64,000 nt of DNA, from assembly GCF_031598375.1 (NCBI RefSeq), contig NZ_CP123872.1, positions 2,414,501 through 2,478,500 of the forward strand, written 5' to 3'. The position numbers and the translations under genes were made by a program. The notes under the pieces are model-generated. The model was not told the DNA's origin, did not search any database, and saw only the letters and a list, made by a program, of their open reading frames with translations. Below, in pieces: positions 1-64,000 of the stretch. Numbering within the stretch: position 1 is the first letter of the stretch; each line of letters opens with the position of its first letter. The DNA is from Temperatibacter marinus. GTDB taxonomy: Bacteria; Pseudomonadota; Alphaproteobacteria; Sphingomonadales; Kordiimonadaceae.

Positions 1-1656
1 TTCTACGAGCAATTCCCGAGCAGAGCACCTCAGCAGAAAAAGGCAGGACCTGTTGTTAAGTTTCAGAAATCTACGCCCGATGTTTTTAAGCATAGACACG
101 AAAAATATAAAGGCTTTATTTCTAAACTAAAAGGGATTGACCGTTCAAAGCTCACTATTAAAGAGCAATTTAACTATGATCTCTTTTTGTTCATTCAGAA
201 AACCAAACTTTTAGACTATCGCTTTAAGACATATCGCAATCCATTAATGAGTGATAGTGGGTTCCATACATGGGTTCAGCGTACGCATTCTACTAGGCGC
301 TTTAACGATATAGAAGACTATGAAAATTATCTAACATTATTAAGTGACCTTCCTAATTATTTCAATGATATAACGGAAAATCTTAAAGTTGGACTTCAGG
401 ATGGATTTACTATGCCACAAGTGGTGCTTAAAGGGGTCATGCCTACCTTTTCTGCGCCTATAGTTGAAGATATTTCTCAGAGTGTCTTCTATACGCCGTT
501 CAAGCGGATGGCTGCCTCAATCTCTGAAGAGGATCAAAAGAGACTAAAAGCTCACGCTGAAACAGTCATCAGAGACAAAGTTATTGCAGCTTATGTGAAG
601 TTAAATAATTTCATGAAGGCAACATATTTCCCGCGTGCGCGAAAAACACTGGGGGCTCGATCATTTAAGATGGGCGAAGACTATTATCCTGCAATGGTAA
701 AATATTATACGACCCTTGAGATCGGACCAGAGGAAATTCATCAGCTTGGCTTGAGCGAAGTGGCACGTATTCGCTCTGAGATGGAAGACATAATTAAAGA
801 GGTGAACTTCAAGGGAAGTTTCAATGATTTTCTTGAATTTTTAAGAACTGATGAGCAGTTTTACGCGAAGTCGGAAGAAGAATTGCTCATGTATGCGAGC
901 TATGTGGCCAAAAAAATTGATGGTCGACTTCCTAAATTGTTTAAGCATCTTCCTCGCCAGCCATATGGTGTAGAAGCCGTTCCAGCAAGTATTGCACCCA
1001 ACTATACAACAGGACGGTATGTTGGCGCACCAAAAGAATCCCCGCGCGGAGGCTACTATTGGGTCAATACATACAATCTCCCTCAGCGCCCCCTCTATAA
1101 TATTCCTGCTTTAACACTGCATGAAGGGATGCCTGGGCATCACCTTCAATCCGCTCTCTCACGAGAAATGCAGGATGTTCCTGCTTTTAGGCGGGGCTAT
1201 TATCCTCATGCCTTTGGGGAAGGCTGGGGGTTGTATAGTGAAAAACTTGGCCTTGAGATGGATATTTACACAACCCCATACGAACAATTTGGCCGGCTAA
1301 GTTATGAAATGTGGCGTGCGCTTAGGCTTGTTGTCGATACAGGTATACACTGGAAAGGCTGGACCCGTGAGGCGGCTTTGACTTTGATGGAAGAGAACTC
1401 AGCGCTCGCTAAGCACAATATACGCACAGAAGTTGACCGCTATATCGCTTGGCCAGGTCAAGCGCTTGCCTATAAGATGGGAGAGTTGAAAATCCTTGAG
1501 CTTCGGGAAAAAGCAACAAAGGCCTTGGCGAAGAAATTTGATGTACGGGATTTCCACGATCAAATTGTTAGTGAGGGCGGTATTCCGTTAAATATGTTGG
1601 AAGCGAAGATAAATGACTGGATTGAAACATCGCTTGCTAATCAAAGGGGTAAGTGA
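1..1656 (+). CDS. DUF885 family metallopeptidase-like protein (5' partial)
   Basis: The reading frame is open from base 1, so the true start lies upstream; 551 residues are visible. The DUF885 signature is clear: a zincin-like HEGMPGHH motif with its first His near visible residue 374, followed about 30 residues later by FGEGWGLYSE, which supplies the acidic residues expected downstream. DUF885 proteins are predicted zinc peptidases, often exported; the signal region is not in the window. The 3' end overlaps the convergent Lrp-type regulator by 16 bases. Substrate is unknown. I am confident of the family, not of any activity. Confidence 0.88.
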   Translation, partial: FYEQFPSRAPQQKKAGPVVKFQKSTPDVFKHRHEKYKGFISKLKGIDRSKLTIKEQFNYDLFLFIQKTKLLDYRFKTYRNPLMSDSGFHTWVQRTHSTRRFNDIEDYENYLTLLSDLPNYFNDITENLKVGLQDGFTMPQVVLKGVMPTFSAPIVEDISQSVFYTPFKRMAASISEEDQKRLKAHAETVIRDKVIAAYVKLNNFMKATYFPRARKTLGARSFKMGEDYYPAMVKYYTTLEIGPEEIHQLGLSEVARIRSEMEDIIKEVNFKGSFNDFLEFLRTDEQFYAKSEEELLMYASYVAKKIDGRLPKLFKHLPRQPYGVEAVPASIAPNYTTGRYVGAPKESPRGGYYWVNTYNLPQRPLYNIPALTLHEGMPGHHLQSALSREMQDVPAFRRGYYPHAFGEGWGLYSEKLGLEMDIYTTPYEQFGRLSYEMWRALRLVVDTGIHWKGWTREAALTLMEENSALAKHNIRTEVDRYIAWPGQALAYKMGELKILELREKATKALAKKFDVRDFHDQIVSEGGIPLNMLEAKINDWIETSLANQRGK

Positions 1657-2102
1657 GTTCTTCGGATCACATTGCGTAAAGCAAAGGACGAGTGTACACG
1701 AGCAACTTCGGGTAGGGCAGTTAGGATGTTATGAACGCGTTCATAGTCTTGACCGTCTCTTACTATGACTCGTAACATATAGTCAACTTCACCGCTCATT
1801 AGGTAACATTCCATTACTTCTCGGACATTTTGCACGGCTTGTTCAAAGCGCTTCAATTTTTCTTCCTGCTGAGATTGAAGGGACACCCTAATGAAAACGG
1901 AACTTGTCAGTCCGATTGTCTTTGCCGAGACTATGGCTGTATACTGAGTGATTATGCCCTCCGTTTCCATTCGCTTTACACGGCGCAGGCAAGCCGACTC
2001 GCTGAGACCAACTAGGTTTGAAAGGTCTACATTTGAGAGTTTTCCATCATCTTGTAATTGCGTTAAGATCGCACGATCAATCTTATCTGTTTGCATAGTC
2101 AC
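1641..2102 (-). CDS. Lrp/AsnC family transcriptional regulator, divergent from ald
   Basis: This 153-aa protein has the standard Lrp layout: an N-terminal winged HTH (about residues 5-60, with DDGKLSNVDLSNLVGLSESACLRR) and a C-terminal RAM ligand-sensing domain (about 70-145). It is transcribed away from alanine dehydrogenase with 155 bases between the starts, the arrangement of AldR-type activators that respond to alanine. The start is probably GTG at 2102, which has a GAGG about six bases upstream; ATG at 2096 is the alternative. The link to ald is inferred from position only. Confidence 0.88.
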   Translation of the reverse strand: MTMQTDKIDRAILTQLQDDGKLSNVDLSNLVGLSESACLRRVKRMETEGIITQYTAIVSAKTIGLTSSVFIRVSLQSQQEEKLKRFEQAVQNVREVMECYLMSGEVDYMLRVIVRDGQDYERVHNILTALPEVARVHSSFALRNVIRRTHLPL

Positions 2103-2257
2103 AATAATCCTCGATAAAATTCATATTTAACGCAATATACTGTCAATTCAGCAACAATTTCAAGTGTTCTTTGCAAGGACATGTCTCCTGAAAGTCATTA
2201 TACTTTCTTTTATTGTTTTAGAGGGGTCCCATCCCTGAGAATTAGAGGAAGTAAAAG

Positions 2258-3373
2258 ATGCTAATCGGCGTACCTAAAGAGATTAAAAACCGTGAATATC
2301 GTGTTGGGTTGACACCTATGTCAGTCCGGGAGCTTATTGCCCACGGACACCAGGTGATTGTTGAGACTAATGCTGGTTTTGAGATTGGTTTTACCAATGA
2401 ATTATATCAAGCGGCTGGGGCAGTCATCCTTGAATCTGCAGCAGAGATTTTCGCAAAAGCTGACATGATTGTGAAAGTTAAAGAGCCTCAAGCCAGTGAA
2501 TGTGCAATGCTTCGTGAAGGCCAGATTTTATATACTTATCTTCATTTGGCCCCAGATCCTGAGCAAACACAAGGCCTCATTAACTCGGGCTGTATCGCCA
2601 TTGCGTATGAGACTGTAACAGATGCTCATGGCGGATTGCCTTTACTGGCCCCGATGAGTGAAGTGGCTGGCCGGATGTCTATTCAGGCAGGTGCGCACGC
2701 TCTCGAGATGAGTCAAGGGGGGCGCGGCATGCTTTTGGGCGGTGTCCCTGGTGTTGAGCCTGCGAAAGTAACCATTATTGGCGGCGGCGTTGTTGGCACA
2801 AATGCTGCTCGTATGGCAGTGGGCATGGGTGCTGATGTGATAATTCTTGATAGATCTGTGCGTAGAATGCAGCAATTAGACGATATTTTTCAAGGCCGCG
2901 TAAAAACTATTTATTCTAGTGCCGGCGCGATTGAAGATCATGTTCTTCACTCTGATCTTGTTGTCGGCGCGGTTCTTATCCCAGGGGCTGCGGCACCAAA
3001 ACTTGTGACACGCCAGCATATCACTGATATGCAAAGAGGATCTGTCCTCGTTGATGTTGCAATTGACCAAGGCGGTTGTTTTGCGACCTCAAAAGCGACC
3101 ACGCATGCGGAACCAACATATATTGTTGATGATGTTGTGCATTACTGTGTTGCGAATATGCCGGGTGGTGTTGCAAGAACATCGACGATGGCGCTTAATA
3201 ATGCAACTCTTCCCTTTGCCATAACAATTGCTAACAAAGGATGGAAACAGGCGCTAGCAGAAGATACACATCTGCTCGAAGGCTTGAATGTTGCAGAAGG
3301 AAAAGTCACCTATAAAGCAGTTTCTGAAGATCAAGGGCTTGCCTATACCCCAGCCAGTGAATTTATTTCATAA
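2258..3373 (+). CDS. ald: Alanine dehydrogenase
   Basis: NAD-dependent oxidative deamination of L-alanine to pyruvate and ammonia. The 371-aa length is normal. Residues matching the known substrate site are present: Arg15, Lys75 (in KVKEP) and His96. The Rossmann motif GGGVVG lies at residues 175-180, and the N-terminal sequence [20 protein letters not shown] is typical of the family. The start ATG follows a GAGGAAG ribosome site. An Lrp-type gene is divergent upstream and an asparaginase gene follows after 38 bases, so the two probably form an operon releasing ammonia from alanine and asparagine. Confidence 0.97.
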
Positions 3374-3411
3374 GCTATTGGCTTTGCATTAAAAAAAAGC
3401 TATGAGAGGGT

Positions 3412-4380
3412 ATGAAACATAAGCCTCTCATAGATATATTTGCCCTTGGCGGCACCATTGCCATGTCAGCAGACCCTGGTGCAAGTGAGGGTGTAAAGCC
3501 AATTCTCTCTGCGGATGATCTGATCTCTGCCATACCAGGAATTACAGATATTGCGGACATCAGAACCAAACAGGTAGCTAATGTTGGCAGTGCAAATCTA
3601 TCCTATCAAGACATTGCAAAACTTATTACAATGGCAAAGGACAGCGATGCTGATGGCTTTGTTGTCACCCAAGGCACAGATACCATGGAAGAAACATCCT
3701 TTCTTGCAGGATTATACTGGCCCATTAGCAAACCTCTCGTTTTTACAGGGGCTATGCGCAATCCATCGAGTCCAGGCGCAGATGGCCCAGCAAATTTATC
3801 TGATGCTATCCGTGTCGCAGCTTCAGATAAGTCTGGTGTTTATCTTGTTATGAATGGAGAAATTCACGATCCGTGTCGGGTTCGTAAAAGTCATACATCT
3901 AATCTGTCTGCTTTTCGCAGTGATGGGGGTGAATTGGGGGTGATCACAGAAAGTGAGGCACATTTTAACCAATCTCTTTCTCGATTTGCAGTTTTAGATC
4001 TCCCTAAAGAATTACCTCCAGTCGCCCATATGATGTGCGTCTTTGATCAAGATCCCCTGATTCTTGATGGTTTTGTAAAAGCAGGCTTTAAAGGGCTGGT
4101 TGTTGAAGCTTTTGGCGGCGGGCACGTAAGTGAAGCATGGCACGATGCCTTGGCATCTTTGGCTCATGATATGCCTGTTATTCTCTCTGCGCGTCCGGGC
4201 GGCGGTCGTGTTTTGAAGAAAACTTATGGATACAAAGGGGCCGAAATTGGACTGATAGAAGCAGGTCTTGTTCCCTCTGGTCGTCTCAATGGTATGAAGG
4301 CGCGCCTTTTGCTACAGACAGCACTTGCTGCTGGATTAAATTGGCGACAGCTATTTAAAGAATATGCGGACCTTTGGTAG
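3412..4380 (+). CDS. L-asparaginase
   Basis: Hydrolyses L-asparagine to aspartate and ammonia. The 322-aa protein has both catalytic threonine motifs: ALGGTIAMS (Thr15) and TQGTDTMEET (Thr89-Asp90). No signal peptide is evident, suggesting a cytoplasmic enzyme. The start is preceded by GAGAGGGT. It follows ald closely on the same strand and converges with a MarR gene downstream. Type I versus type II cannot be decided from sequence inspection alone. Confidence 0.93.
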   Translation: MKHKPLIDIFALGGTIAMSADPGASEGVKPILSADDLISAIPGITDIADIRTKQVANVGSANLSYQDIAKLITMAKDSDADGFVVTQGTDTMEETSFLAGLYWPISKPLVFTGAMRNPSSPGADGPANLSDAIRVAASDKSGVYLVMNGEIHDPCRVRKSHTSNLSAFRSDGGELGVITESEAHFNQSLSRFAVLDLPKELPPVAHMMCVFDQDPLILDGFVKAGFKGLVVEAFGGGHVSEAWHDALASLAHDMPVILSARPGGGRVLKKTYGYKGAEIGLIEAGLVPSGRLNGMKARLLLQTALAAGLNWRQLFKEYADLW

Positions 4381-4397
4381 AATTCTGAACGACGATC

Positions 4398-4877
4398 CTA
4401 AGGTTTGTCACTACTAAGAGAGAGTTGCACAGTTTCAAGTTTTGTCAGAATGCTTTCTAAGGCATCATGTTCTGTTGCGGTGAATTCCTTTAGAATGTCA
4501 TCTTCATATTTTTTGGCTAGTGGGACGATCTCATTATAAATGCCCCAGCCATCTTCTGACAATTTTAAGATGCTTCGTCTTTTATCTTCCTCAGAAAATT
4601 CTCTTAGAATATAGCCGCTTTCTAGAAGTTTATTCACAGCACGCGAGACAGCAACTTTGTCCATCGTCCCTACTTGCCCGATGTAGCCTGCGGAAACTTC
4701 CGGGGTGACACCCAAGACAGCAATAACCCGCCATTCAGTAACAGTTATCTGATACCGTTCAATATAATACTTTGAAATAGCTTGAGAAATCCGAGTTGAT
4801 AGCGTGGCAAGCCTGTAAGGCAGGAAGGTTTCAAGCTCTAAAGCGATGGCGTTATCGGTCATCTTTTGGTCTGGCAT
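4398..4877 (-). CDS. MarR family transcriptional regulator
   Basis: The 159-aa protein fits MarR: helical N-terminus, winged HTH around residues 50-110 (WRVIAVLGVTPEVSAGYIGQ, then the DKVAVSRAVNKLLESGYILRE recognition helix and wing with DKRRS), and a C-terminal dimerisation helix. A perfect inverted repeat sits just upstream of its start, suggesting autoregulation. It lies between the asparaginase gene and the AsnC/hppD pair, so its targets could be either set of catabolic genes; this is inference from location. Confidence 0.88.
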   Translation of the reverse strand: MPDQKMTDNAIALELETFLPYRLATLSTRISQAISKYYIERYQITVTEWRVIAVLGVTPEVSAGYIGQVGTMDKVAVSRAVNKLLESGYILREFSEEDKRRSILKLSEDGWGIYNEIVPLAKKYEDDILKEFTATEHDALESILTKLETVQLSLSSDKP

Positions 4878-4901
4878 ATAAGTCGCCCTTATTTAGTTTT
4901 A

Positions 4902-4920
4902 TATGCAACTATTATGCATA
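4902..4920. promoter_or_regulatory. Inverted repeat, candidate MarR operator
   Basis: Arms TATGCA and TGCATA are perfectly complementary with a seven-base spacer. The repeat is about 25 bases upstream of the MarR start codon on the minus strand. MarR proteins bind such short palindromes near their own promoters, so autoregulation is the simplest reading. Confidence 0.45.
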
Positions 4921-4944
4921 GGGTTTTTACTCAAGATCAAGTCT

Positions 4945-5406
4945 TTATTGAAGATTATACTCTGTTGAGTATTTTATTTCTCTTAGAGTGAAGGTTGATC
5001 TTGCAGACCGAACTGCGGGGTGGGTTAAAATGTATGTGTTTAAAAAATGATCATAAGCATCCATATTTTTTGTAGAAACCAACAAGACATAATCTCTTTC
5101 ACCGGAGACAGAGAAACACTGTAATACCTGTCTTAAATTCATAATATGGCCTTCAAATTGTGATTTCGTCGTCTCGTTATGCTCAGTCATTGAGACTTCA
5201 AGATAGGCTGTGATCTCTAATCCTAATTTCCTCCTACTCAAGATAGCAACAGTCTTTTTGATTAACCCGATATCAATCATTTCTCTGATGCGGCGCCAAC
5301 AGCTGCTTCTGCTCATGCCAACTTTCTCTGCGAGCTCATGTTGGCTTATGTTTGAATCCTGCTGCAATTGTTCTAAAATTGCGATGTCACCCGTAGATAG
5401 TTTCAT
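4945..5406 (-). CDS. Lrp/AsnC family transcriptional regulator, divergent from hppD
   Basis: 153 aa, same two-domain layout as the regulator at 1641-2102: HTH in about residues 5-60 (QDSNISQHELAEKVGMSRSS) and a RAM domain in the second half. It diverges from the tyrosine-degradation operon with 137 bases between starts. Lrp-family regulators next to hppD commonly activate it in response to an aromatic amino acid; that role is inferred from context here. Confidence 0.88.
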   Translation of the reverse strand: MKLSTGDIAILEQLQQDSNISQHELAEKVGMSRSSCWRRIREMIDIGLIKKTVAILSRRKLGLEITAYLEVSMTEHNETTKSQFEGHIMNLRQVLQCFSVSGERDYVLLVSTKNMDAYDHFLNTYILTHPAVRSARSTFTLREIKYSTEYNLQ

Positions 5407-5474
5407 GAAAATTTTGTCCGTTATTTTTTATATTATAATACATATGTTGTTATTATTTTAGATATCTATAGGAT

Positions 5475-5508
5475 ATATGGCAATATGTCCATATTTTTGG
5501 TGTATAAT
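5475..5508 (+). promoter_or_regulatory. hppD promoter region with inverted repeat and -10 element
   Basis: An inverted repeat with arms ATATGG (5475-5480) and CCATAT (5489-5494) and an eight-base spacer lies just upstream of a perfect TATAAT (5503-5508). No good -35 is seen at the expected spacing, consistent with an activator-dependent promoter. The divergent AsnC protein is the obvious candidate ligand-responsive activator. Confidence 0.4.
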
Positions 5509-5543
5509 GCCATTATGTTTCAAGATGAATAAGGGAAGATATA

Positions 5544-6620
5544 ATGGCTGATTTGTTTGAGAACCCCATGGGCCTTGATGGTTTTGAATTTGTTGAATTC
5601 ACGGCTCCAAAAGAAGGCATCCTAGAACCTATTTTTGAGTGTATGGGTTTTACAAAAGTAGCGAACCATCGTTCTAAAAACGTGTCCTTATGGCGTCAGG
5701 GTGATATAAACTTTATTACAAATTATGAGAAAAAATCACATGCTGGTTATTATGCAGAAGAACATGGGCCCTCAGCTTGTGGTATGGCATTCCGTGTTAA
5801 AGATGCTCATAAAGCCTATAACGACGCTCTAGAAAAAGGCGCTCAGCCAATCCATGTTGAAACTGGCCCGATGGAACTTAGATTGCCAGCAATCAAAGGA
5901 ATTGGCGGAGCCATTCTCTATTTAATCGATCGGTATGAAGAAGGTGCCAGCATTTATGATATCGACTTTGATTGGATCGAAGGGGTTGATCGGCATCCGA
6001 CTGGCTGTGGCTTTCACACTTTGGATCACCTAACGCATAATGTCTATCGCGGCCGAATGGATTACTGGGCAAATTATTATGAAAGTCTCTTTAATTTTAA
6101 AGAGATACGCTATTTCGACATTAAGGGCGAATATACAGGCCTCTTATCTAAGGCCATGACAGCCCCGGATGGTAAAATTCGTATTCCGCTCAATGAAGAA
6201 GCTGCTGGAGGCGGCGGCCAGATTGAAGAATTCTTGATGCAGTATAACGGAGAAGGTATCCAACATATCGCTTTCTCCTGTGATAATTTGCTTGAGTGTT
6301 GGGATCGGTTAAAGGCAAATGGCCAAAAATTTATGACGGCACCTCCTGAAACCTATTATGAAATGCTTGATGAGCGTCTTCCAGGTCACGGTGAGCCTAT
6401 TGAAGACCTTCAATCTCGGGGTATTTTGCTTGATGGAACGACAGACGGTGAGCAACCACGCTTGCTTCTGCAGATATTTAGTGAAACAATGTTAGGGCCT
6501 GTCTTCTTTGAATTTATTCAGCGCAAAGATGACGATGGTTTTGGGGAAGGCAATTTTAAAGCCCTTTTCGAAAGTATTGAGCGCGATCAAATGAACCGCG
6601 GTGTTATCGGTGATCAATAA
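5544..6620 (+). CDS. hppD: 4-hydroxyphenylpyruvate dioxygenase
   Basis: Converts 4-hydroxyphenylpyruvate to homogentisate, the second step of tyrosine degradation after transamination. The 358-aa length is normal for bacterial HPPD. Iron ligands of the family are present: His162 in DHLTHNV, His241 in IQHIAFSC and Glu323 in FFEFIQRK. The VOC-fold halves are at about residues 10-130 and 155-330. First gene of a four-gene operon; the homogentisate dioxygenase gene that should act next is not in the operon. Confidence 0.97.
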
Positions 6621-6662
6621 ACTAGTCTGACCTCAGCTTTGATAGCTGAAAGGGGAATAAAT

Positions 6663-7205
6663 ATGTTAAAAGGTATTCATCATGTGGCATATCGCTGTGT
6701 AAATGCCAAAGAAACGGTTGAATTTTATACCAAACATCTTGGAATGGATTTCCAGCTGGCTATTGCTGAAGATGCAGTTCCTTCAACGGGGCAAGCGGAT
6801 CCTTATATGCATATTTTCTTGGATGCTGGGCGTGATAACGTTCTTGCATTTTTTGAACTACCTAATTCTCCAAAACAGGGTAAAGATCCTCATTCTCCTG
6901 AGTGGGTGCAGCATATTGCATTCGAAGTTGAGAGTGAGGCTGCACTTCTGGCAATGAAAGAGAGTCTGGTGGCTGCAGGCATTGAGGTCCTTGGCCCGAC
7001 AGATCATGGGATTTTTGAAAGCATTTATTTCTTTGACCCAAGTGGGCACCGCCTTGAACTTGCAGCAAATAAAGGCACCCCAGCCATGAAACAGGAACTA
7101 AAGCGTGTTGCTTGGGAAATGTTGACTGAATGGGATGAAACAAAAAAAGCACCAAAACATGCAGCCTGGTTGCATGACGGTACTGGCTTTCCACCGAAAA
7201 AGTAA
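6663..7205 (+). CDS. VOC superfamily protein in the tyrosine-degradation operon
   Basis: 180 aa with two beta-alpha-beta-beta-beta modules and a complete set of metal-ligand candidates: His7 (GIHHVAYR), Glu65 (FFEL), His84 (QHIAFEV) and Glu132 (HRLELAA). This pattern suits glyoxalase-like or extradiol-dioxygenase-like metal enzymes. The start at ATG 6663 follows AGGGGAATAA; an earlier in-frame start at 6639 lacks a ribosome site. It occupies the operon position where hmgA is often found. Substrate is not known; it may process an aromatic ring-cleavage intermediate or detoxify a by-product. Confidence 0.85.
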   Translation: MLKGIHHVAYRCVNAKETVEFYTKHLGMDFQLAIAEDAVPSTGQADPYMHIFLDAGRDNVLAFFELPNSPKQGKDPHSPEWVQHIAFEVESEAALLAMKESLVAAGIEVLGPTDHGIFESIYFFDPSGHRLELAANKGTPAMKQELKRVAWEMLTEWDETKKAPKHAAWLHDGTGFPPKK

Positions 7206-7229
7206 TCGGTTAACGTAAGGGAATGACAA

Positions 7230-8240
7230 ATGAAATTAGCTTCACTAAATAATGGCCGTGATGGCGCTTTAGTAGTTGTCTCAGATGATTTAAATCGGAT
7301 GCTGTCAGCGGCGGATATTGCCCATACGCTCCAAGAGGCTTTGGATAATTGGGACGAAGTTTGTCCTCAGCTTGAAAAACTCGCAGAGAATTTAAATGCA
7401 AATGAAGAGGCAGGCGAGCCATTTGACCAAGCTTCCTGTGCTTCACCTCTGCCGCGGTCCTATCAATGGGCTGATGGCTCAGCTTATGTAAATCATGTGG
7501 AATTGGTACGCAAAGCGCGGAATGCTGAAATGCCTTCAAGCTTTTGGACGGATCCACTGATGTACCAAGGGGGATCTGATAGCTTTCTAGCCCCGAGAGA
7601 CCCTATTGTGATGCCTCAAGATGATGGCTGGGGTATCGATTTTGAAGCAGAAGTGGCTGTCATAACCGGGGATGTGCCTATGGGCGTATCTGCAGAAGAG
7701 GCCTTATCGTATATTAAGCTGATCATGATTGTGAATGATGTATCACTGCGTGGTTTAATTCCTGGGGAGCTGGCTAAAGGCTTTGGCTTTTTCCAATCTA
7801 AGCCCTCTAGCGCTTTTTCTCCCGTTTGTGTCTCACCAGATTGCCTCGGTGATGCTTGGAAAGAGGGTGTTCTTCACCTTCCTCTTGTTTCAACCTATAA
7901 TGGAGCTGTTTTTGGGCGGCCAAATGCCGGGATTGATATGACTTTCAATTTTGGTCAATTAATTGCTCATGCTGCGAAGTCAAGACCTCTGTGTAGCGGT
8001 ACTATCATAGGGTCAGGTACTGTATCAAATAAGTTGAATGATGGCCCAGGCAAGCCAATCAGTGAGGGCGGTGTTGGATATAGCTGTATCGCAGAGATTA
8101 GAATGATTGAAACCATCGAAACTGGAACGCCGAAAACTTCATTTATGAAATTTGGTGATCAAGTCTCCATTGAAATGTTTGATCAAGACGGCCAGAGTAT
8201 CTTTGGAAAAATAGATCAAAAAGTTGTTCAGCAGTCCTAA
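7230..8240 (+). CDS. Fumarylacetoacetate hydrolase family protein
   Basis: 336 aa, FAH fold. Features include DDGWGIDFEAEVAVITGDVP (acidic metal-binding residues, about residues 131-150) and SGTIIGSGTVSN near the C-terminal third. Its place between the VOC gene and maiA argues for the last step of tyrosine breakdown, fumarylacetoacetate to fumarate plus acetoacetate. It is shorter than the roughly 420-residue animal-type enzyme and belongs to the short bacterial type. Separated from the upstream gene by 24 bases with a TAAGGG ribosome site. Confidence 0.9.
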   Translation: MKLASLNNGRDGALVVVSDDLNRMLSAADIAHTLQEALDNWDEVCPQLEKLAENLNANEEAGEPFDQASCASPLPRSYQWADGSAYVNHVELVRKARNAEMPSSFWTDPLMYQGGSDSFLAPRDPIVMPQDDGWGIDFEAEVAVITGDVPMGVSAEEALSYIKLIMIVNDVSLRGLIPGELAKGFGFFQSKPSSAFSPVCVSPDCLGDAWKEGVLHLPLVSTYNGAVFGRPNAGIDMTFNFGQLIAHAAKSRPLCSGTIIGSGTVSNKLNDGPGKPISEGGVGYSCIAEIRMIETIETGTPKTSFMKFGDQVSIEMFDQDGQSIFGKIDQKVVQQS

Positions 8241-8268
8241 GATCTGCTGGCTTTCTTGAGGGAAAAAC

Positions 8269-8916
8269 ATGCGTACACTTTATGGGTATTTTAGATCGAG
8301 TGCTGCCTTTCGTGTCAGAATTTCTTTGGCTTTGAAAGGTATCGATTATGTCCAAAAGTCAGTGAATCTTCATCCTGAAGTTGCTGCAAATAAAACGGAT
8401 GAATTTTTAGCACTCAACCCCCAGGGAAGGGTGCCATATTTCATCGATGGGGATCTGAAAATTAGTCAGAGCCCTGCAATTTTGGATTATCTAGAAGAGG
8501 CCTATACTGACATACCGCTCATGCCGGCTGATTTAGATGATAGAACAAAGATTAGGCAGCTTTGTAATTTGATCGCCTGTGATGTACACCCCTTGAACAA
8601 TTTGTCTGTTTTGCAATATCTTAAGAAAAATTTAGAACAGGGCGATGCAGCTGTTAACGCTTGGTATCAGCATTGGATTGTTGAAGGGTTTACGGCTTTA
8701 GAAGCCTTGATGAAAACCTATGGCTGTGAAGGGAGATACTGCTATGGAAGGTCCGTTTCTCTCGCGGATGTATACTTAGTGCCTCAAGTTTGGAATGCAT
8801 ATCGATTCAACGTAGACCTTACTTCATTCCCGTTAATTGAGGGAGTTTATAGCGAGCTCATTAAGCATGAAGCGTTTAAAAAGTCGTTGCCTGAAAACCA
8901 AGCTGACGCTCCCTAA
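8269..8916 (+). CDS. maiA: Maleylacetoacetate isomerase (zeta-class GST)
   Basis: Glutathione-dependent isomerisation of maleylacetoacetate to fumarylacetoacetate. 215 aa. The zeta-GST N-terminal motif RSSAAFRVRISLALKG starts at about residue 8, followed by NPQGRVPYF and SQSPAILDYLEE (glutathione-binding thioredoxin fold, residues 1-82), then the helical C-terminal domain. Last gene of the operon. Its stop overlaps the end of a small convergent ORF at the edge of the phage-like element. Confidence 0.94.
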   Translation: MRTLYGYFRSSAAFRVRISLALKGIDYVQKSVNLHPEVAANKTDEFLALNPQGRVPYFIDGDLKISQSPAILDYLEEAYTDIPLMPADLDDRTKIRQLCNLIACDVHPLNNLSVLQYLKKNLEQGDAAVNAWYQHWIVEGFTALEALMKTYGCEGRYCYGRSVSLADVYLVPQVWNAYRFNVDLTSFPLIEGVYSELIKHEAFKKSLPENQADAP

Positions 8917-9113
8917 AGTGAAAGGATTAAGGTCGTTTCGGTCATCGCATGGCAAAGGCGAACCCTAATCCGCTTATTCCTGAACATGGGGCGAGCTCTT
9001 TCCAGTTGGCCTGGATCTAAATGTACCAATCCTAGACGTGTTAGATAGTTGCGATCCCATGGCCTAAGGCCTGTAAAAAGACCCTTTTGAAAGATTACTT
9101 CTACGTCTGGCAT
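8913..9113 (-). CDS. Small ORF translationally coupled to the phage repressor
   Basis: A 66-aa ORF whose ATG shares one base with the repressor stop codon (TAATG), the usual sign of translational coupling. It is basic, with an LERARPMF-RNKRIRVRL stretch. I do not recognise a family. It overlaps the end of maiA by four bases. If real, it would be co-expressed with the repressor and could modulate lysogeny or immunity; it could also be a chance ORF, as no independent ribosome site is needed or seen. Confidence 0.45.
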   Translation of the reverse strand: MPDVEVIFQKGLFTGLRPWDRNYLTRLGLVHLDPGQLERARPMFRNKRIRVRLCHAMTETTLILSL

Positions 9114-9766
9114 TAACTATCCATACTGCCTATAACCAGCATTACACGTTCGATTGAAGCCCGAGGAATTCTGAGATCCTTTGCTGGATTGAATTGACGA
9201 ACAATGAGATCTGTTTCATCCCACTTTCTGAATTGCTTGATATATCCCCGTTGATCGGTGGTTTCTATTACAACATATCGGCCTTTTTTAAAAGGGCGGT
9301 TCGGGTGGATGTAGAGCAAATCACCATCTTCATATTTGGGGCTCATACTATCCCCTGTAATATAAACCGCAAAAGCCTCAGTGACGCCCAAAAGTGTTTG
9401 AGGTCTGTCTGTCCAGTCAATCGGGTCGTCATTCATTATTAAATTCCCGTCAGGGCCCCCTTGTGCGGCCCCCATAACAGGCAAATCTCTCAAAGAGTTA
9501 TGGGAGGGGGCATAAGGAGGGATGCTGTCCTCTTTTAAGGTCATTAATCGGTCTGCTGTTGTGCCGTGTACAAGTTCATGGGGGTCAAGACCTAAGCTAT
9601 CAGCAAGTTTGAGTAGATTGCGCGGGTTTTTAGTCGCATCGTTTTCTAACCGCTCTATAGCTTGTTGAGAAATGCCAATTTGCTTTCCTAATTCTCTTTG
9701 AGAGAGGCCTAAGATACGTCGTCGATAAGAGACGCGTTTCCCCAATGAATTCATAAGACTGTCCAT
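9113..9766 (-). CDS. Phage repressor: XRE HTH plus S24 (LexA-like) peptidase
   Basis: 217 aa. Residues about 8-65 form an XRE/Cro-type HTH (RILGLSQRELGKQIGISQQAIERLEN). The C-terminal half is an S24 peptidase with the catalytic Ser in TGDSMSP and Lys in GYIKQF. A plausible cleavage-hinge segment is MGAAQGGPDG, although the standard Ala-Gly pair is not obvious. Such repressors cleave themselves when RecA is activated by DNA damage. It is divergent from the structural genes, with AT-rich palindromes and direct repeats in between, fitting a lysogeny or induction switch. Confidence 0.92.
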   Translation of the reverse strand: MDSLMNSLGKRVSYRRRILGLSQRELGKQIGISQQAIERLENDATKNPRNLLKLADSLGLDPHELVHGTTADRLMTLKEDSIPPYAPSHNSLRDLPVMGAAQGGPDGNLIMNDDPIDWTDRPQTLLGVTEAFAVYITGDSMSPKYEDGDLLYIHPNRPFKKGRYVVIETTDQRGYIKQFRKWDETDLIVRQFNPAKDLRIPRASIERVMLVIGSMDS

Positions 9767-9824
9767 TTATTCTTGCCTTTTACTATTGTCACTATGACTG
9801 TTCATAAAGAATTTTCCCTGAGAA

Positions 9825-9871
9825 AACAATTAAAAACATTTTATTATAACAAATAATTTTGTTATTGTTTC
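9825..9871 (-). promoter_or_regulatory. Repressor promoter with operator-like repeats
   Basis: On the minus strand there is a perfect TATAAT (9848-9843) with a weak GAAACA 17 bases upstream (9871-9866). A perfect palindrome, arms AACAAA and TTTGTT around TAAT (9848-9863), fills the promoter spacer. A further element AACAATTAAAAACA (9825-9838) is identical to one at 10425-10438. The layout suggests that the repressor controls its own transcription. Confidence 0.5.
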
Positions 9872-9902
9872 TCGCCGGAGAGTCTCTTGAGTGAGTTAAG
9901 AG

Positions 9903-9921
9903 AACTACTTCGGTGGTTTTT
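9903..9921 (+). terminator. UUCG-loop hairpin with T-run ahead of the DUF6362 gene
   Basis: Stem AACTAC/GTGGTT (one G-T pair) closed by a TTCG tetraloop, running into TTTT. It is a weak intrinsic-terminator shape 22 bases before the DUF6362 start codon, and one of several hairpin-plus-T-run elements immediately upstream of genes in this cluster. Confidence 0.35.
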
Positions 9922-9943
9922 GTATTGAGTAAGGAGTTAAATT

Positions 9944-10426
9944 ATGACAGGAGATATATTCACACCAAAAGAGCAGCTTGGCAGTCAATGGACCTCTGAA
10001 CAGGTGGAAGCTTTTCTGGTTGAAGCGACTTGGACATTGAGATGTTTACCAGATAAAGAGCAAGGCTTTCTAAGAATGAGAAAGACCATATGGGATACAA
10101 AAAGTTCAAACTTATATAATAATAACAATACTATAAAGAAAAATTCTTATAATAAAGCCTCTTTAGATCCAAGACATATTGATCGATATATTGATATTTT
10201 GGAATGGCTAAGGTTGCTCCCAGATCCGCTTGATAGGCAATTGGTATTTTGGGGGTGTTGGCACCTCAATGGGCGAGCACGTCTATCATCGAAAGAAAAG
10301 ATGCCGTGGAAAAGAGTCGCTTTCTCTCTGCGTCCAGTCCTGCTTTCGCGTATTCAATTGTGGCGCAGATATAAGGCAGCTCTCTCTTTTATGCGTGCTG
10401 TACTAGACCAACAGAGAATGAAATAA
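9944..10426 (+). CDS. DUF6362-like phage protein
   Basis: 160 aa. The N-terminal WTSEQVEAFLVEATWTLRCLP and a central segment around DPRHIDRYIDILEWLRLL followed by a basic region (MPWKRVAFSLRPVLLSR) resemble DUF6362 proteins found next to terminase genes of alphaproteobacterial phages. The fold is likely helical and possibly DNA-binding. A run of Asn and Lys codons (NLYNNNNTIKKNSYNK, about residues 56-71) looks like a flexible linker with unusually AT-rich codons. Strong AAGGAG ribosome site. Possible role: a regulator or packaging accessory; family call by eye only. Confidence 0.65.
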   Translation: MTGDIFTPKEQLGSQWTSEQVEAFLVEATWTLRCLPDKEQGFLRMRKTIWDTKSSNLYNNNNTIKKNSYNKASLDPRHIDRYIDILEWLRLLPDPLDRQLVFWGCWHLNGRARLSSKEKMPWKRVAFSLRPVLLSRIQLWRRYKAALSFMRAVLDQQRMK

Positions 10427-10476
10427 CAATTAAAAACAATTAAATTGTTGACATTTGCAACCATATGTGGCATATG
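10425..10476 (+). promoter_or_regulatory. Candidate late promoter with overlapping tandem operators
   Basis: A perfect -35 TTGACA (10448-10453) is followed 17 bases later by a poor -10 (CATATG, 10471-10476). Overlapping the -35 is a perfect palindrome with arms AACAATT (10435-10441) and AATTGTT (10443-10449). The decamer AACAATTAAA occurs twice head to tail (10425-10434 and 10435-10444), a spacing of one helical turn. The same sequence occurs near the repressor promoter, so repression of the packaging and structural genes by the S24 protein is likely. Confidence 0.55.
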
Positions 10477-10513
10477 AAACATCCTAATTGATATAACGAC
10501 TATTTTTCCCTTA

Positions 10514-10547
10514 CTGATCAGCAGATACCTTGCTTTGATCGGTTTTT
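10514..10547 (+). terminator. Hairpin with T-run before the terminase small subunit
   Basis: Outer stem CTGATCA/TGATCGG (one G-T pair) with inner GCA/TGC, then TTTTT. It lies between the candidate late promoter and the terminase gene start at 10594, so it could act as a leader terminator that limits transcription until some condition or factor allows read-through. Confidence 0.45.
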
Positions 10548-10593
10548 ATACTCTTCAATTTGGTTTAGTCTTCTTTCTTTCATATGGATATAT

Positions 10594-11028
10594 ATGGTGC
10601 GTAATAGGAAAAAGTCCTCAGCGCGGGTGAAGCGATTTTTATCGTCACTCAGCACTGGGGCTACAGTTAGTTTTGCTGCAGAACAAGCGCGTGTTTCCCC
10701 TTCGACTGTTTATAAGTGGCGCACCTCAGATCCGGCCTTTGCTGTTGAATGGGACGCTGCGGTTGAGGCCGGAACAGATCGTCTAGAGGATGAGGCTTAT
10801 AGAAGAGCTCTGGAAGGCGTAGAGCGGCCTGTCTATTTCGGTGGTAAACCTATCGGAAGTGTTCGTGACTATTCAGATAGCCTGCTGGTTTTGATGCTAA
10901 AAGCAAGGCGACCAGGTAAATTTAAAGATAAAGTGACCGAGAAGGACCCCGTTTCGGAGGGGCTGGAGCAAGCTCATGAGGCTCTTATCAGCAAACTCAT
11001 TCAGAAAACTTCCAAAGCCGACCATTGA
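10594..11028 (+). CDS. Terminase small subunit-like HTH protein
   Basis: 144 aa. The N-terminal third has a helix-turn-helix (FLSSLSTGATVSFAAEQARVSPSTVYKWR, about residues 14-43) and then the pattern DPAFAVEWDAAVEAGTDRLEDEAYRRALEGV, and later DYSDSLLVLMLKARRPGKFKDK, characteristic of small terminase-like proteins that recognise DNA for packaging. No clear ribosome site precedes the ATG at 10594. The gene overlaps the large subunit by 53 bases. Confidence 0.85.
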   Translation: MVRNRKKSSARVKRFLSSLSTGATVSFAAEQARVSPSTVYKWRTSDPAFAVEWDAAVEAGTDRLEDEAYRRALEGVERPVYFGGKPIGSVRDYSDSLLVLMLKARRPGKFKDKVTEKDPVSEGLEQAHEALISKLIQKTSKADH

Positions 11029-12280
11029 AGAGGCAATAAGAAGCCTAACAAGTACTGAAACTGAAATGTTACGCTATTCATGGGCATTTTGGGCGCGTAA
11101 TGATCAATTAGCACCTGAAGGTGAATGGATACACTGGCTCCTTCTTGCCGGCCGGGGCTTTGGGAAAACCAGAACCGGGGCAGAATGGGTTCGATATCTC
11201 ATCGAGACAGGGCAGGCAAGCCGGATTGCTCTGGTTGCGCCTACAGCGTCTGATGCAAGATACACTATGGTTGAAGGAGAGAGCGGGTTGCTTGCGATTT
11301 CACCGCCTTGGTTTCGGCCTTCTTATGAGCCGGCAAAAGCCTGTCTCACTTGGCCAAATGGCGCTAAAGCGTTTCTTTATTCTGCAGAAGAACCAGATCG
11401 GCTTAGAGGTCCGCAACATGATGCTGCATGGCTAGATGAACTGGCTGCATGGCGTCAATTAGATCAATGTTGGGATATGTTGCTGTTTGGGCTTCGACTG
11501 GGAAAGCGGCCACGGACCTGTATCACGACGACACCCCGTCCGCTTGGCTTAGTGAAGGCTTTGCTTGTGGACCCAGACGTGCATGTAACTCGCGGCACTA
11601 CATTTGATAATTTGACCAATCTGGCGCCCAGCTTTCAACAAATGATTCTATCGAAATATGAAGGAACACGGCAAGGCAGACAGGAACTTTATGCAGAAAT
11701 TCTTGAGGAACTGTCTGGGGCCCTATGGACGCAAGGTTTAATCGATCGTTATCGTGTTGACACTGCCCCTCTGTTAGAGCGAGTTGCGATAGCTGTGGAT
11801 CCGCCAGTCTCAACGGGGGAAGGGGCCGATGAATGCGGGTGCATAGTTGTTGGGCTCAGCAAAAAGAAAAAGGCTTATGTCTTGGCTGATGAAACAACTC
11901 AGGGACTTTCGCCCTTAGAATGGACGGAAAAGATAGTCAAAACATATTATGCGTATTTAGCGGATGAATTGATCGTGGAAGTAAATCAAGGTGGTGATCT
12001 TGTGGAGACATTAATTCATCAAGTAGATAAGCGCGTAAAAGTCAAGCCAGTTCGTGCTTTCCAGAGTAAGTTAGCTCGGGCTCAGCCTGTAGCATTGCTC
12101 TATGAGAAAGGTCAAGTTCATCACGTTGGCAGGCTCGAAATCCTTGAAGATCAGCTGTGCCATTATGACCTTTCTGCAAATACAAGGCCGCAGAGTCCTG
12201 ATCGGCTTGATGCTCTAGTATGGGCGCTTACGTCTCTCGTCTTAGAGACCAATCAGACCCTGCAAATCAAGTCACTATAA
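10976..12280 (+). CDS. Terminase large subunit (GTA/HK97-type packaging ATPase)
   Basis: 434 aa, the usual size of GTA-type large terminases. N-terminal ATPase: Walker A LLAGRGFGKTRTG at about residues 57-69, Walker B-like AAWLDELAAW at about 150-160, and the coupling-type ITTTPRP. The C-terminal half is the RNase H-like nuclease, with AIAVDPPVSTGEGADECG giving the first acidic residue and SPDRLDALVWA near the end giving the last. The start overlaps the small subunit gene and has GGAG upstream. It moves DNA into the prohead and cuts it. Confidence 0.95.
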   Translation: MRLLSANSFRKLPKPTIEEAIRSLTSTETEMLRYSWAFWARNDQLAPEGEWIHWLLLAGRGFGKTRTGAEWVRYLIETGQASRIALVAPTASDARYTMVEGESGLLAISPPWFRPSYEPAKACLTWPNGAKAFLYSAEEPDRLRGPQHDAAWLDELAAWRQLDQCWDMLLFGLRLGKRPRTCITTTPRPLGLVKALLVDPDVHVTRGTTFDNLTNLAPSFQQMILSKYEGTRQGRQELYAEILEELSGALWTQGLIDRYRVDTAPLLERVAIAVDPPVSTGEGADECGCIVVGLSKKKKAYVLADETTQGLSPLEWTEKIVKTYYAYLADELIVEVNQGGDLVETLIHQVDKRVKVKPVRAFQSKLARAQPVALLYEKGQVHHVGRLEILEDQLCHYDLSANTRPQSPDRLDALVWALTSLVLETNQTLQIKSL

Positions 12281-12312
12281 CATACCCCATTCATTTAAAA
12301 GAGGAGATAGGA

Positions 12313-13488
12313 ATGTCATTTTTGAAAAAATGGCTGCTCCGATTATCTGAGAAATCAAGAGATCATGGAAAGCCATCCCCTACGCGGAGAGTGCATTTTG
12401 TAAAACCCCCTCGCGTCGATACATCTCTCAACCGTTATGACCTCTTTAGTAAGGAGGGTTATCAGCGGAATGTTATTGTCAATCGATCAATAAACATGGT
12501 TGCCCGAGGAGTTGCTTCAATTCCGATAACTCTACACCGTTCTGGGGAAAGATTGGTTAGGCATAAGGCACTTGATCTCGTGAAAAAACCAAATCCACTG
12601 CAAAAAGGGACAGGCTTGTTATACAATATGACAGGCTATTACCTCATTGCAGGCAATAGCTATCTTTTATCGTTAGGGCCTCCTGAGGGTCAGCCTAAGG
12701 AACTTTGGTTATTAAGGCCAGATCTTGTCAAAGTGTCTTTATATCCGCAGTCCATTGATCCGCTGTTTAGTTACGGGCAAGGAGAACAACTGCGTCATTT
12801 CGACCGACAATCCGTGCTTCATTGGCATAGCTTTAATCCTCTCTGCGAATGGCACGGCTTCTCTCCTCTGGAGACTGCTGCAACGGCCATTGATCTACAC
12901 AATGAGAGCAGTCGGTGGAACTTATCGCTCATTAAAAATGGGGGGTGTCCTAGCGGTGTTTTATATCAAGAAGACGCCGCGGATTCCCTTACAGAGGGCC
13001 AATTTTCGCGATTAAAGGCACAAGTCAATGATCATTATTCTGGGGCCGTAAATGCTGGACGCCCTTTACTCTTGGAAGGCGGCTTGAAGTGGCAAGATAT
13101 GTCAATTTCGCCGAGCGATATGGACTGGCATCGGGGAAAGAATATGTCGGCAAGGGAAATTGCTTTGGCTTTTGGTGTTCCGTCTCAGCTTGTGGGTATC
13201 CCTGACTCTCAAACTTATTCGAATATGGCAGAGGCACGTTTAAGTCTGTGGGAAGAAACAATTCTTCCTCTGCATCAAGAAATTCTTAATCATTTAAATG
13301 CCTGGCTTCTTCCCAGATATGACGAGGACTTAGAATTTAAGGCGGATTTAGAGGCCGTTCCCGCCCTTGACTTAAAGAGAAGCCGAAAAATTGATCGCCT
13401 GAATAAAGCGACCTTTATGACCCTTAACGAAAAAAGAGAAGCCTTAGGACTTGATCCTATTCAGGAAGGAGAGCACTGCCATGACTAA
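12313..13488 (+). CDS. Phage portal protein (HK97 family)
   Basis: 391 aa from ATG 12313, which follows GAGGAGATAGGA. Contains the HK97-portal core: VNRSINMVARGVASIPITLHR, ALDLVKKPNPLQ, MTGYYLIAGNSYLLSLGPPEG, HWHSFNPLCEWHGFSPLETAATAI and the later IALAFGVPSQLVGIPDSQTYSNMAEARLSLWEETI. It forms the dodecameric DNA gate at one capsid vertex. Its stop overlaps the protease start by eight bases (ATGACTAA). Confidence 0.95.
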   Translation: MSFLKKWLLRLSEKSRDHGKPSPTRRVHFVKPPRVDTSLNRYDLFSKEGYQRNVIVNRSINMVARGVASIPITLHRSGERLVRHKALDLVKKPNPLQKGTGLLYNMTGYYLIAGNSYLLSLGPPEGQPKELWLLRPDLVKVSLYPQSIDPLFSYGQGEQLRHFDRQSVLHWHSFNPLCEWHGFSPLETAATAIDLHNESSRWNLSLIKNGGCPSGVLYQEDAADSLTEGQFSRLKAQVNDHYSGAVNAGRPLLLEGGLKWQDMSISPSDMDWHRGKNMSAREIALAFGVPSQLVGIPDSQTYSNMAEARLSLWEETILPLHQEILNHLNAWLLPRYDEDLEFKADLEAVPALDLKRSRKIDRLNKATFMTLNEKREALGLDPIQEGEHCHD

Positions 13489-14011
13489 GAGAGAAATGAT
13501 CAGCCCCTTAGAGGTGAAATTTTGTTCTGATGAAGGAAGTTTTGTGGGCTATGGGTCTCTTTTTAATCAATTAGATCGGGACGGAGATACCATAGAAAAA
13601 GGCTGCTTTCTTCAAAGTTTGAGTAAGAGACATCCTGCATTTCTATGGCAACATTGCCATCGTGAACCAATCGGTATCTTTACTTCAATCGAAGAAGATG
13701 CTCGCGGCCTTCTTGTGAAAGGGAAATTATGTTTAACTGGCCGGGGAAAGGAAGCATATGATCTCCTTAAACTTGGCGCGCTGAATGGCCTGTCCATTGG
13801 GTTTCGTGCTCGAGAGACTTCAAAAAATACAAAGACAGGGCATAGAATAATACACAAGGCTGATTTGCTTGAAATTTCACTTGTTACGTTTCCTGCACTT
13901 GAGGAGGCCCGTATTCACCACGTGAAAACTGCGCATGTAGAACAGGGTATCAACTATCAATCGCTCATATCCCATATTGAGACACGCACAAAATCACTCT
14001 CGCATCAGTAG
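13481..14011 (+). CDS. HK97-type prohead protease (U35)
   Basis: 176 aa from ATG 13481 (GGAAGGAGA upstream); a longer TTG start at 13451 has no support. Protease S78/U35 features: the His-containing FLWQHCHREPIG and the Ser-containing LGALNGLSIGFRARE, followed by DLLEISLVTFPALEEARI. It processes the capsid N-terminal scaffold domain during maturation. Located between portal and capsid as expected. Confidence 0.93.
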   Translation: MTKREMISPLEVKFCSDEGSFVGYGSLFNQLDRDGDTIEKGCFLQSLSKRHPAFLWQHCHREPIGIFTSIEEDARGLLVKGKLCLTGRGKEAYDLLKLGALNGLSIGFRARETSKNTKTGHRIIHKADLLEISLVTFPALEEARIHHVKTAHVEQGINYQSLISHIETRTKSLSHQ

Positions 14012-14042
14012 AGGGATTGAGTATTTTGAAAAATTTCATCAG

Positions 14043-14074
14043 CAGGAGAGCCCCCTCGGTTCTCCTGTTTTTTT
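14043..14074 (+). terminator. Intrinsic-terminator-like hairpin upstream of the capsid gene
   Basis: Seven-base perfect stem CAGGAGA/TCTCCTG (14043-14049 with 14061-14067) followed by seven T. It sits between protease and capsid, 20 bases before the capsid start. It could reduce read-through, or mark an mRNA end stabilising the upstream transcript while the capsid is separately expressed. Confidence 0.6.
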
Positions 14075-14093
14075 ATCACAAAAGGAGAGACAT

Positions 14094-15233
14094 ATGGAAC
14101 TGACAGATATAAAATCAGCCGTGGATCAATACGCTGATGCTGCAGAAACGAGCATGAATAGTTTACAGCAAAGGCTAGAAGACGTTGAGATGAAAATGGA
14201 AAGGCCCGCCCTTTTGCATAGTCAACAGAAGGTTGGTGAGACTTCCTTGAAATCTTCTCACAAACATAGTTTTCTCAGAGACTTTATGATCAAAGGAGAT
14301 GCATCTGCCCTGCGTCATGTTGAAACAAAAGCCTTATCAACCACGACGGGAGGAGACGGGGGATTTGCCGTCCCCGAAATAATTGACAGTCAAATTGAAC
14401 ATCTTCTGAAACAATTATCTCCGCTTAGATCACTTGTGAAAGTTAAGAATATAGAGACTTCAGATTATAAAAAATTAGTGAGTATTGGCGGTGCCTCTTC
14501 AGGCTGGATTGGTGAAACCGGCAATAGAAATGTTACTGACAGCCCCGCTTTAAAAGAAATCGCCATAACCCCAGGTGAAATATACGCTAACGCTGCTGCC
14601 ACACAGAGAGCTCTTGATGACTTACAATTTGATGCGGAATCTTGGTTGATGGATGAAGTTGCAGAGGAATTTTCCCTTCAAGAATCTGCGGCTATGGTCA
14701 TTGGAGATGGTCACCATAAACCAAGGGGGTTTTTGACTGCGATTATGAGTGATGAAAAGGATGAGGAACGTGATTTTGGTGCAATTCAGTTTCTGTCTTC
14801 TGGTGTCGAAGGGGCGTTTCCCAGTGAAAATCCTGCTGATCTATTGATTGATCTTATTCACTGTTTAAAAGCGCGCTATAGAAAAGGGGCTGTCTTTTTG
14901 ATGAATAGTAAAACATTGTCGCTCATAAGAAAATTTAAGGATTCAGATGGTCATTTCCTTTGGAAAGCTAGCTTGAAGGAAGGGGCTCCAAGTTTGCTTC
15001 TTGGATATCCAGTTTATGAGGTTGAAGAGATGCCTGATGTTGCTAATAATAGCCTCTCTATTGCTTTCGGTAATTTCGAGCGAGGGTATCTTCTTGTAGA
15101 GCGCTCCGGCACTCGTGTTTTACGCGATCCCTATAGCAATAAACCTTATGTTCATTTTTATGCAACTCGAAGAATTGGTGGGGCAGTCATAAACAGTGAG
15201 GCGATAAAAATACTCAAATTTGGCGCAACCTAA
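14094..15233 (+). CDS. Major capsid protein (HK97 gp5 family)
   Basis: 379 aa from ATG 14094 with AAAGGAGAGA upstream; the open frame begins earlier but without a ribosome site. The first 100 or so residues are a coiled-coil delta/scaffold domain (SLQQRLEDVEMKMERPA). The mature part likely begins near ALSTTTGGDGGFAVPEIID. HK97 signatures: PLRSLVKVKNIETSDYK, SSGWIGETG, and the late GDGHHKPRGFL. It builds the icosahedral head after cleavage by the upstream protease. Confidence 0.95.
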   Translation: MELTDIKSAVDQYADAAETSMNSLQQRLEDVEMKMERPALLHSQQKVGETSLKSSHKHSFLRDFMIKGDASALRHVETKALSTTTGGDGGFAVPEIIDSQIEHLLKQLSPLRSLVKVKNIETSDYKKLVSIGGASSGWIGETGNRNVTDSPALKEIAITPGEIYANAAATQRALDDLQFDAESWLMDEVAEEFSLQESAAMVIGDGHHKPRGFLTAIMSDEKDEERDFGAIQFLSSGVEGAFPSENPADLLIDLIHCLKARYRKGAVFLMNSKTLSLIRKFKDSDGHFLWKASLKEGAPSLLLGYPVYEVEEMPDVANNSLSIAFGNFERGYLLVERSGTRVLRDPYSNKPYVHFYATRRIGGAVINSEAIKILKFGAT

Positions 15234-15360
15234 TGCCATCAATTTTTCACTAATAGAATCACCTATAGAGAGAATTTGTTATTAAAAATGCTCTTTATGG
15301 GTGTTTTGTGCTTTCTAATCAACTTTTTATGATCTTTGATTTCCATAAGGTTTATAGATA

Positions 15361-15389
15361 TTTACACTTTAAGATATATAAAATATTAT
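15361..15389 (+). promoter_or_regulatory. Sigma-70 promoter of the 103-aa insert
   Basis: TTTACA (15361-15366) and TATTAT (15384-15389) each match consensus at five of six bases, with 17-base spacing. They lie in a 223-base, very AT-rich gap after the capsid gene, the largest non-coding gap in the element. Apart from this promoter I see nothing else in the gap. Confidence 0.55.
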
Positions 15390-15456
15390 AATAAGTTGCA
15401 AAATTAATCCGCTAAGTTATACGAATTTATCCAAACATTTAACAGAAGAGGCACCT

Positions 15457-15768
15457 ATGGAACTTACCTATACAGATATATTAAAAGTTAGAGCTCAGTC
15501 TGATATTGAAGATGGATTGATTAGTATTTTCCTGACAAATACTGTGGCACGCACATATGAAGAGGTTATGGCCTGTGCCTTAGCGGGTATTCATGACCTA
15601 CATTTGAGGCTTGATATGGTTGCTTGTGATACAGTGGATTTAAAGATCTCTCAGGAAGAATTGCAAGAACAGACCTTGTATAAGCACGGGTTAGCAACAT
15701 TTATCGTCTTTCTAGATGATCACGCGACAGTCGTCTGGAAGCCTCTTGTGAGGCCAATATCCGTCTAA
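15457..15768 (+). CDS. Unknown 103-aa moron-like protein
   Basis: Acidic protein of mixed composition (N-terminus MELTYTDILKVRAQ; C-terminus HATVVWKPLVRPISV) with no family I recognise, no signal peptide and no membrane segment. AGAGG lies before the start. It has its own promoter and is followed at once by a strong terminator, and it interrupts the usual capsid-to-connector order, so it behaves like a moron: an extra gene expressed independently of the late operon, perhaps in the dormant state. A host-benefit or exclusion role is possible but speculative. Confidence 0.75.
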   Translation: MELTYTDILKVRAQSDIEDGLISIFLTNTVARTYEEVMACALAGIHDLHLRLDMVACDTVDLKISQEELQEQTLYKHGLATFIVFLDDHATVVWKPLVRPISV

Positions 15769-15787
15769 ACTTAAACAATCGTTACAT

Positions 15788-15819
15788 ATGCCGTCCACTT
15801 TTGGGGCGGCATTTTTTTT
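15788..15819 (+). terminator. Strong intrinsic terminator after the 103-aa gene
   Basis: Nine-base stem ATGCCGTCC/GGGCGGCAT with one G-T pair and eight T after it. Closes the promoter-gene-terminator unit before the connector gene. Confidence 0.8.
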
Positions 15820-15838
15820 GCTTATTCAGGAGAGTTTT

Positions 15839-16468
15839 ATGAAAAATGAACTATTACATCCGCCCGAAGATCAAGCTTTAACTCTTAAGGCCGTTCAAGA
15901 TCACCTCCGGATCACTCACACGGGAGAAGACGAAACCCTGCAGCGCTTAATTGAAAGTGTGACCAGTTATTTTGAGCAGACCTATTCTCTCGCGCTGATC
16001 CGGCAAAAGTGGGGTCTATGGCTCGATCACTGGCCTCACCAAGATAAAAGTCCGTGGTGGGAGGGGGTATCTGACGGGGCTCTCCGGGATGTTTTTGATA
16101 GTAATGGAGGGGTTAAAATACCGCAAAGACCCTTACTTGAGGTTTCTGAAGTGTCCATTCTAAATTCAGAATCAGATGCTGAAGAATGGGGCCGTGACTA
16201 TTATCGATGGTCAGGGGGATTGGAACCAAGACTGATCCTTAAAGAAGGTCTGATCTGGCCAGCACCAAAAATTAACACAGAAGGCATATACATCAGCTAT
16301 ATTGTCGGTTTTGGAGATCATAGTTTCGATGTGCCTATGTTGATTAGGCACGGGCTTTTAGAAATGATGACGTTTCTGTATAGCAATCGCGGTGGTGACT
16401 TAAGAAATGCAGAAAAAGCCAGCGGAGCTTATAGTCTCTGGTCTCCCTATCGAAGGGTTTCCTTATGA
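15839..16468 (+). CDS. Head-tail connector (phiE125 gp8 / GTA g6-like)
   Basis: 209 aa from ATG 15839 (TCAGGAGAG upstream); the frame opens inside the preceding terminator, so the longer start is rejected. LTLKAVQDHLRITHTGEDETLQRLIESVTSYFEQ at residues 13-46 is the typical N-terminus of this connector family, and YIVGFGDHSFDVPMLIRHGLLEMMTFLY the typical C-terminal region. It joins the portal to the tail. The stop overlaps the next start. Confidence 0.88.
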   Translation: MKNELLHPPEDQALTLKAVQDHLRITHTGEDETLQRLIESVTSYFEQTYSLALIRQKWGLWLDHWPHQDKSPWWEGVSDGALRDVFDSNGGVKIPQRPLLEVSEVSILNSESDAEEWGRDYYRWSGGLEPRLILKEGLIWPAPKINTEGIYISYIVGFGDHSFDVPMLIRHGLLEMMTFLYSNRGGDLRNAEKASGAYSLWSPYRRVSL

Positions 16469-16854
16469 TGAAACCATACTTTGAAAAAAAATCTAAAATT
16501 ATTCTTGGTCATATGAATAAATCTATACGTCTTTACCGAGAAACGCACCGTACAGGGAGAGGCGGTCAAATTCTCAAAACATATGCCATTATAGAAAATG
16601 TCTGGGCAGCTGTGAGCAGTCGGTATAGTTCCTCAGTTTCTCGTGCTTCAACTCACTGGCGAGAGAGTGCGGTAAATTTCATTCTCTACAATAGTCCTAC
16701 ATATAGGGCGACGAAACGGATTGAATGGGAAGATACGCTTTATACAGTGTATGCATTCAGGGATCCAGATGGGGATCAACGCTTCCTTGAAGTGCAAACG
16801 ACAGCCCTACCAGAGACAGCGTCTTTGAACGGTGCAGAAGAGGAGGGAGTATGA
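16465..16854 (+). CDS. Head-tail adaptor (Phage_H_T_join / GTA g7-like)
   Basis: 129 aa. Central sequence VWAAVSSRYSSSVSRASTHWRESAVNFILYNSP and DTLYTVYAFRDPDGDQRFLEVQTT fit the small beta-barrel head-tail joining proteins. Starts within ATGATG overlapping the upstream stop. An internal Met at about residue 17 (MNKSIRLYRE) would give a more standard length of 113 aa, and the start is uncertain between the two. Confidence 0.85.
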   Translation: MMKPYFEKKSKIILGHMNKSIRLYRETHRTGRGGQILKTYAIIENVWAAVSSRYSSSVSRASTHWRESAVNFILYNSPTYRATKRIEWEDTLYTVYAFRDPDGDQRFLEVQTTALPETASLNGAEEEGV

Positions 16855-17300
16855 GTCCCAAAATCCTCTCAGCTGTTCACACGTCCCTCTATGAAAAACT
16901 CATGACGTCTGAGGCCTTAACTACTGCAGGAGTGCGGCTTTATGATTACCCTCCTGAAAATGCGCCATTGCCCTATGTCTGTTTTGAAGAAACGGGTTTT
17001 AGACCTGTTGATACTAAATCCAGTTCCGGGATGAAAATTACAGTAACTTTAGCCATTTGGTCTGAGAATTTAGGCCAATTAGAAGTAAAAGAAATCATGG
17101 ACTCTCTTAGGGAGGTTCTGAAGGAGAGTCTCATAGTACCCTCTGAAGATGGAACAGAAGTATCTGTATCTTATTATACGGTAGACAGCGCTAAGGTTAC
17201 GCAACTGCACCAAAAAAATACCATTCTAATGAAGGGGACGCTGATATTTTCAGTGACAGTCCATGCTGTCGTAGGCTCCCACTCATTAAACTTTCTATGA
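16851..17300 (+). CDS. DUF3168 tail terminator-like protein (GTA g8-like)
   Basis: 149 aa. Contains the DUF3168 pattern: VHTSLYEKLMTSEALTTAGVRLYDYPPENAPLPYVCFEE at about residues 7-45, then ITVTLAIWSENLGQLEVKEIMDSLREVL. Proteins of this family cap the tail tube near the head. Overlaps the upstream gene by four bases (ATGA). Confidence 0.88.
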   Translation: MSPKILSAVHTSLYEKLMTSEALTTAGVRLYDYPPENAPLPYVCFEETGFRPVDTKSSSGMKITVTLAIWSENLGQLEVKEIMDSLREVLKESLIVPSEDGTEVSVSYYTVDSAKVTQLHQKNTILMKGTLIFSVTVHAVVGSHSLNFL

Positions 17301-17365
17301 CTTACACATAAATATGACAACATATTTCATCGATCATGATTGATGATATTTTAAAGGAGATCCAA

Positions 17366-17776
17366 ATGATTCCACAAAAAGGAAAAGACTTTCTGTTGCT
17401 TGTTGAAGATATGTCCAACGAAGGCAGTTTTCTACAGATTGGCGGGTTCCGATCGAATAGTTTTTCGATCAATGGTGAAACTGTCGATATCACGTCAAAA
17501 AATTCCAGAGGCTATAGAGAATTGCTAGACGGGGCAGGTATTAAGTCTCTGTCTACTTCAGGCTCAGGTATTTTTATGAGTGATGAAACTATTAAATTCG
17601 TGAATGGTGTCGCTCTGACTGGAATTATACATACTTGGCAATTAGTGGTTCCTGGGATGGGCAGTTATACGGCGCCTTTTGCTCTCACGACTTTTGAAAT
17701 GAGCGGTGAACATAATGGGGAAGTCACTTATTCCCTCAGCTTAGAAAGTGCGGGTTTGGTGGCTTATAGCAGATAG
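17366..17776 (+). CDS. Major tail tube protein (TP901-1 / GTA g9 family)
   Basis: 136 aa from ATG 17366, which has AAAGGAGAT at good spacing; ATG 17336 has none. GFRSNSFSINGETVDITSKNSRGYRELLDGAGIKSLSTSGSGIF is the hallmark of the family. It polymerises into the tail tube. Ends ten bases before the tail chaperone gene. Confidence 0.92.
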   Translation: MIPQKGKDFLLLVEDMSNEGSFLQIGGFRSNSFSINGETVDITSKNSRGYRELLDGAGIKSLSTSGSGIFMSDETIKFVNGVALTGIIHTWQLVVPGMGSYTAPFALTTFEMSGEHNGEVTYSLSLESAGLVAYSR

Positions 17777-17785
17777 GAGGCTTTA

Positions 17786-18127
17786 ATGGCGCATCATGCA
17801 GTTGGCGAAACCAGCTTAAAGGTTGGTGAAGATATTTTTACACTCAGGCTTACCCTTGGAGGGATGCAAGATCTTGAAGATTTTGGAGACTGCTCTCTTT
17901 TCACTTTTTGGGATAAAACCTTTGAAGGAAATAGCCTGAGGGTTGGTAACTTTTTGACCATCTTGGCTGTAATGTTAGGAGAAAAGGCAGGCAGTAAGGA
18001 AGCAGAACTGCAGGCTTTTAATGCCTTTCATCAGGCAGATTTATCTTTGCTTATAGAAAAAGTGGCAACTTGTTTCAACCAGACCTTAAATCCAAGGGAG
18101 GGGCCGGGAAAGCCCAAGATGAGGTAG
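17786..18127 (+). CDS. Tail assembly chaperone, short form (GTA g10-like)
   Basis: 113 aa, with the GTA tail-chaperone N-terminus (LKVGEDIFTLRLTLGGMQDLEDFG, about residues 11-34). In long-tailed phages the gene between tail tube and tape measure makes a short and a frameshifted long chaperone that coat the tape measure. A lambda-identical slippery heptamer lies seven codons before the stop in exactly the right frame, so the short form is read when no shift occurs. Confidence 0.88.
   Translation: MAHHAVGETSLKVGEDIFTLRLTLGGMQDLEDFGDCSLFTFWDKTFEGNSLRVGNFLTILAVMLGEKAGSKEAELQAFNAFHQADLSLLIEKVATCFNQTLNPREGPGKPKMR
18106..18112 (+). other. Programmed -1 frameshift site GGGAAAG
   Basis: Read in the chaperone frame this is G GGA AAG, an exact X XXY YYZ slippery site and the same heptamer lambda uses for its G-T frameshift. 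Slipping back one base moves ribosomes into the next frame, which stays open to 18363. The downstream frame has no credible start codon with a ribosome site of its own. Confidence 0.8.
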
Positions 18128-18363
18128 AACAGCTTGAAGGGAAAGTGGCGTCTATAGAAGTTATTGATTGGGGCGGGCTTTATGAAATGGCCGCCCTTTG
18201 CTGCATCTCTCCTGCCTGTCTACATCAGTATACTTTCCCAGAATTACTATATAGTTACAGAGCGTGGCAACGGTCCCAGGGAATTGATCCTGATAAAGAT
18301 TTAAAAGCACCACAAATGACAAGAGAGAGAATGACGACACTTTTTAAGGAATATGTGCCTTGA
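18112..18363 (+). CDS. Frameshift extension of the tail chaperone (GTA g10.1 / DUF2376-like)
   Basis: 83 residues joined after codon 109 of the short chaperone, giving a predicted fusion of 192 aa. The extension begins AQDEVEQLEGKVASIEVIDWGG and carries WGGLYEMAALCCISPACLHQYTFPELLYSYRAW, typical of the small DUF2376-type proteins that follow g10 in GTA clusters. Read as a separate gene it would need TTG 18070, GTG 18142 or ATG 18184, none with a properly spaced ribosome site. In lambda the T domain recruits the tape measure; the same role is inferred. Confidence 0.78.
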   Translation, partial: AQDEVEQLEGKVASIEVIDWGGLYEMAALCCISPACLHQYTFPELLYSYRAWQRSQGIDPDKDLKAPQMTRERMTTLFKEYVP

Positions 18364-18406
18364 TATTTCTAGGTCACTATTTTTATGAATAAAATTTAAA
18401 GATGTA

Positions 18407-18435
18407 TTGACTCACTTAATAATAGTATTTAACGT
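18407..18435 (+). promoter_or_regulatory. Weak promoter candidate ahead of the secreted pair
   Basis: TTGACT (18407-18412) is a good -35, but the sequence 17 bases downstream (TAACGT) is a poor -10. The 98-base gap after the chaperone also holds a small GTGCC/GG-CAC hairpin followed by TTTTT (18355-18384). Own-promoter expression of the next two genes is plausible but unproven. Confidence 0.3.
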
Positions 18436-18461
18436 TGAAGTAGTTTTAGGAGTTTAGAGTA

Positions 18462-19001
18462 ATGATCCTGAAGACATTTTTTACTATTTTAGTAGTTCCA
18501 ATTGTTATGTTGTTTGCAGCAGATTATCCGGTCAATGATCCGTTACTGTGGCAGTATAAGTGTAGGACTGAAAGACTGAAAGATTTTTCTGACATATTTG
18601 CGGATAAATCTGATCGGGTTAACTATGTATATATTAAAGAATGTCAATCAACAGCTTATCTGTTAAATGGCCCTGAAGATGATTTCTTTCTTACCTTCAA
18701 TATTCGACAAAATAGTAGGGGAGATCGACGCGCTTATCTAGGGTTGCCTGAGTTAATGGAATTTGAGGATATAGAGTTCCGCTTTGACGATGATCCATTC
18801 ATCAAGTTTAAGTGTATTTTGGTCATAGAACCGGCTTGCCTTCTTGCTGAAGGATTCAGAGTGAATGGTGTTATTAATAAGCTAAAAACCAGCAAATCAA
18901 TGTCGCTTCTTATTCACACAACCACAAAAGATACATTTCAGATCACATTTAAAACGGCCATTGCTGAGAAGGTTAAATTTCCGCCTCTAAGTCTGGAGTA
19001 G
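18462..19001 (+). CDS. Secreted four-cysteine protein, IalB-like (copy 1)
   Basis: 179 aa with an N-terminal hydrophobic signal (about residues 1-19, cut likely after FAA) and four Cys at 34, 61, 118 and 126. The late segment FKCILVIEPACLLAEGFRVNGVINKL resembles the invasion-associated locus B (IalB) family, where a Cys pair is followed by a small helix and strands. AGGAG precedes the start. Together with its neighbour it is inserted between tail chaperone and tape measure, where phages normally have nothing else. Export suggests action in the periplasm or outside; function unknown. Confidence 0.7.
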   Translation: MILKTFFTILVVPIVMLFAADYPVNDPLLWQYKCRTERLKDFSDIFADKSDRVNYVYIKECQSTAYLLNGPEDDFFLTFNIRQNSRGDRRAYLGLPELMEFEDIEFRFDDDPFIKFKCILVIEPACLLAEGFRVNGVINKLKTSKSMSLLIHTTTKDTFQITFKTAIAEKVKFPPLSLE

Positions 19002-19034
19002 ATTGTTTTGTTACTCACCTTCAGGAATTATATA

Positions 19035-19547
19035 ATGTTTAGAATATCGATAACTATAATCCTACTCACACTTTTCAGTCAATTTTCTAAAGCGTCTGAC
19101 ACTCTTCAAGATTGGGATACCTATACAATGGGCATGAAGGGGTGTGTTGATGATCCCTGGACTACCATGAAACTCTGTTTAAAGACCTATTTATTCTATT
19201 CACTGGAATTACGGGAGTATAAAGCTTACCTAGAAGTGGTGCAAATGAAGAATGGGGAAAAAATTCTTTTTATCCATGCAGTAAATTATCCTGAAAAAAT
19301 GCCTGAAACTATCGAAATACTGTTGCCTGGATCCCCTGACATTACAGCTCGATGTGGTGTGATCAATATACCGCAGCTTTGTTTAATTGCTAAGGGGAAT
19401 GCTATTCAGGGAATATTGAGGAAATTGTTCGAATCTAGTGCTTTAACACTCACTTTAAATTCATCTGATGATAAGCATTATTCTTTGAGTGTTATGCCGT
19501 GGAATAACATTCCGATTCTATATAAAAAAGGGCTTTTCAAAAACTAA
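19035..19547 (+). CDS. Secreted four-cysteine protein, IalB-like (copy 2)
   Basis: 170 aa from ATG 19035 (AGGA upstream; a TTG nine codons earlier is rejected). Signal peptide about residues 1-20 ending FSKA. Four Cys at 37, 48, 107 and 116, the last pair spaced like copy 1, with ARCGVINIPQLCLIAKGNAIQGILRKL aligning with the same region there. The two proteins look like diverged duplicates of an IalB-like fold. A strong terminator follows, so the pair forms a self-contained insert. Confidence 0.7.
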   Translation: MFRISITIILLTLFSQFSKASDTLQDWDTYTMGMKGCVDDPWTTMKLCLKTYLFYSLELREYKAYLEVVQMKNGEKILFIHAVNYPEKMPETIEILLPGSPDITARCGVINIPQLCLIAKGNAIQGILRKLFESSALTLTLNSSDDKHYSLSVMPWNNIPILYKKGLFKN

Positions 19548-19571
19548 GGTCAGGTTTGCCTATACGAAGGT

Positions 19572-19597
19572 AAGGAGAGCGTTGCTCTCCTTTTTTT
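19572..19597 (+). terminator. Strong intrinsic terminator after the secreted pair
   Basis: Nine-base perfect stem AAGGAGAGC/GCTCTCCTT with a GTT loop and seven T. It separates the secreted pair from the tape measure gene, whose start is only 17 bases further on. Confidence 0.85.
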
Positions 19598-19613
19598 ATG
19601 GAGATATATAAGT

Positions 19614-20858
19614 ATGAAATCCTTGTTAGTTATCTTAAAGAAAGCCGTTAAAAATAGCAGGAACATTTTAATTAGACTCAAAAAAAAATATAAAGATTTT
19701 CCTCTTGCCGAAGGATTAACTCTCCTGGATACAGTTGTAACGATAATTTCAGCGTTTGAGAAAAATGCCGCTGAACAAGCCTTAGAAGACTTTACTGTTA
19801 GAAGAAAAGCAGGGCATAAGTTTGAAGCCTTCAAGTATGCTCCAAGACAGGTTGTTAGAAATTATGCACAGAGTGAGGAGATTGAGGGATACCCACATCA
19901 GCAAGCCTTTAATGATGTTATCCATAAAATGGATGGTGCCAATCGCTGGACAGAAGAAGGGCGCGACACGCTGACCTATTTAGATAAGAATAAATCCTTA
20001 TCTCACAGTGAAATTCAAGAGGATGAAGGGTATCAATCGCTTATTAACAAGCTTGATCAGTCTTTGTTAGCTTCTACCAACAACGGTGGCCCCCGGCCTC
20101 AAATTGATCTGTCTGTCTTCTCGCGACAGCTTACCTGTCTTGAAGAAATAAGAGCTGATATTGCTTCTATTCGAGCCTGTTTGGGAGAAATATTTCAGCC
20201 AAGGCAACATACTCCTTCTCTGCCATTCACTTTCTCGCAAACATCACTTTCTTCAGAACTGACTAAAGAAGATCAAACTTTACCGACTTTAGCTAAACCG
20301 TCTCAGCAATTTCTGCCACAGAGTTCCGTTGGTCAGACAATAGAGTTAAAGCAACCCACTAAGGACACGCTCTCTTCAATACTGGCCGAGACGAAAAAAG
20401 GCCATAAGCTATTGAAGGCTGAAGAGAAGGGTAAAGCTCTCTATACAGCGGGTATTGCCATGCAGGAAAATATTGCACAAGCTATGAAAGCAGGCTTTCC
20501 TCTCAATCTTGTGTTGATGGCACAAGCTGCAGCACAGGGTAAGAAAGTTATACAAACAATTAAGGGGCAATTTCACAACGGAGTATCTTTCGTTCCTGGA
20601 AGTGGTAGCTACTATCTACAGGGAGGCGAGCGTGTTTTAGCAAAGGAAACAAATTTAGATTTAAAAGCCTTTATGAAAGGGATGAAACCCCAAAGCGCTT
20701 CTCCCGCCGCTATCGATCGTTCTTTTAAACCTGATGTTACAGTGAATGTTACCGGTGATGTTTCTGAAGAAACAATTCATAAGGCACGTCAATCCTTTAA
20801 AAATCAACTCACTGAACTGTATCGAGAGCATTGTCTAATCTCTCCTTTTCCGGACTGA
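19614..20858 (+). CDS. Tail tape measure-like protein
   Basis: 414 aa, short for a siphophage tape measure. At the usual ~1.5 angstrom per residue it would set a tail of about 60 nm. The N-terminal region is basic and helical with a hydrophobic stretch (GLTLLDTVVTIISAF); the middle is helix-rich. The C-terminal part has IAMQENIAQAMKAGFPLNLVLMAQAAAQGKK and then FVPGSGSYYLQGGERVLAKETN, reminiscent of tape-measure tails (GG-E-V motif). Position after the chaperone supports the call; sequence similarity is only moderate. Confidence 0.7.
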   Translation: MKSLLVILKKAVKNSRNILIRLKKKYKDFPLAEGLTLLDTVVTIISAFEKNAAEQALEDFTVRRKAGHKFEAFKYAPRQVVRNYAQSEEIEGYPHQQAFNDVIHKMDGANRWTEEGRDTLTYLDKNKSLSHSEIQEDEGYQSLINKLDQSLLASTNNGGPRPQIDLSVFSRQLTCLEEIRADIASIRACLGEIFQPRQHTPSLPFTFSQTSLSSELTKEDQTLPTLAKPSQQFLPQSSVGQTIELKQPTKDTLSSILAETKKGHKLLKAEEKGKALYTAGIAMQENIAQAMKAGFPLNLVLMAQAAAQGKKVIQTIKGQFHNGVSFVPGSGSYYLQGGERVLAKETNLDLKAFMKGMKPQSASPAAIDRSFKPDVTVNVTGDVSEETIHKARQSFKNQLTELYREHCLISPFPD

Positions 20859-20920
20859 ACAGCATATCATCCTCATTAGGGGGATATGACTATCATTTTC
20901 TCTCATCAATTCTCTTAATC

Positions 20921-20945
20921 AGCTGCCAATTTGGTGGCTATTTTT
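20921..20945 (+). terminator. Weak hairpin with T-run before the tail-tip genes
   Basis: Stem AGCTGCCA/TGGTGGCT (two G-T pairs) with an ATT loop, then ATTTTT, 17 bases before the next start codon. Weaker than the other hairpins in the cluster. Confidence 0.4.
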
Positions 20946-20961
20946 ATAGAAGGAGTATTTT

Positions 20962-21525
20962 ATGCCCACTCTGTCTCGTGCAGAAGTTCTGGCTTTACCA
21001 GAATTGCCCTTTGCCAGGCCGACGTCTTCTCTATCTGAAGCGCGGATCGTTTCTCAGACAATGACCAGTCACCGTCAATCTCAATTTTCACAAGCTTTAA
21101 GCGGCCGCATTATGACAAAAGCTACGGGCGCTCAATGGTTCGAAATGCACTTAACATTCTCCCCCATGCGCGCAGAACAGGCTTTAAGAATGATTGGCTT
21201 TCTAGAGAAAATGCAAGGTCGGATAGGCTATTGTCGTATCCCTCTCTTCCCAGACGCAGGGTCTTCAGATTTAACCGTAGGGAGCTATGTTAACTATAGC
21301 AATCACAGTAAGTTATACGTGGTGACAAGCCTGTCTGGCGCATCCCCCACTGTTGCGCCGAGACCTTTAAATGAAGGTGGAAGCCTCATTGTTCCGTCAA
21401 CATCAAGTCGAGATGATCACCTAGTCTATATGGCCGCATCATTAAAGAGTGATCATCAGTCAATTGAGGTTAAACCCGATGGCTTAAATCACATTAATCT
21501 CACATTTATTGAAAGGTTAGAATGA
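20962..21525 (+). CDS. Distal-tail / tail-tip protein (unassigned)
   Basis: 187 aa with GAAGGAG before the start. The sequence (FEMHLTFSPMRAEQALRMIGFLEKMQGRIGYCRIPLF, about residues 57-93) suggests a tail-tip structural protein. It occupies the place of GTA g12, but it lacks the DUF2460 pattern I would expect there. Overlaps the next gene by four bases. A distal tail protein is the most likely role. Confidence 0.6.
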   Translation: MPTLSRAEVLALPELPFARPTSSLSEARIVSQTMTSHRQSQFSQALSGRIMTKATGAQWFEMHLTFSPMRAEQALRMIGFLEKMQGRIGYCRIPLFPDAGSSDLTVGSYVNYSNHSKLYVVTSLSGASPTVAPRPLNEGGSLIVPSTSSRDDHLVYMAASLKSDHQSIEVKPDGLNHINLTFIERLE

Positions 21526-22076
21526 TGATAGCAATAACCCATGATCAGATGGTGGCTCTGAGCGCGCCGACCCTCACCTATGCCTGGTTGGTTGACCTGC
21601 CATTTGAAACCTATTTAACAACGCATGCGGATGATGTGGTTGTTGAAGATAAGTCTTATCTAGCCTCTGCTCATATTCAATCAATTCCCATGCTCTCCAG
21701 AAGTCAGGGTATCAAAGTTCAAGATCTTTCTTTAACCTTCACTCAACAGCAAACTGAGTTACAAGATTTATTCTCTCGTCCTGATATCTTTGGGCAAGGT
21801 GTTTCATTGAAGTTGGTTCTCTTCACAGAGGATGGACAGCCTGTGAGCCATAGGGCGATTGATGTTTATAAAGGCTATTTCGACCATTGGACACACCATC
21901 AAAACCCTAAAAGAGAGCTTATCACAGTGGTTTTGTCTAGTCCGTGGTCAAAACCCAATAAAACATCAGGCCGACTGGCAAATCCAGCAGAGCATCAAAA
22001 AAACCATTCAACCGATAAGTTTTTTGAATTTTCTTATGATACGAAGAAAATTTTGGGATGGGGAGGCGAAGTTTAA
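21522..22076 (+). CDS. Tail-tip / hub-like protein (unassigned)
   Basis: 184 aa. The end, SGRLANPAEHQKNHSTDKFFEFS with WGG close behind, resembles the C-terminus of small siphophage tip proteins that precede the J-type protein, where an R-N-P-A-Q and D-F-F-E pattern is common. It sits where GTA g13 (about 290 aa) would be but is much shorter. The stop overlaps the next start as TAATG. Confidence 0.6.
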   Translation: MMIAITHDQMVALSAPTLTYAWLVDLPFETYLTTHADDVVVEDKSYLASAHIQSIPMLSRSQGIKVQDLSLTFTQQQTELQDLFSRPDIFGQGVSLKLVLFTEDGQPVSHRAIDVYKGYFDHWTHHQNPKRELITVVLSSPWSKPNKTSGRLANPAEHQKNHSTDKFFEFSYDTKKILGWGGEV

Positions 22077-24841
22077 TGGGACTTTTAAGCACTCTTTTTC
22101 GCGTTTTCTTCTCGGGGCCCAAACAGGACCGGACAGTAGGCATTGATACATCTGGGGCCACCGCTGGATTGAAAATTGTATACGGGACCGTCAAAATGAC
22201 CCCGATTACTGTTTATAAATGTGTTTCAAGGGATCATATGCCAGTTCAATCAGGAAAATATGATCAAGAGTTGTTACCTCTCTCGCGCGCTTATGAAGAG
22301 CGAAGACCATATTCAGACTGGCTTTATAAAGTAGATGTATGGGGCTTAGGGCCGCTGACATCTATTGAGCAGCTATGGGTTGACGGTGAAGATAGCAGAA
22401 GCAGAAAATTTACAAGGCGACCTTATATTAGAGCCCATTCACAATTGGGGAGACCACGCCAAAAGGCTATTGTTGAGTTATCGAGGGTAGAGGGATCTCA
22501 GTGGACAACACAACACCGCGGGTTTGATATTTGCTATAGTGTACACCGTTTTTATGCCTCCAAGAATAAACCCCTTTTTAGGGCAGAACCTAGTACGGAA
22601 GCACTTGTAAAGGGCAGGGCAGTCTATGATCCAAGACAGAGAGATCAGCTCGCTTCGGACCCTTCAACCTGGGCTTATAGTGAAAATTCAATATTAATCG
22701 CTCTGGATTATCTTATGGCCGAGTATGGCATCGGGGCAAACGCGGAAGAAATTGATTGGGAGAGTTGGAAACAAGCAGCAACTTACTGTGATGCCACGCT
22801 GTTAGATATTCCCGATGTCATGCGACACGAAGAAGTTCAACCAGGAAGAATTTTTGATGATCGTTATAATGAATGGATGGAAATCAATCAGGGGGATCGT
22901 TACCCTGATTACAGGCCAAAACAAACGGCTGGGATCAGAACGCTAAGACGTCATGAGGCACACATTGCTCTGGATCCTAAGCGGCCAGCCGTCGAGAATA
23001 TGCGATTGCTTCTGGAAGGACTTGCTTGGTCAATGCCATGGTCAAATGGCAAACATAAAATTATCTTAGAACATTCAGTCACACAGAATGATGTTGTAGC
23101 TCATTTTGATGGGCATGATATCATGGGGGATGTAAAGATTTCATATGGAGGCCTAAAAGACCGCTATAATCAAGTCACCATAGAATTTTTGAATGCGAAT
23201 AAAAATTATGAAGCTGATGCTGTCAGCTGGCCACCTTTCAGCAAAGCATCAAATAGTATTTATCAAGGCTATCTAGCAGAGGATCAAAATCAAAAACTTC
23301 ATAGTCGCCGCAAAGTTGAAGCCATTTCTGATTTTTACCAAGCGCAAGCGTTCGCAGAATTTCTTGTTCGAAAGAGTAGAGTTAAAACATCGATCAGAAG
23401 CCTACCTCTTAGTCCCCGTGCCATTTTACTAGAGCCAGGGGATGTGATTTCCCTATCTTTACCAAACTATACAGAGGCTACGGCCTTGTTTAGGGTTGAG
23501 AATATTGCTTTTGGTCATGGCCTCGATCCTGTCGTAGATCTGCATCTTTATGAGGCTTCTGTTTACGGTGTCACCTCAGAGCAAGAACCCTATTCACCTA
23601 AGGTAGGTAAAGAATGGGAAATACCTGAGAGTGTGGATGATCTGTCAGCAGCCGCTTTCAAGGAAAGAAATTCTGATGGTACAGCTCTGTTCGGATTTGA
23701 TCTGACATGGACGACCCCAAGTCTAACATCGGGTATTGATTTCATTGAAATCGCGTGGCGTGCCCATAGGACGGGTCAAGCACCAGAGGCGGAAGAGGAG
23801 GCCTATACTGAAACGCTGGTTATCCCAAAAGAGGTTTCAACGGCTAAAATTAAAGGCCTGAAGGATAATAGATCTTATGATATTAGGGTATCCTATCGGA
23901 CCGCGTTGGGCCAAGTCTCAGAAATTTCATTCTTGACCGCTGCACTCCCTGATTACCCCACGACAGTCATTGCGGCTGATACTGAATCTGTCGCCGGTAG
24001 AGAGGCAGGGGACGTGGATAACGATGCCCAAATAGGAAGAGAATTATCAGAGCATAATACGACCAAACTAGACCCTTCTTCAGTTGAGGGTTTGGATATC
24101 GATGTGAGAACCCTCCAAGCCAGTGGAGGCGAGTTAATTGTTTCTGCCCAAGATTCTCTCCACGAAGGTGGGCAGATCAAATTGAAAGGTGCCAGTGTTT
24201 TTCCTGACTATTACGTTGATAATTATCTGGGCCACTGCCGAGTTGTTTGGCCTAGTGAAAATAAGGAAATCTTTCGATTTCACGTGGGTGGCGGATTTTG
24301 GTTTAGTAATAAAAAGGCCTTTGAGACCTATGATCAATGGCTGCGGATTAATTCAACATCCGGATTTTCTAGCGGTATTTATACGGGCACAAGTTTGATC
24401 AGAACGGACAATATGATCCAAGTTGGATCATGGGGCGCTGCTTTTTCTGTGAATAAATATGGTTCGGGTTTTTTTGCGAAAGAGGTGACAGTCGTCGAAG
24501 AAGTTAAAGCTGGAGAGGCATATCAGCTCTCGCTGGATACGAGGCCAGAGGATGTTACCCCTCTAACGAATGGGTTGGCACTAACCCTCAGGCTCGCCGG
24601 TTACCAAAAGACGGAAGCTGCTGTTATAGGCCTACCTTCCTATGGGTTTGATTATAGCGAAGTTAGGGCGATAGCCCCTAATTTATGCATGCGGGATTCT
24701 CGGGGACGCCACTATATTGCCTATCCCAAGGTTACGGTTCTCAACACTGAGGCGATAAAAAGCCTGCATTCAAGTTATCAAGATCTTCTAAGGCGAGTGT
24801 CGATCCTAGAAGAGCGCTTAAGTCACCGTCCCTACACTTAG
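22076..24841 (+). CDS. Tail tip attachment protein J-like (host specificity)
   Basis: 921 aa from ATG 22076 (GGGAGG upstream, TAATG coupling). The N-terminal 300 residues match J-type tail-tip proteins: KIVYGTVKMTPITVY, then FRAEPSTEALVKGRAVYDPR and a helical segment ALDYLMAEYGIGANAEEIDWESW. A fibronectin-III-like domain lies around residues 535-620 (FDLTWTTPSLTSGIDFIEIAW and DNRSYDIRVSYRT). The C-terminal 200 residues are fibre-like and end in a short coiled coil (QDLLRRVSILEERL). It should contact the cell-surface receptor. Confidence 0.85.
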   Translation: MGLLSTLFRVFFSGPKQDRTVGIDTSGATAGLKIVYGTVKMTPITVYKCVSRDHMPVQSGKYDQELLPLSRAYEERRPYSDWLYKVDVWGLGPLTSIEQLWVDGEDSRSRKFTRRPYIRAHSQLGRPRQKAIVELSRVEGSQWTTQHRGFDICYSVHRFYASKNKPLFRAEPSTEALVKGRAVYDPRQRDQLASDPSTWAYSENSILIALDYLMAEYGIGANAEEIDWESWKQAATYCDATLLDIPDVMRHEEVQPGRIFDDRYNEWMEINQGDRYPDYRPKQTAGIRTLRRHEAHIALDPKRPAVENMRLLLEGLAWSMPWSNGKHKIILEHSVTQNDVVAHFDGHDIMGDVKISYGGLKDRYNQVTIEFLNANKNYEADAVSWPPFSKASNSIYQGYLAEDQNQKLHSRRKVEAISDFYQAQAFAEFLVRKSRVKTSIRSLPLSPRAILLEPGDVISLSLPNYTEATALFRVENIAFGHGLDPVVDLHLYEASVYGVTSEQEPYSPKVGKEWEIPESVDDLSAAAFKERNSDGTALFGFDLTWTTPSLTSGIDFIEIAWRAHRTGQAPEAEEEAYTETLVIPKEVSTAKIKGLKDNRSYDIRVSYRTALGQVSEISFLTAALPDYPTTVIAADTESVAGREAGDVDNDAQIGRELSEHNTTKLDPSSVEGLDIDVRTLQASGGELIVSAQDSLHEGGQIKLKGASVFPDYYVDNYLGHCRVVWPSENKEIFRFHVGGGFWFSNKKAFETYDQWLRINSTSGFSSGIYTGTSLIRTDNMIQVGSWGAAFSVNKYGSGFFAKEVTVVEEVKAGEAYQLSLDTRPEDVTPLTNGLALTLRLAGYQKTEAAVIGLPSYGFDYSEVRAIAPNLCMRDSRGRHYIAYPKVTVLNTEAIKSLHSSYQDLLRRVSILEERLSHRPYT

Positions 24842-24880
24842 AGAATAACATCGTCATCGATCACGGAAAAGGAGACAAAA

Positions 24881-25237
24881 ATGGACAAATTTATGCAATC
24901 ATTTCTGGCGGAACGCGCCGCTAAAAATATACCTCAAGAGGTAAAGGAACTCTTATTAATTCGTCAGCAAGCAGAACAGACTCTCAGACGATTGGATAGG
25001 CTCTTACATCGATTTCATGAAATCATAGATACCCATGGGCCGGAGGGTCAAAGGCCTCTGTTTGACCAAGCTGATTGTCGCGCAATCCGTAAAGTTAAAA
25101 ATGCTTTTCTTGAGGGGGGAATTTCAATGCCATCCCACAGCCATGAGAAAGAGGAGGGGTTTGCCTATCAAGGGTTAAAGGCGTTGGTAAAGGCCTTAAA
25201 AGGAGGGGATAGTGCTCACTTTCATCTTTCTTCTTAG
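24881..25237 (+). CDS. Unknown 118-aa protein in the phage cluster
   Basis: AAAGGAGAC precedes the start. The first 55 residues are helical and charged (KELLLIRQQAEQTLRRLDRLLHRFHEII), a likely coiled coil; the rest is mixed, with a His-rich segment near 80-90 (SHSHEKEEG) and a C-terminal HFHLSS. No family recognised. Position between tip protein and holin suggests a late accessory or lysis-regulating protein; this is a guess. Confidence 0.65.
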   Translation: MDKFMQSFLAERAAKNIPQEVKELLLIRQQAEQTLRRLDRLLHRFHEIIDTHGPEGQRPLFDQADCRAIRKVKNAFLEGGISMPSHSHEKEEGFAYQGLKALVKALKGGDSAHFHLSS

Positions 25238-25312
25238 TATGGGAATGGAATTCAATATTCTTCACTCTCTGTCTAAGGTCAGTGTGTTTCATGCTGCTGA
25301 ATCCCCTAGCGT

Positions 25313-25522
25313 ATGAGTAAACAGAAAAAATCAGCTGCTGATATGTCTGTGTCGACACATCAAGCCTTAGTAACAGCTACCGAGGCTCTTCTGAAAATCG
25401 ATCAACATGAAAAGATATGTTCTACCCGGTGGGGACTATTAACGCGCCTTTTACTGATCACTGTATTCAAATTAGGCGCCCTTCTTTTCTTTTTACTTAG
25501 CGATAAATTAGGTTGGATTTAA
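25313..25522 (+). CDS. Small single-span membrane protein
   Basis: 69 aa with one C-terminal transmembrane helix (LLTRLLLITVFKLGALLFFLLSDKLGW, about residues 42-68). No clear ribosome site before ATG 25313. Its stop is 23 bases before the holin start. Could be an antiholin or spanin-like partner; no family recognised. Confidence 0.5.
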   Translation: MSKQKKSAADMSVSTHQALVTATEALLKIDQHEKICSTRWGLLTRLLLITVFKLGALLFFLLSDKLGWI

Positions 25523-25545
25523 TCGCCACTTTAGGAGCCAGTTCT

Positions 25546-25968
25546 ATGAGTTTATTGTCCCTACTAAAAGCCGTGAAACCGTCAGCATCACTCAAACAAA
25601 TCGGAGCTATTTTAGATCAACTCTTTACAAGTGAGGACGAAAAACTCTCAAAAAAAATAATCTTGGAGAGACTTTCCCAAGAAAAATATTTAGCCCAAAC
25701 ACGGATTAATGAAGTCGAAGCGGCGCATGCCTCTCTTTTTGTAGCAGGATGGCGTCCTTTTGTTGGATGGATTTGTGCTTTGGCACTGGCTTGGCACTTT
25801 ATCTTTTATGATATGATAAACTGGATTATGACAAGCTTCTACCCTTTGTACCCTTCTGTTCCGCCGCTCTCTAGCACAGAAACATTGATCACAGTCCTCT
25901 TATCGATTTTAGGGATTGGTGGCTTGCGTACTTTTGAAAAATATACAGGTGTGAATGCACACCACTAG
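25546..25968 (+). CDS. 3TM-type holin (GTA-release holin family)
   Basis: 140 aa from ATG 25546 (TTAGGAGCC upstream). Basic amphipathic N-terminus, then membrane segments around FVGWICALALAWHFIFYDMI, an adjoining WIMTSFYPLYPSV stretch and LITVLLSILGIGGLRTFEKYTG. This fits the 'holin of 3TMs, for gene-transfer release' type, which opens the inner membrane for particle release. No endolysin gene is adjacent. Confidence 0.8.
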   Translation: MSLLSLLKAVKPSASLKQIGAILDQLFTSEDEKLSKKIILERLSQEKYLAQTRINEVEAAHASLFVAGWRPFVGWICALALAWHFIFYDMINWIMTSFYPLYPSVPPLSSTETLITVLLSILGIGGLRTFEKYTGVNAHH

Positions 25969-25971
25969 AAA

Positions 25972-25987
25972 TGGCATAACCTTTGCA
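25972..25987 (+). promoter_or_regulatory. Sigma-54 (-24/-12) promoter of flgKL
   Basis: TGGCATAACCTTTGCA matches the sigma-54 consensus TGGCAYR-N4-TTGCW at every defined position, with GG and GC exactly 12 bases apart. It lies four bases after the holin stop and about 90 bases before flgK. Late flagellar genes of several alphaproteobacteria use RpoN and an activator such as FlbD, so this fits. Confidence 0.75.
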
Positions 25988-26077
25988 TATTAAAGACCGA
26001 ATGGAAGCAGCAAAGCCGTTAAATAGGTAAAAAGTGCTATGCTGTTTAGGTTAATTTTGGGATCAAAGGTATAGGGT

Positions 26078-28195
26078 ATGTCATTAAATTCGATCATTAA
26101 TACCTCTTTGTCAGGGTTGTTTGTTAATCAACAGACCCTACAGGTTGCATCGAATAATATTGCTAATGTGAATACACCTGGCTATAGCCGATTGGTCGTG
26201 GAGCAAGCCCCTAACGTGGTTCAGGGCAGTTCTGCGGGGGTTATTGTCTCTGGTGTGACCCGCGTTGTTGACCGATTTTTAGAATCTGCGTTTAGAACAT
26301 CTTCTTCAAATGCAGCAGAATATACAGCCCAGCGTGAATTCCAGGATCGTATTCAAGGGCTTTTGGGCGATCCCAATGCAGATAGCTCCTTGTCTCAAAG
26401 ACTTTCAGATATTTATGTTTCAATTGCTGACATGTCGCTCAATCCTGCGGATACCTTGAGACGACAACAGACGCTCAATGAGATGCAGACATTTTTGGAT
26501 AATATTTCTCTTATACAAGATGAAGTGCAAAATCTGAGAAATGAGACCAACCAGCAGATCGCAGAAAAAACTGACGAATTAAATGAGCTCTTTAATCGGG
26601 CTTATGAACTTAATCCGCTGATTGCAAAGGCAAGTGCGGAGGGGAATAATGCTGGGTCTCTTGAAGGAGAGATGGGGCAGGTTCTGGATAAGATATCTGA
26701 GTTTATGGATATTACAGTTCAACAAAATGATGAAGGTACATATAGAGTGACCACATCAAGCGGGATCACTGTTGTCGATAATACAACAAAAACCCGCTTA
26801 GAGTATGAAGCACCTGGTACCGTAGATTCCTCCTCTTACTTTGACCCTATTGAATTATATAGGCTCAATCCTAATACGGATGAAGTAACAAGTTCTGGTC
26901 GAGATATGAATGGTCAAATCCGGTCTGGATCGCTGAGAGGGCTCATGGACCTTAGAGATGAGCAACTTGTGAATCTTTCCACAACCTTAGGGGAGTTCTC
27001 AGCTCGTTTCACAGACCAAATGAATGCTGTTCATAATCAATATTCTGCTGTGCCGGCACCAAATTCTTTGGAGGGCAAGACCACCTTCATCGATGGCTCT
27101 CAAAATGTTAATTTTACAGGGGAAGTAACTTTTGCCGTTACGGATAGTAACAGTCAACTTGTTGCCTCCCATACAGTTGATTTTGATAGCACGGCTTTTG
27201 CTGACTACGATGCATTAGTCACAGCAGTCAATACAGGCTTGGGCGGGGCAGGGACATTGGCTTTGACAAATGGTCAGATGTCTTTGACAGCGGCCAGTAG
27301 TTCCAATGGTGTCGTTATTGCTGATAATGAGACAACACCTTCTTCCCTTTCTGGCCGGGGCTTCTCTCACTTCTTTGGTATGAATGATGTGATCAGTGGT
27401 CGAGAACAAGGAATTTACGAAACCGGCCTCACAGGCAGTGACCCTCACACGATGACCAATGGTGAAACAATTGAGTTCAGAGTTCTTGACCGAAATAATT
27501 CTGAAATTTCTACAGTCACCGTTACAATTTCAGGGACGGATATAGATGATGTCATTGCCGAACTTAATGACAATACCGGCTTGGGTGCTTATGTGACATA
27601 TGCCTTAGATTCTAAGGGACAGTTAACATGGACTTCCAATAATACAATTACCGATGTTGATATTCAATTGATCTCTGATGCGACAGAGATGGGATCAACG
27701 GGGGTTGGTTTTACTAAGGCATTCGGTCTTGATAAAAGCTATCAAATTGATGCAGGCCATGAACTTTCAGTGCGGAATGAATTGAGCCAAGATCCTTCAT
27801 TGTTCGCTGTGAGTGACTTCGACCTGACAGGATCAGTGGGCGATGTTGTCCTTACTTCAGGGGACCAACGCGGTGCGCTTGCATTCCAAGAGACGGAAAC
27901 AGAAGTCTTTCAATTTGGCGATGCTGGCGAGTTAAGAGCGGCAGATGCTAGTCTTCAACAATATCTTGCCCAGTATCTTGGGAATGCAGGCTTGATGGCT
28001 CAGCGTTCAGAAAATTTAGAAATTGATAATTTGGCTCTTAGAGATGAGCTTGAACTGCGCCGCAGTGATGTGAGCGGTGTTAATCTGGATGAGGAATTGT
28101 CTAGCCTGGTTGTCTACCAGAATGCTTACAATGCTTCAGCAAGAGTGTTATCTACGGTTCAAAGTCTCTACGATTCCTTGTTGCAAGTGGTATAG
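26078..28195 (+). CDS. flgK: Flagellar hook-associated protein 1
   Basis: 705 aa. Conserved N-terminal rod/hook motif NTSLSGLFVNQQTLQVASNNIANVNTPGYSR at residues 8-38 and C-terminal LSSLVVYQNAYNASARVLSTVQSLYDSLL. It forms the first hook-filament junction ring. The central region is longer than in enteric FlgK and has repeated beta-type domains (TGEVTFAVTDSNSQLV and later IEFRVLDRNNSEIST), suggesting an enlarged exposed domain. Preceded by a sigma-54 promoter and followed by flgL after ten bases. Confidence 0.96.
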   Translation: MSLNSIINTSLSGLFVNQQTLQVASNNIANVNTPGYSRLVVEQAPNVVQGSSAGVIVSGVTRVVDRFLESAFRTSSSNAAEYTAQREFQDRIQGLLGDPNADSSLSQRLSDIYVSIADMSLNPADTLRRQQTLNEMQTFLDNISLIQDEVQNLRNETNQQIAEKTDELNELFNRAYELNPLIAKASAEGNNAGSLEGEMGQVLDKISEFMDITVQQNDEGTYRVTTSSGITVVDNTTKTRLEYEAPGTVDSSSYFDPIELYRLNPNTDEVTSSGRDMNGQIRSGSLRGLMDLRDEQLVNLSTTLGEFSARFTDQMNAVHNQYSAVPAPNSLEGKTTFIDGSQNVNFTGEVTFAVTDSNSQLVASHTVDFDSTAFADYDALVTAVNTGLGGAGTLALTNGQMSLTAASSSNGVVIADNETTPSSLSGRGFSHFFGMNDVISGREQGIYETGLTGSDPHTMTNGETIEFRVLDRNNSEISTVTVTISGTDIDDVIAELNDNTGLGAYVTYALDSKGQLTWTSNNTITDVDIQLISDATEMGSTGVGFTKAFGLDKSYQIDAGHELSVRNELSQDPSLFAVSDFDLTGSVGDVVLTSGDQRGALAFQETETEVFQFGDAGELRAADASLQQYLAQYLGNAGLMAQRSENLEIDNLALRDELELRRSDVSGVNLDEELSSLVVYQNAYNASARVLSTVQSLYDSLLQVV

Positions 28196-28205
28196 GAGTT
28201 AATCA

Positions 28206-29129
28206 ATGACACGTGTATCTAGCTTTGGACAGCAAACCCTTCTTTTAAGAGGGATGATGAATAATCAAGAAAGTGTCTTTAAAGCACAACAGCAGATTAC
28301 CACAGGTAAAAAGTCGACGGATTATGCTGGCACTGCCGGTGATACGGCTACGATTTTAGGGGCGAAGAATTTTAAATCTCGCGTAGAGACATACCAAAGC
28401 TCAATTGCCACGATCAGAGGAAAGCTTGACGCAAACGATGTTCAGTTAGAAGGTATGTTGAACTCAATGCGCTCTTTGAAAGAGACAACTCAGACAGCTC
28501 TGGCTAACTATCAAGCAGAAGGGCTTATTCCTCTTCTGGAGCAGGGTTTCAAATTCATAGTGAATGGTTTGAACTCCAACTTGGATGGAACTTTTTTATT
28601 CTCAGGTGCAAAAACAGGCACCAAACCTGTCAATGTTGATGAAATATCTGACTTATCAAGCCTTGGTTCTATAAGTGATGCCTTTGAAAACAGTGATATT
28701 GGTTTTGAAGCGAGAATTGCCGATGGAGTAGAGTTAGAATTTGGTTTGCTAGCTGATGAAATTGCTGAAGATGCTTTTCAAGTAATGCATGATATCTATG
28801 ATTACAATGTGACAAATCCTGGGGCTTTGGAAGGCGAACTTGATTCAACGTCATATGCTTTCATTCAGTCTAAAATTTCAGAGTTAGACACCGTAATTGA
28901 TGATATGCTGCAAATTCAAGTATCAAACGGGCTCGCATTTGAGCGGCTCGAAGTTGTGGATAATCAACACAAAGATACTGTCAACTACTTGGAAACTTAT
29001 ATTGCAGATTTAGAAGATGTGGATCTTGCAGAAGCCATTACGCGATTAAATAATGACCAAGTAGCCTTAGAGGCTTCCTATCAAGCTGTGAGTTCTCTGA
29101 CACAGCTTTCTTTGCTCAGATTCTTGTAA
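28206..29129 (+). CDS. flgL: Flagellar hook-associated protein 3
   Basis: 307 aa with flagellin-like N-terminal coiled region (QTLLLRGMMNNQESVFKAQQQITTGKKS, about residues 9-36) and C-terminal helix (LAEAITRLNNDQVALEASYQAVSSLTQLSLLRFL). It forms the second junction ring. Co-transcribed with flgK, AGGAGTTAATCA before the start. Confidence 0.95.
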   Translation: MTRVSSFGQQTLLLRGMMNNQESVFKAQQQITTGKKSTDYAGTAGDTATILGAKNFKSRVETYQSSIATIRGKLDANDVQLEGMLNSMRSLKETTQTALANYQAEGLIPLLEQGFKFIVNGLNSNLDGTFLFSGAKTGTKPVNVDEISDLSSLGSISDAFENSDIGFEARIADGVELEFGLLADEIAEDAFQVMHDIYDYNVTNPGALEGELDSTSYAFIQSKISELDTVIDDMLQIQVSNGLAFERLEVVDNQHKDTVNYLETYIADLEDVDLAEAITRLNNDQVALEASYQAVSSLTQLSLLRFL

Positions 29130-29204
29130 GTTTCTTATATAAAGCCTTGCGCCGCAACCTATCCTCTCCCTATATTATTAAGAAGTATGACAAGGAGGGT
29201 AGTA

Positions 29205-29978
29205 ATGTCAGATGTTTTGATTTCACGCGAAAATAATATTATCACGATTCAGTTTAACAGACCTGAGAAGAAAAACGCCATTACAGGTGCGATGTACGAC
29301 CAGATGTCTGAAGTGATTGAAGAGGCAGAAAAAGACACTGCTGTCAGAGCCATTTTGCTGAAAGGCACCGAAGGATGTTTTACTTCGGGAAATGACCTGC
29401 ATGACTTCATGGCCTTCAATATGAGTGATACACGAGAAGAGCTTGAATCTATTCGATTTTTACGGGCTATCGTTCCGTCTTCCGTACCTGTGATCGCGGC
29501 TGTTGATGGGCTGGCAATTGGCATTGGGACGACAATGTTACTGCATTGCGATCAAATTGTTACAACAAGAGATGCTCTTTATAAAATGCCTTTCACTGAA
29601 CTTGCACTCGTTCCCGAAGCAGGGTCATCTTATATGATTCCTCAAAAGGTCGGTCATTCTAAGGCTTCAGATTTGTTGTTAACTGGCAGGTCATTTTCTG
29701 GAGAAGAAGCACATGACTGGCATATTGCAACGCACTTAACAGAGAGTTTTGAAGACTGTCATACACTCGCGGAAAAATTAGCAGATGATTTTAATCATCG
29801 CCCCCCAGCGGCTATTAGAAAATCAAAGAAATTAATCAAGGGAGATATGAAGGACATTGTTGCACGTCTTGAACAAGAAGGTATTGAGTTTGGTAATCAA
29901 TTAAAATCACCCGAATGCGCAGAAGCGATACAGGCCTTTATGCAAAGGCGAAAACCTGATTGGTCAAAATTTGGATAA
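29205..29978 (+). CDS. Enoyl-CoA hydratase/isomerase family protein
   Basis: 257 aa from ATG 29205, which has AAGGAGGG at good spacing; ATG 29187 is rejected. Crotonase motifs: NRPEKKNAITGAMYDQM, GCFTSGNDLHDF (oxyanion-hole Gly), AIGIGTTMLLHCDQIV and FTELALVPEAGSSYMIPQKVG with the catalytic Glu region. Acts on acyl-CoA esters; exact substrate unknown. Flanked downstream by a strong bidirectional terminator. Confidence 0.92.
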   Translation: MSDVLISRENNIITIQFNRPEKKNAITGAMYDQMSEVIEEAEKDTAVRAILLKGTEGCFTSGNDLHDFMAFNMSDTREELESIRFLRAIVPSSVPVIAAVDGLAIGIGTTMLLHCDQIVTTRDALYKMPFTELALVPEAGSSYMIPQKVGHSKASDLLLTGRSFSGEEAHDWHIATHLTESFEDCHTLAEKLADDFNHRPPAAIRKSKKLIKGDMKDIVARLEQEGIEFGNQLKSPECAEAIQAFMQRRKPDWSKFG

Positions 29979-29984
29979 GTTCAG

Positions 29985-30019
29985 AAAAAAGGTCAATATT
30001 CATGCGATTGACCTTTTTT
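29985..30019. terminator. Bidirectional intrinsic terminator
   Basis: Stem GGTCAAT/ATTGACC flanked by AAAAAA and TTTTTT (extended stem of 13 pairs). Serves the enoyl-CoA hydratase gene on the plus strand and the mlaA gene on the minus strand. Confidence 0.85.
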
Positions 30020-30044
30020 CGTTTAGCGTTCGTGTCTTAGCAGT

Positions 30045-30818
30045 TTATTGATTTTTAGAGGAGAGAATGAGATTTAACAACTCTACTTCTTCATCATCTA
30101 ATTCATCGTCAAAGAAGAGATCGTCTTCTTCATCATATTCTTTTTCTCTGCCGTCTCTTATTAGATAATCACGGCGTTGAAGGTAGGCTGATCGGGCAAG
30201 AAGATAGGGGTCAGTTTCTGAGTATAAATCATCCAAAACTTTATCAAGCTCAGCCCTAATCGTTATAATGTCTGCACCCAGTCTTGCATAGACCCACTCC
30301 CAGCCAAATTCTTTATCTATGACATAGTCTGTAGGATCTAGGAAAAGTGAGGCTGTAAAACCAACCGTGTCCCTTGTTGTAGAAGGACCAACAAAAGGTA
30401 TGATGAAATAGGGCGACTCTTTAAAGCCCCAGACAGCAAGAGTTTGACCGATATCTTCTTTATGGCGCTTTAGGCCCATTTTTTCAGCGGGATTCCAGAG
30501 CCCCGCAATGCCGACAGTACTATTGATTATAAATCTTGCCAGCGTCGAAATGGCTCTTTCCGGTTTCGCCTGCAAGATGTCATTCGCAAAAGTCATTGGT
30601 TCGGAAAGATTATCAAATGCATTTCTAATGCCTTTTCGGGCAGGGGATGGCATGACAGCATTATAGGTATTTGCAACGGGATCAAGGATGACTCGATCGA
30701 CTTTACGATTAAATTCAAATATTTTTCTATTCGTCTTCTCGTAGGGGTCAATTACATCTGGCGTTGTTGCACAAGCGGCAGCTGATAAAGCTACAAGAAG
30801 GAGTATCACCTTTTTCAT
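30045..30818 (-). CDS. mlaA: MlaA (VacJ) family outer-membrane lipid-asymmetry lipoprotein
   Basis: 257 aa from ATG 30818 (GAAGGAG-less but the only start giving a proper signal; an upstream in-frame start at 30875 adds 19 non-hydrophobic residues). Lipoprotein signal MKKVILLLVALSAAAC with Cys16. MlaA motifs: DPYEKTNRKIFEFNRKVDR, MTFANDILQAKPERAISTLARFIINSTVGIAGLWNPA and DIGQTLAVWGFKESPYFIIPFVGPST. It removes misplaced phospholipid from the outer membrane outer leaflet. Acidic C-terminal tail (EEDDLFFDDELDDEE) is unusual. Partner mla genes are not in the window. Confidence 0.93.
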   Translation of the reverse strand: MKKVILLLVALSAAACATTPDVIDPYEKTNRKIFEFNRKVDRVILDPVANTYNAVMPSPARKGIRNAFDNLSEPMTFANDILQAKPERAISTLARFIINSTVGIAGLWNPAEKMGLKRHKEDIGQTLAVWGFKESPYFIIPFVGPSTTRDTVGFTASLFLDPTDYVIDKEFGWEWVYARLGADIITIRAELDKVLDDLYSETDPYLLARSAYLQRRDYLIRDGREKEYDEEDDLFFDDELDDEEVELLNLILSSKNQ

Positions 30819-30990
30819 TCTGATTATCCGTGTCGTTTTAATGTTTTTATTATCTATCTGACTTAAATGTGCCAATTTTATGATGTCTATCTAGTGTTAT
30901 CAGACACCCTTTACAAGGGAAATGCACATTTTCGTGAGGTTTCTCACCGTATTTATATACTATTTTTCTATTAGTTCGTTTATCTTCTTT

Positions 30991-31008
30991 ACATATATAA
31001 AGATATGT
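30991..31008. promoter_or_regulatory. Inverted repeat, candidate SahR-type operator
   Basis: Arms ACATAT and ATATGT with a six-base spacer ATAAAG, just upstream of the ArsR-methyltransferase gene. The core ATATAAAGATAT recalls operators described for SahR-type ArsR regulators of methionine genes. It overlaps the likely transcription start region of the operon, fitting autoregulation. Confidence 0.5.
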
Positions 31009-31012
31009 TTAT

Positions 31013-31987
31013 ATGTTTAACGGAAAGTCGAATCAAGCAATGGTGAATACTATGGAATTGTTGTTGTCAGCACTAAGAGCTGCAGCCGAAGTTACAAGAT
31101 TAAGAATTCTTGGCCTCTTAGGTCACGGTGAACTGACTGTGAGCGAATTGGTTTCAATTTTGGATCAAAGTCAGCCTCGTGTGTCTCGTCACCTGCGTTT
31201 AATGGTCGAGGCAGGATTACTAGCAAGATTTAGGGAGGGGACGTGGGTCTTCTATCGACTTGCGGATCATGGTCTTCAACGCCAACTCATCAATGATTTA
31301 TTGCCACATATTGAAAGCGATTCAGGGGATCTTGCTCGGGATCTGGAACGTCTTAAGCTATTAAGAGCTGAACGGGCCACATTGGCCGCTGAATATTTTC
31401 AGGAAAATGCAGAACAATGGAATGAAGTGAGGTCTTTATATGTGCCGGAGCTTGAGGTCGAGAAAGCTCTTATCGAGCTTGCTGGTGAGCAAAGAAACGG
31501 TAATTTACTTGATGTAGGGACAGGGACAGGACGGATCTTAGAAGTTTTTTCAGAAAGTATTTCCGCAGGTGTTGGTGTTGATTTATCAAGGGATATGCTT
31601 TCTGTTGCACGGAATGAACTGGATGCTAAATCCATTGAAAACTGTGAGGTCCGTCTTGGGGATATGTATAATTTACCTGTTGAACGTGGCAGTAAGGACT
31701 TAGTCATTTTTCATCAGGTCCTTCACTTTGCTGATGATCCCCTGATGGCAATTAAAGAAGCAGAAAAGTCTCTCAGAGCGGGCGGTGCACTATTGATTGC
31801 AGATTTTGCGCCTCATCAACATGAATTTTTACGTGATGAACACGCCCACAGGCGCCTAGGCTTTAGTGATGAAGAAGTTACTTCATGGGCCCATGGTTCG
31901 GCCTTATCTTATGCAGAAAATTTAACATTTAAAGGTGACAAACTTGATGTGAAAGTTTGGCGTCTCGAAAAAGGAAGAGAGTCATGA
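31013..31987 (+). CDS. ArsR-family regulator fused to a SAM-dependent methyltransferase (SahR-like)
   Basis: 324 aa. N-terminal ArsR winged HTH (about residues 15-85: EVTRLRILGLLGHGELTVSELVSILDQSQPRVSRHLRLM) fused to a class I methyltransferase domain (LLDVGTGTGRILEVF, about 164-178). It lacks the usual ArsR metal-binding Cys pair, so the ligand is more likely SAM or S-adenosylhomocysteine. It precedes metF and metH with a four-base overlap to metF, which supports control of methionine and SAM recycling. The start is uncertain: ATG 31013 sits next to the operator and ATG 31040 or 31052 may be used instead. Confidence 0.88.
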   Translation: MFNGKSNQAMVNTMELLLSALRAAAEVTRLRILGLLGHGELTVSELVSILDQSQPRVSRHLRLMVEAGLLARFREGTWVFYRLADHGLQRQLINDLLPHIESDSGDLARDLERLKLLRAERATLAAEYFQENAEQWNEVRSLYVPELEVEKALIELAGEQRNGNLLDVGTGTGRILEVFSESISAGVGVDLSRDMLSVARNELDAKSIENCEVRLGDMYNLPVERGSKDLVIFHQVLHFADDPLMAIKEAEKSLRAGGALLIADFAPHQHEFLRDEHAHRRLGFSDEEVTSWAHGSALSYAENLTFKGDKLDVKVWRLEKGRES

Positions 31988-32895
31988 GTAAAATTGACCT
32001 TGGCCAGGCTATGGCGTCCTCACTTTTCACTGATCCTGTCAGTGATGCTAATATCTCCTTCGAATTTTTTCCGCCTAATACAGAAAAGATGGAAAAAACA
32101 TTGTGGGACAGTATTACCCAGTTAGAAAGTCTAAACCCGAAATTCGTTTCAGTGACGTATGGTGCTGGGGGGAGTACACGAGAGCGTACCCATAAGACTG
32201 TAAAACGTATTCTTGACGAAACAACCTTAAGTCCAGCAGCACATTTAACCTGTGTTGGGCATTCAAAATCAGAGGTGAATGCCATTCTTGAACAATATTG
32301 GGAGGACGGGGTCCGTCACATTGTGGCTTTACGCGGCGACATGCCAGATATGAATCAAGACTATATACCGCATCCTCAAGGCTATCAAAATGCAGCTGAT
32401 TTAGTCAAGGGTATCAAACAAATCGCAGATTTTGATATTTCGGTTGCAGCTTATCCTGAGATCCATCCAGATAGCCCTAATTTATCTGCGGATCTTGATA
32501 ATCTAAAGCGTAAGATTGATAATGGGGCAAGCCGCGCAATTACACAGGCATTCTTTGAAGCTGATACATATTTTCGCTTTTTGGATCATTGCCAAAGTAT
32601 GAGCATAGATGTGCCAATTCTACCTGGTATTTTGCCTGTCATGAATTATAAGTCTTTGATGAGGTTTATGGATTTATGCGGGACAAAAATCCCTAAATGG
32701 ATGCAAGACCTATTTGAAGACCTTGATGATCGCCCTCAAACCCGATCAATGATCGCTGCAACAATCGCTAATGAATTATGTCGCAAGCTTTATGCTGGTG
32801 GGGTTAAAGATTTTCATATTTACACTCTGAACCGGTCGGAATTGACCTATGCGATTTGCCATATGCTTGGACACCGTCCAAAGAAGGAGGTCTAG
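31984..32895 (+). CDS. metF: 5,10-methylenetetrahydrofolate reductase
   Basis: 303 aa from ATG 31984. FAD-dependent reduction of methylene- to methyl-THF. Typical MetF sequence ISFEFFPPNTEKMEKTLW, FVSVTYGAGGSTRERTHKTV, HLTCVGHSKSE, ALRGDMP, and GASRAITQAFFEADTY. Supplies the methyl group to the split MetH encoded next. Two bases separate its stop from the next start codon. Confidence 0.96.
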   Translation: MSKIDLGQAMASSLFTDPVSDANISFEFFPPNTEKMEKTLWDSITQLESLNPKFVSVTYGAGGSTRERTHKTVKRILDETTLSPAAHLTCVGHSKSEVNAILEQYWEDGVRHIVALRGDMPDMNQDYIPHPQGYQNAADLVKGIKQIADFDISVAAYPEIHPDSPNLSADLDNLKRKIDNGASRAITQAFFEADTYFRFLDHCQSMSIDVPILPGILPVMNYKSLMRFMDLCGTKIPKWMQDLFEDLDDRPQTRSMIAATIANELCRKLYAGGVKDFHIYTLNRSELTYAICHMLGHRPKKEV

Positions 32896-32897
32896 TC

Positions 32898-33977
32898 ATG
32901 TCACAGAGCCAACTACAGCGAATAAAGACCTTATTAAAAAGTACGCAAGACCGAATTCTTGTTATGGATGGGGCTATGGGAACCATGCTGCAAAGGGAAG
33001 GGCTAGAAGAAGCCGATTTCAGAGGCGAGGCTTTTAAAAATTGGAATTGTGATCTTAAAGGAAATAATGACATCCTTTCAATCACACAACCCGCTATCAT
33101 TAAGAAAATACATGGTCAATTTCTTGAGGCGGGAGCTGATATTATAGAAACCAATAGTTTTAATGGAACGACGATCTCTCAGGCAGATTACCGTGCTGAA
33201 AGTATAACCCGTGACATTAATATTGCTGCAGCGAAAGTCGCGCGCGAAGCTGCTGATGCCTATACTGAAAAAACGCCTGACAAACCTAGATATGTCGCTG
33301 GTGCCATTGGTCCAACGAACAAGACTTTATCTGTATCACCAGATGTGAACAACCCTGGTTATAGAGAAGTCTCTTTTGACTATATGAAAGAAGCATATAG
33401 AGCTCAAATTGATGCCCTCATTGAAGGAGGAATTGATATTGTCCTTATTGAGACAGTCTTTGATACATTGAATGCCAAAGCAGCGATAGTCGCAACCATG
33501 GAGGCATTTGATGATTTGGGATACGAGTTGCCGATCATGCTGTCATGTACAGTGACTGATATGTCTGGGCGGAACCTTTCTGGCCAAACAATTGATGCTT
33601 TTTGGTATTCCGTCCGTCATGCCAAGCCTTTTTCAATCGGACTGAACTGTGCGTTTGGTGCTGAACATCTGCGCCCTCATGCAGTTCTTCTTTCTGAGAT
33701 CGCGGACGCGAATGTTTGTGTTTATCCGAATGCTGGCTTGCCCAACGAAATGGGCGAATACGATGAACTTCCAGAGGACACAGCGGCCCACCTGAAACAA
33801 TGGGCTGAAGATGGACTGTTAAATATCACAGGAGGATGTTGCGGTACAACACCACAGCATATACAAGCAATTGCAGAGGTTGTAGACGGTGTTCAGCCTC
33901 GTTTTATTCCCCAATTAGAGCCAACCATGCGTCTATCAGGTTTAGACCCTGTTACTATAATTAATGCTGCGGAGTAA
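32898..33977 (+). CDS. metH: Methionine synthase, homocysteine-methyltransferase module (split MetH, N part)
   Basis: 359 aa from ATG 32898; GGAGG lies upstream. [19 protein letters not shown] begins the homocysteine-binding barrel and the zinc ligands appear as GLNCAFGAE and the double Cys in GGCCGTTP near residue 315. Corresponds to the first module of full-length MetH. Ends five bases before the second gene. Splitting MetH into two genes is a known arrangement in several alphaproteobacteria. Confidence 0.95.
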
Positions 33978-33981
33978 TGTG

Positions 33982-36579
33982 ATGAGTAAACCAACAGCAC
34001 AATTCATTAACGTCGGCGAACGCACAAATGTCGCTGGTTCAGCTAAGTTTAAAAAGCTCATCTATGAAGGCCTTTATGATGAAGCATTAGATGTGGCTCG
34101 TGATCAAGTGGAAGGCGGCGCCCAAATCATCGACATCAACATGGATGACGCTATGTTAGATGCCCTTGAAGCCATGGAAACCTTCTTGAAGCTTATTGCT
34201 GCTGAACCAGACATCGCCCGTGTTCCTATTATGATAGATAGTTCAAAATGGGAAGTTATTGAAACTGGCTTGAAATGTGTTCAAGGAAAGGCTGTCGTTA
34301 ATTCGATCTCTCTAAAAGAAGGGAAGGAAGAATTCGTAAATTATGCTAAGCGCATCCTTCGGTACGGGGCGGCCGTTGTCGTAATGGCCTTTGATGAAGA
34401 TGGACAGGCTGATACGATCGAGCGGAAAGTAGAAATTTGTGAAAATTCTTACAATATTCTCGTTCATGAAGTTGGTTTCCCCCCTGAAGATATCATTTTT
34501 GACCCAAATATTTTTGCCGTTGCTACTGGTATTGAAGAGCATGATGGATATGGAGTGAATTTCATTGAAGCCACTCGTTTGATTAAGGAAAAATTACCCT
34601 ATTGTAAAATCTCAGGTGGTGTTTCAAATATATCATTCTCGTTCAGAGGAAATAATCCTGTTCGAGAGGCAATGCATAGCGTGTTTCTCTATCATGCCAT
34701 CCGAGCTGGCATGGATATGGGGATTGTGAATGCGGGTCAATTAACTGTTTATAGTGACATTCCTTCAACGCTGAAAGAACGGGTTGAAGATGTCATTCTT
34801 AATCGTAGATCAGATGCGACGGACCGCCTTCTTGAAATTGCAGACGAGTATAATGGGGCTGGTAAAAAACGAGTAGAAGACCTGTCATGGCGTGAGAATG
34901 CTGTTGAAAAGCGTATCGAACATGCCCTTGTTAAAGGCATTAATACCTACATTGAAGAAGATGCAGAAGAAGCACGTCAAAAACTGGCGCGACCCCTTGA
35001 GGTGATTGAGGGGCCTTTGATGGACGGGATGAATGTTGTAGGCGATTTATTTGGCGCAGGCGAAATGTTTTTACCTCAGGTGGTTAAATCTGCTCGGGTT
35101 ATGAAACAGGCCGTCGCTTACTTAAACCCTTACATTGAGGCCGAAAAATCAGCTGGACAATCCGCTAAGGGAAAAATTCTCATGGCAACAGTTAAAGGCG
35201 ATGTTCACGATATTGGGAAAAATATCGTCGGGGTGGTTCTGCAGTGTAACAATTATGAAGTTGTGGATATGGGCGTTATGGTTCCTTGGGCTGATATCCT
35301 TCAAAAAGCAAACGATGAAGATGTGGACATTATTGGTCTTTCTGGCTTGATAACCCCCTCTTTGGATGAGATGTGCACGGTTGCTGCTGAAATGGAAAGA
35401 AAAGGGATGGAATTGCCAGTAATGATTGGCGGTGCTACGACGTCCAAAGTCCATACTGCCGTAAAGATTGCACCCAATTACACTGGATCAGTGGTTCATG
35501 TTTTAGATGCGTCTCGAGCAGTTGGTGTTGCGTCTCAGCTTTTATCAGCCACGGATAGGGTGCCCTATACTCAGTCTATCAGGGCGGAGTATGATGATAT
35601 CAGGGAGAAACGCCTCGCCAACCCAAAAGGGGATCGATTAATTTCACTGGGTTCTGCCAGAGCTAACAAGCCCATACTTGAGTTTGATCCTATCGAGCCG
35701 TCTTTCACGGGTTTAAAAGTCTTTGAAGACTACGATTTGAATGATTTGGTTGACCGTATTGACTGGACACCCTTTTTCAGAACTTGGGAGTTGCATGGTC
35801 TTTATCCCAAAATTTTGGAGGATGAGATTGTTGGCGAACAGGCTCGCGATTTATTTGAAGATGCCAAAGCGATGCTTCAACAGATTATTGAAGAGAAATG
35901 GCTTACTGCAAAAGGGGTGATTGGTTTTTGGAAAGCCCACGCGGAAGGAGATGATATTATTCTTCCTGAAGAAAACTCAAAATTCTATTGTCTCAGACAG
36001 CAAGTTGATAAGCGAGGCAAGCGTACCAATGACTGCCTTGCAGATTTTATTGCGCCTAAAGGGCAGAATGACTGGCTTGGTGGCTTTGCAGTGACCACAG
36101 GACTTGGGATTGATGCACACGTGGAGCGCTTCAAAAAAGACAATGATGATTATAATGAAATCATGCTCAAGGCACTTGCAGACCGCTTAGCAGAGGCTTT
36201 TGCAGAGCGCATGCACGAACGTGTTCGCAAGGAGTTTTGGGCCTTTGCATCTGATGAAAAGCTGAGTAACGAAGATATGATCAAAGAGCGTTACTCTTCT
36301 ATCAGACCAGCACCAGGCTATCCTGCTTGTCCTGATCACAGTATGAAGGAGACTCTCTTTCAATTGTTAAGTGCGCCTGAAAATACAGATATTTGCCTAA
36401 CTGATAGCTTTGCGATGTTACCGACAGCCTCAGTTTCAGGTATGTATTTTTCCCATCCAGACAGCCGGTATTTTGGGGTGGGTAAAATTGGTAAAGATCA
36501 GCTGCAGGATTACGCTGAGCGGCGTGGTATTGACCTTGCTGAAGCTGAAAGAAATTTAAGACCAAATCTTGCGGACTAA
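33982..36579 (+). CDS. metH: Methionine synthase, folate/cobalamin/reactivation modules (split MetH, C part)
   Basis: 865 aa from ATG 33982. Pterin-binding module starts [20 protein letters not shown]; the cobalamin cap and B12-binding module carries [14 protein letters not shown] (the Asp-X-His-X-X-Gly lower-ligand motif, about residues 403-416) and [13 protein letters not shown]; the C-terminal activation module ends with [24 protein letters not shown]. Transfers methyl from methyl-THF to B12 and on to homocysteine bound by the upstream subunit. Confidence 0.96.
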
Positions 36580-36585
36580 ATAAAA

Positions 36586-36608
36586 AAGGGAGCTATTGAA
36601 GCTCCCTT
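36586..36608. terminator. Hairpin between convergent metH and leucine dehydrogenase genes
   Basis: Nine-base perfect stem AAGGGAGCT/AGCTCCCTT. On the minus strand it is followed by TTTTTT (the AAAAAA at 36582-36587 on the plus strand), a good terminator for the leucine dehydrogenase operon; on the plus strand the T-run is poor. Confidence 0.75.
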
Positions 36609-36634
36609 AAAATATCTCTGGTCTATAAAATGTC

Positions 36635-37756
36635 TTATTCAGCTGCTGCTGACAGCGTTTTATCTTGAGCTGCTTTAATTATGGCTTCGGCCATTTCATT
36701 GGCAACAATGCCACTTGGGCGCCCGTCTTTTTCAGCTGTTTCAAAGACTTCTTTTAATGTTTCCCCAATGCGCAGTACTTTTGTTTTACGCATATCCCCT
36801 TGAATTTTTTCCTTATGAACTTCAAATTCAACGGAAATGATGCCGCCGGCATTGATCACATAATCTGGGGCGTAAAGAATACCTCTCTCCATAAGAGCTT
36901 GGTCATCAACACCTTCTGTTTCAAGAACATTATTTGCAGCACCTGCGATGACTTTTGCTTTGATTTCTGGGATGGTTTTTGGGTTGATACCGCCGCCTAA
37001 CGCACAGGGTGCAAATACATCACAGTCTACAGCATGAATACGACTTGGTTCGACCACCTCTGCAGGCCCGTTCTTCAAAACAGCATCAATGTTTGATTGA
37101 ACAATATCAGCAATAATAATTTTTGCACCAGCATCGCGTAAGTGATCTGCAAGTACAGCACCCACATGACCGACACCTTGAATTGCGACAGTCTTTCCTT
37201 CCAGACTGTCTGAGCCGTATTTATGCTCACAGGCGGCTTTAATGCCGACAAATACACCTAAAGCAGTGTGCGGACTTGGGTCGCCAGTCGCAAATTCACC
37301 TTCTGCTAGGCCAGCAACGTAATCTGTTTCCGTATGAACAGCTTCCATCATATCAGGGCTAGTTCCTACATCTTCAGCAGCATAATACATGCCCCCAAGT
37401 TTATTAACGGCACGGCCAAAGGCAGCCATGAGTTCTGGTGTTCCAAGTTCCCTGGAATTCCCAATAATCACTGATTTTCCGCCGCCGAGACGTAGACCTG
37501 CCATTGCATTTTTATAGCTCATGCCGCGTGATAATCGCAGAACATCATAGACAGCGTCCTGTTCTCCGCGTGTTTGAGCCACATCAACTGGAGATCCTTT
37601 ATGAGTTGCATAATAATCCCAAAACCGGCAACCTCCAGTCGCTGGGCCTAGGGCCGTTGAATGAACAGCAACGATTGCTTTAAGGCCAGTCTTTTCATCA
37701 CTGATGAAAACAACTTGTTCATGATCTTTAAAACTTCTTGAATCAAACACAGGCAT
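36635..37756 (-). CDS. Leu/Phe/Val/Glu-type amino acid dehydrogenase (leucine dehydrogenase-like)
   Basis: 373 aa. N-terminal substrate domain has GPATGGCRFWDY, and two lysines in the conserved segment, Lys82 (GMSYKNA) and Lys94 (GGGKSV). Rossmann NAD motif GVGHVGAVLADHL around residue 195. Oxidatively deaminates branched-chain or aromatic amino acids to keto acids. Eleven bases downstream of the indolepyruvate oxidoreductase gene in the same operon, so its keto acid products likely feed that enzyme. Exact substrate not resolved. Confidence 0.9.
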   Translation of the reverse strand: MPVFDSRSFKDHEQVVFISDEKTGLKAIVAVHSTALGPATGGCRFWDYYATHKGSPVDVAQTRGEQDAVYDVLRLSRGMSYKNAMAGLRLGGGKSVIIGNSRELGTPELMAAFGRAVNKLGGMYYAAEDVGTSPDMMEAVHTETDYVAGLAEGEFATGDPSPHTALGVFVGIKAACEHKYGSDSLEGKTVAIQGVGHVGAVLADHLRDAGAKIIIADIVQSNIDAVLKNGPAEVVEPSRIHAVDCDVFAPCALGGGINPKTIPEIKAKVIAGAANNVLETEGVDDQALMERGILYAPDYVINAGGIISVEFEVHKEKIQGDMRKTKVLRIGETLKEVFETAEKDGRPSGIVANEMAEAIIKAAQDKTLSAAAE

Positions 37757-37767
37757 TCTCTTTTCCT

Positions 37768-40700
37768 TTATTCTGCTGCGGCTTTAGGGACATATTTGTC
37801 CGCACGAGGTTTGACATTCCAATTTTCAAATAATTCTTTTTTACGGGCTTTAGCTTTTGCAAGATACTCTTCCTTCACAGGACCAAATCCACGAATACCC
37901 TCAGGTAAATTAGCAATTTCAAAAGCAATGTCGTGATTGTCCGTTGACATACCTGAGATTAGAGCCTCAAGAGTGCCTTCGTAATCATGAATGAGGCTGC
38001 GCTCCATCTTGCGCTCGCTATGATAGCCAAAGATATCAAATGCAGAGCCTCGTAAGCCTTTAAATTTGGACAAAACAGAGAGAACTGGGAAAATCCAGCT
38101 GCCAAATTCCCGCTTAGCAGGACGGCCTGTTCTTGGGTCCACTTTACTGAGAAGTGGAGGGGCCAAGTTGAGTGACAATTTGAGATCTCCGTCAAAAGTA
38201 GCCTTTAATTTCTCTCTAAATTCTGGGGCAGAATAGAGACGAGCAACTTCATATTCATCCTTATAGGCTAAAATCTTGGCATATTGAGTTGCAACGGCTT
38301 TTGTGACGCTCAACTCTTCAAAACCGAGTTCAGTCTCTTTATGACGGACTTTCTGCACCATAGCAGCATATTTTTCTGCAAGAGCTTGATTCTGATAACC
38401 TGTAAGGTGCTCTTTCCTATGCTCAATAATATCATCAAGGTCTGTTAGTGGCTTTCTTTTGTCCATTGTGGAGCCTTGAAGCACCTTTTTTATGGAGTCA
38501 ATGTCATGAGCAGCCATACGACCCCAGTAGAAAGCACGGAGATTAAAGTCTACTGCCACGCCGTTTAGACGAATGGCTTCTTCAATTGCCTCACGGCTAA
38601 TAGGAATGAGACCTTGTTGCCATGTATAGCCCATGACAAATGTATTGTTTGCAATGCTGTCCCCCATAAGCGCTGCGGCCAGTTCAGTTGCTGGTATGCG
38701 GTATCTGGCGTCTTCTTTGGTTGAGGCGTCAAGCTGTTTTTGAACTGAAGCTTCTTTAAAATCAATATCTCGACTGCGTACAAAAGCCGCTGTGGGCGTT
38801 AGATGAGTATTAATCACGGCTGCAGTGCGATCACTGCGTTGAATATCCATGGCTTCTGATGAGGCAGCAACAATGCTATCACACGCCATGAGAAGATTGG
38901 CACGGCCTGTAACAATACGTGGAGAGCGCAGTAAATCTGATTTCTCAGCCAAACGAAGGTGAGATAGAACGGACCCCCCTTTCTGAGCAAGACCTGTGTT
39001 ATCGAGAGTGCTTGAAGCAATGCCTTCAATATGGGCTGCCATACCGAGAACAGCAGATATTGTGAGAACACCTGTACCGCCGATACCGGTAAGCAGAATG
39101 TTATAATCGCCGAATTCTCCATCAAATTTTGCGAGAGAAGGTTCAGGCAGTTCTGGAAGATTAAATTGAGACAGGTCTCCCATGCCAGCTTTTGATTTAC
39201 GCGGCGATCCGCCTTTAATCGTTACAAAGCTAGGGCAGAAGCCTTTGACACAGCTGAAGTCTTTATTACAGCTGGATTGATTTATCTTTCTTTTGCGTCC
39301 TAAATCAGTCTCAAGGGGTTCGATAGATACGCAGTTACTTTGAACCGAGCAATCCCCGCACCCTTCGCACACAGCATCATTAATAAAGACGCGCTTGTTT
39401 GGATCAACTAACTTACCGCGTTTCCGGCGACGACGTTTTTCTGCCGCACAAGTTTGATCATAAATAATAACTGTGGTGCCTTCGATAGCCTTGAATTCAT
39501 TTTGAACATTCATTAGTTCGTTGCGGTCCTTAACCTCAACACCGGAAGGCATTTGCACAAGAGCATATTCTTCTACACGTTCAGACAAAATGACAGTCTT
39601 TTTGACTTTTTCCGCAACCATTTGGTTTGCTATGTCAACTGGTGTGAACTGTCCTTCTGCAACTTGACCACCGGTCATGGCCACAGCGTCATTGAAGAGA
39701 ATTTTGTATGTGATGTTAATGCTTGCTGCTACGGCCTGACGAATAGCGAGCACACCAGAATGTGTATAGGTACCGTCACCGAGGTTTGCGAAAATATGTT
39801 TTTCTTTTGAAAAGGGCATTTGACCAACAAAAGTAACGCCTTCACCGCCCATGTGCGTGAAGTCTTCATTGTTGCGGTCCATATTTGTCGCCATAATATG
39901 ACAACCGATCCCCGCAAGGGCGCGACTGCCTTCAGGCACAACTGTGGAACTGTTATGGGGACAGCCAGAACAGAAATAGGGGGTTCTTGCAACAGCTGGT
40001 GTATAGCCAACAGAAGAACGTTTTCTGTCTTGGAAATAATCAAGCTTAGCCTTCATATCGGAAGAATTATAGAGCTTAGACATGCGATCAGAGATGACTT
40101 GAGCAATTGTTCCCACATCAAGATCTCCGTCAGCACGCAGCATCCAATTATTATTTTCATCGTGTTTTCCGACAACCGTTGGGCGGACATTCTCTTTCCA
40201 GTTATAGAGCTGCCAACGCATCTGGTGTTCAATCATTTCACGTTTTTCTTCGACCACTAAGACTTCGTCCAAGCCTTCACAGAAAGCCCGAACCCCTTCA
40301 GGTTCAAGAGGCCAAGGCATGCCCACTTTATATAATCTTAGGCCAATTTCTTTCGCAACTTCTTCTGTAATACCAAGTTCATGCAAGGCTTGACGGACAT
40401 CTTGATAGGATTTTCCGGTCGTAATGATGCCGAATTTTGGTTTTGGGCTATCAAAAATGAGACGGTCAATATTGTTGGCGCGCGCAAAGGCTTGTGCCGC
40501 AAAACCTTTATAGTTCTGCATCAAAGTATCTTTTTCTTTCCAGACCATCGGCCAGCGGTAATGGAGACCGCCGTCAGGTATTTCAAATTCTGGGAAAATG
40601 ATCTCGCGCCCTTCACGACTTAGGTTAACAGATCCTGCTGTTTCTACTGTTTCTGAAATAACTTTATAGCCCACCCATGTGCCCGCAAAGCGCGACATTG

Positions 40701-41256
40701 CTAAACCGAGAAGGCCGTACTCTACAAATTCATGCACTGATGCTGGATATAATTCAGGCATGAAAGCAGCCATGAAATTGTGATCTGATTGGTGAGGTAA
40801 CGTTGATGATTTACAGCCGTGATCATCGGCAGCAATAGCAAGAACACCGCCGTAAGGACTTGTACCATCAAAGTTAGCGTGTTTAAGCGCATCCATAGAA
40901 CGATCAACGCCAGGGCCTTTGCCGTACCAAATACCAAAGACGCCATCATATTCAGACTGGTCTTTAGGGATTGTTTGTGAACCCCAAACAGCTGTTGCGC
41001 CAAGATCTTCATTTAGGCCCGGAACAAATTTAATATGATTCTCATCAAGAAGTTTTGTGTTTCGGCTCAACTCAAGATCATATGTACCCAGAGGAGATCC
41101 ACGATAGCCTGAAATGAAACCAGCTGTATTAAGTCCAGCTTGTTCATCACGCCATCGCTGAACCATAGGCAGGCGAACTAAGGCATGGATGCCTGACATA
41201 AAGGCTGTGCCTTCACGTAGTTCATACTTATCTCTTAAACTGACTTTCTTAGACAT
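37768..41256 (-). CDS. Indolepyruvate ferredoxin oxidoreductase, fused subunits
   Basis: 1162 aa, the size of the fused alpha-beta aryl-keto-acid oxidoreductases of aerobic proteobacteria. N-terminal pyrimidine-binding part (FISGYRGSPLGTYDLEL), TPP/Mg part with GDGTYTHSGVLAIRQA, a Cys cluster for 4Fe-4S centres (CEGCGDCSVQSNC near residue 630), and the C-terminal gamma domain (LTGIGGTGVLTISAVLG near 725). Oxidatively decarboxylates aryl or branched keto acids to acyl-CoA. Operon partner is the downstream dehydrogenase. Confidence 0.94.
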   Translation of the reverse strand: MSKKVSLRDKYELREGTAFMSGIHALVRLPMVQRWRDEQAGLNTAGFISGYRGSPLGTYDLELSRNTKLLDENHIKFVPGLNEDLGATAVWGSQTIPKDQSEYDGVFGIWYGKGPGVDRSMDALKHANFDGTSPYGGVLAIAADDHGCKSSTLPHQSDHNFMAAFMPELYPASVHEFVEYGLLGLAMSRFAGTWVGYKVISETVETAGSVNLSREGREIIFPEFEIPDGGLHYRWPMVWKEKDTLMQNYKGFAAQAFARANNIDRLIFDSPKPKFGIITTGKSYQDVRQALHELGITEEVAKEIGLRLYKVGMPWPLEPEGVRAFCEGLDEVLVVEEKREMIEHQMRWQLYNWKENVRPTVVGKHDENNNWMLRADGDLDVGTIAQVISDRMSKLYNSSDMKAKLDYFQDRKRSSVGYTPAVARTPYFCSGCPHNSSTVVPEGSRALAGIGCHIMATNMDRNNEDFTHMGGEGVTFVGQMPFSKEKHIFANLGDGTYTHSGVLAIRQAVAASINITYKILFNDAVAMTGGQVAEGQFTPVDIANQMVAEKVKKTVILSERVEEYALVQMPSGVEVKDRNELMNVQNEFKAIEGTTVIIYDQTCAAEKRRRRKRGKLVDPNKRVFINDAVCEGCGDCSVQSNCVSIEPLETDLGRKRKINQSSCNKDFSCVKGFCPSFVTIKGGSPRKSKAGMGDLSQFNLPELPEPSLAKFDGEFGDYNILLTGIGGTGVLTISAVLGMAAHIEGIASSTLDNTGLAQKGGSVLSHLRLAEKSDLLRSPRIVTGRANLLMACDSIVAASSEAMDIQRSDRTAAVINTHLTPTAAFVRSRDIDFKEASVQKQLDASTKEDARYRIPATELAAALMGDSIANNTFVMGYTWQQGLIPISREAIEEAIRLNGVAVDFNLRAFYWGRMAAHDIDSIKKVLQGSTMDKRKPLTDLDDIIEHRKEHLTGYQNQALAEKYAAMVQKVRHKETELGFEELSVTKAVATQYAKILAYKDEYEVARLYSAPEFREKLKATFDGDLKLSLNLAPPLLSKVDPRTGRPAKREFGSWIFPVLSVLSKFKGLRGSAFDIFGYHSERKMERSLIHDYEGTLEALISGMSTDNHDIAFEIANLPEGIRGFGPVKEEYLAKAKARKKELFENWNVKPRADKYVPKAAAE

Positions 41257-41414
41257 TCTACTCTCCCGCCCCAGGTCATTTTATTGTTTCTGGGTAGTAA
41301 ATATGGATGGGCCCATATGTTTCCTTCATACCTATAGTATGGCAGAAAGTAGAAGAAATTGGCTTTCTAATATCGCTAATCCCATGAGGGAAACGGATAG
41401 AAAGTTCATGTATT

Positions 41415-41435
41415 TTGAAATATTATTTCAAAACG
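41415..41435. promoter_or_regulatory. Perfect inverted repeat upstream of the oxidoreductase operon
   Basis: Arms TTTTGAAAT and ATTTCAAAA around ATT. It lies about 160 bases upstream of the oxidoreductase start, in the 211-base gap to serB. AT-rich and of the size bound by Lrp/AsnC dimers, so a regulatory site is plausible; a transcript hairpin is the alternative. Confidence 0.4.
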
Positions 41436-41467
41436 CTAATTTATTGTTCCAAGAGAAACTAATGCAA

Positions 41468-42388
41468 TCAGGGGGTTAGGATCTGATCCTCTGTGTATCC
41501 TTGGATATAGAGTATGGATTTTAGGTCTGTGTAATTGATTTGAAAATCAGCAGCAGACCGTGCCTTTTCTTTGGCTTTGTAGGCGACGCCGACACCTGCA
41601 CCTTTGATCATAGGAATGTCATTCGCCCCATCACCAACAGCCATAATATCGGACGGGTTTATGTTAAATCGCTCAGCAAGTTCATGGAGCGTATCGATTT
41701 TAGTCTGGCTATCTGAAATGGGAGGGAGAATGGCCCCGGTTAGTCGGTCTTCCTTAATTTCAAGGATGTTGGCCTTATGATGTTGAAAGCCTAAATGGCT
41801 GGATACTTTTTCAGTAAAATAAGTAAACCCACCTGAGACGAGGGCAGTGACTGCGCCTTTTTTTAGCATGGTCTGGACAGATTCATACGCCCCTGCTGTA
41901 AAGGCTACTTTTTCCTCATAGCAGGCCATGAGTACCGAAGCTTTCATATCCTTGAGTAAGGCTACTCTCTCTATGAGAGCTGCGTGAAAATCGAGCTCAC
42001 CCTGCATCGCTCGTTCCGTAATTTCTGATACTTTATCTTTAATGCCGGCATAATCAGCCAATTCATCTATACATTCTATGGTAATCATGGTGCTATCCAT
42101 ATCAGCAATAAGCATCTTCTTTTTACGATGCTCTAGAGGCTGAATAAACCAGTCAAACCCAGGCGTGTTTTCGCAAATTCCTTGGAGAGTTGACGTAATC
42201 GTGTGGTTCTCTTCAAGCTCTTTTTCAGTGAACTTGAGGTCAAAAGCTGTATTTTCTGAGAGAAGTGTGAGGGTAAAATCATCAACCATCATTCTTTTCA
42301 TATGACTTGAGAAACTTTCTGTGAAGCTTTCTAGGTCTTCTGTGTGGTCATTTGGGCGAATAATTGTTAAGACATGTGTATAAGCCAT
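41468..42388 (-). CDS. serB: Phosphoserine phosphatase
   Basis: 306 aa from ATG 42388 (a TTG at 42400 is less likely). HAD-type nucleophile motif MLIADMDSTMI with Asp96, then SGGFTYFTEKV and GDGANDIPMIKGAGVGVAYKAK near the C-terminus. Last step of serine synthesis. The N-terminal about 80 residues are an ACT-like extension. Starts are 30 bases from the divergent miaA. Confidence 0.95.
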   Translation of the reverse strand: MAYTHVLTIIRPNDHTEDLESFTESFSSHMKRMMVDDFTLTLLSENTAFDLKFTEKELEENHTITSTLQGICENTPGFDWFIQPLEHRKKKMLIADMDSTMITIECIDELADYAGIKDKVSEITERAMQGELDFHAALIERVALLKDMKASVLMACYEEKVAFTAGAYESVQTMLKKGAVTALVSGGFTYFTEKVSSHLGFQHHKANILEIKEDRLTGAILPPISDSQTKIDTLHELAERFNINPSDIMAVGDGANDIPMIKGAGVGVAYKAKEKARSAADFQINYTDLKSILYIQGYTEDQILTP

Positions 42389-42418
42389 AATACTACTCAA
42401 TCAGCTATAGGATAATTT

Positions 42419-43354
42419 GTGAAACACACGATACTTATTGCAGGACCAACAGCCAGTGGCAAGTCTGCATTTGCATTAATGTTGGCAAAAAAGATGAATG
42501 GGGTCGTAATTAATGCTGACAGCATGCAGGTATACAGAGATCTACGTATATTAACGGCCCGCCCTAGCCAAGAAGAGGAGGCGGAAGCACCGCATAAACT
42601 CTATGGCTATCTTGACGCTTCGGATGTCTGTTCAGCAGCAGATTGGACTGTGGATGCAATAAAAGAAATTCGAGCCGCCCAAGCAAGAGGTCAGCTTCCC
42701 ATCGTCGTTGGAGGGACGGGGATGTATTTCAGATTTTTGTTAGAGGGTGTTGCGACTATTCCAAAAATTGAACCTGCCATAAGAGAGAGCGTGCGCCAAG
42801 AGTGTGAGCAGTATGGTAGCGAAGCTCTCCATGCGCGGTTAAGAGAGATTGACCCGCCTCTGTTCAAAAAACTTCATTCAGCCGATAGTCAAAGAATTTG
42901 CAGAGCTCTAGAAGTATGGCTTTCTTCAGGGAAAGCTCTTAGTGAGTGGCAAAAGAAGAATGAGCCGGGACCGCTCCTTTCTGAAGACCAAGAAGGCGTG
43001 GTTCATAAATATGTCCTGAGTCTTGATCGAGAGACACTTTATGATCGTTGTAATCTAAGATTTGATCTCATGATGGAGCAGGGTACGATGAATGAGGTCG
43101 AAAATCTGAATAGAAGAGGTCTTGATTCGAATCTACCTTGCATGAAATCCTTAGGCTATCCAGATTTGATTCGATATCTAAATAAAGAGGTTTCTCTTGA
43201 GGTGGCAATTGAGAATAGCAAAATGCAAACCCGCAGATTTTCTAAAAGGCAACTTACATGGTTTAGAAATCAGTTTTCTCAGTGGAATTTCATCGATACG
43301 CAACAATTGGAAAGAGAATCTGATAGATTGATAAAATATATTATCAAGAAATAG
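42419..43354 (+). CDS. miaA: tRNA dimethylallyltransferase
   Basis: 311 aa from GTG 42419 (ATAGGATAATTT upstream). P-loop GPTASGKSAFA at about residues 9-19, NADSMQVYRDLRILTARPS, VVGGTGMYFRFLL, CRALEVWLSSGK and the C-terminal TRRFSKRQLTWFRN. Adds the isopentenyl group to A37 of tRNAs reading U-starting codons. Confidence 0.96.
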   Translation: MKHTILIAGPTASGKSAFALMLAKKMNGVVINADSMQVYRDLRILTARPSQEEEAEAPHKLYGYLDASDVCSAADWTVDAIKEIRAAQARGQLPIVVGGTGMYFRFLLEGVATIPKIEPAIRESVRQECEQYGSEALHARLREIDPPLFKKLHSADSQRICRALEVWLSSGKALSEWQKKNEPGPLLSEDQEGVVHKYVLSLDRETLYDRCNLRFDLMMEQGTMNEVENLNRRGLDSNLPCMKSLGYPDLIRYLNKEVSLEVAIENSKMQTRRFSKRQLTWFRNQFSQWNFIDTQQLERESDRLIKYIIKK

Positions 43355-43390
43355 GTTGACTGAGTAATTTATTAACATTATATTTTCAGA

Positions 43391-43520
43391 GAAGGTACCA
43401 ACCAGCCCAGGTGCCTTCACCTCAAGATCATCGGCCCAGGTTGATCTTGAAATGTGACGAGACCCACCCCCCGGGGGCGCCTTCAGCGCCCCCATTTGTT
43501 TGTGAGTCTCAGATAATTTA
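43391..43520 (+). ncRNA. Structured leader or small RNA upstream of ilvB
   Basis: Four nested or tandem perfect helices occur in 130 bases: AGGTG/CACCT (43409-43422), CAAGATCA/TGATCTTG (43423-43449), and GGGGGCGC/GCGCCCCC (43473-43493) enclosed by GAGAC/GTCTC (43459-43510). Local base composition is far more GC-rich than the surroundings. No convincing leader peptide is present (only a Pro-rich GTG ORF). I cannot match it to a named family. It may be a cis-leader of ilvB or a free small RNA. Confidence 0.5.
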
Positions 43521-43541
43521 AAAGGGTAATTTTGGATTCGT

Positions 43542-43573
43542 AAAAGAGTCGCATTTATGCGGCACTTTTTTTT
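43542..43573 (+). terminator. Intrinsic terminator 5' of ilvB
   Basis: Stem GTCGCA/TGCGGC (one G-T pair), extended outward by AAAAG/CTTTT across an A-A mismatch, then a run of nine T. It lies 77 bases before the ilvB start codon. Could end the upstream RNA or act as an attenuator of the ilv operon. Confidence 0.75.
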
Positions 43574-43649
43574 TATTTTTAGGGTTGTTTAATTTGTGCA
43601 GTGCATGTAAAGAGTTCGTGAAATAAAATATTACTGTAGTGAGTTGTTT

Positions 43650-45473
43650 ATGACAGATTATAACAAAAACACAGAAAATGATGAAATAAATGGCATGGAT
43701 GAAGAAGCCTATATTGAAGAGAAATTGATGCTGTCAGGCGCAGAGATGGTCATTAAATCACTGACTGATCTTGGTGTGGAAGTTATCTTTGGGTATCCTG
43801 GTGGTGCTGTTTTGCCAATTTATGACGAAATCTTTAAGCAAACTAAGATCAGACATATTCTTGTGCGTCATGAGCAGGCTGCAACACATGCGGCGGAAGG
43901 TTATGCTCGATCTACGGGCAAGCCGGGCGTAGTTTTAGTGACCAGTGGACCTGGTGCAACCAATGCAGTAACAGGTCTGACCGATGCTATGTTAGACAGC
44001 ATTCCGATTATTGTCTTAACGGGGCAAGTACCCCGTCACTTGATCGGGACGGATGCATTTCAGGAGGCTGATACTGTTGGTATTACACGGCCTTGTACGA
44101 AGCATAGCTATCTTATTAAGCACACGAAAAAAATTCCAAAAGCTATTTATGAAGCTTTTTGGGTTGCCACCAATGGGCGCCCTGGACCTGTTGTGATTGA
44201 TTTACCGAAAGATGTTCAGGTTGAACGGGCTGAATATATAGAACCGAACGAATCTGAACATAGAACGTATCATCCTCAAACTGCAGCGCCGAACGTTGAT
44301 ATTAAAACGGCAGTTGAAATGTTGAAGAATGCGAAGAGACCGATCATCTATAGCGGCGGGGGTGTCATCAATGGGGGACCTGAAGCATCAGAAGTATTGA
44401 GAAAGTTTACCCGTCAAACAAATATGCCGATCACGAGTACACTGATGGGACTTGGTGCATATCCCGCCACAGATCCTCAGTGGTTAGGAATGCTTGGCAT
44501 GCACGGTACATGGGAAGCAAATCACGCGATGCATGACTGTGATGTCATGCTCTGTGTGGGAGCAAGATTTGATGATCGTGTAACAGGGAATGTTGAAGAG
44601 TTTTCACCGGCCTCTTATAAAATTCATATCGACATTGATGTGTCCAGCATTAACAAAAACATTCAAGTAGACCTTCCTCTTATTGGAGATTCAGGTGTTG
44701 TAATGCAACAAATACTGGATGAATGGAATGCAACAAATAGTTCTGATCATCAGCAAGACATATCAGCCTGGATGAAGCAAATTGAAAAATGGCGATCTAT
44801 AAACTGCTTGAAATATAAGGACAGCAGTGAACAGATCATGCCTCAAAAGGCCATTGAACGACTTTACGAATTGACTAAAGACCGTGATCCTATTGTTTCT
44901 ACAGAGGTTGGTCAGCACCAAATGTGGGCTGCTCAATACTTTGGTTTCGATAAGCCTAATCGTTGGCTTACTTCTGGTGGACTTGGGACGATGGGTTATG
45001 GTTTCCCTGCAATCATAGGAGCTCAGGTTCCTGACGATGATCGTCTATGCCTCTGTATCGCTGGAGACGCTTCTATTCAGATGAATATTCAAGAATTATC
45101 GACTGCCATTCAACATCGATCGAATGTAAAGATTTTTATCTTAAACAACGAATATATGGGCATGGTTCGACAATGGCAGGAATTAAATTACGAAAGTCGC
45201 TATTCACATAGCTACACAGACTCTATGCCAGATTTTGTTAAGCTTGCTGAAGCTTATGGGGCGACAGGGCTTCGTGTGACGGATCCTCAGCATCTGGATG
45301 ATACAATCATCACGGCCATCAAGACTGAAGGGCCTGTAGTGATTGACTTATGCGTTGCAAAGCTAGAGAACTGTTTCCCAATGGTACCCTCAGGTGCCGC
45401 GCACAATCAAATGATGTTATCTGGGGACGTTGTAGGCGATCCTAAAGATGATGAAGCGTTAGCATTGGTATAA
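43650..45473 (+). CDS. ilvB: Acetolactate synthase large subunit
   Basis: 607 aa from ATG 43650; a Met at about residue 16 or 27 would give a length closer to the usual 580-590, so the start is uncertain. Motifs: [37 protein letters not shown] (activating Glu), [17 protein letters not shown], and TPP-binding [15 protein letters not shown]. First committed step of valine, leucine and isoleucine synthesis. Likely controlled by the leader elements at 43391-43573. Confidence 0.96.
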
Positions 45474-45481
45474 GAGTAGGG

Positions 45482-46012
45482 ATGATGATGGCTAAAGAAA
45501 CAGGAATTAAAGCTCCGCATACAATCTCGTTAATCGTAGATAACGAGGCAGGCGTTTTGGCGCGCGTTATTGGCATGTTTTCAGGCCGAGGCTATAATAT
45601 TGAAAGCTTAACTGTGGCAGAAGTTGATAAAGCACGTCAACGGTCTCGCGTGACCATTGTAACAAGCGGCACAAAAATGGTGATCGAGCAAATTAAAGCC
45701 CAGCTGGACCGGATTGTATCTGTGGCTAAAGTAGCGGATCTCACGATTGAAGGTCCACATATTAGTCGTGACCTAGCCCTCATTAAAGTCATTGGAGTTG
45801 GAGATAAGCGTGTTGAGGCTCTAAGGCTTGCAGATGTCTTCCGTGCCCGAGTTGTTGATAGTACGACCTCCAGCTTCGTTTTCGAACTTACAGGTGCTGC
45901 CGATAAGATTGATGCCTTTATTGAACTGATGCAAGACCTGGGTCTGGTTGAAGTTGCAAGAACAGGCGCCGTCGCTGTGTCACGAGGTACAACGGCTCTC
46001 ATAGATGATTAA
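45482..46012 (+). CDS. ilvN: Acetolactate synthase small (regulatory) subunit
   Basis: 176 aa. ACT domain (HTISLIVDNEAGVLARVIGMFSGRGYNIESL, about residues 12-42) and the C-terminal ALS_ss domain. It binds valine and confers feedback inhibition on IlvB. The start is one of three consecutive in-frame ATGs. Eight bases after ilvB. Also called ilvH. Confidence 0.95.
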   Translation: MMMAKETGIKAPHTISLIVDNEAGVLARVIGMFSGRGYNIESLTVAEVDKARQRSRVTIVTSGTKMVIEQIKAQLDRIVSVAKVADLTIEGPHISRDLALIKVIGVGDKRVEALRLADVFRARVVDSTTSSFVFELTGAADKIDAFIELMQDLGLVEVARTGAVAVSRGTTALIDD

Positions 46013-46021
46013 TCACACATA

Positions 46022-47085
<1,064 letters not shown>

Positions 47086-47113
47086 ATGTCTCACTGTTTA
47101 TGAGATTTATAGG

Positions 47114-47140
47114 CGGGAAGCTTTGGCTTCCCGTTTTTTT
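47114..47140 (+). terminator. Intrinsic terminator of the ilv operon
   Basis: Eight-base perfect stem CGGGAAGC/GCTTCCCG with TTTG loop and seven T. Confidence 0.9.
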
Positions 47141-47255
47141 GTATTTACGAGAAATAGCCAATCTGGCTATAAATTAATTGCTCAATTTTCGTGTGCATGC
47201 TACTCGAATGAGATGTGATTTTTATCATATCTATAATCTGGGTAGGGAGCAGGAT

Positions 47256-48653
47256 GTGGGCGTTCAAAAAATTGGTTTAGCAAAAGAAGTTGAGTCTCCG
47301 GAAAATCCAGGAGCCCTTGAAAAACGTGTTGCATTAACGCCTGAAGATGTTGGCCATCTTGTTGCAGCAGGGCTGGATGTTGCTGTAGAAGAAGGGGCTG
47401 GAGAAGGTATTGGGTTTTCTGATGCGGAATATGCAATAGCCGGCGCAAGTTTAGAAACCCATGACGAGCTTTATGCAGGCAAAGATATGGTGATTAAATT
47501 CAAAGGGCCAAGCCTTGAGAGCATCGATAAAATGGCTGAGGGGACCATCCTCTTTTGTATGGCTCATTTCAGCAGTTATCCTGATCGCGCAAAAATGCTT
47601 GAAGATCACAAAATAACAGTTTTGGCCATGGAAGAAATCCTTGAAAGTCCAAAAGTCCAAACGGATGAAGAAATCCTTGGAAGAACAGCGATGGCTGAGG
47701 CGCTTGCACCTTTCATTGCCACAGGTGTAATGAATAAACTGAAAATCAACGTCTTGGATTGGAATCCTTTGCTGCGATATGCTATTCGCCGGGCAGGGAA
47801 TAGAGATCCAAAATCCTTGTCTGTGGTGCAAAGCTCACTGGCTTTTAACGATCTATCTGATGTTGGACCGGACTGTTTATATATTTATGATGGGTCAGCC
47901 TTTAAAGATTCTCATAAAATCCTTTCAAAATTGAAAGCAAAAAAGACGCACCTCTTTGATATTGCTGAGTTTATTAGTGAGCAGGGTGAAGAATCTATAG
48001 AGGTGTATAGAGAAGATCATAATCCTTTTGACTTCGGACTTCGCCGGATACAATGTCTACATGAAACAGGTATGGCTGGGGCACGGTACGGTGTCAAACT
48101 TCTCTCTAAAGGTAAGCCCCATAAGGCAGTGAAGGATATAAAAGCTTTGGTGCTTGGCTACGGAAATGTGGCTCAGGGTGCTATTCGTGAATTGTTTGAT
48201 CAAGGGGTTCGAGAAATACACATTCTTGGTCGAAAGTTAACACAGGCAGATGCCATTCTTCCTTATCTCGAAGGCGCAGACCTCATTGTGAATGGTGCCG
48301 AACAACCGCCAGAACTTCGCGGAAAGAATTTTTTGATTACAAATGATCATCTTAAACATTCTTTAGAAGAGGGCAGTGTCGTTATTGACCTCGTTGGTGG
48401 GAGCGAGACAAACCGTAGCCCGGTAGAGCCTGTCATTGCCTGCACGTTCTTAACAGACCCGCATTTTGTTCAAGATGGTGTTTATGTTTCCGCTTTATGG
48501 GGATGGCCAATGTTAGGGATGATGAAAGAAAGTGCAGTGACTTATTCTTCTCTTATTAAGGATGTCTTAATTGGTCACGAAAAAATCGCCATTTTAGAAC
48601 CCAAAGACTATCCCAAAGGCGTTGAACGTGCCTTGGTTTGTGGACCATTTTAG
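47256..48653 (+). CDS. AlaDH/PNT-domain protein, saccharopine/LKR-like reductase candidate
   Basis: 465 aa from GTG 47256 (GGGAG upstream); longer starts are less supported. The first 130 residues match the N-terminal alanine dehydrogenase/transhydrogenase domain (EKRVALTPEDVGHLVAAGLDVAVEEGAGEGIGFSD; MVIKFKGPSLESI). The C-terminal part has a Rossmann-like ALVLGYGNVAQGAIRELFDQGVREIHILGR. The overall layout resembles LKR-type lysine-ketoglutarate reductases or NAD(P)-dependent opine-type enzymes rather than Ald. No specific substrate can be named. Confidence 0.72.
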   Translation: MGVQKIGLAKEVESPENPGALEKRVALTPEDVGHLVAAGLDVAVEEGAGEGIGFSDAEYAIAGASLETHDELYAGKDMVIKFKGPSLESIDKMAEGTILFCMAHFSSYPDRAKMLEDHKITVLAMEEILESPKVQTDEEILGRTAMAEALAPFIATGVMNKLKINVLDWNPLLRYAIRRAGNRDPKSLSVVQSSLAFNDLSDVGPDCLYIYDGSAFKDSHKILSKLKAKKTHLFDIAEFISEQGEESIEVYREDHNPFDFGLRRIQCLHETGMAGARYGVKLLSKGKPHKAVKDIKALVLGYGNVAQGAIRELFDQGVREIHILGRKLTQADAILPYLEGADLIVNGAEQPPELRGKNFLITNDHLKHSLEEGSVVIDLVGGSETNRSPVEPVIACTFLTDPHFVQDGVYVSALWGWPMLGMMKESAVTYSSLIKDVLIGHEKIAILEPKDYPKGVERALVCGPF

Positions 48654-48662
48654 GAGGAGAGC

Positions 48663-49724
48663 ATGCGCTCTATTCACATTAATTCTCCATCGGAAGATTT
48701 ATCGTCTTTAAGCCTAATAGAGAGCCCAAAACCGGTGCCTAAAGAAGGCCAAGTTCTTGTTAAAATGAAAATGGCCGCGATAAATCCCTCCGACATAAAC
48801 TTTGTAAGAGGGGATTATGAAGAGGCATTGAGCCGCGCAATTTGGAATCAAAGCGGCGAACTCACCTTAGACCCAAATAAAGAGCAAGTTTTTCCTGGTT
48901 ATCCTTTTTCCTTGGGCGGGGAAGGAGTAGGGGTTGTCGAAGAGTGTGGACGTGGCTTTATGGCTAAACGCTTAAAAGGAAAGCGTGTGGCACTTCTTGC
49001 AGGCCCCCCAAATGGGGCTTGGCAAGAATATACAGCGGTTGATGCTATTCGGTGCGCTGTTGTTCCCGATCACATTAAAGATGAACAAGCGGCCATGTTC
49101 TTCATTAACCCACTTTCTGCCTATATTATGGTCCATCATATCCTCAAGGTAAAGAAAGGTGACACAATTCTCATCAGTGCAGGTGCATCCGCCCTTGGTA
49201 AAATGGTCGTAAAAATGGGTGTTCATTTTGGCTTTAAAACAATTCCTATTGTTCGGGGTCCAGAAAATACTGATATCTTAAAATCATTGGGTGCAACCCA
49301 TATCATTGAAACAGACACAGATGACCTGATTGAAGCCGTAGACCATTACACCCAAGGAGCAGGCGTTAAACATGCCCTTGATTGTGTGAGTGGTGCACTG
49401 GGATCAGCTATGGTTCGATGTCTCTCTTTGGGAGGGAAGATGGTCGTTTACGGTACATTATCAGCCGCGCCCTTAACCATTCCTTCGCGTGACCTTATGA
49501 CACCGACAGCGTCAATCACTGGCTTTTTTATGCCCAACTGGATTGGGCAACAGAACCCGCTTAAAATGTTATGGATTATGAAACAAGCGGCCCGTTTATA
49601 CAGGCAGGATATCCTTACAAGTCCTGTTGAGACTATTTATCCACTCGAAGACTTTAAAGAGGCGATTGCAAACACACTTCAGACGGGTAGAGTGGGTAAG
49701 TCTTTATTTAAAATTTCTGAGTAA
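48663..49724 (+). CDS. Zinc-type/quinone-oxidoreductase-like MDR dehydrogenase
   Basis: 353 aa. MDR fold: N-terminal GroES-like part (VKMKMAAINPSDINFVRGDY), ISAGASALGKMVVKMGVHFGFKTIPIVR for NADPH binding near residue 170. No clear structural-zinc Cys cluster, so a quinone reductase or enoyl reductase type is more likely than an alcohol dehydrogenase. Nine bases after the AlaDH/PNT-like gene; the two probably form an operon with linked function. Confidence 0.88.
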   Translation: MRSIHINSPSEDLSSLSLIESPKPVPKEGQVLVKMKMAAINPSDINFVRGDYEEALSRAIWNQSGELTLDPNKEQVFPGYPFSLGGEGVGVVEECGRGFMAKRLKGKRVALLAGPPNGAWQEYTAVDAIRCAVVPDHIKDEQAAMFFINPLSAYIMVHHILKVKKGDTILISAGASALGKMVVKMGVHFGFKTIPIVRGPENTDILKSLGATHIIETDTDDLIEAVDHYTQGAGVKHALDCVSGALGSAMVRCLSLGGKMVVYGTLSAAPLTIPSRDLMTPTASITGFFMPNWIGQQNPLKMLWIMKQAARLYRQDILTSPVETIYPLEDFKEAIANTLQTGRVGKSLFKISE

Positions 49725-49819
49725 TTAAATTTCACAAAATTTCGCTTGCGTGTCTTTTAGTATAAGGATAACAATGTGCACAAGAAATAAAGTGATACAC
49801 ATTTTAGGCAGAAAAGACT

Positions 49820-49960
49820 GTGTTTGAAAATTATCGCAACTTAAATGCAAAGGCAATTGTACAGAAAGAAACTCTTTCTGAACTTAAGGCTGCTCATTTT
49901 ACTTTCTCACTTCTGCTCCCTCTCCTTCTTCTCGGTGCTGGTCGACTGATCGGCCCTTAA
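49820..49960 (+). CDS. Leucine-rich leader peptide of leuA
   Basis: 46-codon ORF from GTG 49820 in the 327-base gap before leuA. The protein runs to LLLPLLLL near its end (codons CTT CTG CTC CCT CTC CTT CTT CTC), seven leucines in eight codons, then GAGRLIGP and stop at the base of a hairpin. This is the signature of ribosome-mediated attenuation by leucyl-tRNA. An overlapping ATG ORF in another frame is also Leu-rich but lacks such a dense run. No clear ribosome site at the GTG, so the start is uncertain. Confidence 0.65.
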   Translation: MFENYRNLNAKAIVQKETLSELKAAHFTFSLLLPLLLLGAGRLIGP

Positions 49961-50008
49961 ACAATAGTGTACATGATGTACGTCTGTTTAAGGGTTAGAC
50001 TGGGTTTT
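49954..50008 (+). promoter_or_regulatory. Attenuator hairpin of leuA
   Basis: A ten-base perfect stem CCCTTAAACA (49954-49963) with TGTTTAAGGG (49985-49994), the first strand overlapping the leader peptide stop, encloses a GTACAT/ATGTAC palindrome (49969-49981). A T-run (50005-50008) follows after TTAGACTGGG. Likely switches between terminator and antiterminator forms depending on ribosome position. Confidence 0.55.
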
Positions 50009-50051
50009 AATATATTTTAATAACAAAAGTCCTCAATTAGAGGAAACTAGG

Positions 50052-51602
50052 GTGAAGCTAATGTCTCAAAAAGATATGGTGAAAATATTTGATACGACGC
50101 TACGTGACGGGGAACAGTCACCTGGTGCGTCAATGACAATTGAAGAAAAATTGCGAATTGCTGATGTTTTAGAAGCGATGCGTGTGGATGTGATTGAAGC
50201 TGGGTTTGCGATCGCTTCAGATGGTGATTTTGAGTGTGTGAGAAAAATTGCGGATCGTATAAAGGATAGTACGATTTGCTCATTAGCCAGAGCAGCACTC
50301 GGCGATATCGATCGAGCGGGGGAAGCCCTTAAGGGAGCGAATAGCGGTAGAATTCATACTTTTATTGCCACGAGCCCTCTGCATATGAAATATAAATTAA
50401 ATATGTCGCCTGAAGAAGTGCTGGAGGCTATTCATGCTTCTGTTTCTCATGCGAGAAATTTAATTGATGATGTTGAGTGGTCAGCGGAAGATGCGACGCG
50501 TACAGATTTAGATTTTCTTCATCGCTGTGTTGATACAGCGATTAAAGCAGGAGCAACTACAATAAACCTTCCTGACACTGTGGGCTATTCTACGCCAGAC
50601 GAATATCGTCATATGTTTGAAAGCGTCTTTCAAAATGTTGCGAATGCAGATAAGGCCATCTTCTCAACCCACTGTCATAATGACCTAGGCTTGGCTGTGG
50701 CTAACTCCTTAGCTGGGCTTGATGGTGGTGCGCGTCAGATAGAATGCACCATTAACGGTATCGGCGAGCGTGCAGGGAATGCTGCTATGGAAGAAATTGT
50801 TATGGCACTTCGTACACGCGGGGATGCCTTGCCTTACGAGACCAATATTCAGTCCCAAGAGATCATGCGAGCCTCTCGCCTGGTTTCAACTGTAACGGGA
50901 TTCACAGTTCAGAATAATAAAGCTATTGTTGGTGCCAATGCGTTTGCTCATGAAAGTGGCATTCACCAAGACGGTGTTCTGAAACATGCTGAAACCTATG
51001 AAATTATGACCCCAGAGAGTGTTGGGGTCACAGAGAGTAAACTGACCATGGGCAAACACTCTGGACGTCATGCTTTTGCTGATAAGCTTGAAGATCTAGG
51101 CTATGAACTTGGTGATAATGCATTCCAGGAATGTTTTAAAAGGTTCAAAGCCTTAGGTGACCGTAAAAAGAATATTTATGATGAAGATATTGTGGCGATT
51201 GTTGACGATCAGGTATCAACAAGTAGCAATCGGTTCCAATTGGTAAAGCTGAATACCTATACAGGGTCTGAAGGTAAATCAGTTTCCGATATGATTATGA
51301 TGATTGATGGACAAGAAGTGAATGAAGTTGTTCACGGGAACGGGCCTGTTGATGCGGCTTTTAATGCCATTAAAAAAATGTTGGATTTCAATCCTTCGCT
51401 GCAATTGTTTCAAGTCCATGCAGTCACCCAAGGAACAGATGCTCAAGCAGAATGTACCGTACGCCTAGAGGAAGAGGGTAGAACTGTGAACGGGCAGGGT
51501 GCACATGAAGATACAATTACCGCTGCAGCGCGGGCGTATATTATGGCGGCTAATAAGCTCTTTATAAAAAGAGAGAAAAAGGCATTAAACGCTGCAGAAT
51601 AA
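50052..51602 (+). CDS. leuA: 2-isopropylmalate synthase
   Basis: 516 aa from GTG 50052 (AGAGGAAACTAGG upstream); ATG 50061 is a near alternative. Active-site motif FDTTLRDGEQSPGASM, HCHNDLGLAVANSLAGLDGGARQIECTINGIGERAGN and a C-terminal LeuA allosteric domain (feedback by leucine). First step of leucine synthesis. Attenuation in the leader plus allostery fit leucine-responsive control. Confidence 0.96.
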   Translation: MKLMSQKDMVKIFDTTLRDGEQSPGASMTIEEKLRIADVLEAMRVDVIEAGFAIASDGDFECVRKIADRIKDSTICSLARAALGDIDRAGEALKGANSGRIHTFIATSPLHMKYKLNMSPEEVLEAIHASVSHARNLIDDVEWSAEDATRTDLDFLHRCVDTAIKAGATTINLPDTVGYSTPDEYRHMFESVFQNVANADKAIFSTHCHNDLGLAVANSLAGLDGGARQIECTINGIGERAGNAAMEEIVMALRTRGDALPYETNIQSQEIMRASRLVSTVTGFTVQNNKAIVGANAFAHESGIHQDGVLKHAETYEIMTPESVGVTESKLTMGKHSGRHAFADKLEDLGYELGDNAFQECFKRFKALGDRKKNIYDEDIVAIVDDQVSTSSNRFQLVKLNTYTGSEGKSVSDMIMMIDGQEVNEVVHGNGPVDAAFNAIKKMLDFNPSLQLFQVHAVTQGTDAQAECTVRLEEEGRTVNGQGAHEDTITAAARAYIMAANKLFIKREKKALNAAE

Positions 51603-51616
51603 ACCATTATCAACTT

Positions 51617-51654
51617 GTCATGCTTGCCAATCCATTTTAAAAGGCAGGCATGAC
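51617..51654 (+). promoter_or_regulatory. Hairpin covering the nadE ribosome site and start codon
   Basis: A 12-base stem GTCATGCTTGCC (51617-51628) with GGCAGGCATGAC (51643-51654), one G-T pair and a 14-base loop. The second arm contains the GGCAGG ribosome site and the ATG of nadE, so folding could block initiation. There is no T-run, so it is not a classical terminator for leuA. Confidence 0.5.
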
Positions 51655-53326
51655 TATTAATTTGAAAATATATATTGCACAGCTGAATCCCACTGTAGGG
51701 GCTGTTGCTTCTAATTGTGATCTCATTTCATCAGCTTATGAACAAGCTTCCCAAGCTGGCGCTGATTTAATCGTCACACCAGAATTGTCTGTTGTGGGGT
51801 ATCCGATCGAAGACCTTGTCTTGAAGCCGTCTCTTGTCACCGCAGCTAGAGACGCCTTAGATCGTCTTAGTGCCTTAACAAAGGCAGAGAATGCCCCGGG
51901 ATTACTTGTGGGTGTTCCTTACCTTGATCGGGGCAAATTACATAATGCAACCGTCCTTCTAGATCAGGGGAAAATCCAACAAGTTCGATATAAATATGAT
52001 CTGCCAAATTATGGTGTGTTCGATGAAGTTCGTGTTTTTGAACAGGGACCTTTACCAGCACCCATAGAATTCAGAGGATGTCGTCTTGGGGTCATGATCT
52101 GTGAAGACATGTGGTTTGAAGCGTCTGCAAAATCATTGTATCAACAGAATGCGGACATTTTAATCGTCCCAACCTGTAGTCCTTTTGAAGCAGATAAACA
52201 TCCTGAGCGCATGGTGCATGCCACAGCCCGTGTCGCGGAAACGAAATTGCCACTGGTGTTTTGTAACCAAATTGGTGGCCAAGATGAACTGGTCTTTGAG
52301 GGCGCATCTTTTGTTCTAAACAAAGATGGGACATGTCCTGTACAGATGAAAGCATGGCAAGAAGAGGGCGCCTTGGTTGAATTCCAACAGGGGGCTTGCA
52401 TCACGCGCCTGCATGAGGCTGTGCCTTCTGAACTTGAGGCCATATACCAAGCTATGGTTTTGGGGGTGAAGGATTATGTGAATAAGAATAGATTTCCAGG
52501 TGTGCTCATTGGTCTATCAGGTGGCGTGGATAGTGCTCTGACGGCTGCCGTCGCTGTGGATGCTTTAGGCGCTGACAGAGTACGCTGTGTCATGATGCCA
52601 TCGCGGTATACTTCTGGGGAAAGCCTTACTGATGCGGAGCAATGCGCCGAGGCATTGAAGGTTAGCTATGAAAATATTGCAATTGCAGAGGGGGTCGCTG
52701 CTTTTGATAAGATGCTTGAGGATGCCTTTAGCAATACAACGCCAGATACCACAGAAGAAAATATTCAGTCGAGACTGAGAGGACTCATTCTGATGAGTCT
52801 CTCTAATAAATTTGGCTATATGGTGTTAACCACAGGAAACAAATCTGAAATGTCTGTGGGCTATGCTACTTTATATGGGGATATGTGCGGTGGATATAAC
52901 CCCTTAAAGGATGTCTATAAAACGACGGCTTTTGACCTGTGTCACTGGCGAAATACACATTTTCCTACAGGTGCGCTCGGACCTGACAGTGAAGTCATTC
53001 CTGTGAATATTATTGTGAAACCACCAACGGCAGAACTCAGAGATGATCAAAAAGATGAGGACAGTTTGCCGCCTTACGAGCGTTTGGACGCAATCCTCCG
53101 GGCTCTCGTAGATGAGGAAAAGTCCGTAAAAGACTTGTTAGACCAAGGTTTTGATAAGGAAGAACTTGCGCGAATTGAACACTTGCTGTACATCGCCGAA
53201 TATAAAAGACGTCAAGCACCACCGGGTGTCAAAATTACAAGAAAAAATTATGGACGTGATCGCCGCTATCCTATTACCAATGGATACAGAAGCGCTCACC
53301 TTCTGAAAGAAAATAAAGTAGGATAA
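51650..53326 (+). CDS. nadE: Glutamine-dependent NAD+ synthetase
   Basis: 558 aa, the long form with its own glutaminase. N-terminal CN-hydrolase domain (IYIAQLNPTVGAV; VTPELSVVGYP; VMICEDMW with the nucleophile Cys), then an ATP-PP synthetase domain (GVLIGLSGGVDSALTAAVAVDALGA near residue 286; GNKSEMSVGYATLYGD). Makes NAD from nicotinic acid adenine dinucleotide. A start-site hairpin may regulate it. The next gene follows after five bases. Confidence 0.95.
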   Translation: MTINLKIYIAQLNPTVGAVASNCDLISSAYEQASQAGADLIVTPELSVVGYPIEDLVLKPSLVTAARDALDRLSALTKAENAPGLLVGVPYLDRGKLHNATVLLDQGKIQQVRYKYDLPNYGVFDEVRVFEQGPLPAPIEFRGCRLGVMICEDMWFEASAKSLYQQNADILIVPTCSPFEADKHPERMVHATARVAETKLPLVFCNQIGGQDELVFEGASFVLNKDGTCPVQMKAWQEEGALVEFQQGACITRLHEAVPSELEAIYQAMVLGVKDYVNKNRFPGVLIGLSGGVDSALTAAVAVDALGADRVRCVMMPSRYTSGESLTDAEQCAEALKVSYENIAIAEGVAAFDKMLEDAFSNTTPDTTEENIQSRLRGLILMSLSNKFGYMVLTTGNKSEMSVGYATLYGDMCGGYNPLKDVYKTTAFDLCHWRNTHFPTGALGPDSEVIPVNIIVKPPTAELRDDQKDEDSLPPYERLDAILRALVDEEKSVKDLLDQGFDKEELARIEHLLYIAEYKRRQAPPGVKITRKNYGRDRRYPITNGYRSAHLLKENKVG

Positions 53327-53331
53327 TTTAT

Positions 53332-54663
53332 ATGTCTGTTAAAGTCCGTTTCGCCCCAAGCCCGACAGGTAAATTACACTTGGGCAACATCCGTGCAGCT
53401 CTTGTTAACTGGATGTATGCACGCCAACAAGGCGGTGACTTTATCCTCCGGATTGACGATACCGACCTTGAGCGCTCTACAAAAGAAAATGAAGAGGCCA
53501 TCAAAACAGATCTAACTTGGCTTGGACTTGAGTGGGACAAAACTTTTAATCAAAGTGACCGCTTTGATCGCTATGAAGAAGTGACGGAAAAATTAAAAAA
53601 AGAAGGCCTTCTTTATCCCTGCTTTGAAACAGCTGAAGAACTTGATATTAAAAGAAAAATTCAAATGGGGCGCGGGAAACCTCCTGTGTATGATAGAGCG
53701 GCTCTTTCTTTGACAGAAGCTGAAATAGCAGCTTATGAAGCCCAAGGGCGAAAACCACATTGGCGATTCAAATTAGATTATACTAAAGCAGCAGAGTGGA
53801 CAGACCTCATCAGAAATGATGTTCATATTGAACTTCAGAATGTCTCTGATCCTATTTTGATCCGTGCGGATGGATCCTATCTTTATACATTGCCGAGTGT
53901 GATTGATGATGTAGATTACGGGATAACACATATTGTACGCGGTGAAGATCATGTAACAAATTCTGCTGTGCAAATTCAAATTTTTGAATCTGTAGGCAGT
54001 CAAGCGCCTCAGATGGCTCACTTTAGCCTTTTGACAGGGAAAGACGGCGAAGGCCTCAGCAAGCGTTCTGGGGCGATGTCTATTGAAGAGTACCGCGAAA
54101 CTGTTGGTGTTGAACCAATGTCAATTGTCTCTTTAGTTGCCAGAACTGGCACTTCTGATCCCATACAAGCTTTTGTTTCAGCAGGTCCTCTCATTGAAGG
54201 ATTTTCTTTCAAGAAGTTTGGCCGTTCAACAGCCAAAATGGATACGGCTGAGATTGAAAAACTGAATGCATCAATTCTTCATGACCTTCCCTTCGCAGAG
54301 GTGGAAAACCGCTTAAAAGACGTGTCTGAAGATTTATGGGATGTTGTAAAAGCGAATATTACCAAGATATCTGATGTTGAAGAGTGGCAAAAAATTATCG
54401 ATGGACCTGTTTCTCCTGTTATTGAGGATGCTGCCCATATGGCTATCTGTGCCTCACTTCTGCCTGAGGGATCATTTGATGATCAAACGTGGTCCGCATG
54501 GACCAACGCTATTAAGGCTGAGACGGGCGCCAAAGGAAAAGCGCTCTTCATGCCTCTGCGTCTTGCTTTGACGGGTCAAAACAGAGGGCCTGAAATGGCA
54601 ACATTGATGCCTCTCCTTGGCCCAAAGAGAGTCATCGCCCGTCTAAACGGCGAGGCTGCATAA
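53332..54663 (+). CDS. gltX: Glutamyl-tRNA synthetase
   Basis: 443 aa. HIGH-equivalent RFAPSPTGKLHLGNIRAAL near residue 6, KMSKS-equivalent GLSKRSG around 241. Shorter than the ~470-residue enteric form, as in many alphaproteobacterial GltX1/2 enzymes, so a second gltX paralogue may exist elsewhere. Second gene in nadE-gltX-cysS-trmJ. Confidence 0.94.
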   Translation: MSVKVRFAPSPTGKLHLGNIRAALVNWMYARQQGGDFILRIDDTDLERSTKENEEAIKTDLTWLGLEWDKTFNQSDRFDRYEEVTEKLKKEGLLYPCFETAEELDIKRKIQMGRGKPPVYDRAALSLTEAEIAAYEAQGRKPHWRFKLDYTKAAEWTDLIRNDVHIELQNVSDPILIRADGSYLYTLPSVIDDVDYGITHIVRGEDHVTNSAVQIQIFESVGSQAPQMAHFSLLTGKDGEGLSKRSGAMSIEEYRETVGVEPMSIVSLVARTGTSDPIQAFVSAGPLIEGFSFKKFGRSTAKMDTAEIEKLNASILHDLPFAEVENRLKDVSEDLWDVVKANITKISDVEEWQKIIDGPVSPVIEDAAHMAICASLLPEGSFDDQTWSAWTNAIKAETGAKGKALFMPLRLALTGQNRGPEMATLMPLLGPKRVIARLNGEAA

Positions 54664-54674
54664 CAGAGACAATC

Positions 54675-56003
54675 ATGACAGATTTATATGTTTACAATAC
54701 GCTTGCACGTGAAAAACAAAAGTTTGAGCCTATAGACCCAAAGAATGTACGCATGTATGTCTGTGGGCCTACGGTCTATGACTATGCTCATATTGGCAAT
54801 GCACGCCCTGTTATTGTTTTTGACATGATGTTCAGATTATTAAATCATGTGTATGGGCCTGAGCATGTCACTTATGCTCGGAACTTTACGGATATTGACG
54901 ACAAAATTATGAAGAGAGCTGTTGAGGAGGGTGTTTCCATAAAAACAATCTCTCGCCGCTATGAAAAAGTCTATACCGAAGATATGGCTACACTGGGTGC
55001 CCTAGATCCGTCGCAAACGCCGCGCGCAACTGAGCACTTACCTGAGATGATTAAAATGATGCGCCAGCTCATAGATAAAGGCCATGCATATGAAGCAGAG
55101 GGGCACGTTATGTTCCATGTGCCTAGTATGGATAATTATGGACGTCTAAGTGGCCATAGCCGTGATGAACTTGTGGCTGGTGCACGTGTTGAAGTAGCCC
55201 CATTCAAGAAAGACCCGGCAGATTTTGTTCTTTGGAAACCATCATCGGAAGATCAAGTCGGCTGGGGCAGTCCTTGGGGCAGAGGAAGACCTGGTTGGCA
55301 TCTAGAGTGTTCTTGTATGACGGCTAAACATTTGGGTGAAACATTTGATATTCATGGCGGTGGTCAAGACCTCATTTTTCCTCATCATGAGAATGAAATT
55401 GCGCAATCAGAATGTACAAATGACAAAGAGTTTGTCCGATACTGGATGCATAATGGCTATCTTACAGTTGATGGGACAAAAATGTCGAAATCTCTTGGCA
55501 ATTTTCACACTGTACATGACCTTATTGAAGACCATAAGGGCGAAGCTTTGCGAATGTCTTTACTGACGGCGCATTACCGTCAACCTATTGATTTTTCTCA
55601 TGGATCAGTTAAGGAATGCGAGCGACGGCTGGATAAATGGTATCGCCTCACAGAAAATGTACAGGCATCTACAAATGTACCTGCCTCGGTGATTGATGCG
55701 TTATCGGATGACTTGAATTCTCCCAAAGCATTGGCAGCTCTTGATGCACTTGCGACCAATGGTCAGTTAGAAGATTTAAAGGCCGGAGCAATTTTCATGG
55801 GCTTTCTCGAAATGTCGAGTGCTGACTGGTTCCAATCTGTGGATATGGATATAGATGTGCTCAATGATCGGATTAAGGCTTATGATGATGCTCGGTCTGA
55901 GAAAAATTTCGCCACTGCGGATGCTATTCGCGAAGAGTTGAAAGAACAAGGTATTGCGCTTGAGACAAGTCCATCTGGAACCAAGTGGCGGAAAGCTGAC
56001 TGA
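54675..56003 (+). CDS. cysS: Cysteinyl-tRNA synthetase
   Basis: 442 aa. CGPTVYDYAHIGNARPV (HIGH and zinc Cys), WHLECSCMTAKHLG and HHENEIAQSE for zinc binding, and KMSKSLGN at about residue 269. Starts 11 bases after gltX; its stop overlaps the next start (TGATG). Confidence 0.96.
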   Translation: MTDLYVYNTLAREKQKFEPIDPKNVRMYVCGPTVYDYAHIGNARPVIVFDMMFRLLNHVYGPEHVTYARNFTDIDDKIMKRAVEEGVSIKTISRRYEKVYTEDMATLGALDPSQTPRATEHLPEMIKMMRQLIDKGHAYEAEGHVMFHVPSMDNYGRLSGHSRDELVAGARVEVAPFKKDPADFVLWKPSSEDQVGWGSPWGRGRPGWHLECSCMTAKHLGETFDIHGGGQDLIFPHHENEIAQSECTNDKEFVRYWMHNGYLTVDGTKMSKSLGNFHTVHDLIEDHKGEALRMSLLTAHYRQPIDFSHGSVKECERRLDKWYRLTENVQASTNVPASVIDALSDDLNSPKALAALDALATNGQLEDLKAGAIFMGFLEMSSADWFQSVDMDIDVLNDRIKAYDDARSEKNFATADAIREELKEQGIALETSPSGTKWRKAD

Positions 56004-56737
56004 TGACTGATCTCGCGCCAGCCATCATCCTTGTTCGCCCTCAGCTTGGTGAAAATATTGGGAAAGCAGCACGGGCCATGCTTAACTTTGGCCTTACAGA
56101 CATGCGTCTAGTCAGTCCACGAGATGGGTGGCCTAACCCAGATGCTGGACCTGCAGCGAGCGGTGCTGATATGCTATTAGATCAAGCTAAAGTCTTTGAA
56201 ACTGTGGAAGAGGCCATCGCAGACTGTCGATTGGTATTTGCTACTACCGTCAGAGAAAGAGGCATGGCAAAGTCTGTCGCAACGCCGCGTGAAGCTGCAG
56301 CTCAAATACGCCATAAAATACAGAATGGCGAACGATCAGCATACTTGTTTGGCCCAGAACGCTCAGGATTGGCAAATGATGATGTTGCCCTTGCTGATCA
56401 AATTTTAACAGTGCCTGTTAATCCTGAATTCGCAAGCCTTAATCTCGCTCAGGCCGTGATTATAGCAGCCTATGAATTTTCTCAGACTATTGACGCAACA
56501 CCCGCCTACCAGCCAGCCTTTCCAGAAGGGCAAGCAAGTAAAGACTCTTTGCTTGGAATGATCAATCATCTAGAGGTTGAACTGGATAAACGAGGGTATT
56601 TCAAATCTGAGGATCGTCGTGCACATCAGCAAAGAATGATCCGAAACATGGTGACCAGCGCAAGTCCAAGCGAACAAGAAGTTCAAAGTTGGCGTGGCAT
56701 TATCAAGTCCTTAGCACGCCCCCCTAAAGAGACTTAA
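56003..56737 (+). CDS. trmJ: tRNA (cytidine/uridine-2'-O-)-methyltransferase TrmJ-like (SPOUT)
   Basis: 244 aa. AIILVRPQLGENIGKAARAMLNFGL at the N-terminus and the SPOUT trefoil-knot motifs YLFGPERSGLANDD and VPVNPEFASLNLAQAVIIAAYEF. Modifies position 32 of tRNAs in the family; other TrmH-type specificities cannot be excluded. Translationally coupled to cysS. Confidence 0.9.
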   Translation: MTDLAPAIILVRPQLGENIGKAARAMLNFGLTDMRLVSPRDGWPNPDAGPAASGADMLLDQAKVFETVEEAIADCRLVFATTVRERGMAKSVATPREAAAQIRHKIQNGERSAYLFGPERSGLANDDVALADQILTVPVNPEFASLNLAQAVIIAAYEFSQTIDATPAYQPAFPEGQASKDSLLGMINHLEVELDKRGYFKSEDRRAHQQRMIRNMVTSASPSEQEVQSWRGIIKSLARPPKET

Positions 56738-56805
56738 ATAAACTTCTCATTGTACTGTTTTTATATTTTGCTAGGGTGTTTCCTAAGGATTAGGAGGAAG
56801 ACCAT

Positions 56806-57726
56806 ATGGCACTAGATTGGGATGATAGTTATTCAGGCGACTTAAGCTTTTTCAGGTCTGGTCGTACGGATGATCCAGAGTCTGTTGACCTGGCTATCTT
56901 AGGAATTCCCTACGATTTAGGGACAACTGGTCGTCCTGGTGCCCGATTTGGTCCCCGTGCGATCCGAGAACAATCTGTCCATGTTGGTGAATTTGAATGG
57001 GGCTTGTGGCCTTGGAATTTTGATGTGCGTGACGCGCACAAAGTCAGAGATTTTGGTGACGTTCAAGGCTTTACGGCCTATCCTGACAGACTAACTCCTG
57101 TGGTCCATGAAAAAGCAAAATCAATTCTCGCTTCTGGCGCAAATCTATTGTGCCTTGGGGGGGATCATTTTGTGAGCTATCCGCTACTAAAAGCCCATGC
57201 AGAAATCCACGGCCCTCTTGCTCTTGTGCATTTTGATGCACATTCAGACACTTGGGTTGATGGGGACCTTAACCACGGGACGATGTTTTATCATGGGATA
57301 AGGGAAGGGTGGATAGATTGCTCTCGGTCGATCCATGTTGGTTTAAGAACGCCTAATCCCGAAACACATGGCATCGAAATTATTGACGCCAATGCATGTC
57401 TTGAGATGTCTGCTCAAGCAGTGGCGGCAAGAATTAAAGATCGAGTAGGCACTGCGAAAGCCTATCTCACATTCGATATTGATTTCTTGGATCCGGCTTT
57501 TGCCCCCGCAACAGGCACCCCTGTCATTGGCGGTCCATCTGTGGCTTATGCGAGGCATGTCCTTGAAGGTTTAGCGGGATTAGATTTTGTTGGGGGTGAC
57601 CAAGTGGAGGTTGCCCCTCATTATGAAGGGCCGTCACAAATAACGGCCCTTGCTGGAGCAACAATCGCTGCTGATATCTTGTATCTTCTATCTTTGGCAC
57701 GAAGCCAGAGGCAAGATAAAATTTAG
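56806..57726 (+). CDS. Agmatinase-family ureohydrolase
   Basis: 306 aa. Binuclear manganese ligands of the arginase fold: GGDHFVSYP, VHFDAHSDTW and TFDIDFLDPAFAPATGTP. Cleaves a guanidino compound (agmatine or guanidinobutyrate) to urea plus an amine. AGGAGG ribosome site. Placed convergent with a polyamine aminotransferase, so agmatine to putrescine is the likely reaction. Confidence 0.92.
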   Translation: MALDWDDSYSGDLSFFRSGRTDDPESVDLAILGIPYDLGTTGRPGARFGPRAIREQSVHVGEFEWGLWPWNFDVRDAHKVRDFGDVQGFTAYPDRLTPVVHEKAKSILASGANLLCLGGDHFVSYPLLKAHAEIHGPLALVHFDAHSDTWVDGDLNHGTMFYHGIREGWIDCSRSIHVGLRTPNPETHGIEIIDANACLEMSAQAVAARIKDRVGTAKAYLTFDIDFLDPAFAPATGTPVIGGPSVAYARHVLEGLAGLDFVGGDQVEVAPHYEGPSQITALAGATIAADILYLLSLARSQRQDKI

Positions 57727-59093
57727 CCTGATACTTGCGAATAGGTTTTATCTAGAGCCTCTCTTGCTTTGGCTATGAGTTCATCAATCTGTTCAGTTGT
57801 AATGACGAGTGGGGGGCATAAAATCATCGTATTCCCAACACTGCGCATCACTAATCCACTGTCAAAGCAATGTTCACGACAAATGAATCCAACATTTTCT
57901 TCATCCGAATATCGAGCCCGTGTTGTCTTGTCCTTGACCAGTTCAATCGCCCCTAATAACCCCAGTGTTCGCGTCTCACCAACAAGAGGATGATCGTTAA
58001 GAAGAGATAGCTGTTCTGAAAAATATGATATTTTTTCATCTTGATCTGGTGTATCTATAAGGCCTTCCCGTTCCATAATTTCAATGTTTTTCAAGCCAAC
58101 TGCTGTAGCCACTGGGTGGCCAGAATAGGTGAAGCCGTGAACCATTTCCCCTTCTTCTTGACTGATTGTCTCAGCGATGTCCCCGCCGAGTGCAACTGCA
58201 GAGAGGGGTTGATACCCTGACGTAAGGCCTTTGGCCATTGTAATGATATCAGGCGTGACCCCGTAATATTCTGACCCAAACCATTTTCCGGTCCGGCCCC
58301 AGCCTGTAATTACTTCATCACACCACAATAGTATGCCGTATTTACGACAGAGAGCTTCAACTTTTGTCCAGTAGCCTTCTGGTGGAATGATTAGACCACC
58401 CGCTCCCTGTATGGGCTCGCCAATAAAGGCGGCTACATTGTCGGGGCCAATTTCTAATATTTTATCTTCAATGGCTTGTACACAATGATCCCGAAATGCG
58501 TCCTCTGTCATCTCTCCTCCATTGTTGTAGTAGTGAGGTGCTGGTCCCACATGGTGGATACCGTCGATAGGGAGGTCATATTTTTCATGCATACCCGAGA
58601 GCCCGCAAAGCGATGCAGCAACCGCTGTTGATCCATGATAGGCATTTTCGCGGGCTATAAATTGCTTACGCTGAGGTTGGCCTTTTAAGTTCCAATAATA
58701 TTTTACCAATTTATAGGCTGTATCCACAGCTTCTGAACCAGAACTAGCAAAGTGTATTTTGCTTATGTCCCCTGGGGTTTTCTCAGCAATTTTTTCTGCT
58801 AATCGTGCCACATTAGGATGTGTGGTATAAAAGAAGGTATTATAATAGGATAATTGACGCATTGCCTCAGCTGCGGTTTGGACCATCTCTTCCCGACCTG
58901 TGCCGATCTGTGTCGTCCACAGCCCTGCCATGGCATCTAATATTTTATGACCTGAGTCATCATAGATATAACAGCCTTCCGCTCTTGTAATGACACGCGC
59001 GCCTTTACGGGCGATGTCTGGATGAGGCATGAAGGGGTGCAAATGGTGTTTTGCATCCAAGTCTTGAATCGTTTTTTCTTGGTCAGTCATCAT
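57723..59093 (-). CDS. Class III aminotransferase (putrescine/diamine type)
   Basis: 456 aa. PLP-dependent fold with FASSGSEAVDTAYKL, LWCDEVITGWGRTG and the PLP lysine in IITMAKGLTSGYQPLS. Best fit is a polyamine or omega-amino acid: pyruvate aminotransferase (SpuC-like), given the neighbouring ligases. Four bases overlap with the convergent ureohydrolase gene; eight bases after the glutamine-synthetase-like gene in the same operon. Confidence 0.9.
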   Translation of the reverse strand: MMTDQEKTIQDLDAKHHLHPFMPHPDIARKGARVITRAEGCYIYDDSGHKILDAMAGLWTTQIGTGREEMVQTAAEAMRQLSYYNTFFYTTHPNVARLAEKIAEKTPGDISKIHFASSGSEAVDTAYKLVKYYWNLKGQPQRKQFIARENAYHGSTAVAASLCGLSGMHEKYDLPIDGIHHVGPAPHYYNNGGEMTEDAFRDHCVQAIEDKILEIGPDNVAAFIGEPIQGAGGLIIPPEGYWTKVEALCRKYGILLWCDEVITGWGRTGKWFGSEYYGVTPDIITMAKGLTSGYQPLSAVALGGDIAETISQEEGEMVHGFTYSGHPVATAVGLKNIEIMEREGLIDTPDQDEKISYFSEQLSLLNDHPLVGETRTLGLLGAIELVKDKTTRARYSDEENVGFICREHCFDSGLVMRSVGNTMILCPPLVITTEQIDELIAKAREALDKTYSQVSG

Positions 59094-59101
59094 TCATTCT
59101 C

Positions 59102-60463
59102 TTATACATGAAGCATTAAATATTTCTTTTCCCACGGGCTGAGATAGTTGGCATAATCATCATATTCCATTTCTTTAACTTGAATATAAGTTCTGATGAA
59201 TTCCGCACCGAAAATTTCTTTCATTGCGTCACTATTACCGAAGTTTTTTAGACCATCTAGATAATGACGCGGCAGAGCACGGCCTCGTGCTTCATAAGCA
59301 GAGCCTTTAAACTCTGCAGAGGCCTTTACGCCTTCTTTCATGCCTATATAGCCACAGGCAAGGGAAGCAGCGATTGCTAAGTAAGGATTGACGTCAGAGC
59401 CAGCAATTCGATTCTCAATTCGACGAGATTCAGGTGCACCAGAAGGAACCCGAAGTCCGACAGAACGATTTTCTCTCCCCCAATGTGTATTGGTCGGGCA
59501 GGACCAACCAGATCCAAAGCGAATGTAGCTATTCACGTAAGGGGCGAGGAGTGGTAGGCAATTTGATAAATGCTTTTGTAAGCCACCAATGTAGGATGTA
59601 AATAAGGGAGTATCGCTGCCATCGTCTTTTGAAAAGATATTTTTCCCTGTTTGTAAATCAACCACAGATTGGTGAATATGCATAGCAGAGCCAAAAGTTT
59701 CTGGATAAGGACTCGCCATAAAGCTCGCAAACATTTCATGGTGTAGAGCCACTTGACGAATAATGCGCTTAAAGAGAAAGCTTTGATCTGCAACTTTTAA
59801 AGCATCTCCGTGAATTACATTAAATTCATACTGCCCTTGACCGCCTTCATGGATCAGAGTGTCTACATCAATATTTTGATCTTCGCATGCATTATAAATG
59901 TCATCAAAATAAGAGGCGAATTCATCAAGGCTATCAATAGAATAGGGGCTTGTGCCCACGTCTCTCCTGCCGGACATGCCGACGGGGGGGCGTGGATCGG
60001 CTGTGACAGTTTCTTGTTTTTCCAATAGATAGAATTCAAATTCAGGGGCAACAATTGGCTGCCAACCTTCATCATGATAAAGTTTTATGACTTTTTGCAA
60101 TATTTCGCGGGGAGCAAAATGGACTGGCGTACCATCTTCATATTCACTGGCGCAGATGACACTGGCAGTTGGCTCACTCTGCCAAGGTGTTTTACAAATG
60201 GTGGTGAGATCTGGGACAAGGATAATATCTTGTTCGGTTTCTTGCATATCATCATTCAAGGCAAAATCACCGTGAACTGTCATGCCAAAAAGAGTTTCTG
60301 GCAACCGTAGACTGCGTGTTTGAATATCATCGATGAATTTTTGACGGGGCATTGATTTCCCGCGAGCGATTCCGGCGACATCAGCCACCATACATTCTAT
60401 ATCATCGATATTATTGGCCTTAAGCCATTGATTTACTTCTTCGATGCTTTTGGCATCTGTCAT
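59102..60463 (-). CDS. Glutamine-synthetase-like gamma-glutamylpolyamine synthetase (PuuA type, copy 1)
   Basis: 453 aa, type-III-like GS fold. N-terminal beta-grasp, then VAPEFEFYLLEKQ, EGGQGQYEFNV, FGSAMHIHQS and NRSVGLRVP. Such proteins attach glutamate to putrescine in the Puu pathway. Fits the aminotransferase and oxidase nearby. A 12-base palindrome sits upstream. Confidence 0.9.
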   Translation of the reverse strand: MTDAKSIEEVNQWLKANNIDDIECMVADVAGIARGKSMPRQKFIDDIQTRSLRLPETLFGMTVHGDFALNDDMQETEQDIILVPDLTTICKTPWQSEPTASVICASEYEDGTPVHFAPREILQKVIKLYHDEGWQPIVAPEFEFYLLEKQETVTADPRPPVGMSGRRDVGTSPYSIDSLDEFASYFDDIYNACEDQNIDVDTLIHEGGQGQYEFNVIHGDALKVADQSFLFKRIIRQVALHHEMFASFMASPYPETFGSAMHIHQSVVDLQTGKNIFSKDDGSDTPLFTSYIGGLQKHLSNCLPLLAPYVNSYIRFGSGWSCPTNTHWGRENRSVGLRVPSGAPESRRIENRIAGSDVNPYLAIAASLACGYIGMKEGVKASAEFKGSAYEARGRALPRHYLDGLKNFGNSDAMKEIFGAEFIRTYIQVKEMEYDDYANYLSPWEKKYLMLHV

Positions 60464-60524
60464 AACACACCTATCAAGACCTGTTACCAGTGCCTTGTCC
60501 TTGTTTTTGTGTTTTTCTAAAACG

Positions 60525-60536
60525 GATTAATTAATC
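60525..60536. promoter_or_regulatory. Palindrome upstream of the PuuA-like gene
   Basis: GATTAATTAATC is a perfect 12-base palindrome 62 bases before the start codon, flanked by AACG and GTTT. Candidate operator for a local polyamine or Lrp-type regulator. I see no other feature in the 158-base gap. Confidence 0.35.
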
Positions 60537-60621
60537 GTTTCATCTTTTTTAACCATTAAGCGTTGTTGTTGCGTATAGTATCGGCCTCTGAACCAGTGTT
60601 CGTCAAGTTCAGAAGCGATTT

Positions 60622-61476
60622 TTATTGTGCAGACTTTTTTGAACTTTCGTCTTGTTCTTCTTCGTGCCACTTGAATAAATTCATTTCAATAAAGAAGAAA
60701 GCCAAAATCCAGAGTACTGCATCTTGAAAGTCTAAGTAATTTCCAAACACCCACCAATAGCCAGCACAGACAAAAAGAACCACATAGAGAACCAATTTCA
60801 CATAGAGGTTAGTCCTGTAAAACCCATCGGTTAGGCGCCCCATCAATTGTAGTAAGACGTCAATTTGCAATAAAACCACGATCAGCAGCCATGAACCTGC
60901 ATTCACAACATCAGTCATAATTAATCTTTTAAGTAGGATGAAGATATTGTCATCAGCGATCATGCCAAATTTTTCTTGAATATAAAGGGGTGCTGTAGCG
61001 GTGCTGCAGTTAGCTGCGGTGAGCTCTACATATTCGTTCAACTCAAGAGCAATAGCTGTCACATTTGACCCGATCAGGGTGCAAGCATCTGTCACTTCTG
61101 TAAATTCAAACTGATAGATCATCAGCATTTGTTCAAAATACCCTAAAAAAGCAAGAGTGATACTTGTGTAGCATAGGGCGTAAATGGGGCGGATAATCCA
61201 TTTTACCTTGTCATAAAAGTCATCATCTTCAATGACATAGGTTTCTAATTCGAATAGCATTAACAAGACATACCAAGCCAAGGTGTCGATAAATTGAGGA
61301 TATGCCTGATACAAATTTGAAAAACTTATACCGTCTTTAAATGTAAACTGTGCTGCTTGATGATCCTCGATGAAGAAAGCGATGACACTATAAAGAAGCA
61401 AAATATAGATGATATATTTGAACAGTTGAAAGTAGCGTTCTTTCATTGTCATTTTCTGATGAAGAGTACTTGTCAT
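60622..61476 (-). CDS. Unknown multi-span membrane protein
   Basis: 284 aa with about six hydrophobic segments: YIIYILLLYSVIAFF, FIDTLAWYVLLMLFEL, YALCYTSITLAFLGYF, SWLLIVVLLQIDVLLQL, LYVKLVLYVVLFVCAGYWWVF and AVLWILAFFFIEMNLF. The C-terminus is charged and cytoplasmic-looking (WHEEEQDESSKKSAQ). No family recognised. Inserted between two PuuA-like genes, so a polyamine or transport link is possible, not shown. Confidence 0.75.
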   Translation of the reverse strand: MTSTLHQKMTMKERYFQLFKYIIYILLLYSVIAFFIEDHQAAQFTFKDGISFSNLYQAYPQFIDTLAWYVLLMLFELETYVIEDDDFYDKVKWIIRPIYALCYTSITLAFLGYFEQMLMIYQFEFTEVTDACTLIGSNVTAIALELNEYVELTAANCSTATAPLYIQEKFGMIADDNIFILLKRLIMTDVVNAGSWLLIVVLLQIDVLLQLMGRLTDGFYRTNLYVKLVLYVVLFVCAGYWWVFGNYLDFQDAVLWILAFFFIEMNLFKWHEEEQDESSKKSAQ

Positions 61477-61602
61477 AATTCCACTTTATCTCTGAAGCTT
61501 AACTTGTATCCGGCAATAATTTACAGTAATGATTTAACAATTAAACATTTTTTTGTTTGATTGTATAACTTTCTAATAAAAATTTTGTGGTGAGGGTAAT
61601 AA

Positions 61603-62952
61603 GTGTCTAATTCTTTTGAAATTGAAGTGCAGGAATTTCTATCAAAGAATGCAGATATAGATACTGTTGATGTCATAATTTCTGACATGAATGGCATTTT
61701 CCGCGTCAAAAAAACAACGTTGGAGTCGTTGGAAAAACTTTCCAAGGATAAATTTTTTCTGTCATCCTCTGTTAGCTTTCTCTCCACGACAGGCGATAGT
61801 TTAGAGTGTACTTTCCGAGATTTGGGCGCGGATCCTGACAGATTATGCCGACCAGTTCTCGGAAGCTTAAAAAGAGTACCTTGGCAAAAGCATCCTACAG
61901 CTCAAGTCCAAATATATATGTGTGAGCTTGATGGCAGCCCTTGGTTTGCTGAAAGCCGCTCTCTGTTAAAGAAACAAATAGACTTACTCTCAAAACAAGG
62001 GCTAACTGCCACTGCTGCATATGAGTATGAGTTTTATCTCTTTGAGCCAAGTCTGAGTCCGCCCCAAGTGAAACATGCACCAAACGGCATGCCTGAGGCG
62101 TTCGGAGACAACTATCTTAATGCAGATATCCAAATGGATTTTGATGCCGTACTACAAGATATAAAGAAAGCCTGTGTGGTTCAGGATATCCCAGTCGACG
62201 GTATTATCACTGAATGCGCGAATGGACAATTTGAAGTGAATTTACACCATGTTTCAGATCCCATGAGTGCTGCCGATTATGCGTTGTTATTAAAACGTGT
62301 AATTAGAAATGTGGCTCAGCAACACGACATGTTAGCATCTTTTATGGCAAAACCTCTTGCAGGCCACACCGGTAGTGGCATGCACCTACATCTGAGTCTG
62401 TGTGATCAAGGCGGGCAGAATATTTTCGCGGATGATGAGGGGGATACGCTTCTAAGATATGGTATCGGCGGACTTTTAGATGTCATGGAAGATGGCCTGG
62501 CACTTCTGGCTCCTAACGCGAATAGTTACAGACGTTTCGACCCTGATATGTATGTTCCAATGCATAAAAGTTGGGGCCTGAACAATCGTCGAGTGGCCAT
62601 AAGGGTGCCACTCTCTGATACAAAGAATAAACGCTTTGAATATCGAATTGCTGGGGCTGATGCTAATCCATATCATCTGATGACGATCGTTCTTTCTGGT
62701 GTAATGCATGGCTTTAATAATAAGATACAACCTATTGAAGCAATAAATGAATTTGACGATGTGATTGAGAGAATCCCTCTACCTGTCCGGTGGTTTACTG
62801 CTCTTGAAATTTATCAGAGGAGTGAATTTATGAAAGAAATTTTGGGGGAGCGGTTTCACGAGTTATATCATCGTATAAGGAAACAAGAAGAGGCTGAAAC
62901 ACATCAAGATTTTGCCTCACTAGAATATTCAAAATATTTAAGAATTTTATAA
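61603..62952 (+). CDS. Glutamine-synthetase-like protein (PuuA type, copy 2)
   Basis: 449 aa from GTG 61603 (GAGGG upstream). Same fold as copy 1: AAYEYEFYLFEPS, ECANGQFEVNLHHV, TGSGMHLHLSL and NNRRVAIRVPLS. Sequence is clearly diverged from copy 1, so it may act on a different amine. Followed 18 bases later by a FAD oxidase gene. Confidence 0.9.
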   Translation: MSNSFEIEVQEFLSKNADIDTVDVIISDMNGIFRVKKTTLESLEKLSKDKFFLSSSVSFLSTTGDSLECTFRDLGADPDRLCRPVLGSLKRVPWQKHPTAQVQIYMCELDGSPWFAESRSLLKKQIDLLSKQGLTATAAYEYEFYLFEPSLSPPQVKHAPNGMPEAFGDNYLNADIQMDFDAVLQDIKKACVVQDIPVDGIITECANGQFEVNLHHVSDPMSAADYALLLKRVIRNVAQQHDMLASFMAKPLAGHTGSGMHLHLSLCDQGGQNIFADDEGDTLLRYGIGGLLDVMEDGLALLAPNANSYRRFDPDMYVPMHKSWGLNNRRVAIRVPLSDTKNKRFEYRIAGADANPYHLMTIVLSGVMHGFNNKIQPIEAINEFDDVIERIPLPVRWFTALEIYQRSEFMKEILGERFHELYHRIRKQEEAETHQDFASLEYSKYLRIL

Positions 62953-62970
62953 AGGCGTGGGGGCCTCAGT

Positions 62971-64000
62971 ATGCAATATAAAGATAGTATTCATTCTAAC
63001 GATTTATCAGATTCCTATTATTCAGCTTATCGGCGGGACATCGACATGTTTGACCGGCTTGAGGGGGCTGTAGATGTCGATGTTGCTATTGTCGGGGCTG
63101 GTTTTTCAGGTATCTCAGCGGCTCTACAATTGGCTGAAAAAGGGTTTAAAGTAGTCGTTCTTGAACAAAATCAAGTTGGATGGGGTGCGTCGGGGCGAAA
63201 CGGTGGCCAATTAATTGGCGGCTACGGTCAAGATTTAGCAAATTATGAGGACATTAAAAACACCTTTGGCTCTGATAATGCCAAAGCAGTTTTTGATATG
63301 GGGATTGAATGCGTCGATATCGTCTCTGACGTAATAGAAAAATATAACATCGATTGTGATCTGAAGTGGGGCTATTTAGATGCTGCAATGAAGAAATCAG
63401 AACTGAAAGAGCTACAGGAGACTGCCGAGACCATGGAACGTCTTGGGTATCCGCATAAAATGCAGTGTTACACAGATAAAAGCTCCTTGAAAGAGGTGAT
63501 AGATAGCAACCAGTATATGGGCGGCCTTGTTAATATGGGCTGGGGGCATCTTCAACCTTTAGATTTGGTGAGAGGCGAAGCGAGAGCCGCTCAACGTTTA
63601 GGGGTTAAAATCTATGAAGAAATTGAAGTAATCGAGATTGAGCGCGGTGATCGAGTCTCCTTGAAAACGAGAAAAGGGCAAGTTTCCGCAGCTCAAGTGA
63701 TTGTGGCGGGCAATGCTTATCTTGGTAAATTAGAACCCAAGTTGGCGGCCAGAGTTTTGCCCGCTGGCAGTTATATTATTGCCACTGAACGCCTTGAACC
63801 TGAGGTTATTAATCGCTTGATGCCTGCTGACTATGCGGTCTGTGATCAACGATGGGCTCTTGATTATTTTAGAATGTCCGCAGACGGCCGTTTGTTGTTT
63901 GGGGGGCTTGCAAATTATTCTGCAAGGCATCCAGCTTCTATCAAGAAAGCTCTTTTACCCAATATGCTTAAAGTCTTTCCACAGCTTGATGATGTTCGTA
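62971..64000 (+). CDS. FAD-dependent amine oxidase, PuuB-like (3' partial)
   Basis: 343 residues visible, cut by the window end. N-terminal Rossmann motif DVAIVGAGFSGISAALQLAEKGFKVVVLEQ and NGGQLIGGYG, typical of the DadA/PuuB group. Adjacent to a PuuA-like ligase, it is probably the gamma-glutamylputrescine oxidase. GGGGCC precedes the start; no standard ribosome site. Confidence 0.88.
   Translation, partial: MQYKDSIHSNDLSDSYYSAYRRDIDMFDRLEGAVDVDVAIVGAGFSGISAALQLAEKGFKVVVLEQNQVGWGASGRNGGQLIGGYGQDLANYEDIKNTFGSDNAKAVFDMGIECVDIVSDVIEKYNIDCDLKWGYLDAAMKKSELKELQETAETMERLGYPHKMQCYTDKSSLKEVIDSNQYMGGLVNMGWGHLQPLDLVRGEARAAQRLGVKIYEEIEVIEIERGDRVSLKTRKGQVSAAQVIVAGNAYLGKLEPKLAARVLPAGSYIIATERLEPEVINRLMPADYAVCDQRWALDYFRMSADGRLLFGGLANYSARHPASIKKALLPNMLKVFPQLDDVR

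Follow-up and report, generated by a model that had tools for sequence, protein, structure and literature searches.

A probable lambda-type −1 frameshift site in the tail chaperone gene of a GTA-like element of Kordiimonadaceae

In the 64,000-nucleotide stretch of Temperatibacter marinus DNA analysed here (the window, from a genome of a single contig of 3.18 Mb), the tail assembly chaperone gene of an element resembling a gene transfer agent (GTA) very probably has two products, a 113-aa g10 protein and, from a minority of ribosomes, a 192-aa g10-g10.1 fusion derived by a lambda-type −1 slip at G GGA AAG. That a GTA-like tail chaperone has a lambda-type −1 site, as an earlier note on this DNA had proposed, is well supported by conservation, by protein family matches and by the predicted fold; what is directly observed is the in-phase site, its conservation among relatives and a −1 frame that is coding. 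Frameshifting in the tail chaperone is characteristic of phages with long tails, and GTAs are phages that have been domesticated. The finding of a constrained recoding site in some GTA-like clusters suggests that tail building is still under selection.

The slip site and its reading frames

The heptamer is in phase within the 113-aa open reading frame (Table 1), and its AAG is followed by CCC AAG ATG AGG and then TAG, GGA being the sixth-last sense codon of g10. The in-frame site had been correctly recognized in the earlier note, and its distance, given there as seven codons before the stop, needs adjustment. A 113-aa short form, 83 extra codons in the −1 frame and a predicted fusion of 192 aa were also claimed, and the reading of the frames, with the −1 frame open up to the stop at 18363, agrees with this. 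For the −1 part, said in the earlier note to have no credible start, the candidates in that frame of the window are a TTG at 18070 (upstream, inside g10), a GTG at 18145 for which the SD-like sequence is weak, and an ATG at 18187 (inside the domain).

By itself the GGGAAAG motif means little, since there are 12 matches on the two strands of the window where 9.1 are expected (12 or more are found in 19 of 100 shuffles); a second copy, 3′ of the g10 stop and out of slippery phase, is probably irrelevant to slippage. What is beyond chance is the place, phase and conservation of the heptamer, not its mere presence.

The majority of ribosomes would terminate at 18127 to give the g10 form, and a minority would slip −1 on G GGA AAG, with the Gly and Lys tRNAs re-pairing on GGG AAA, and continue to 18363 to give the fusion. 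If lambda is a guide, the role of the short form would be to coat the tape measure protein, and that of the extension, carried by the fusion, to recruit g9 tail tube subunits; the ratio of the two forms would therefore matter for tail assembly. Slippage itself, its frequency and the roles of both products are what we infer.

Potential stimulators were sought on either side of the site. The Shine-Dalgarno-like stretch at 18094-18103 is a possible stimulator in the window, its duplex energy being the strongest among the 23 Kordiimonadaceae loci with g10.1 in the −1 frame (range +0.4 to −11.8 kcal/mol); as a stimulator shared by the family such a stretch was rejected, being strong in the window and not conserved in the family. 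A downstream stem-loop was dropped as a candidate given the inconsistency of its signal across loci: RNA structure downstream of the site is not conserved, with a z of 0.02 for the window and mixed values for its relatives.

Table 1. Positions in the window of the chaperone gene, its recoding features and neighbouring genes
Feature	Position	Strand	Basis
GTA-like element	9113..25968		family matches; ends are our reading
S24-type/HTH repressor-like gene, divergent, left end of element	9113-9766	minus	
g9-like tail tube protein	17366..17776	+	PF06199, 1.3e-34
113-aa short form of the g10-like tail assembly chaperone (putative lambda gpG counterpart)	17786..18127	+	ORF, PF11836, predicted fold
Predicted 192-aa g10-g10.1 frameshift fusion	17786..18363	+	inferred product
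Shine-Dalgarno-like stretch AAGGGAGGGG just 5′ of heptamer	18094..18103	+	sequence; duplex energy −11.8 kcal/mol
−1 slippery heptamer G GGA AAG	18106..18112	+	phase; this heptamer or A AAA AAG in 23/23 −1-frame family loci
−1 extension of 83 codons and a stop, g10.1-like C-terminal domain (putative lambda T counterpart)	18112..18363	+	aligned with −1 part of relatives
Second GGGAAAG, 3′ of g10 stop, out of slippery phase	18139..18145	+	sequence
Two adjacent 179-aa genes	18462-19547		
Terminator-like hairpin, 3′ of the 179-aa gene pair	19572-19592		
Tape measure protein, 414 aa	19614..20858	+	phrog_13674 tape measure, 4.4e-17
GTA_holin_3TM gene, end of element	25513-25968		

The element and the identity of the two chaperone parts

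The gene order of the element is terminase, portal, protease, HK97-type capsid, head-tail, tail tube, chaperone, tape measure, distal tail, J-like and holin, a small terminase-like gene with a weak match being present together with the large terminase. Comparison of the tail tube protein with PDB sequences gives a sole match at E ≤ 0.001, the Rhodobacter capsulatus GTA tail tube protein Rcc01691 (1.8e-28). At the tail tip, typically made up of g12-g15 in an RcGTA-like GTA, distal tail and J-like proteins are present and diverged, the GTA_megatron model scoring 17 bits against a cut-off of 800. RcGTA-like head-tail genes appear to be inherited in Kordiimonadaceae at nearly one copy per genome. 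In three Kordiimonadaceae relatives (L161, L162 and L163) head and tail genes appear scattered among other genes and not compact. In the window, FlgK-like and flagellin-like genes are directly downstream of the element.

The chaperone gene is flanked by the tail tube and tape measure genes, with two extra genes ahead of the latter. These 179-aa genes are distant relatives of each other (28% identity over 68 aa), have a lower G+C (0.36) and look like an inserted pair; a search of the 28 other family genomes gave no match to the first of them.

For the g10 part, PF11836 (Phage_TAC_11, ‘GTA-gp10’) is matched over residues 7-101 at an E of 0.0031, below the family cut-off, and all eight proteins of a g10 alignment (A4) match it at E ≤ 0.1, the best at 8.3e-9. 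The g10 structure is predicted with a pLDDT of 84, and its top BFVD matches are viral tail assembly chaperones (best E 2e-3, prob 1.00, with none at E ≤ 0.001; the protein of Rhodobacter phage RcapNL is at rank 18). Profile and predicted fold thus suggest a resemblance of g10 to viral tail assembly chaperones. The −1 part, called DUF2376-like in the earlier note, groups with g10.1: PF09550 (Phage_TAC_6) is matched by six of the eight g10.1 proteins of alignment A5, although the window's own copy has no match in Pfam, NCBIfam or PHROGs. That copy aligns with the −1 part of the family loci, LCC being present in the window where most relatives have LGW. In a larger alignment (A3) of 25 g10.1 pieces 20 match PF09550 and two match Phage_P2_GpE, though loci found with PF09550 supplied 12 of the 25 pieces, which makes this count of 20 circular in part; the A5 count is free of that fault. 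For g10.1 the predicted structure is of modest quality, at a pLDDT of 70, and PDB sequence and fold searches with g10 and g10.1 gave nothing useful.

Conservation in Kordiimonadaceae and the rival explanations

A g10 match is present in 24 of the 29 family genomes, the window's own included, as a single copy in each except for two in genome G020, and so at 25 loci; at 23 of these, the window counted, g10.1 is in the −1 frame. Comparison of the homologous g10/g10.1 regions for a conserved heptamer, which had been suggested as a check, reveals an in-phase site in every one of the 23, as G GGA AAG in 21 and A AAA AAG in two, with A-type heptamers in the two other phases at one and no loci. The distance from the end of the heptamer to the g10 stop is 0 to 60 nt. 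Codon shuffling of the last 60 codons leads to the expectation of GGGAAAG or AAAAAAG in 0.37 of the 23 loci, and of any in-phase XXXYYYZ heptamer in the overlap in 2.38. As a control, the last 120 nt of the tail tube gene have some in-phase heptamer in five of 22 loci, and GGGAAAG or AAAAAAG in none. With Gly-Lys fixed, local codon usage would yield G GGA AAG with a probability of 0.013. The 23 loci are relatives of one another and so not independent events (the tail tube proteins of L013 and L014 are identical); the window's g10 is 25-37% identical to that of the other 22 loci with the same arrangement. From these comparisons the slip site in Kordiimonadaceae appears to be under strong constraint, and its conservation is taken as the decisive evidence.

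There are two exceptions. At L024 the g10 frame is broken. In Kordiimonas sediminis (L025/L078) the site is absent; its g10.1 occupies the +1 frame and starts at a GTG that has AAGGGG ahead of it. In the same species (L025/L162) a relative of the L161 gene that follows g10.1, in the tape measure position, is upstream of the capsid gene.

On one rival explanation, which is improbable, the heptamer is incidental and g10.1 is a separate protein, made by reinitiation past the g10 stop at the GTG at 18145 or from another start. An overlapping g10.1 start does occur in the RcGTA family and in several others, and the GTG in question is 20 nt past the first base of the g10 stop codon, with an SD-like GAAGGG close by (duplex −4.3 kcal/mol); however, the latter is only 3 nt from the GTG, and an own start is not a family feature, given that 16 of the 23 loci have no ATG, GTG or TTG in the −1 frame ahead of the conserved domain, whose position is set by a sequence landmark, and all 23 have the heptamer. 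In the interval from −25 to +5 nt around the g10 stop, 20 of the 23 have no start codon, the three slip loci with one there being L005, L011 and L023. Pertinent too are the eight of the 40 A-type loci in the broader survey, two of them in Kordiimonadaceae, where the −1 frame opens only 0-2 codons ahead of the heptamer and has no prior start.

Decay, with a single open reading frame split by an indel and the heptamer there by chance, is highly improbable. Divergence of the window's tail-tip genes from those of the relatives compared, and the two unrelated genes between g10.1 and the tape measure gene, would be in keeping with a remnant, but retention of the arrangement in 22 other loci whose g10 is this dissimilar already contradicts it. 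Least probable of all is that the fusion arises by transcriptional slippage and not by ribosomal frameshifting, for which the A run of the A AAA AAG in two relatives would be suitable; GGGAAAG, used by the other 21, has no long homopolymer run.

Other Alphaproteobacteria and known systems

The survey comprised 138 loci (Table 2). The class sample was found by PF09550 in 385 genomes, two of the genomes surveyed (G414 and G480) having two loci each, and the share of listed places sampled was 29 of 97 for f23 (L027, a 30th, belonging to the class sample), 11 of 41 for family f2 and 29 of 31 for the other order families. Two classes of slip site were counted, A-type (GGGAAA or AAAAAA) and CCCTTT or AAACCC. 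A start codon located between −25 and +5 nt relative to the g10 stop is called a near start, and a slip site outranks a near start in the naming of a locus.

Table 2. Slip sites and near starts by sample
Sample	Loci	In-phase A-type among −1-frame loci	Loci with A-type out of phase	Near start, no slip site	Neither
Kordiimonadaceae	25	23/23	1	1 in +1	1 same frame
Class sample	44	9/38	1	12 in −1, 2 in +1	4 other −1, 1 other +1, 2 same frame, 1 without frame call
f23 (RcGTA family)	29	0/18	0	18 in −1, 8 in +1	1 other +1, 2 same frame
Other order families	29	8/12	4 (two per phase)	4 in −1, 17 in +1	
f2	11	0/8	0	8 in −1, 2 in +1	1 same frame

Slip sites are present at 22 of the 44 class-sample loci (nine purine or A-type, 13 pyrimidine-type) and at eight of the 29 loci from other order families. 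Among class-sample loci with g10.1 in the −1 frame the figure is 22 of 38 by the two heptamer classes with profile-found g10, and 23 of 37 by any XXXYYYZ heptamer. CCCTTT or AAACCC is in phase in 13 of those 38 and out of phase in one, the corresponding numbers for Kordiimonadaceae being none and two. A near start accompanies the slip site at three of the 23 slip loci of Kordiimonadaceae, 13 of the 22 in the class sample and three of the eight from other order families. Because this amounts to 16 of the 30 slip loci outside Kordiimonadaceae, those loci could use a separate start or both ways.

Attention is drawn to eight class loci (L030, L031, L034, L035, L036, L043, L046 and L053) at which C CCT TT(C/T/G) is in phase and g10 runs over the PFxW motif that opens the g10.1 domain; each of the eight has a near start as well. 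At this overlap C CCT TTN is a candidate slippery heptamer, CCCTTT sites being confounded by the conserved Pro-Phe motif. In a small and post hoc codon check CCC TTT is used in all eight class loci with g10 past PFxW, TTC in five of the seven other class loci with Phe there, and TTT in two phage loci without the PFxW overlap.

The family of the nearest RcGTA relative sampled, f23, stands here for RcGTA; the tail tube protein of one member (L028) matches Rcc01691 at 9e-73. None of its 29 loci has a slip site of either counted class, in 26 a start codon overlaps the end of g10 or directly adjoins it, and g10.1 is in the −1 frame in 18, the +1 frame in nine and the same frame in two. Mixed frames and own starts at the end of g10, with no slip site, point to separate initiation of g10.1. 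The earlier note's suggestion that frameshifting may be widely missed in Rhodobacter-type GTAs is therefore to be narrowed: it has probably been overlooked in several GTA-like lineages, as the class and order counts above indicate, but Rhodobacter-type GTAs proper are not among these.

In a quickly built tree of the tail tube from 130 loci, whose few columns and long branches make the counts indicative only and do not separate gain from loss, there are at least 13 changes between slip and start, or 10 if A-type sites alone are counted, and the starred branches alone force three for the A-type label. The simpler guess is that the RcGTA family has lost the slip, since frameshifting is described as broadly conserved in long-tailed phages in passages of PMC5009743 and as usual in R. 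capsulatus phages in part of PMC8601537. A tentative view is that GTA-like elements alternate repeatedly between a −1 fusion and two proteins from overlapping starts, the way of the RcGTA family, with some loci perhaps doing both; equally tentatively, the slip would take place on G GGA AAR/C or A AAA AAG, several lineages having a C CCU UUN or A AAC CCU site as a further type. The frequent near starts at slip loci outside Kordiimonadaceae lower the standing of this view. If it is true, the fusion is not needed for every tail, and the need for a G/GT ratio, assumed for a long time, would be testable with natural variants.

For its G-T fusion lambda uses G GGA AAG. The G/GT tail assembly chaperones of that phage are reportedly the subject of work by Xu, Hendrix and Duda in 2004. 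According to passages of PMC5009743, where lambda G/GT is described, G_GGA_AAG is highly shift-prone in E. coli, the tail chaperone frameshift is widely conserved in long-tailed phages, and mature virions do not contain the lambda products. The window differs from lambda G/GT in that the gene is part of a GTA-like chromosomal element, the fusion being predicted from sequence and its role by analogy. For the phiCbK group, −1 sites AAAAAAC and GGGAAAC are predicted (PMC3556154, in part), and most R. capsulatus phages described show signs of the usual frameshift (PMC8601537, in part); these are free phages, likened to the window by description. Among phage records, a Desulfofustis phage has GGGAAAC in phase and two uncultivated GTA-like phages have AAACCCT directly 5′ of the g10 stop. 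All three records have parts that match the g10 profile and the g10.1 profile and list them as two genes, an annotation that is corrected here. In Rhodobacter phage RcapNL (L071, 3429-4001), by contrast, there is one continuous 190-aa open reading frame, for which no shift is needed and which matches the g10 profile weakly and also the g10.1 profile.

Within the passages of open-licence papers searched no description was found of frameshifting in a GTA tail chaperone, nor, among open-licence papers, one that combines Kordiimonas with a gene transfer agent, and the present case is thus of a known mechanism, that of lambda G/GT, in a setting where no description of it was found. The frameshifted and the separately started chaperones make up a natural set with which to test why phages need the fusion. 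In RcGTA itself g10 is tail chaperone 1 and g10.1, as g10.5, is tail chaperone 2 (PMC11409702, in part), with protein families and gene order homologous to those of the window; unlike the window, the RcGTA family sampled mostly has a g10.1 start of its own and has no slip heptamer.
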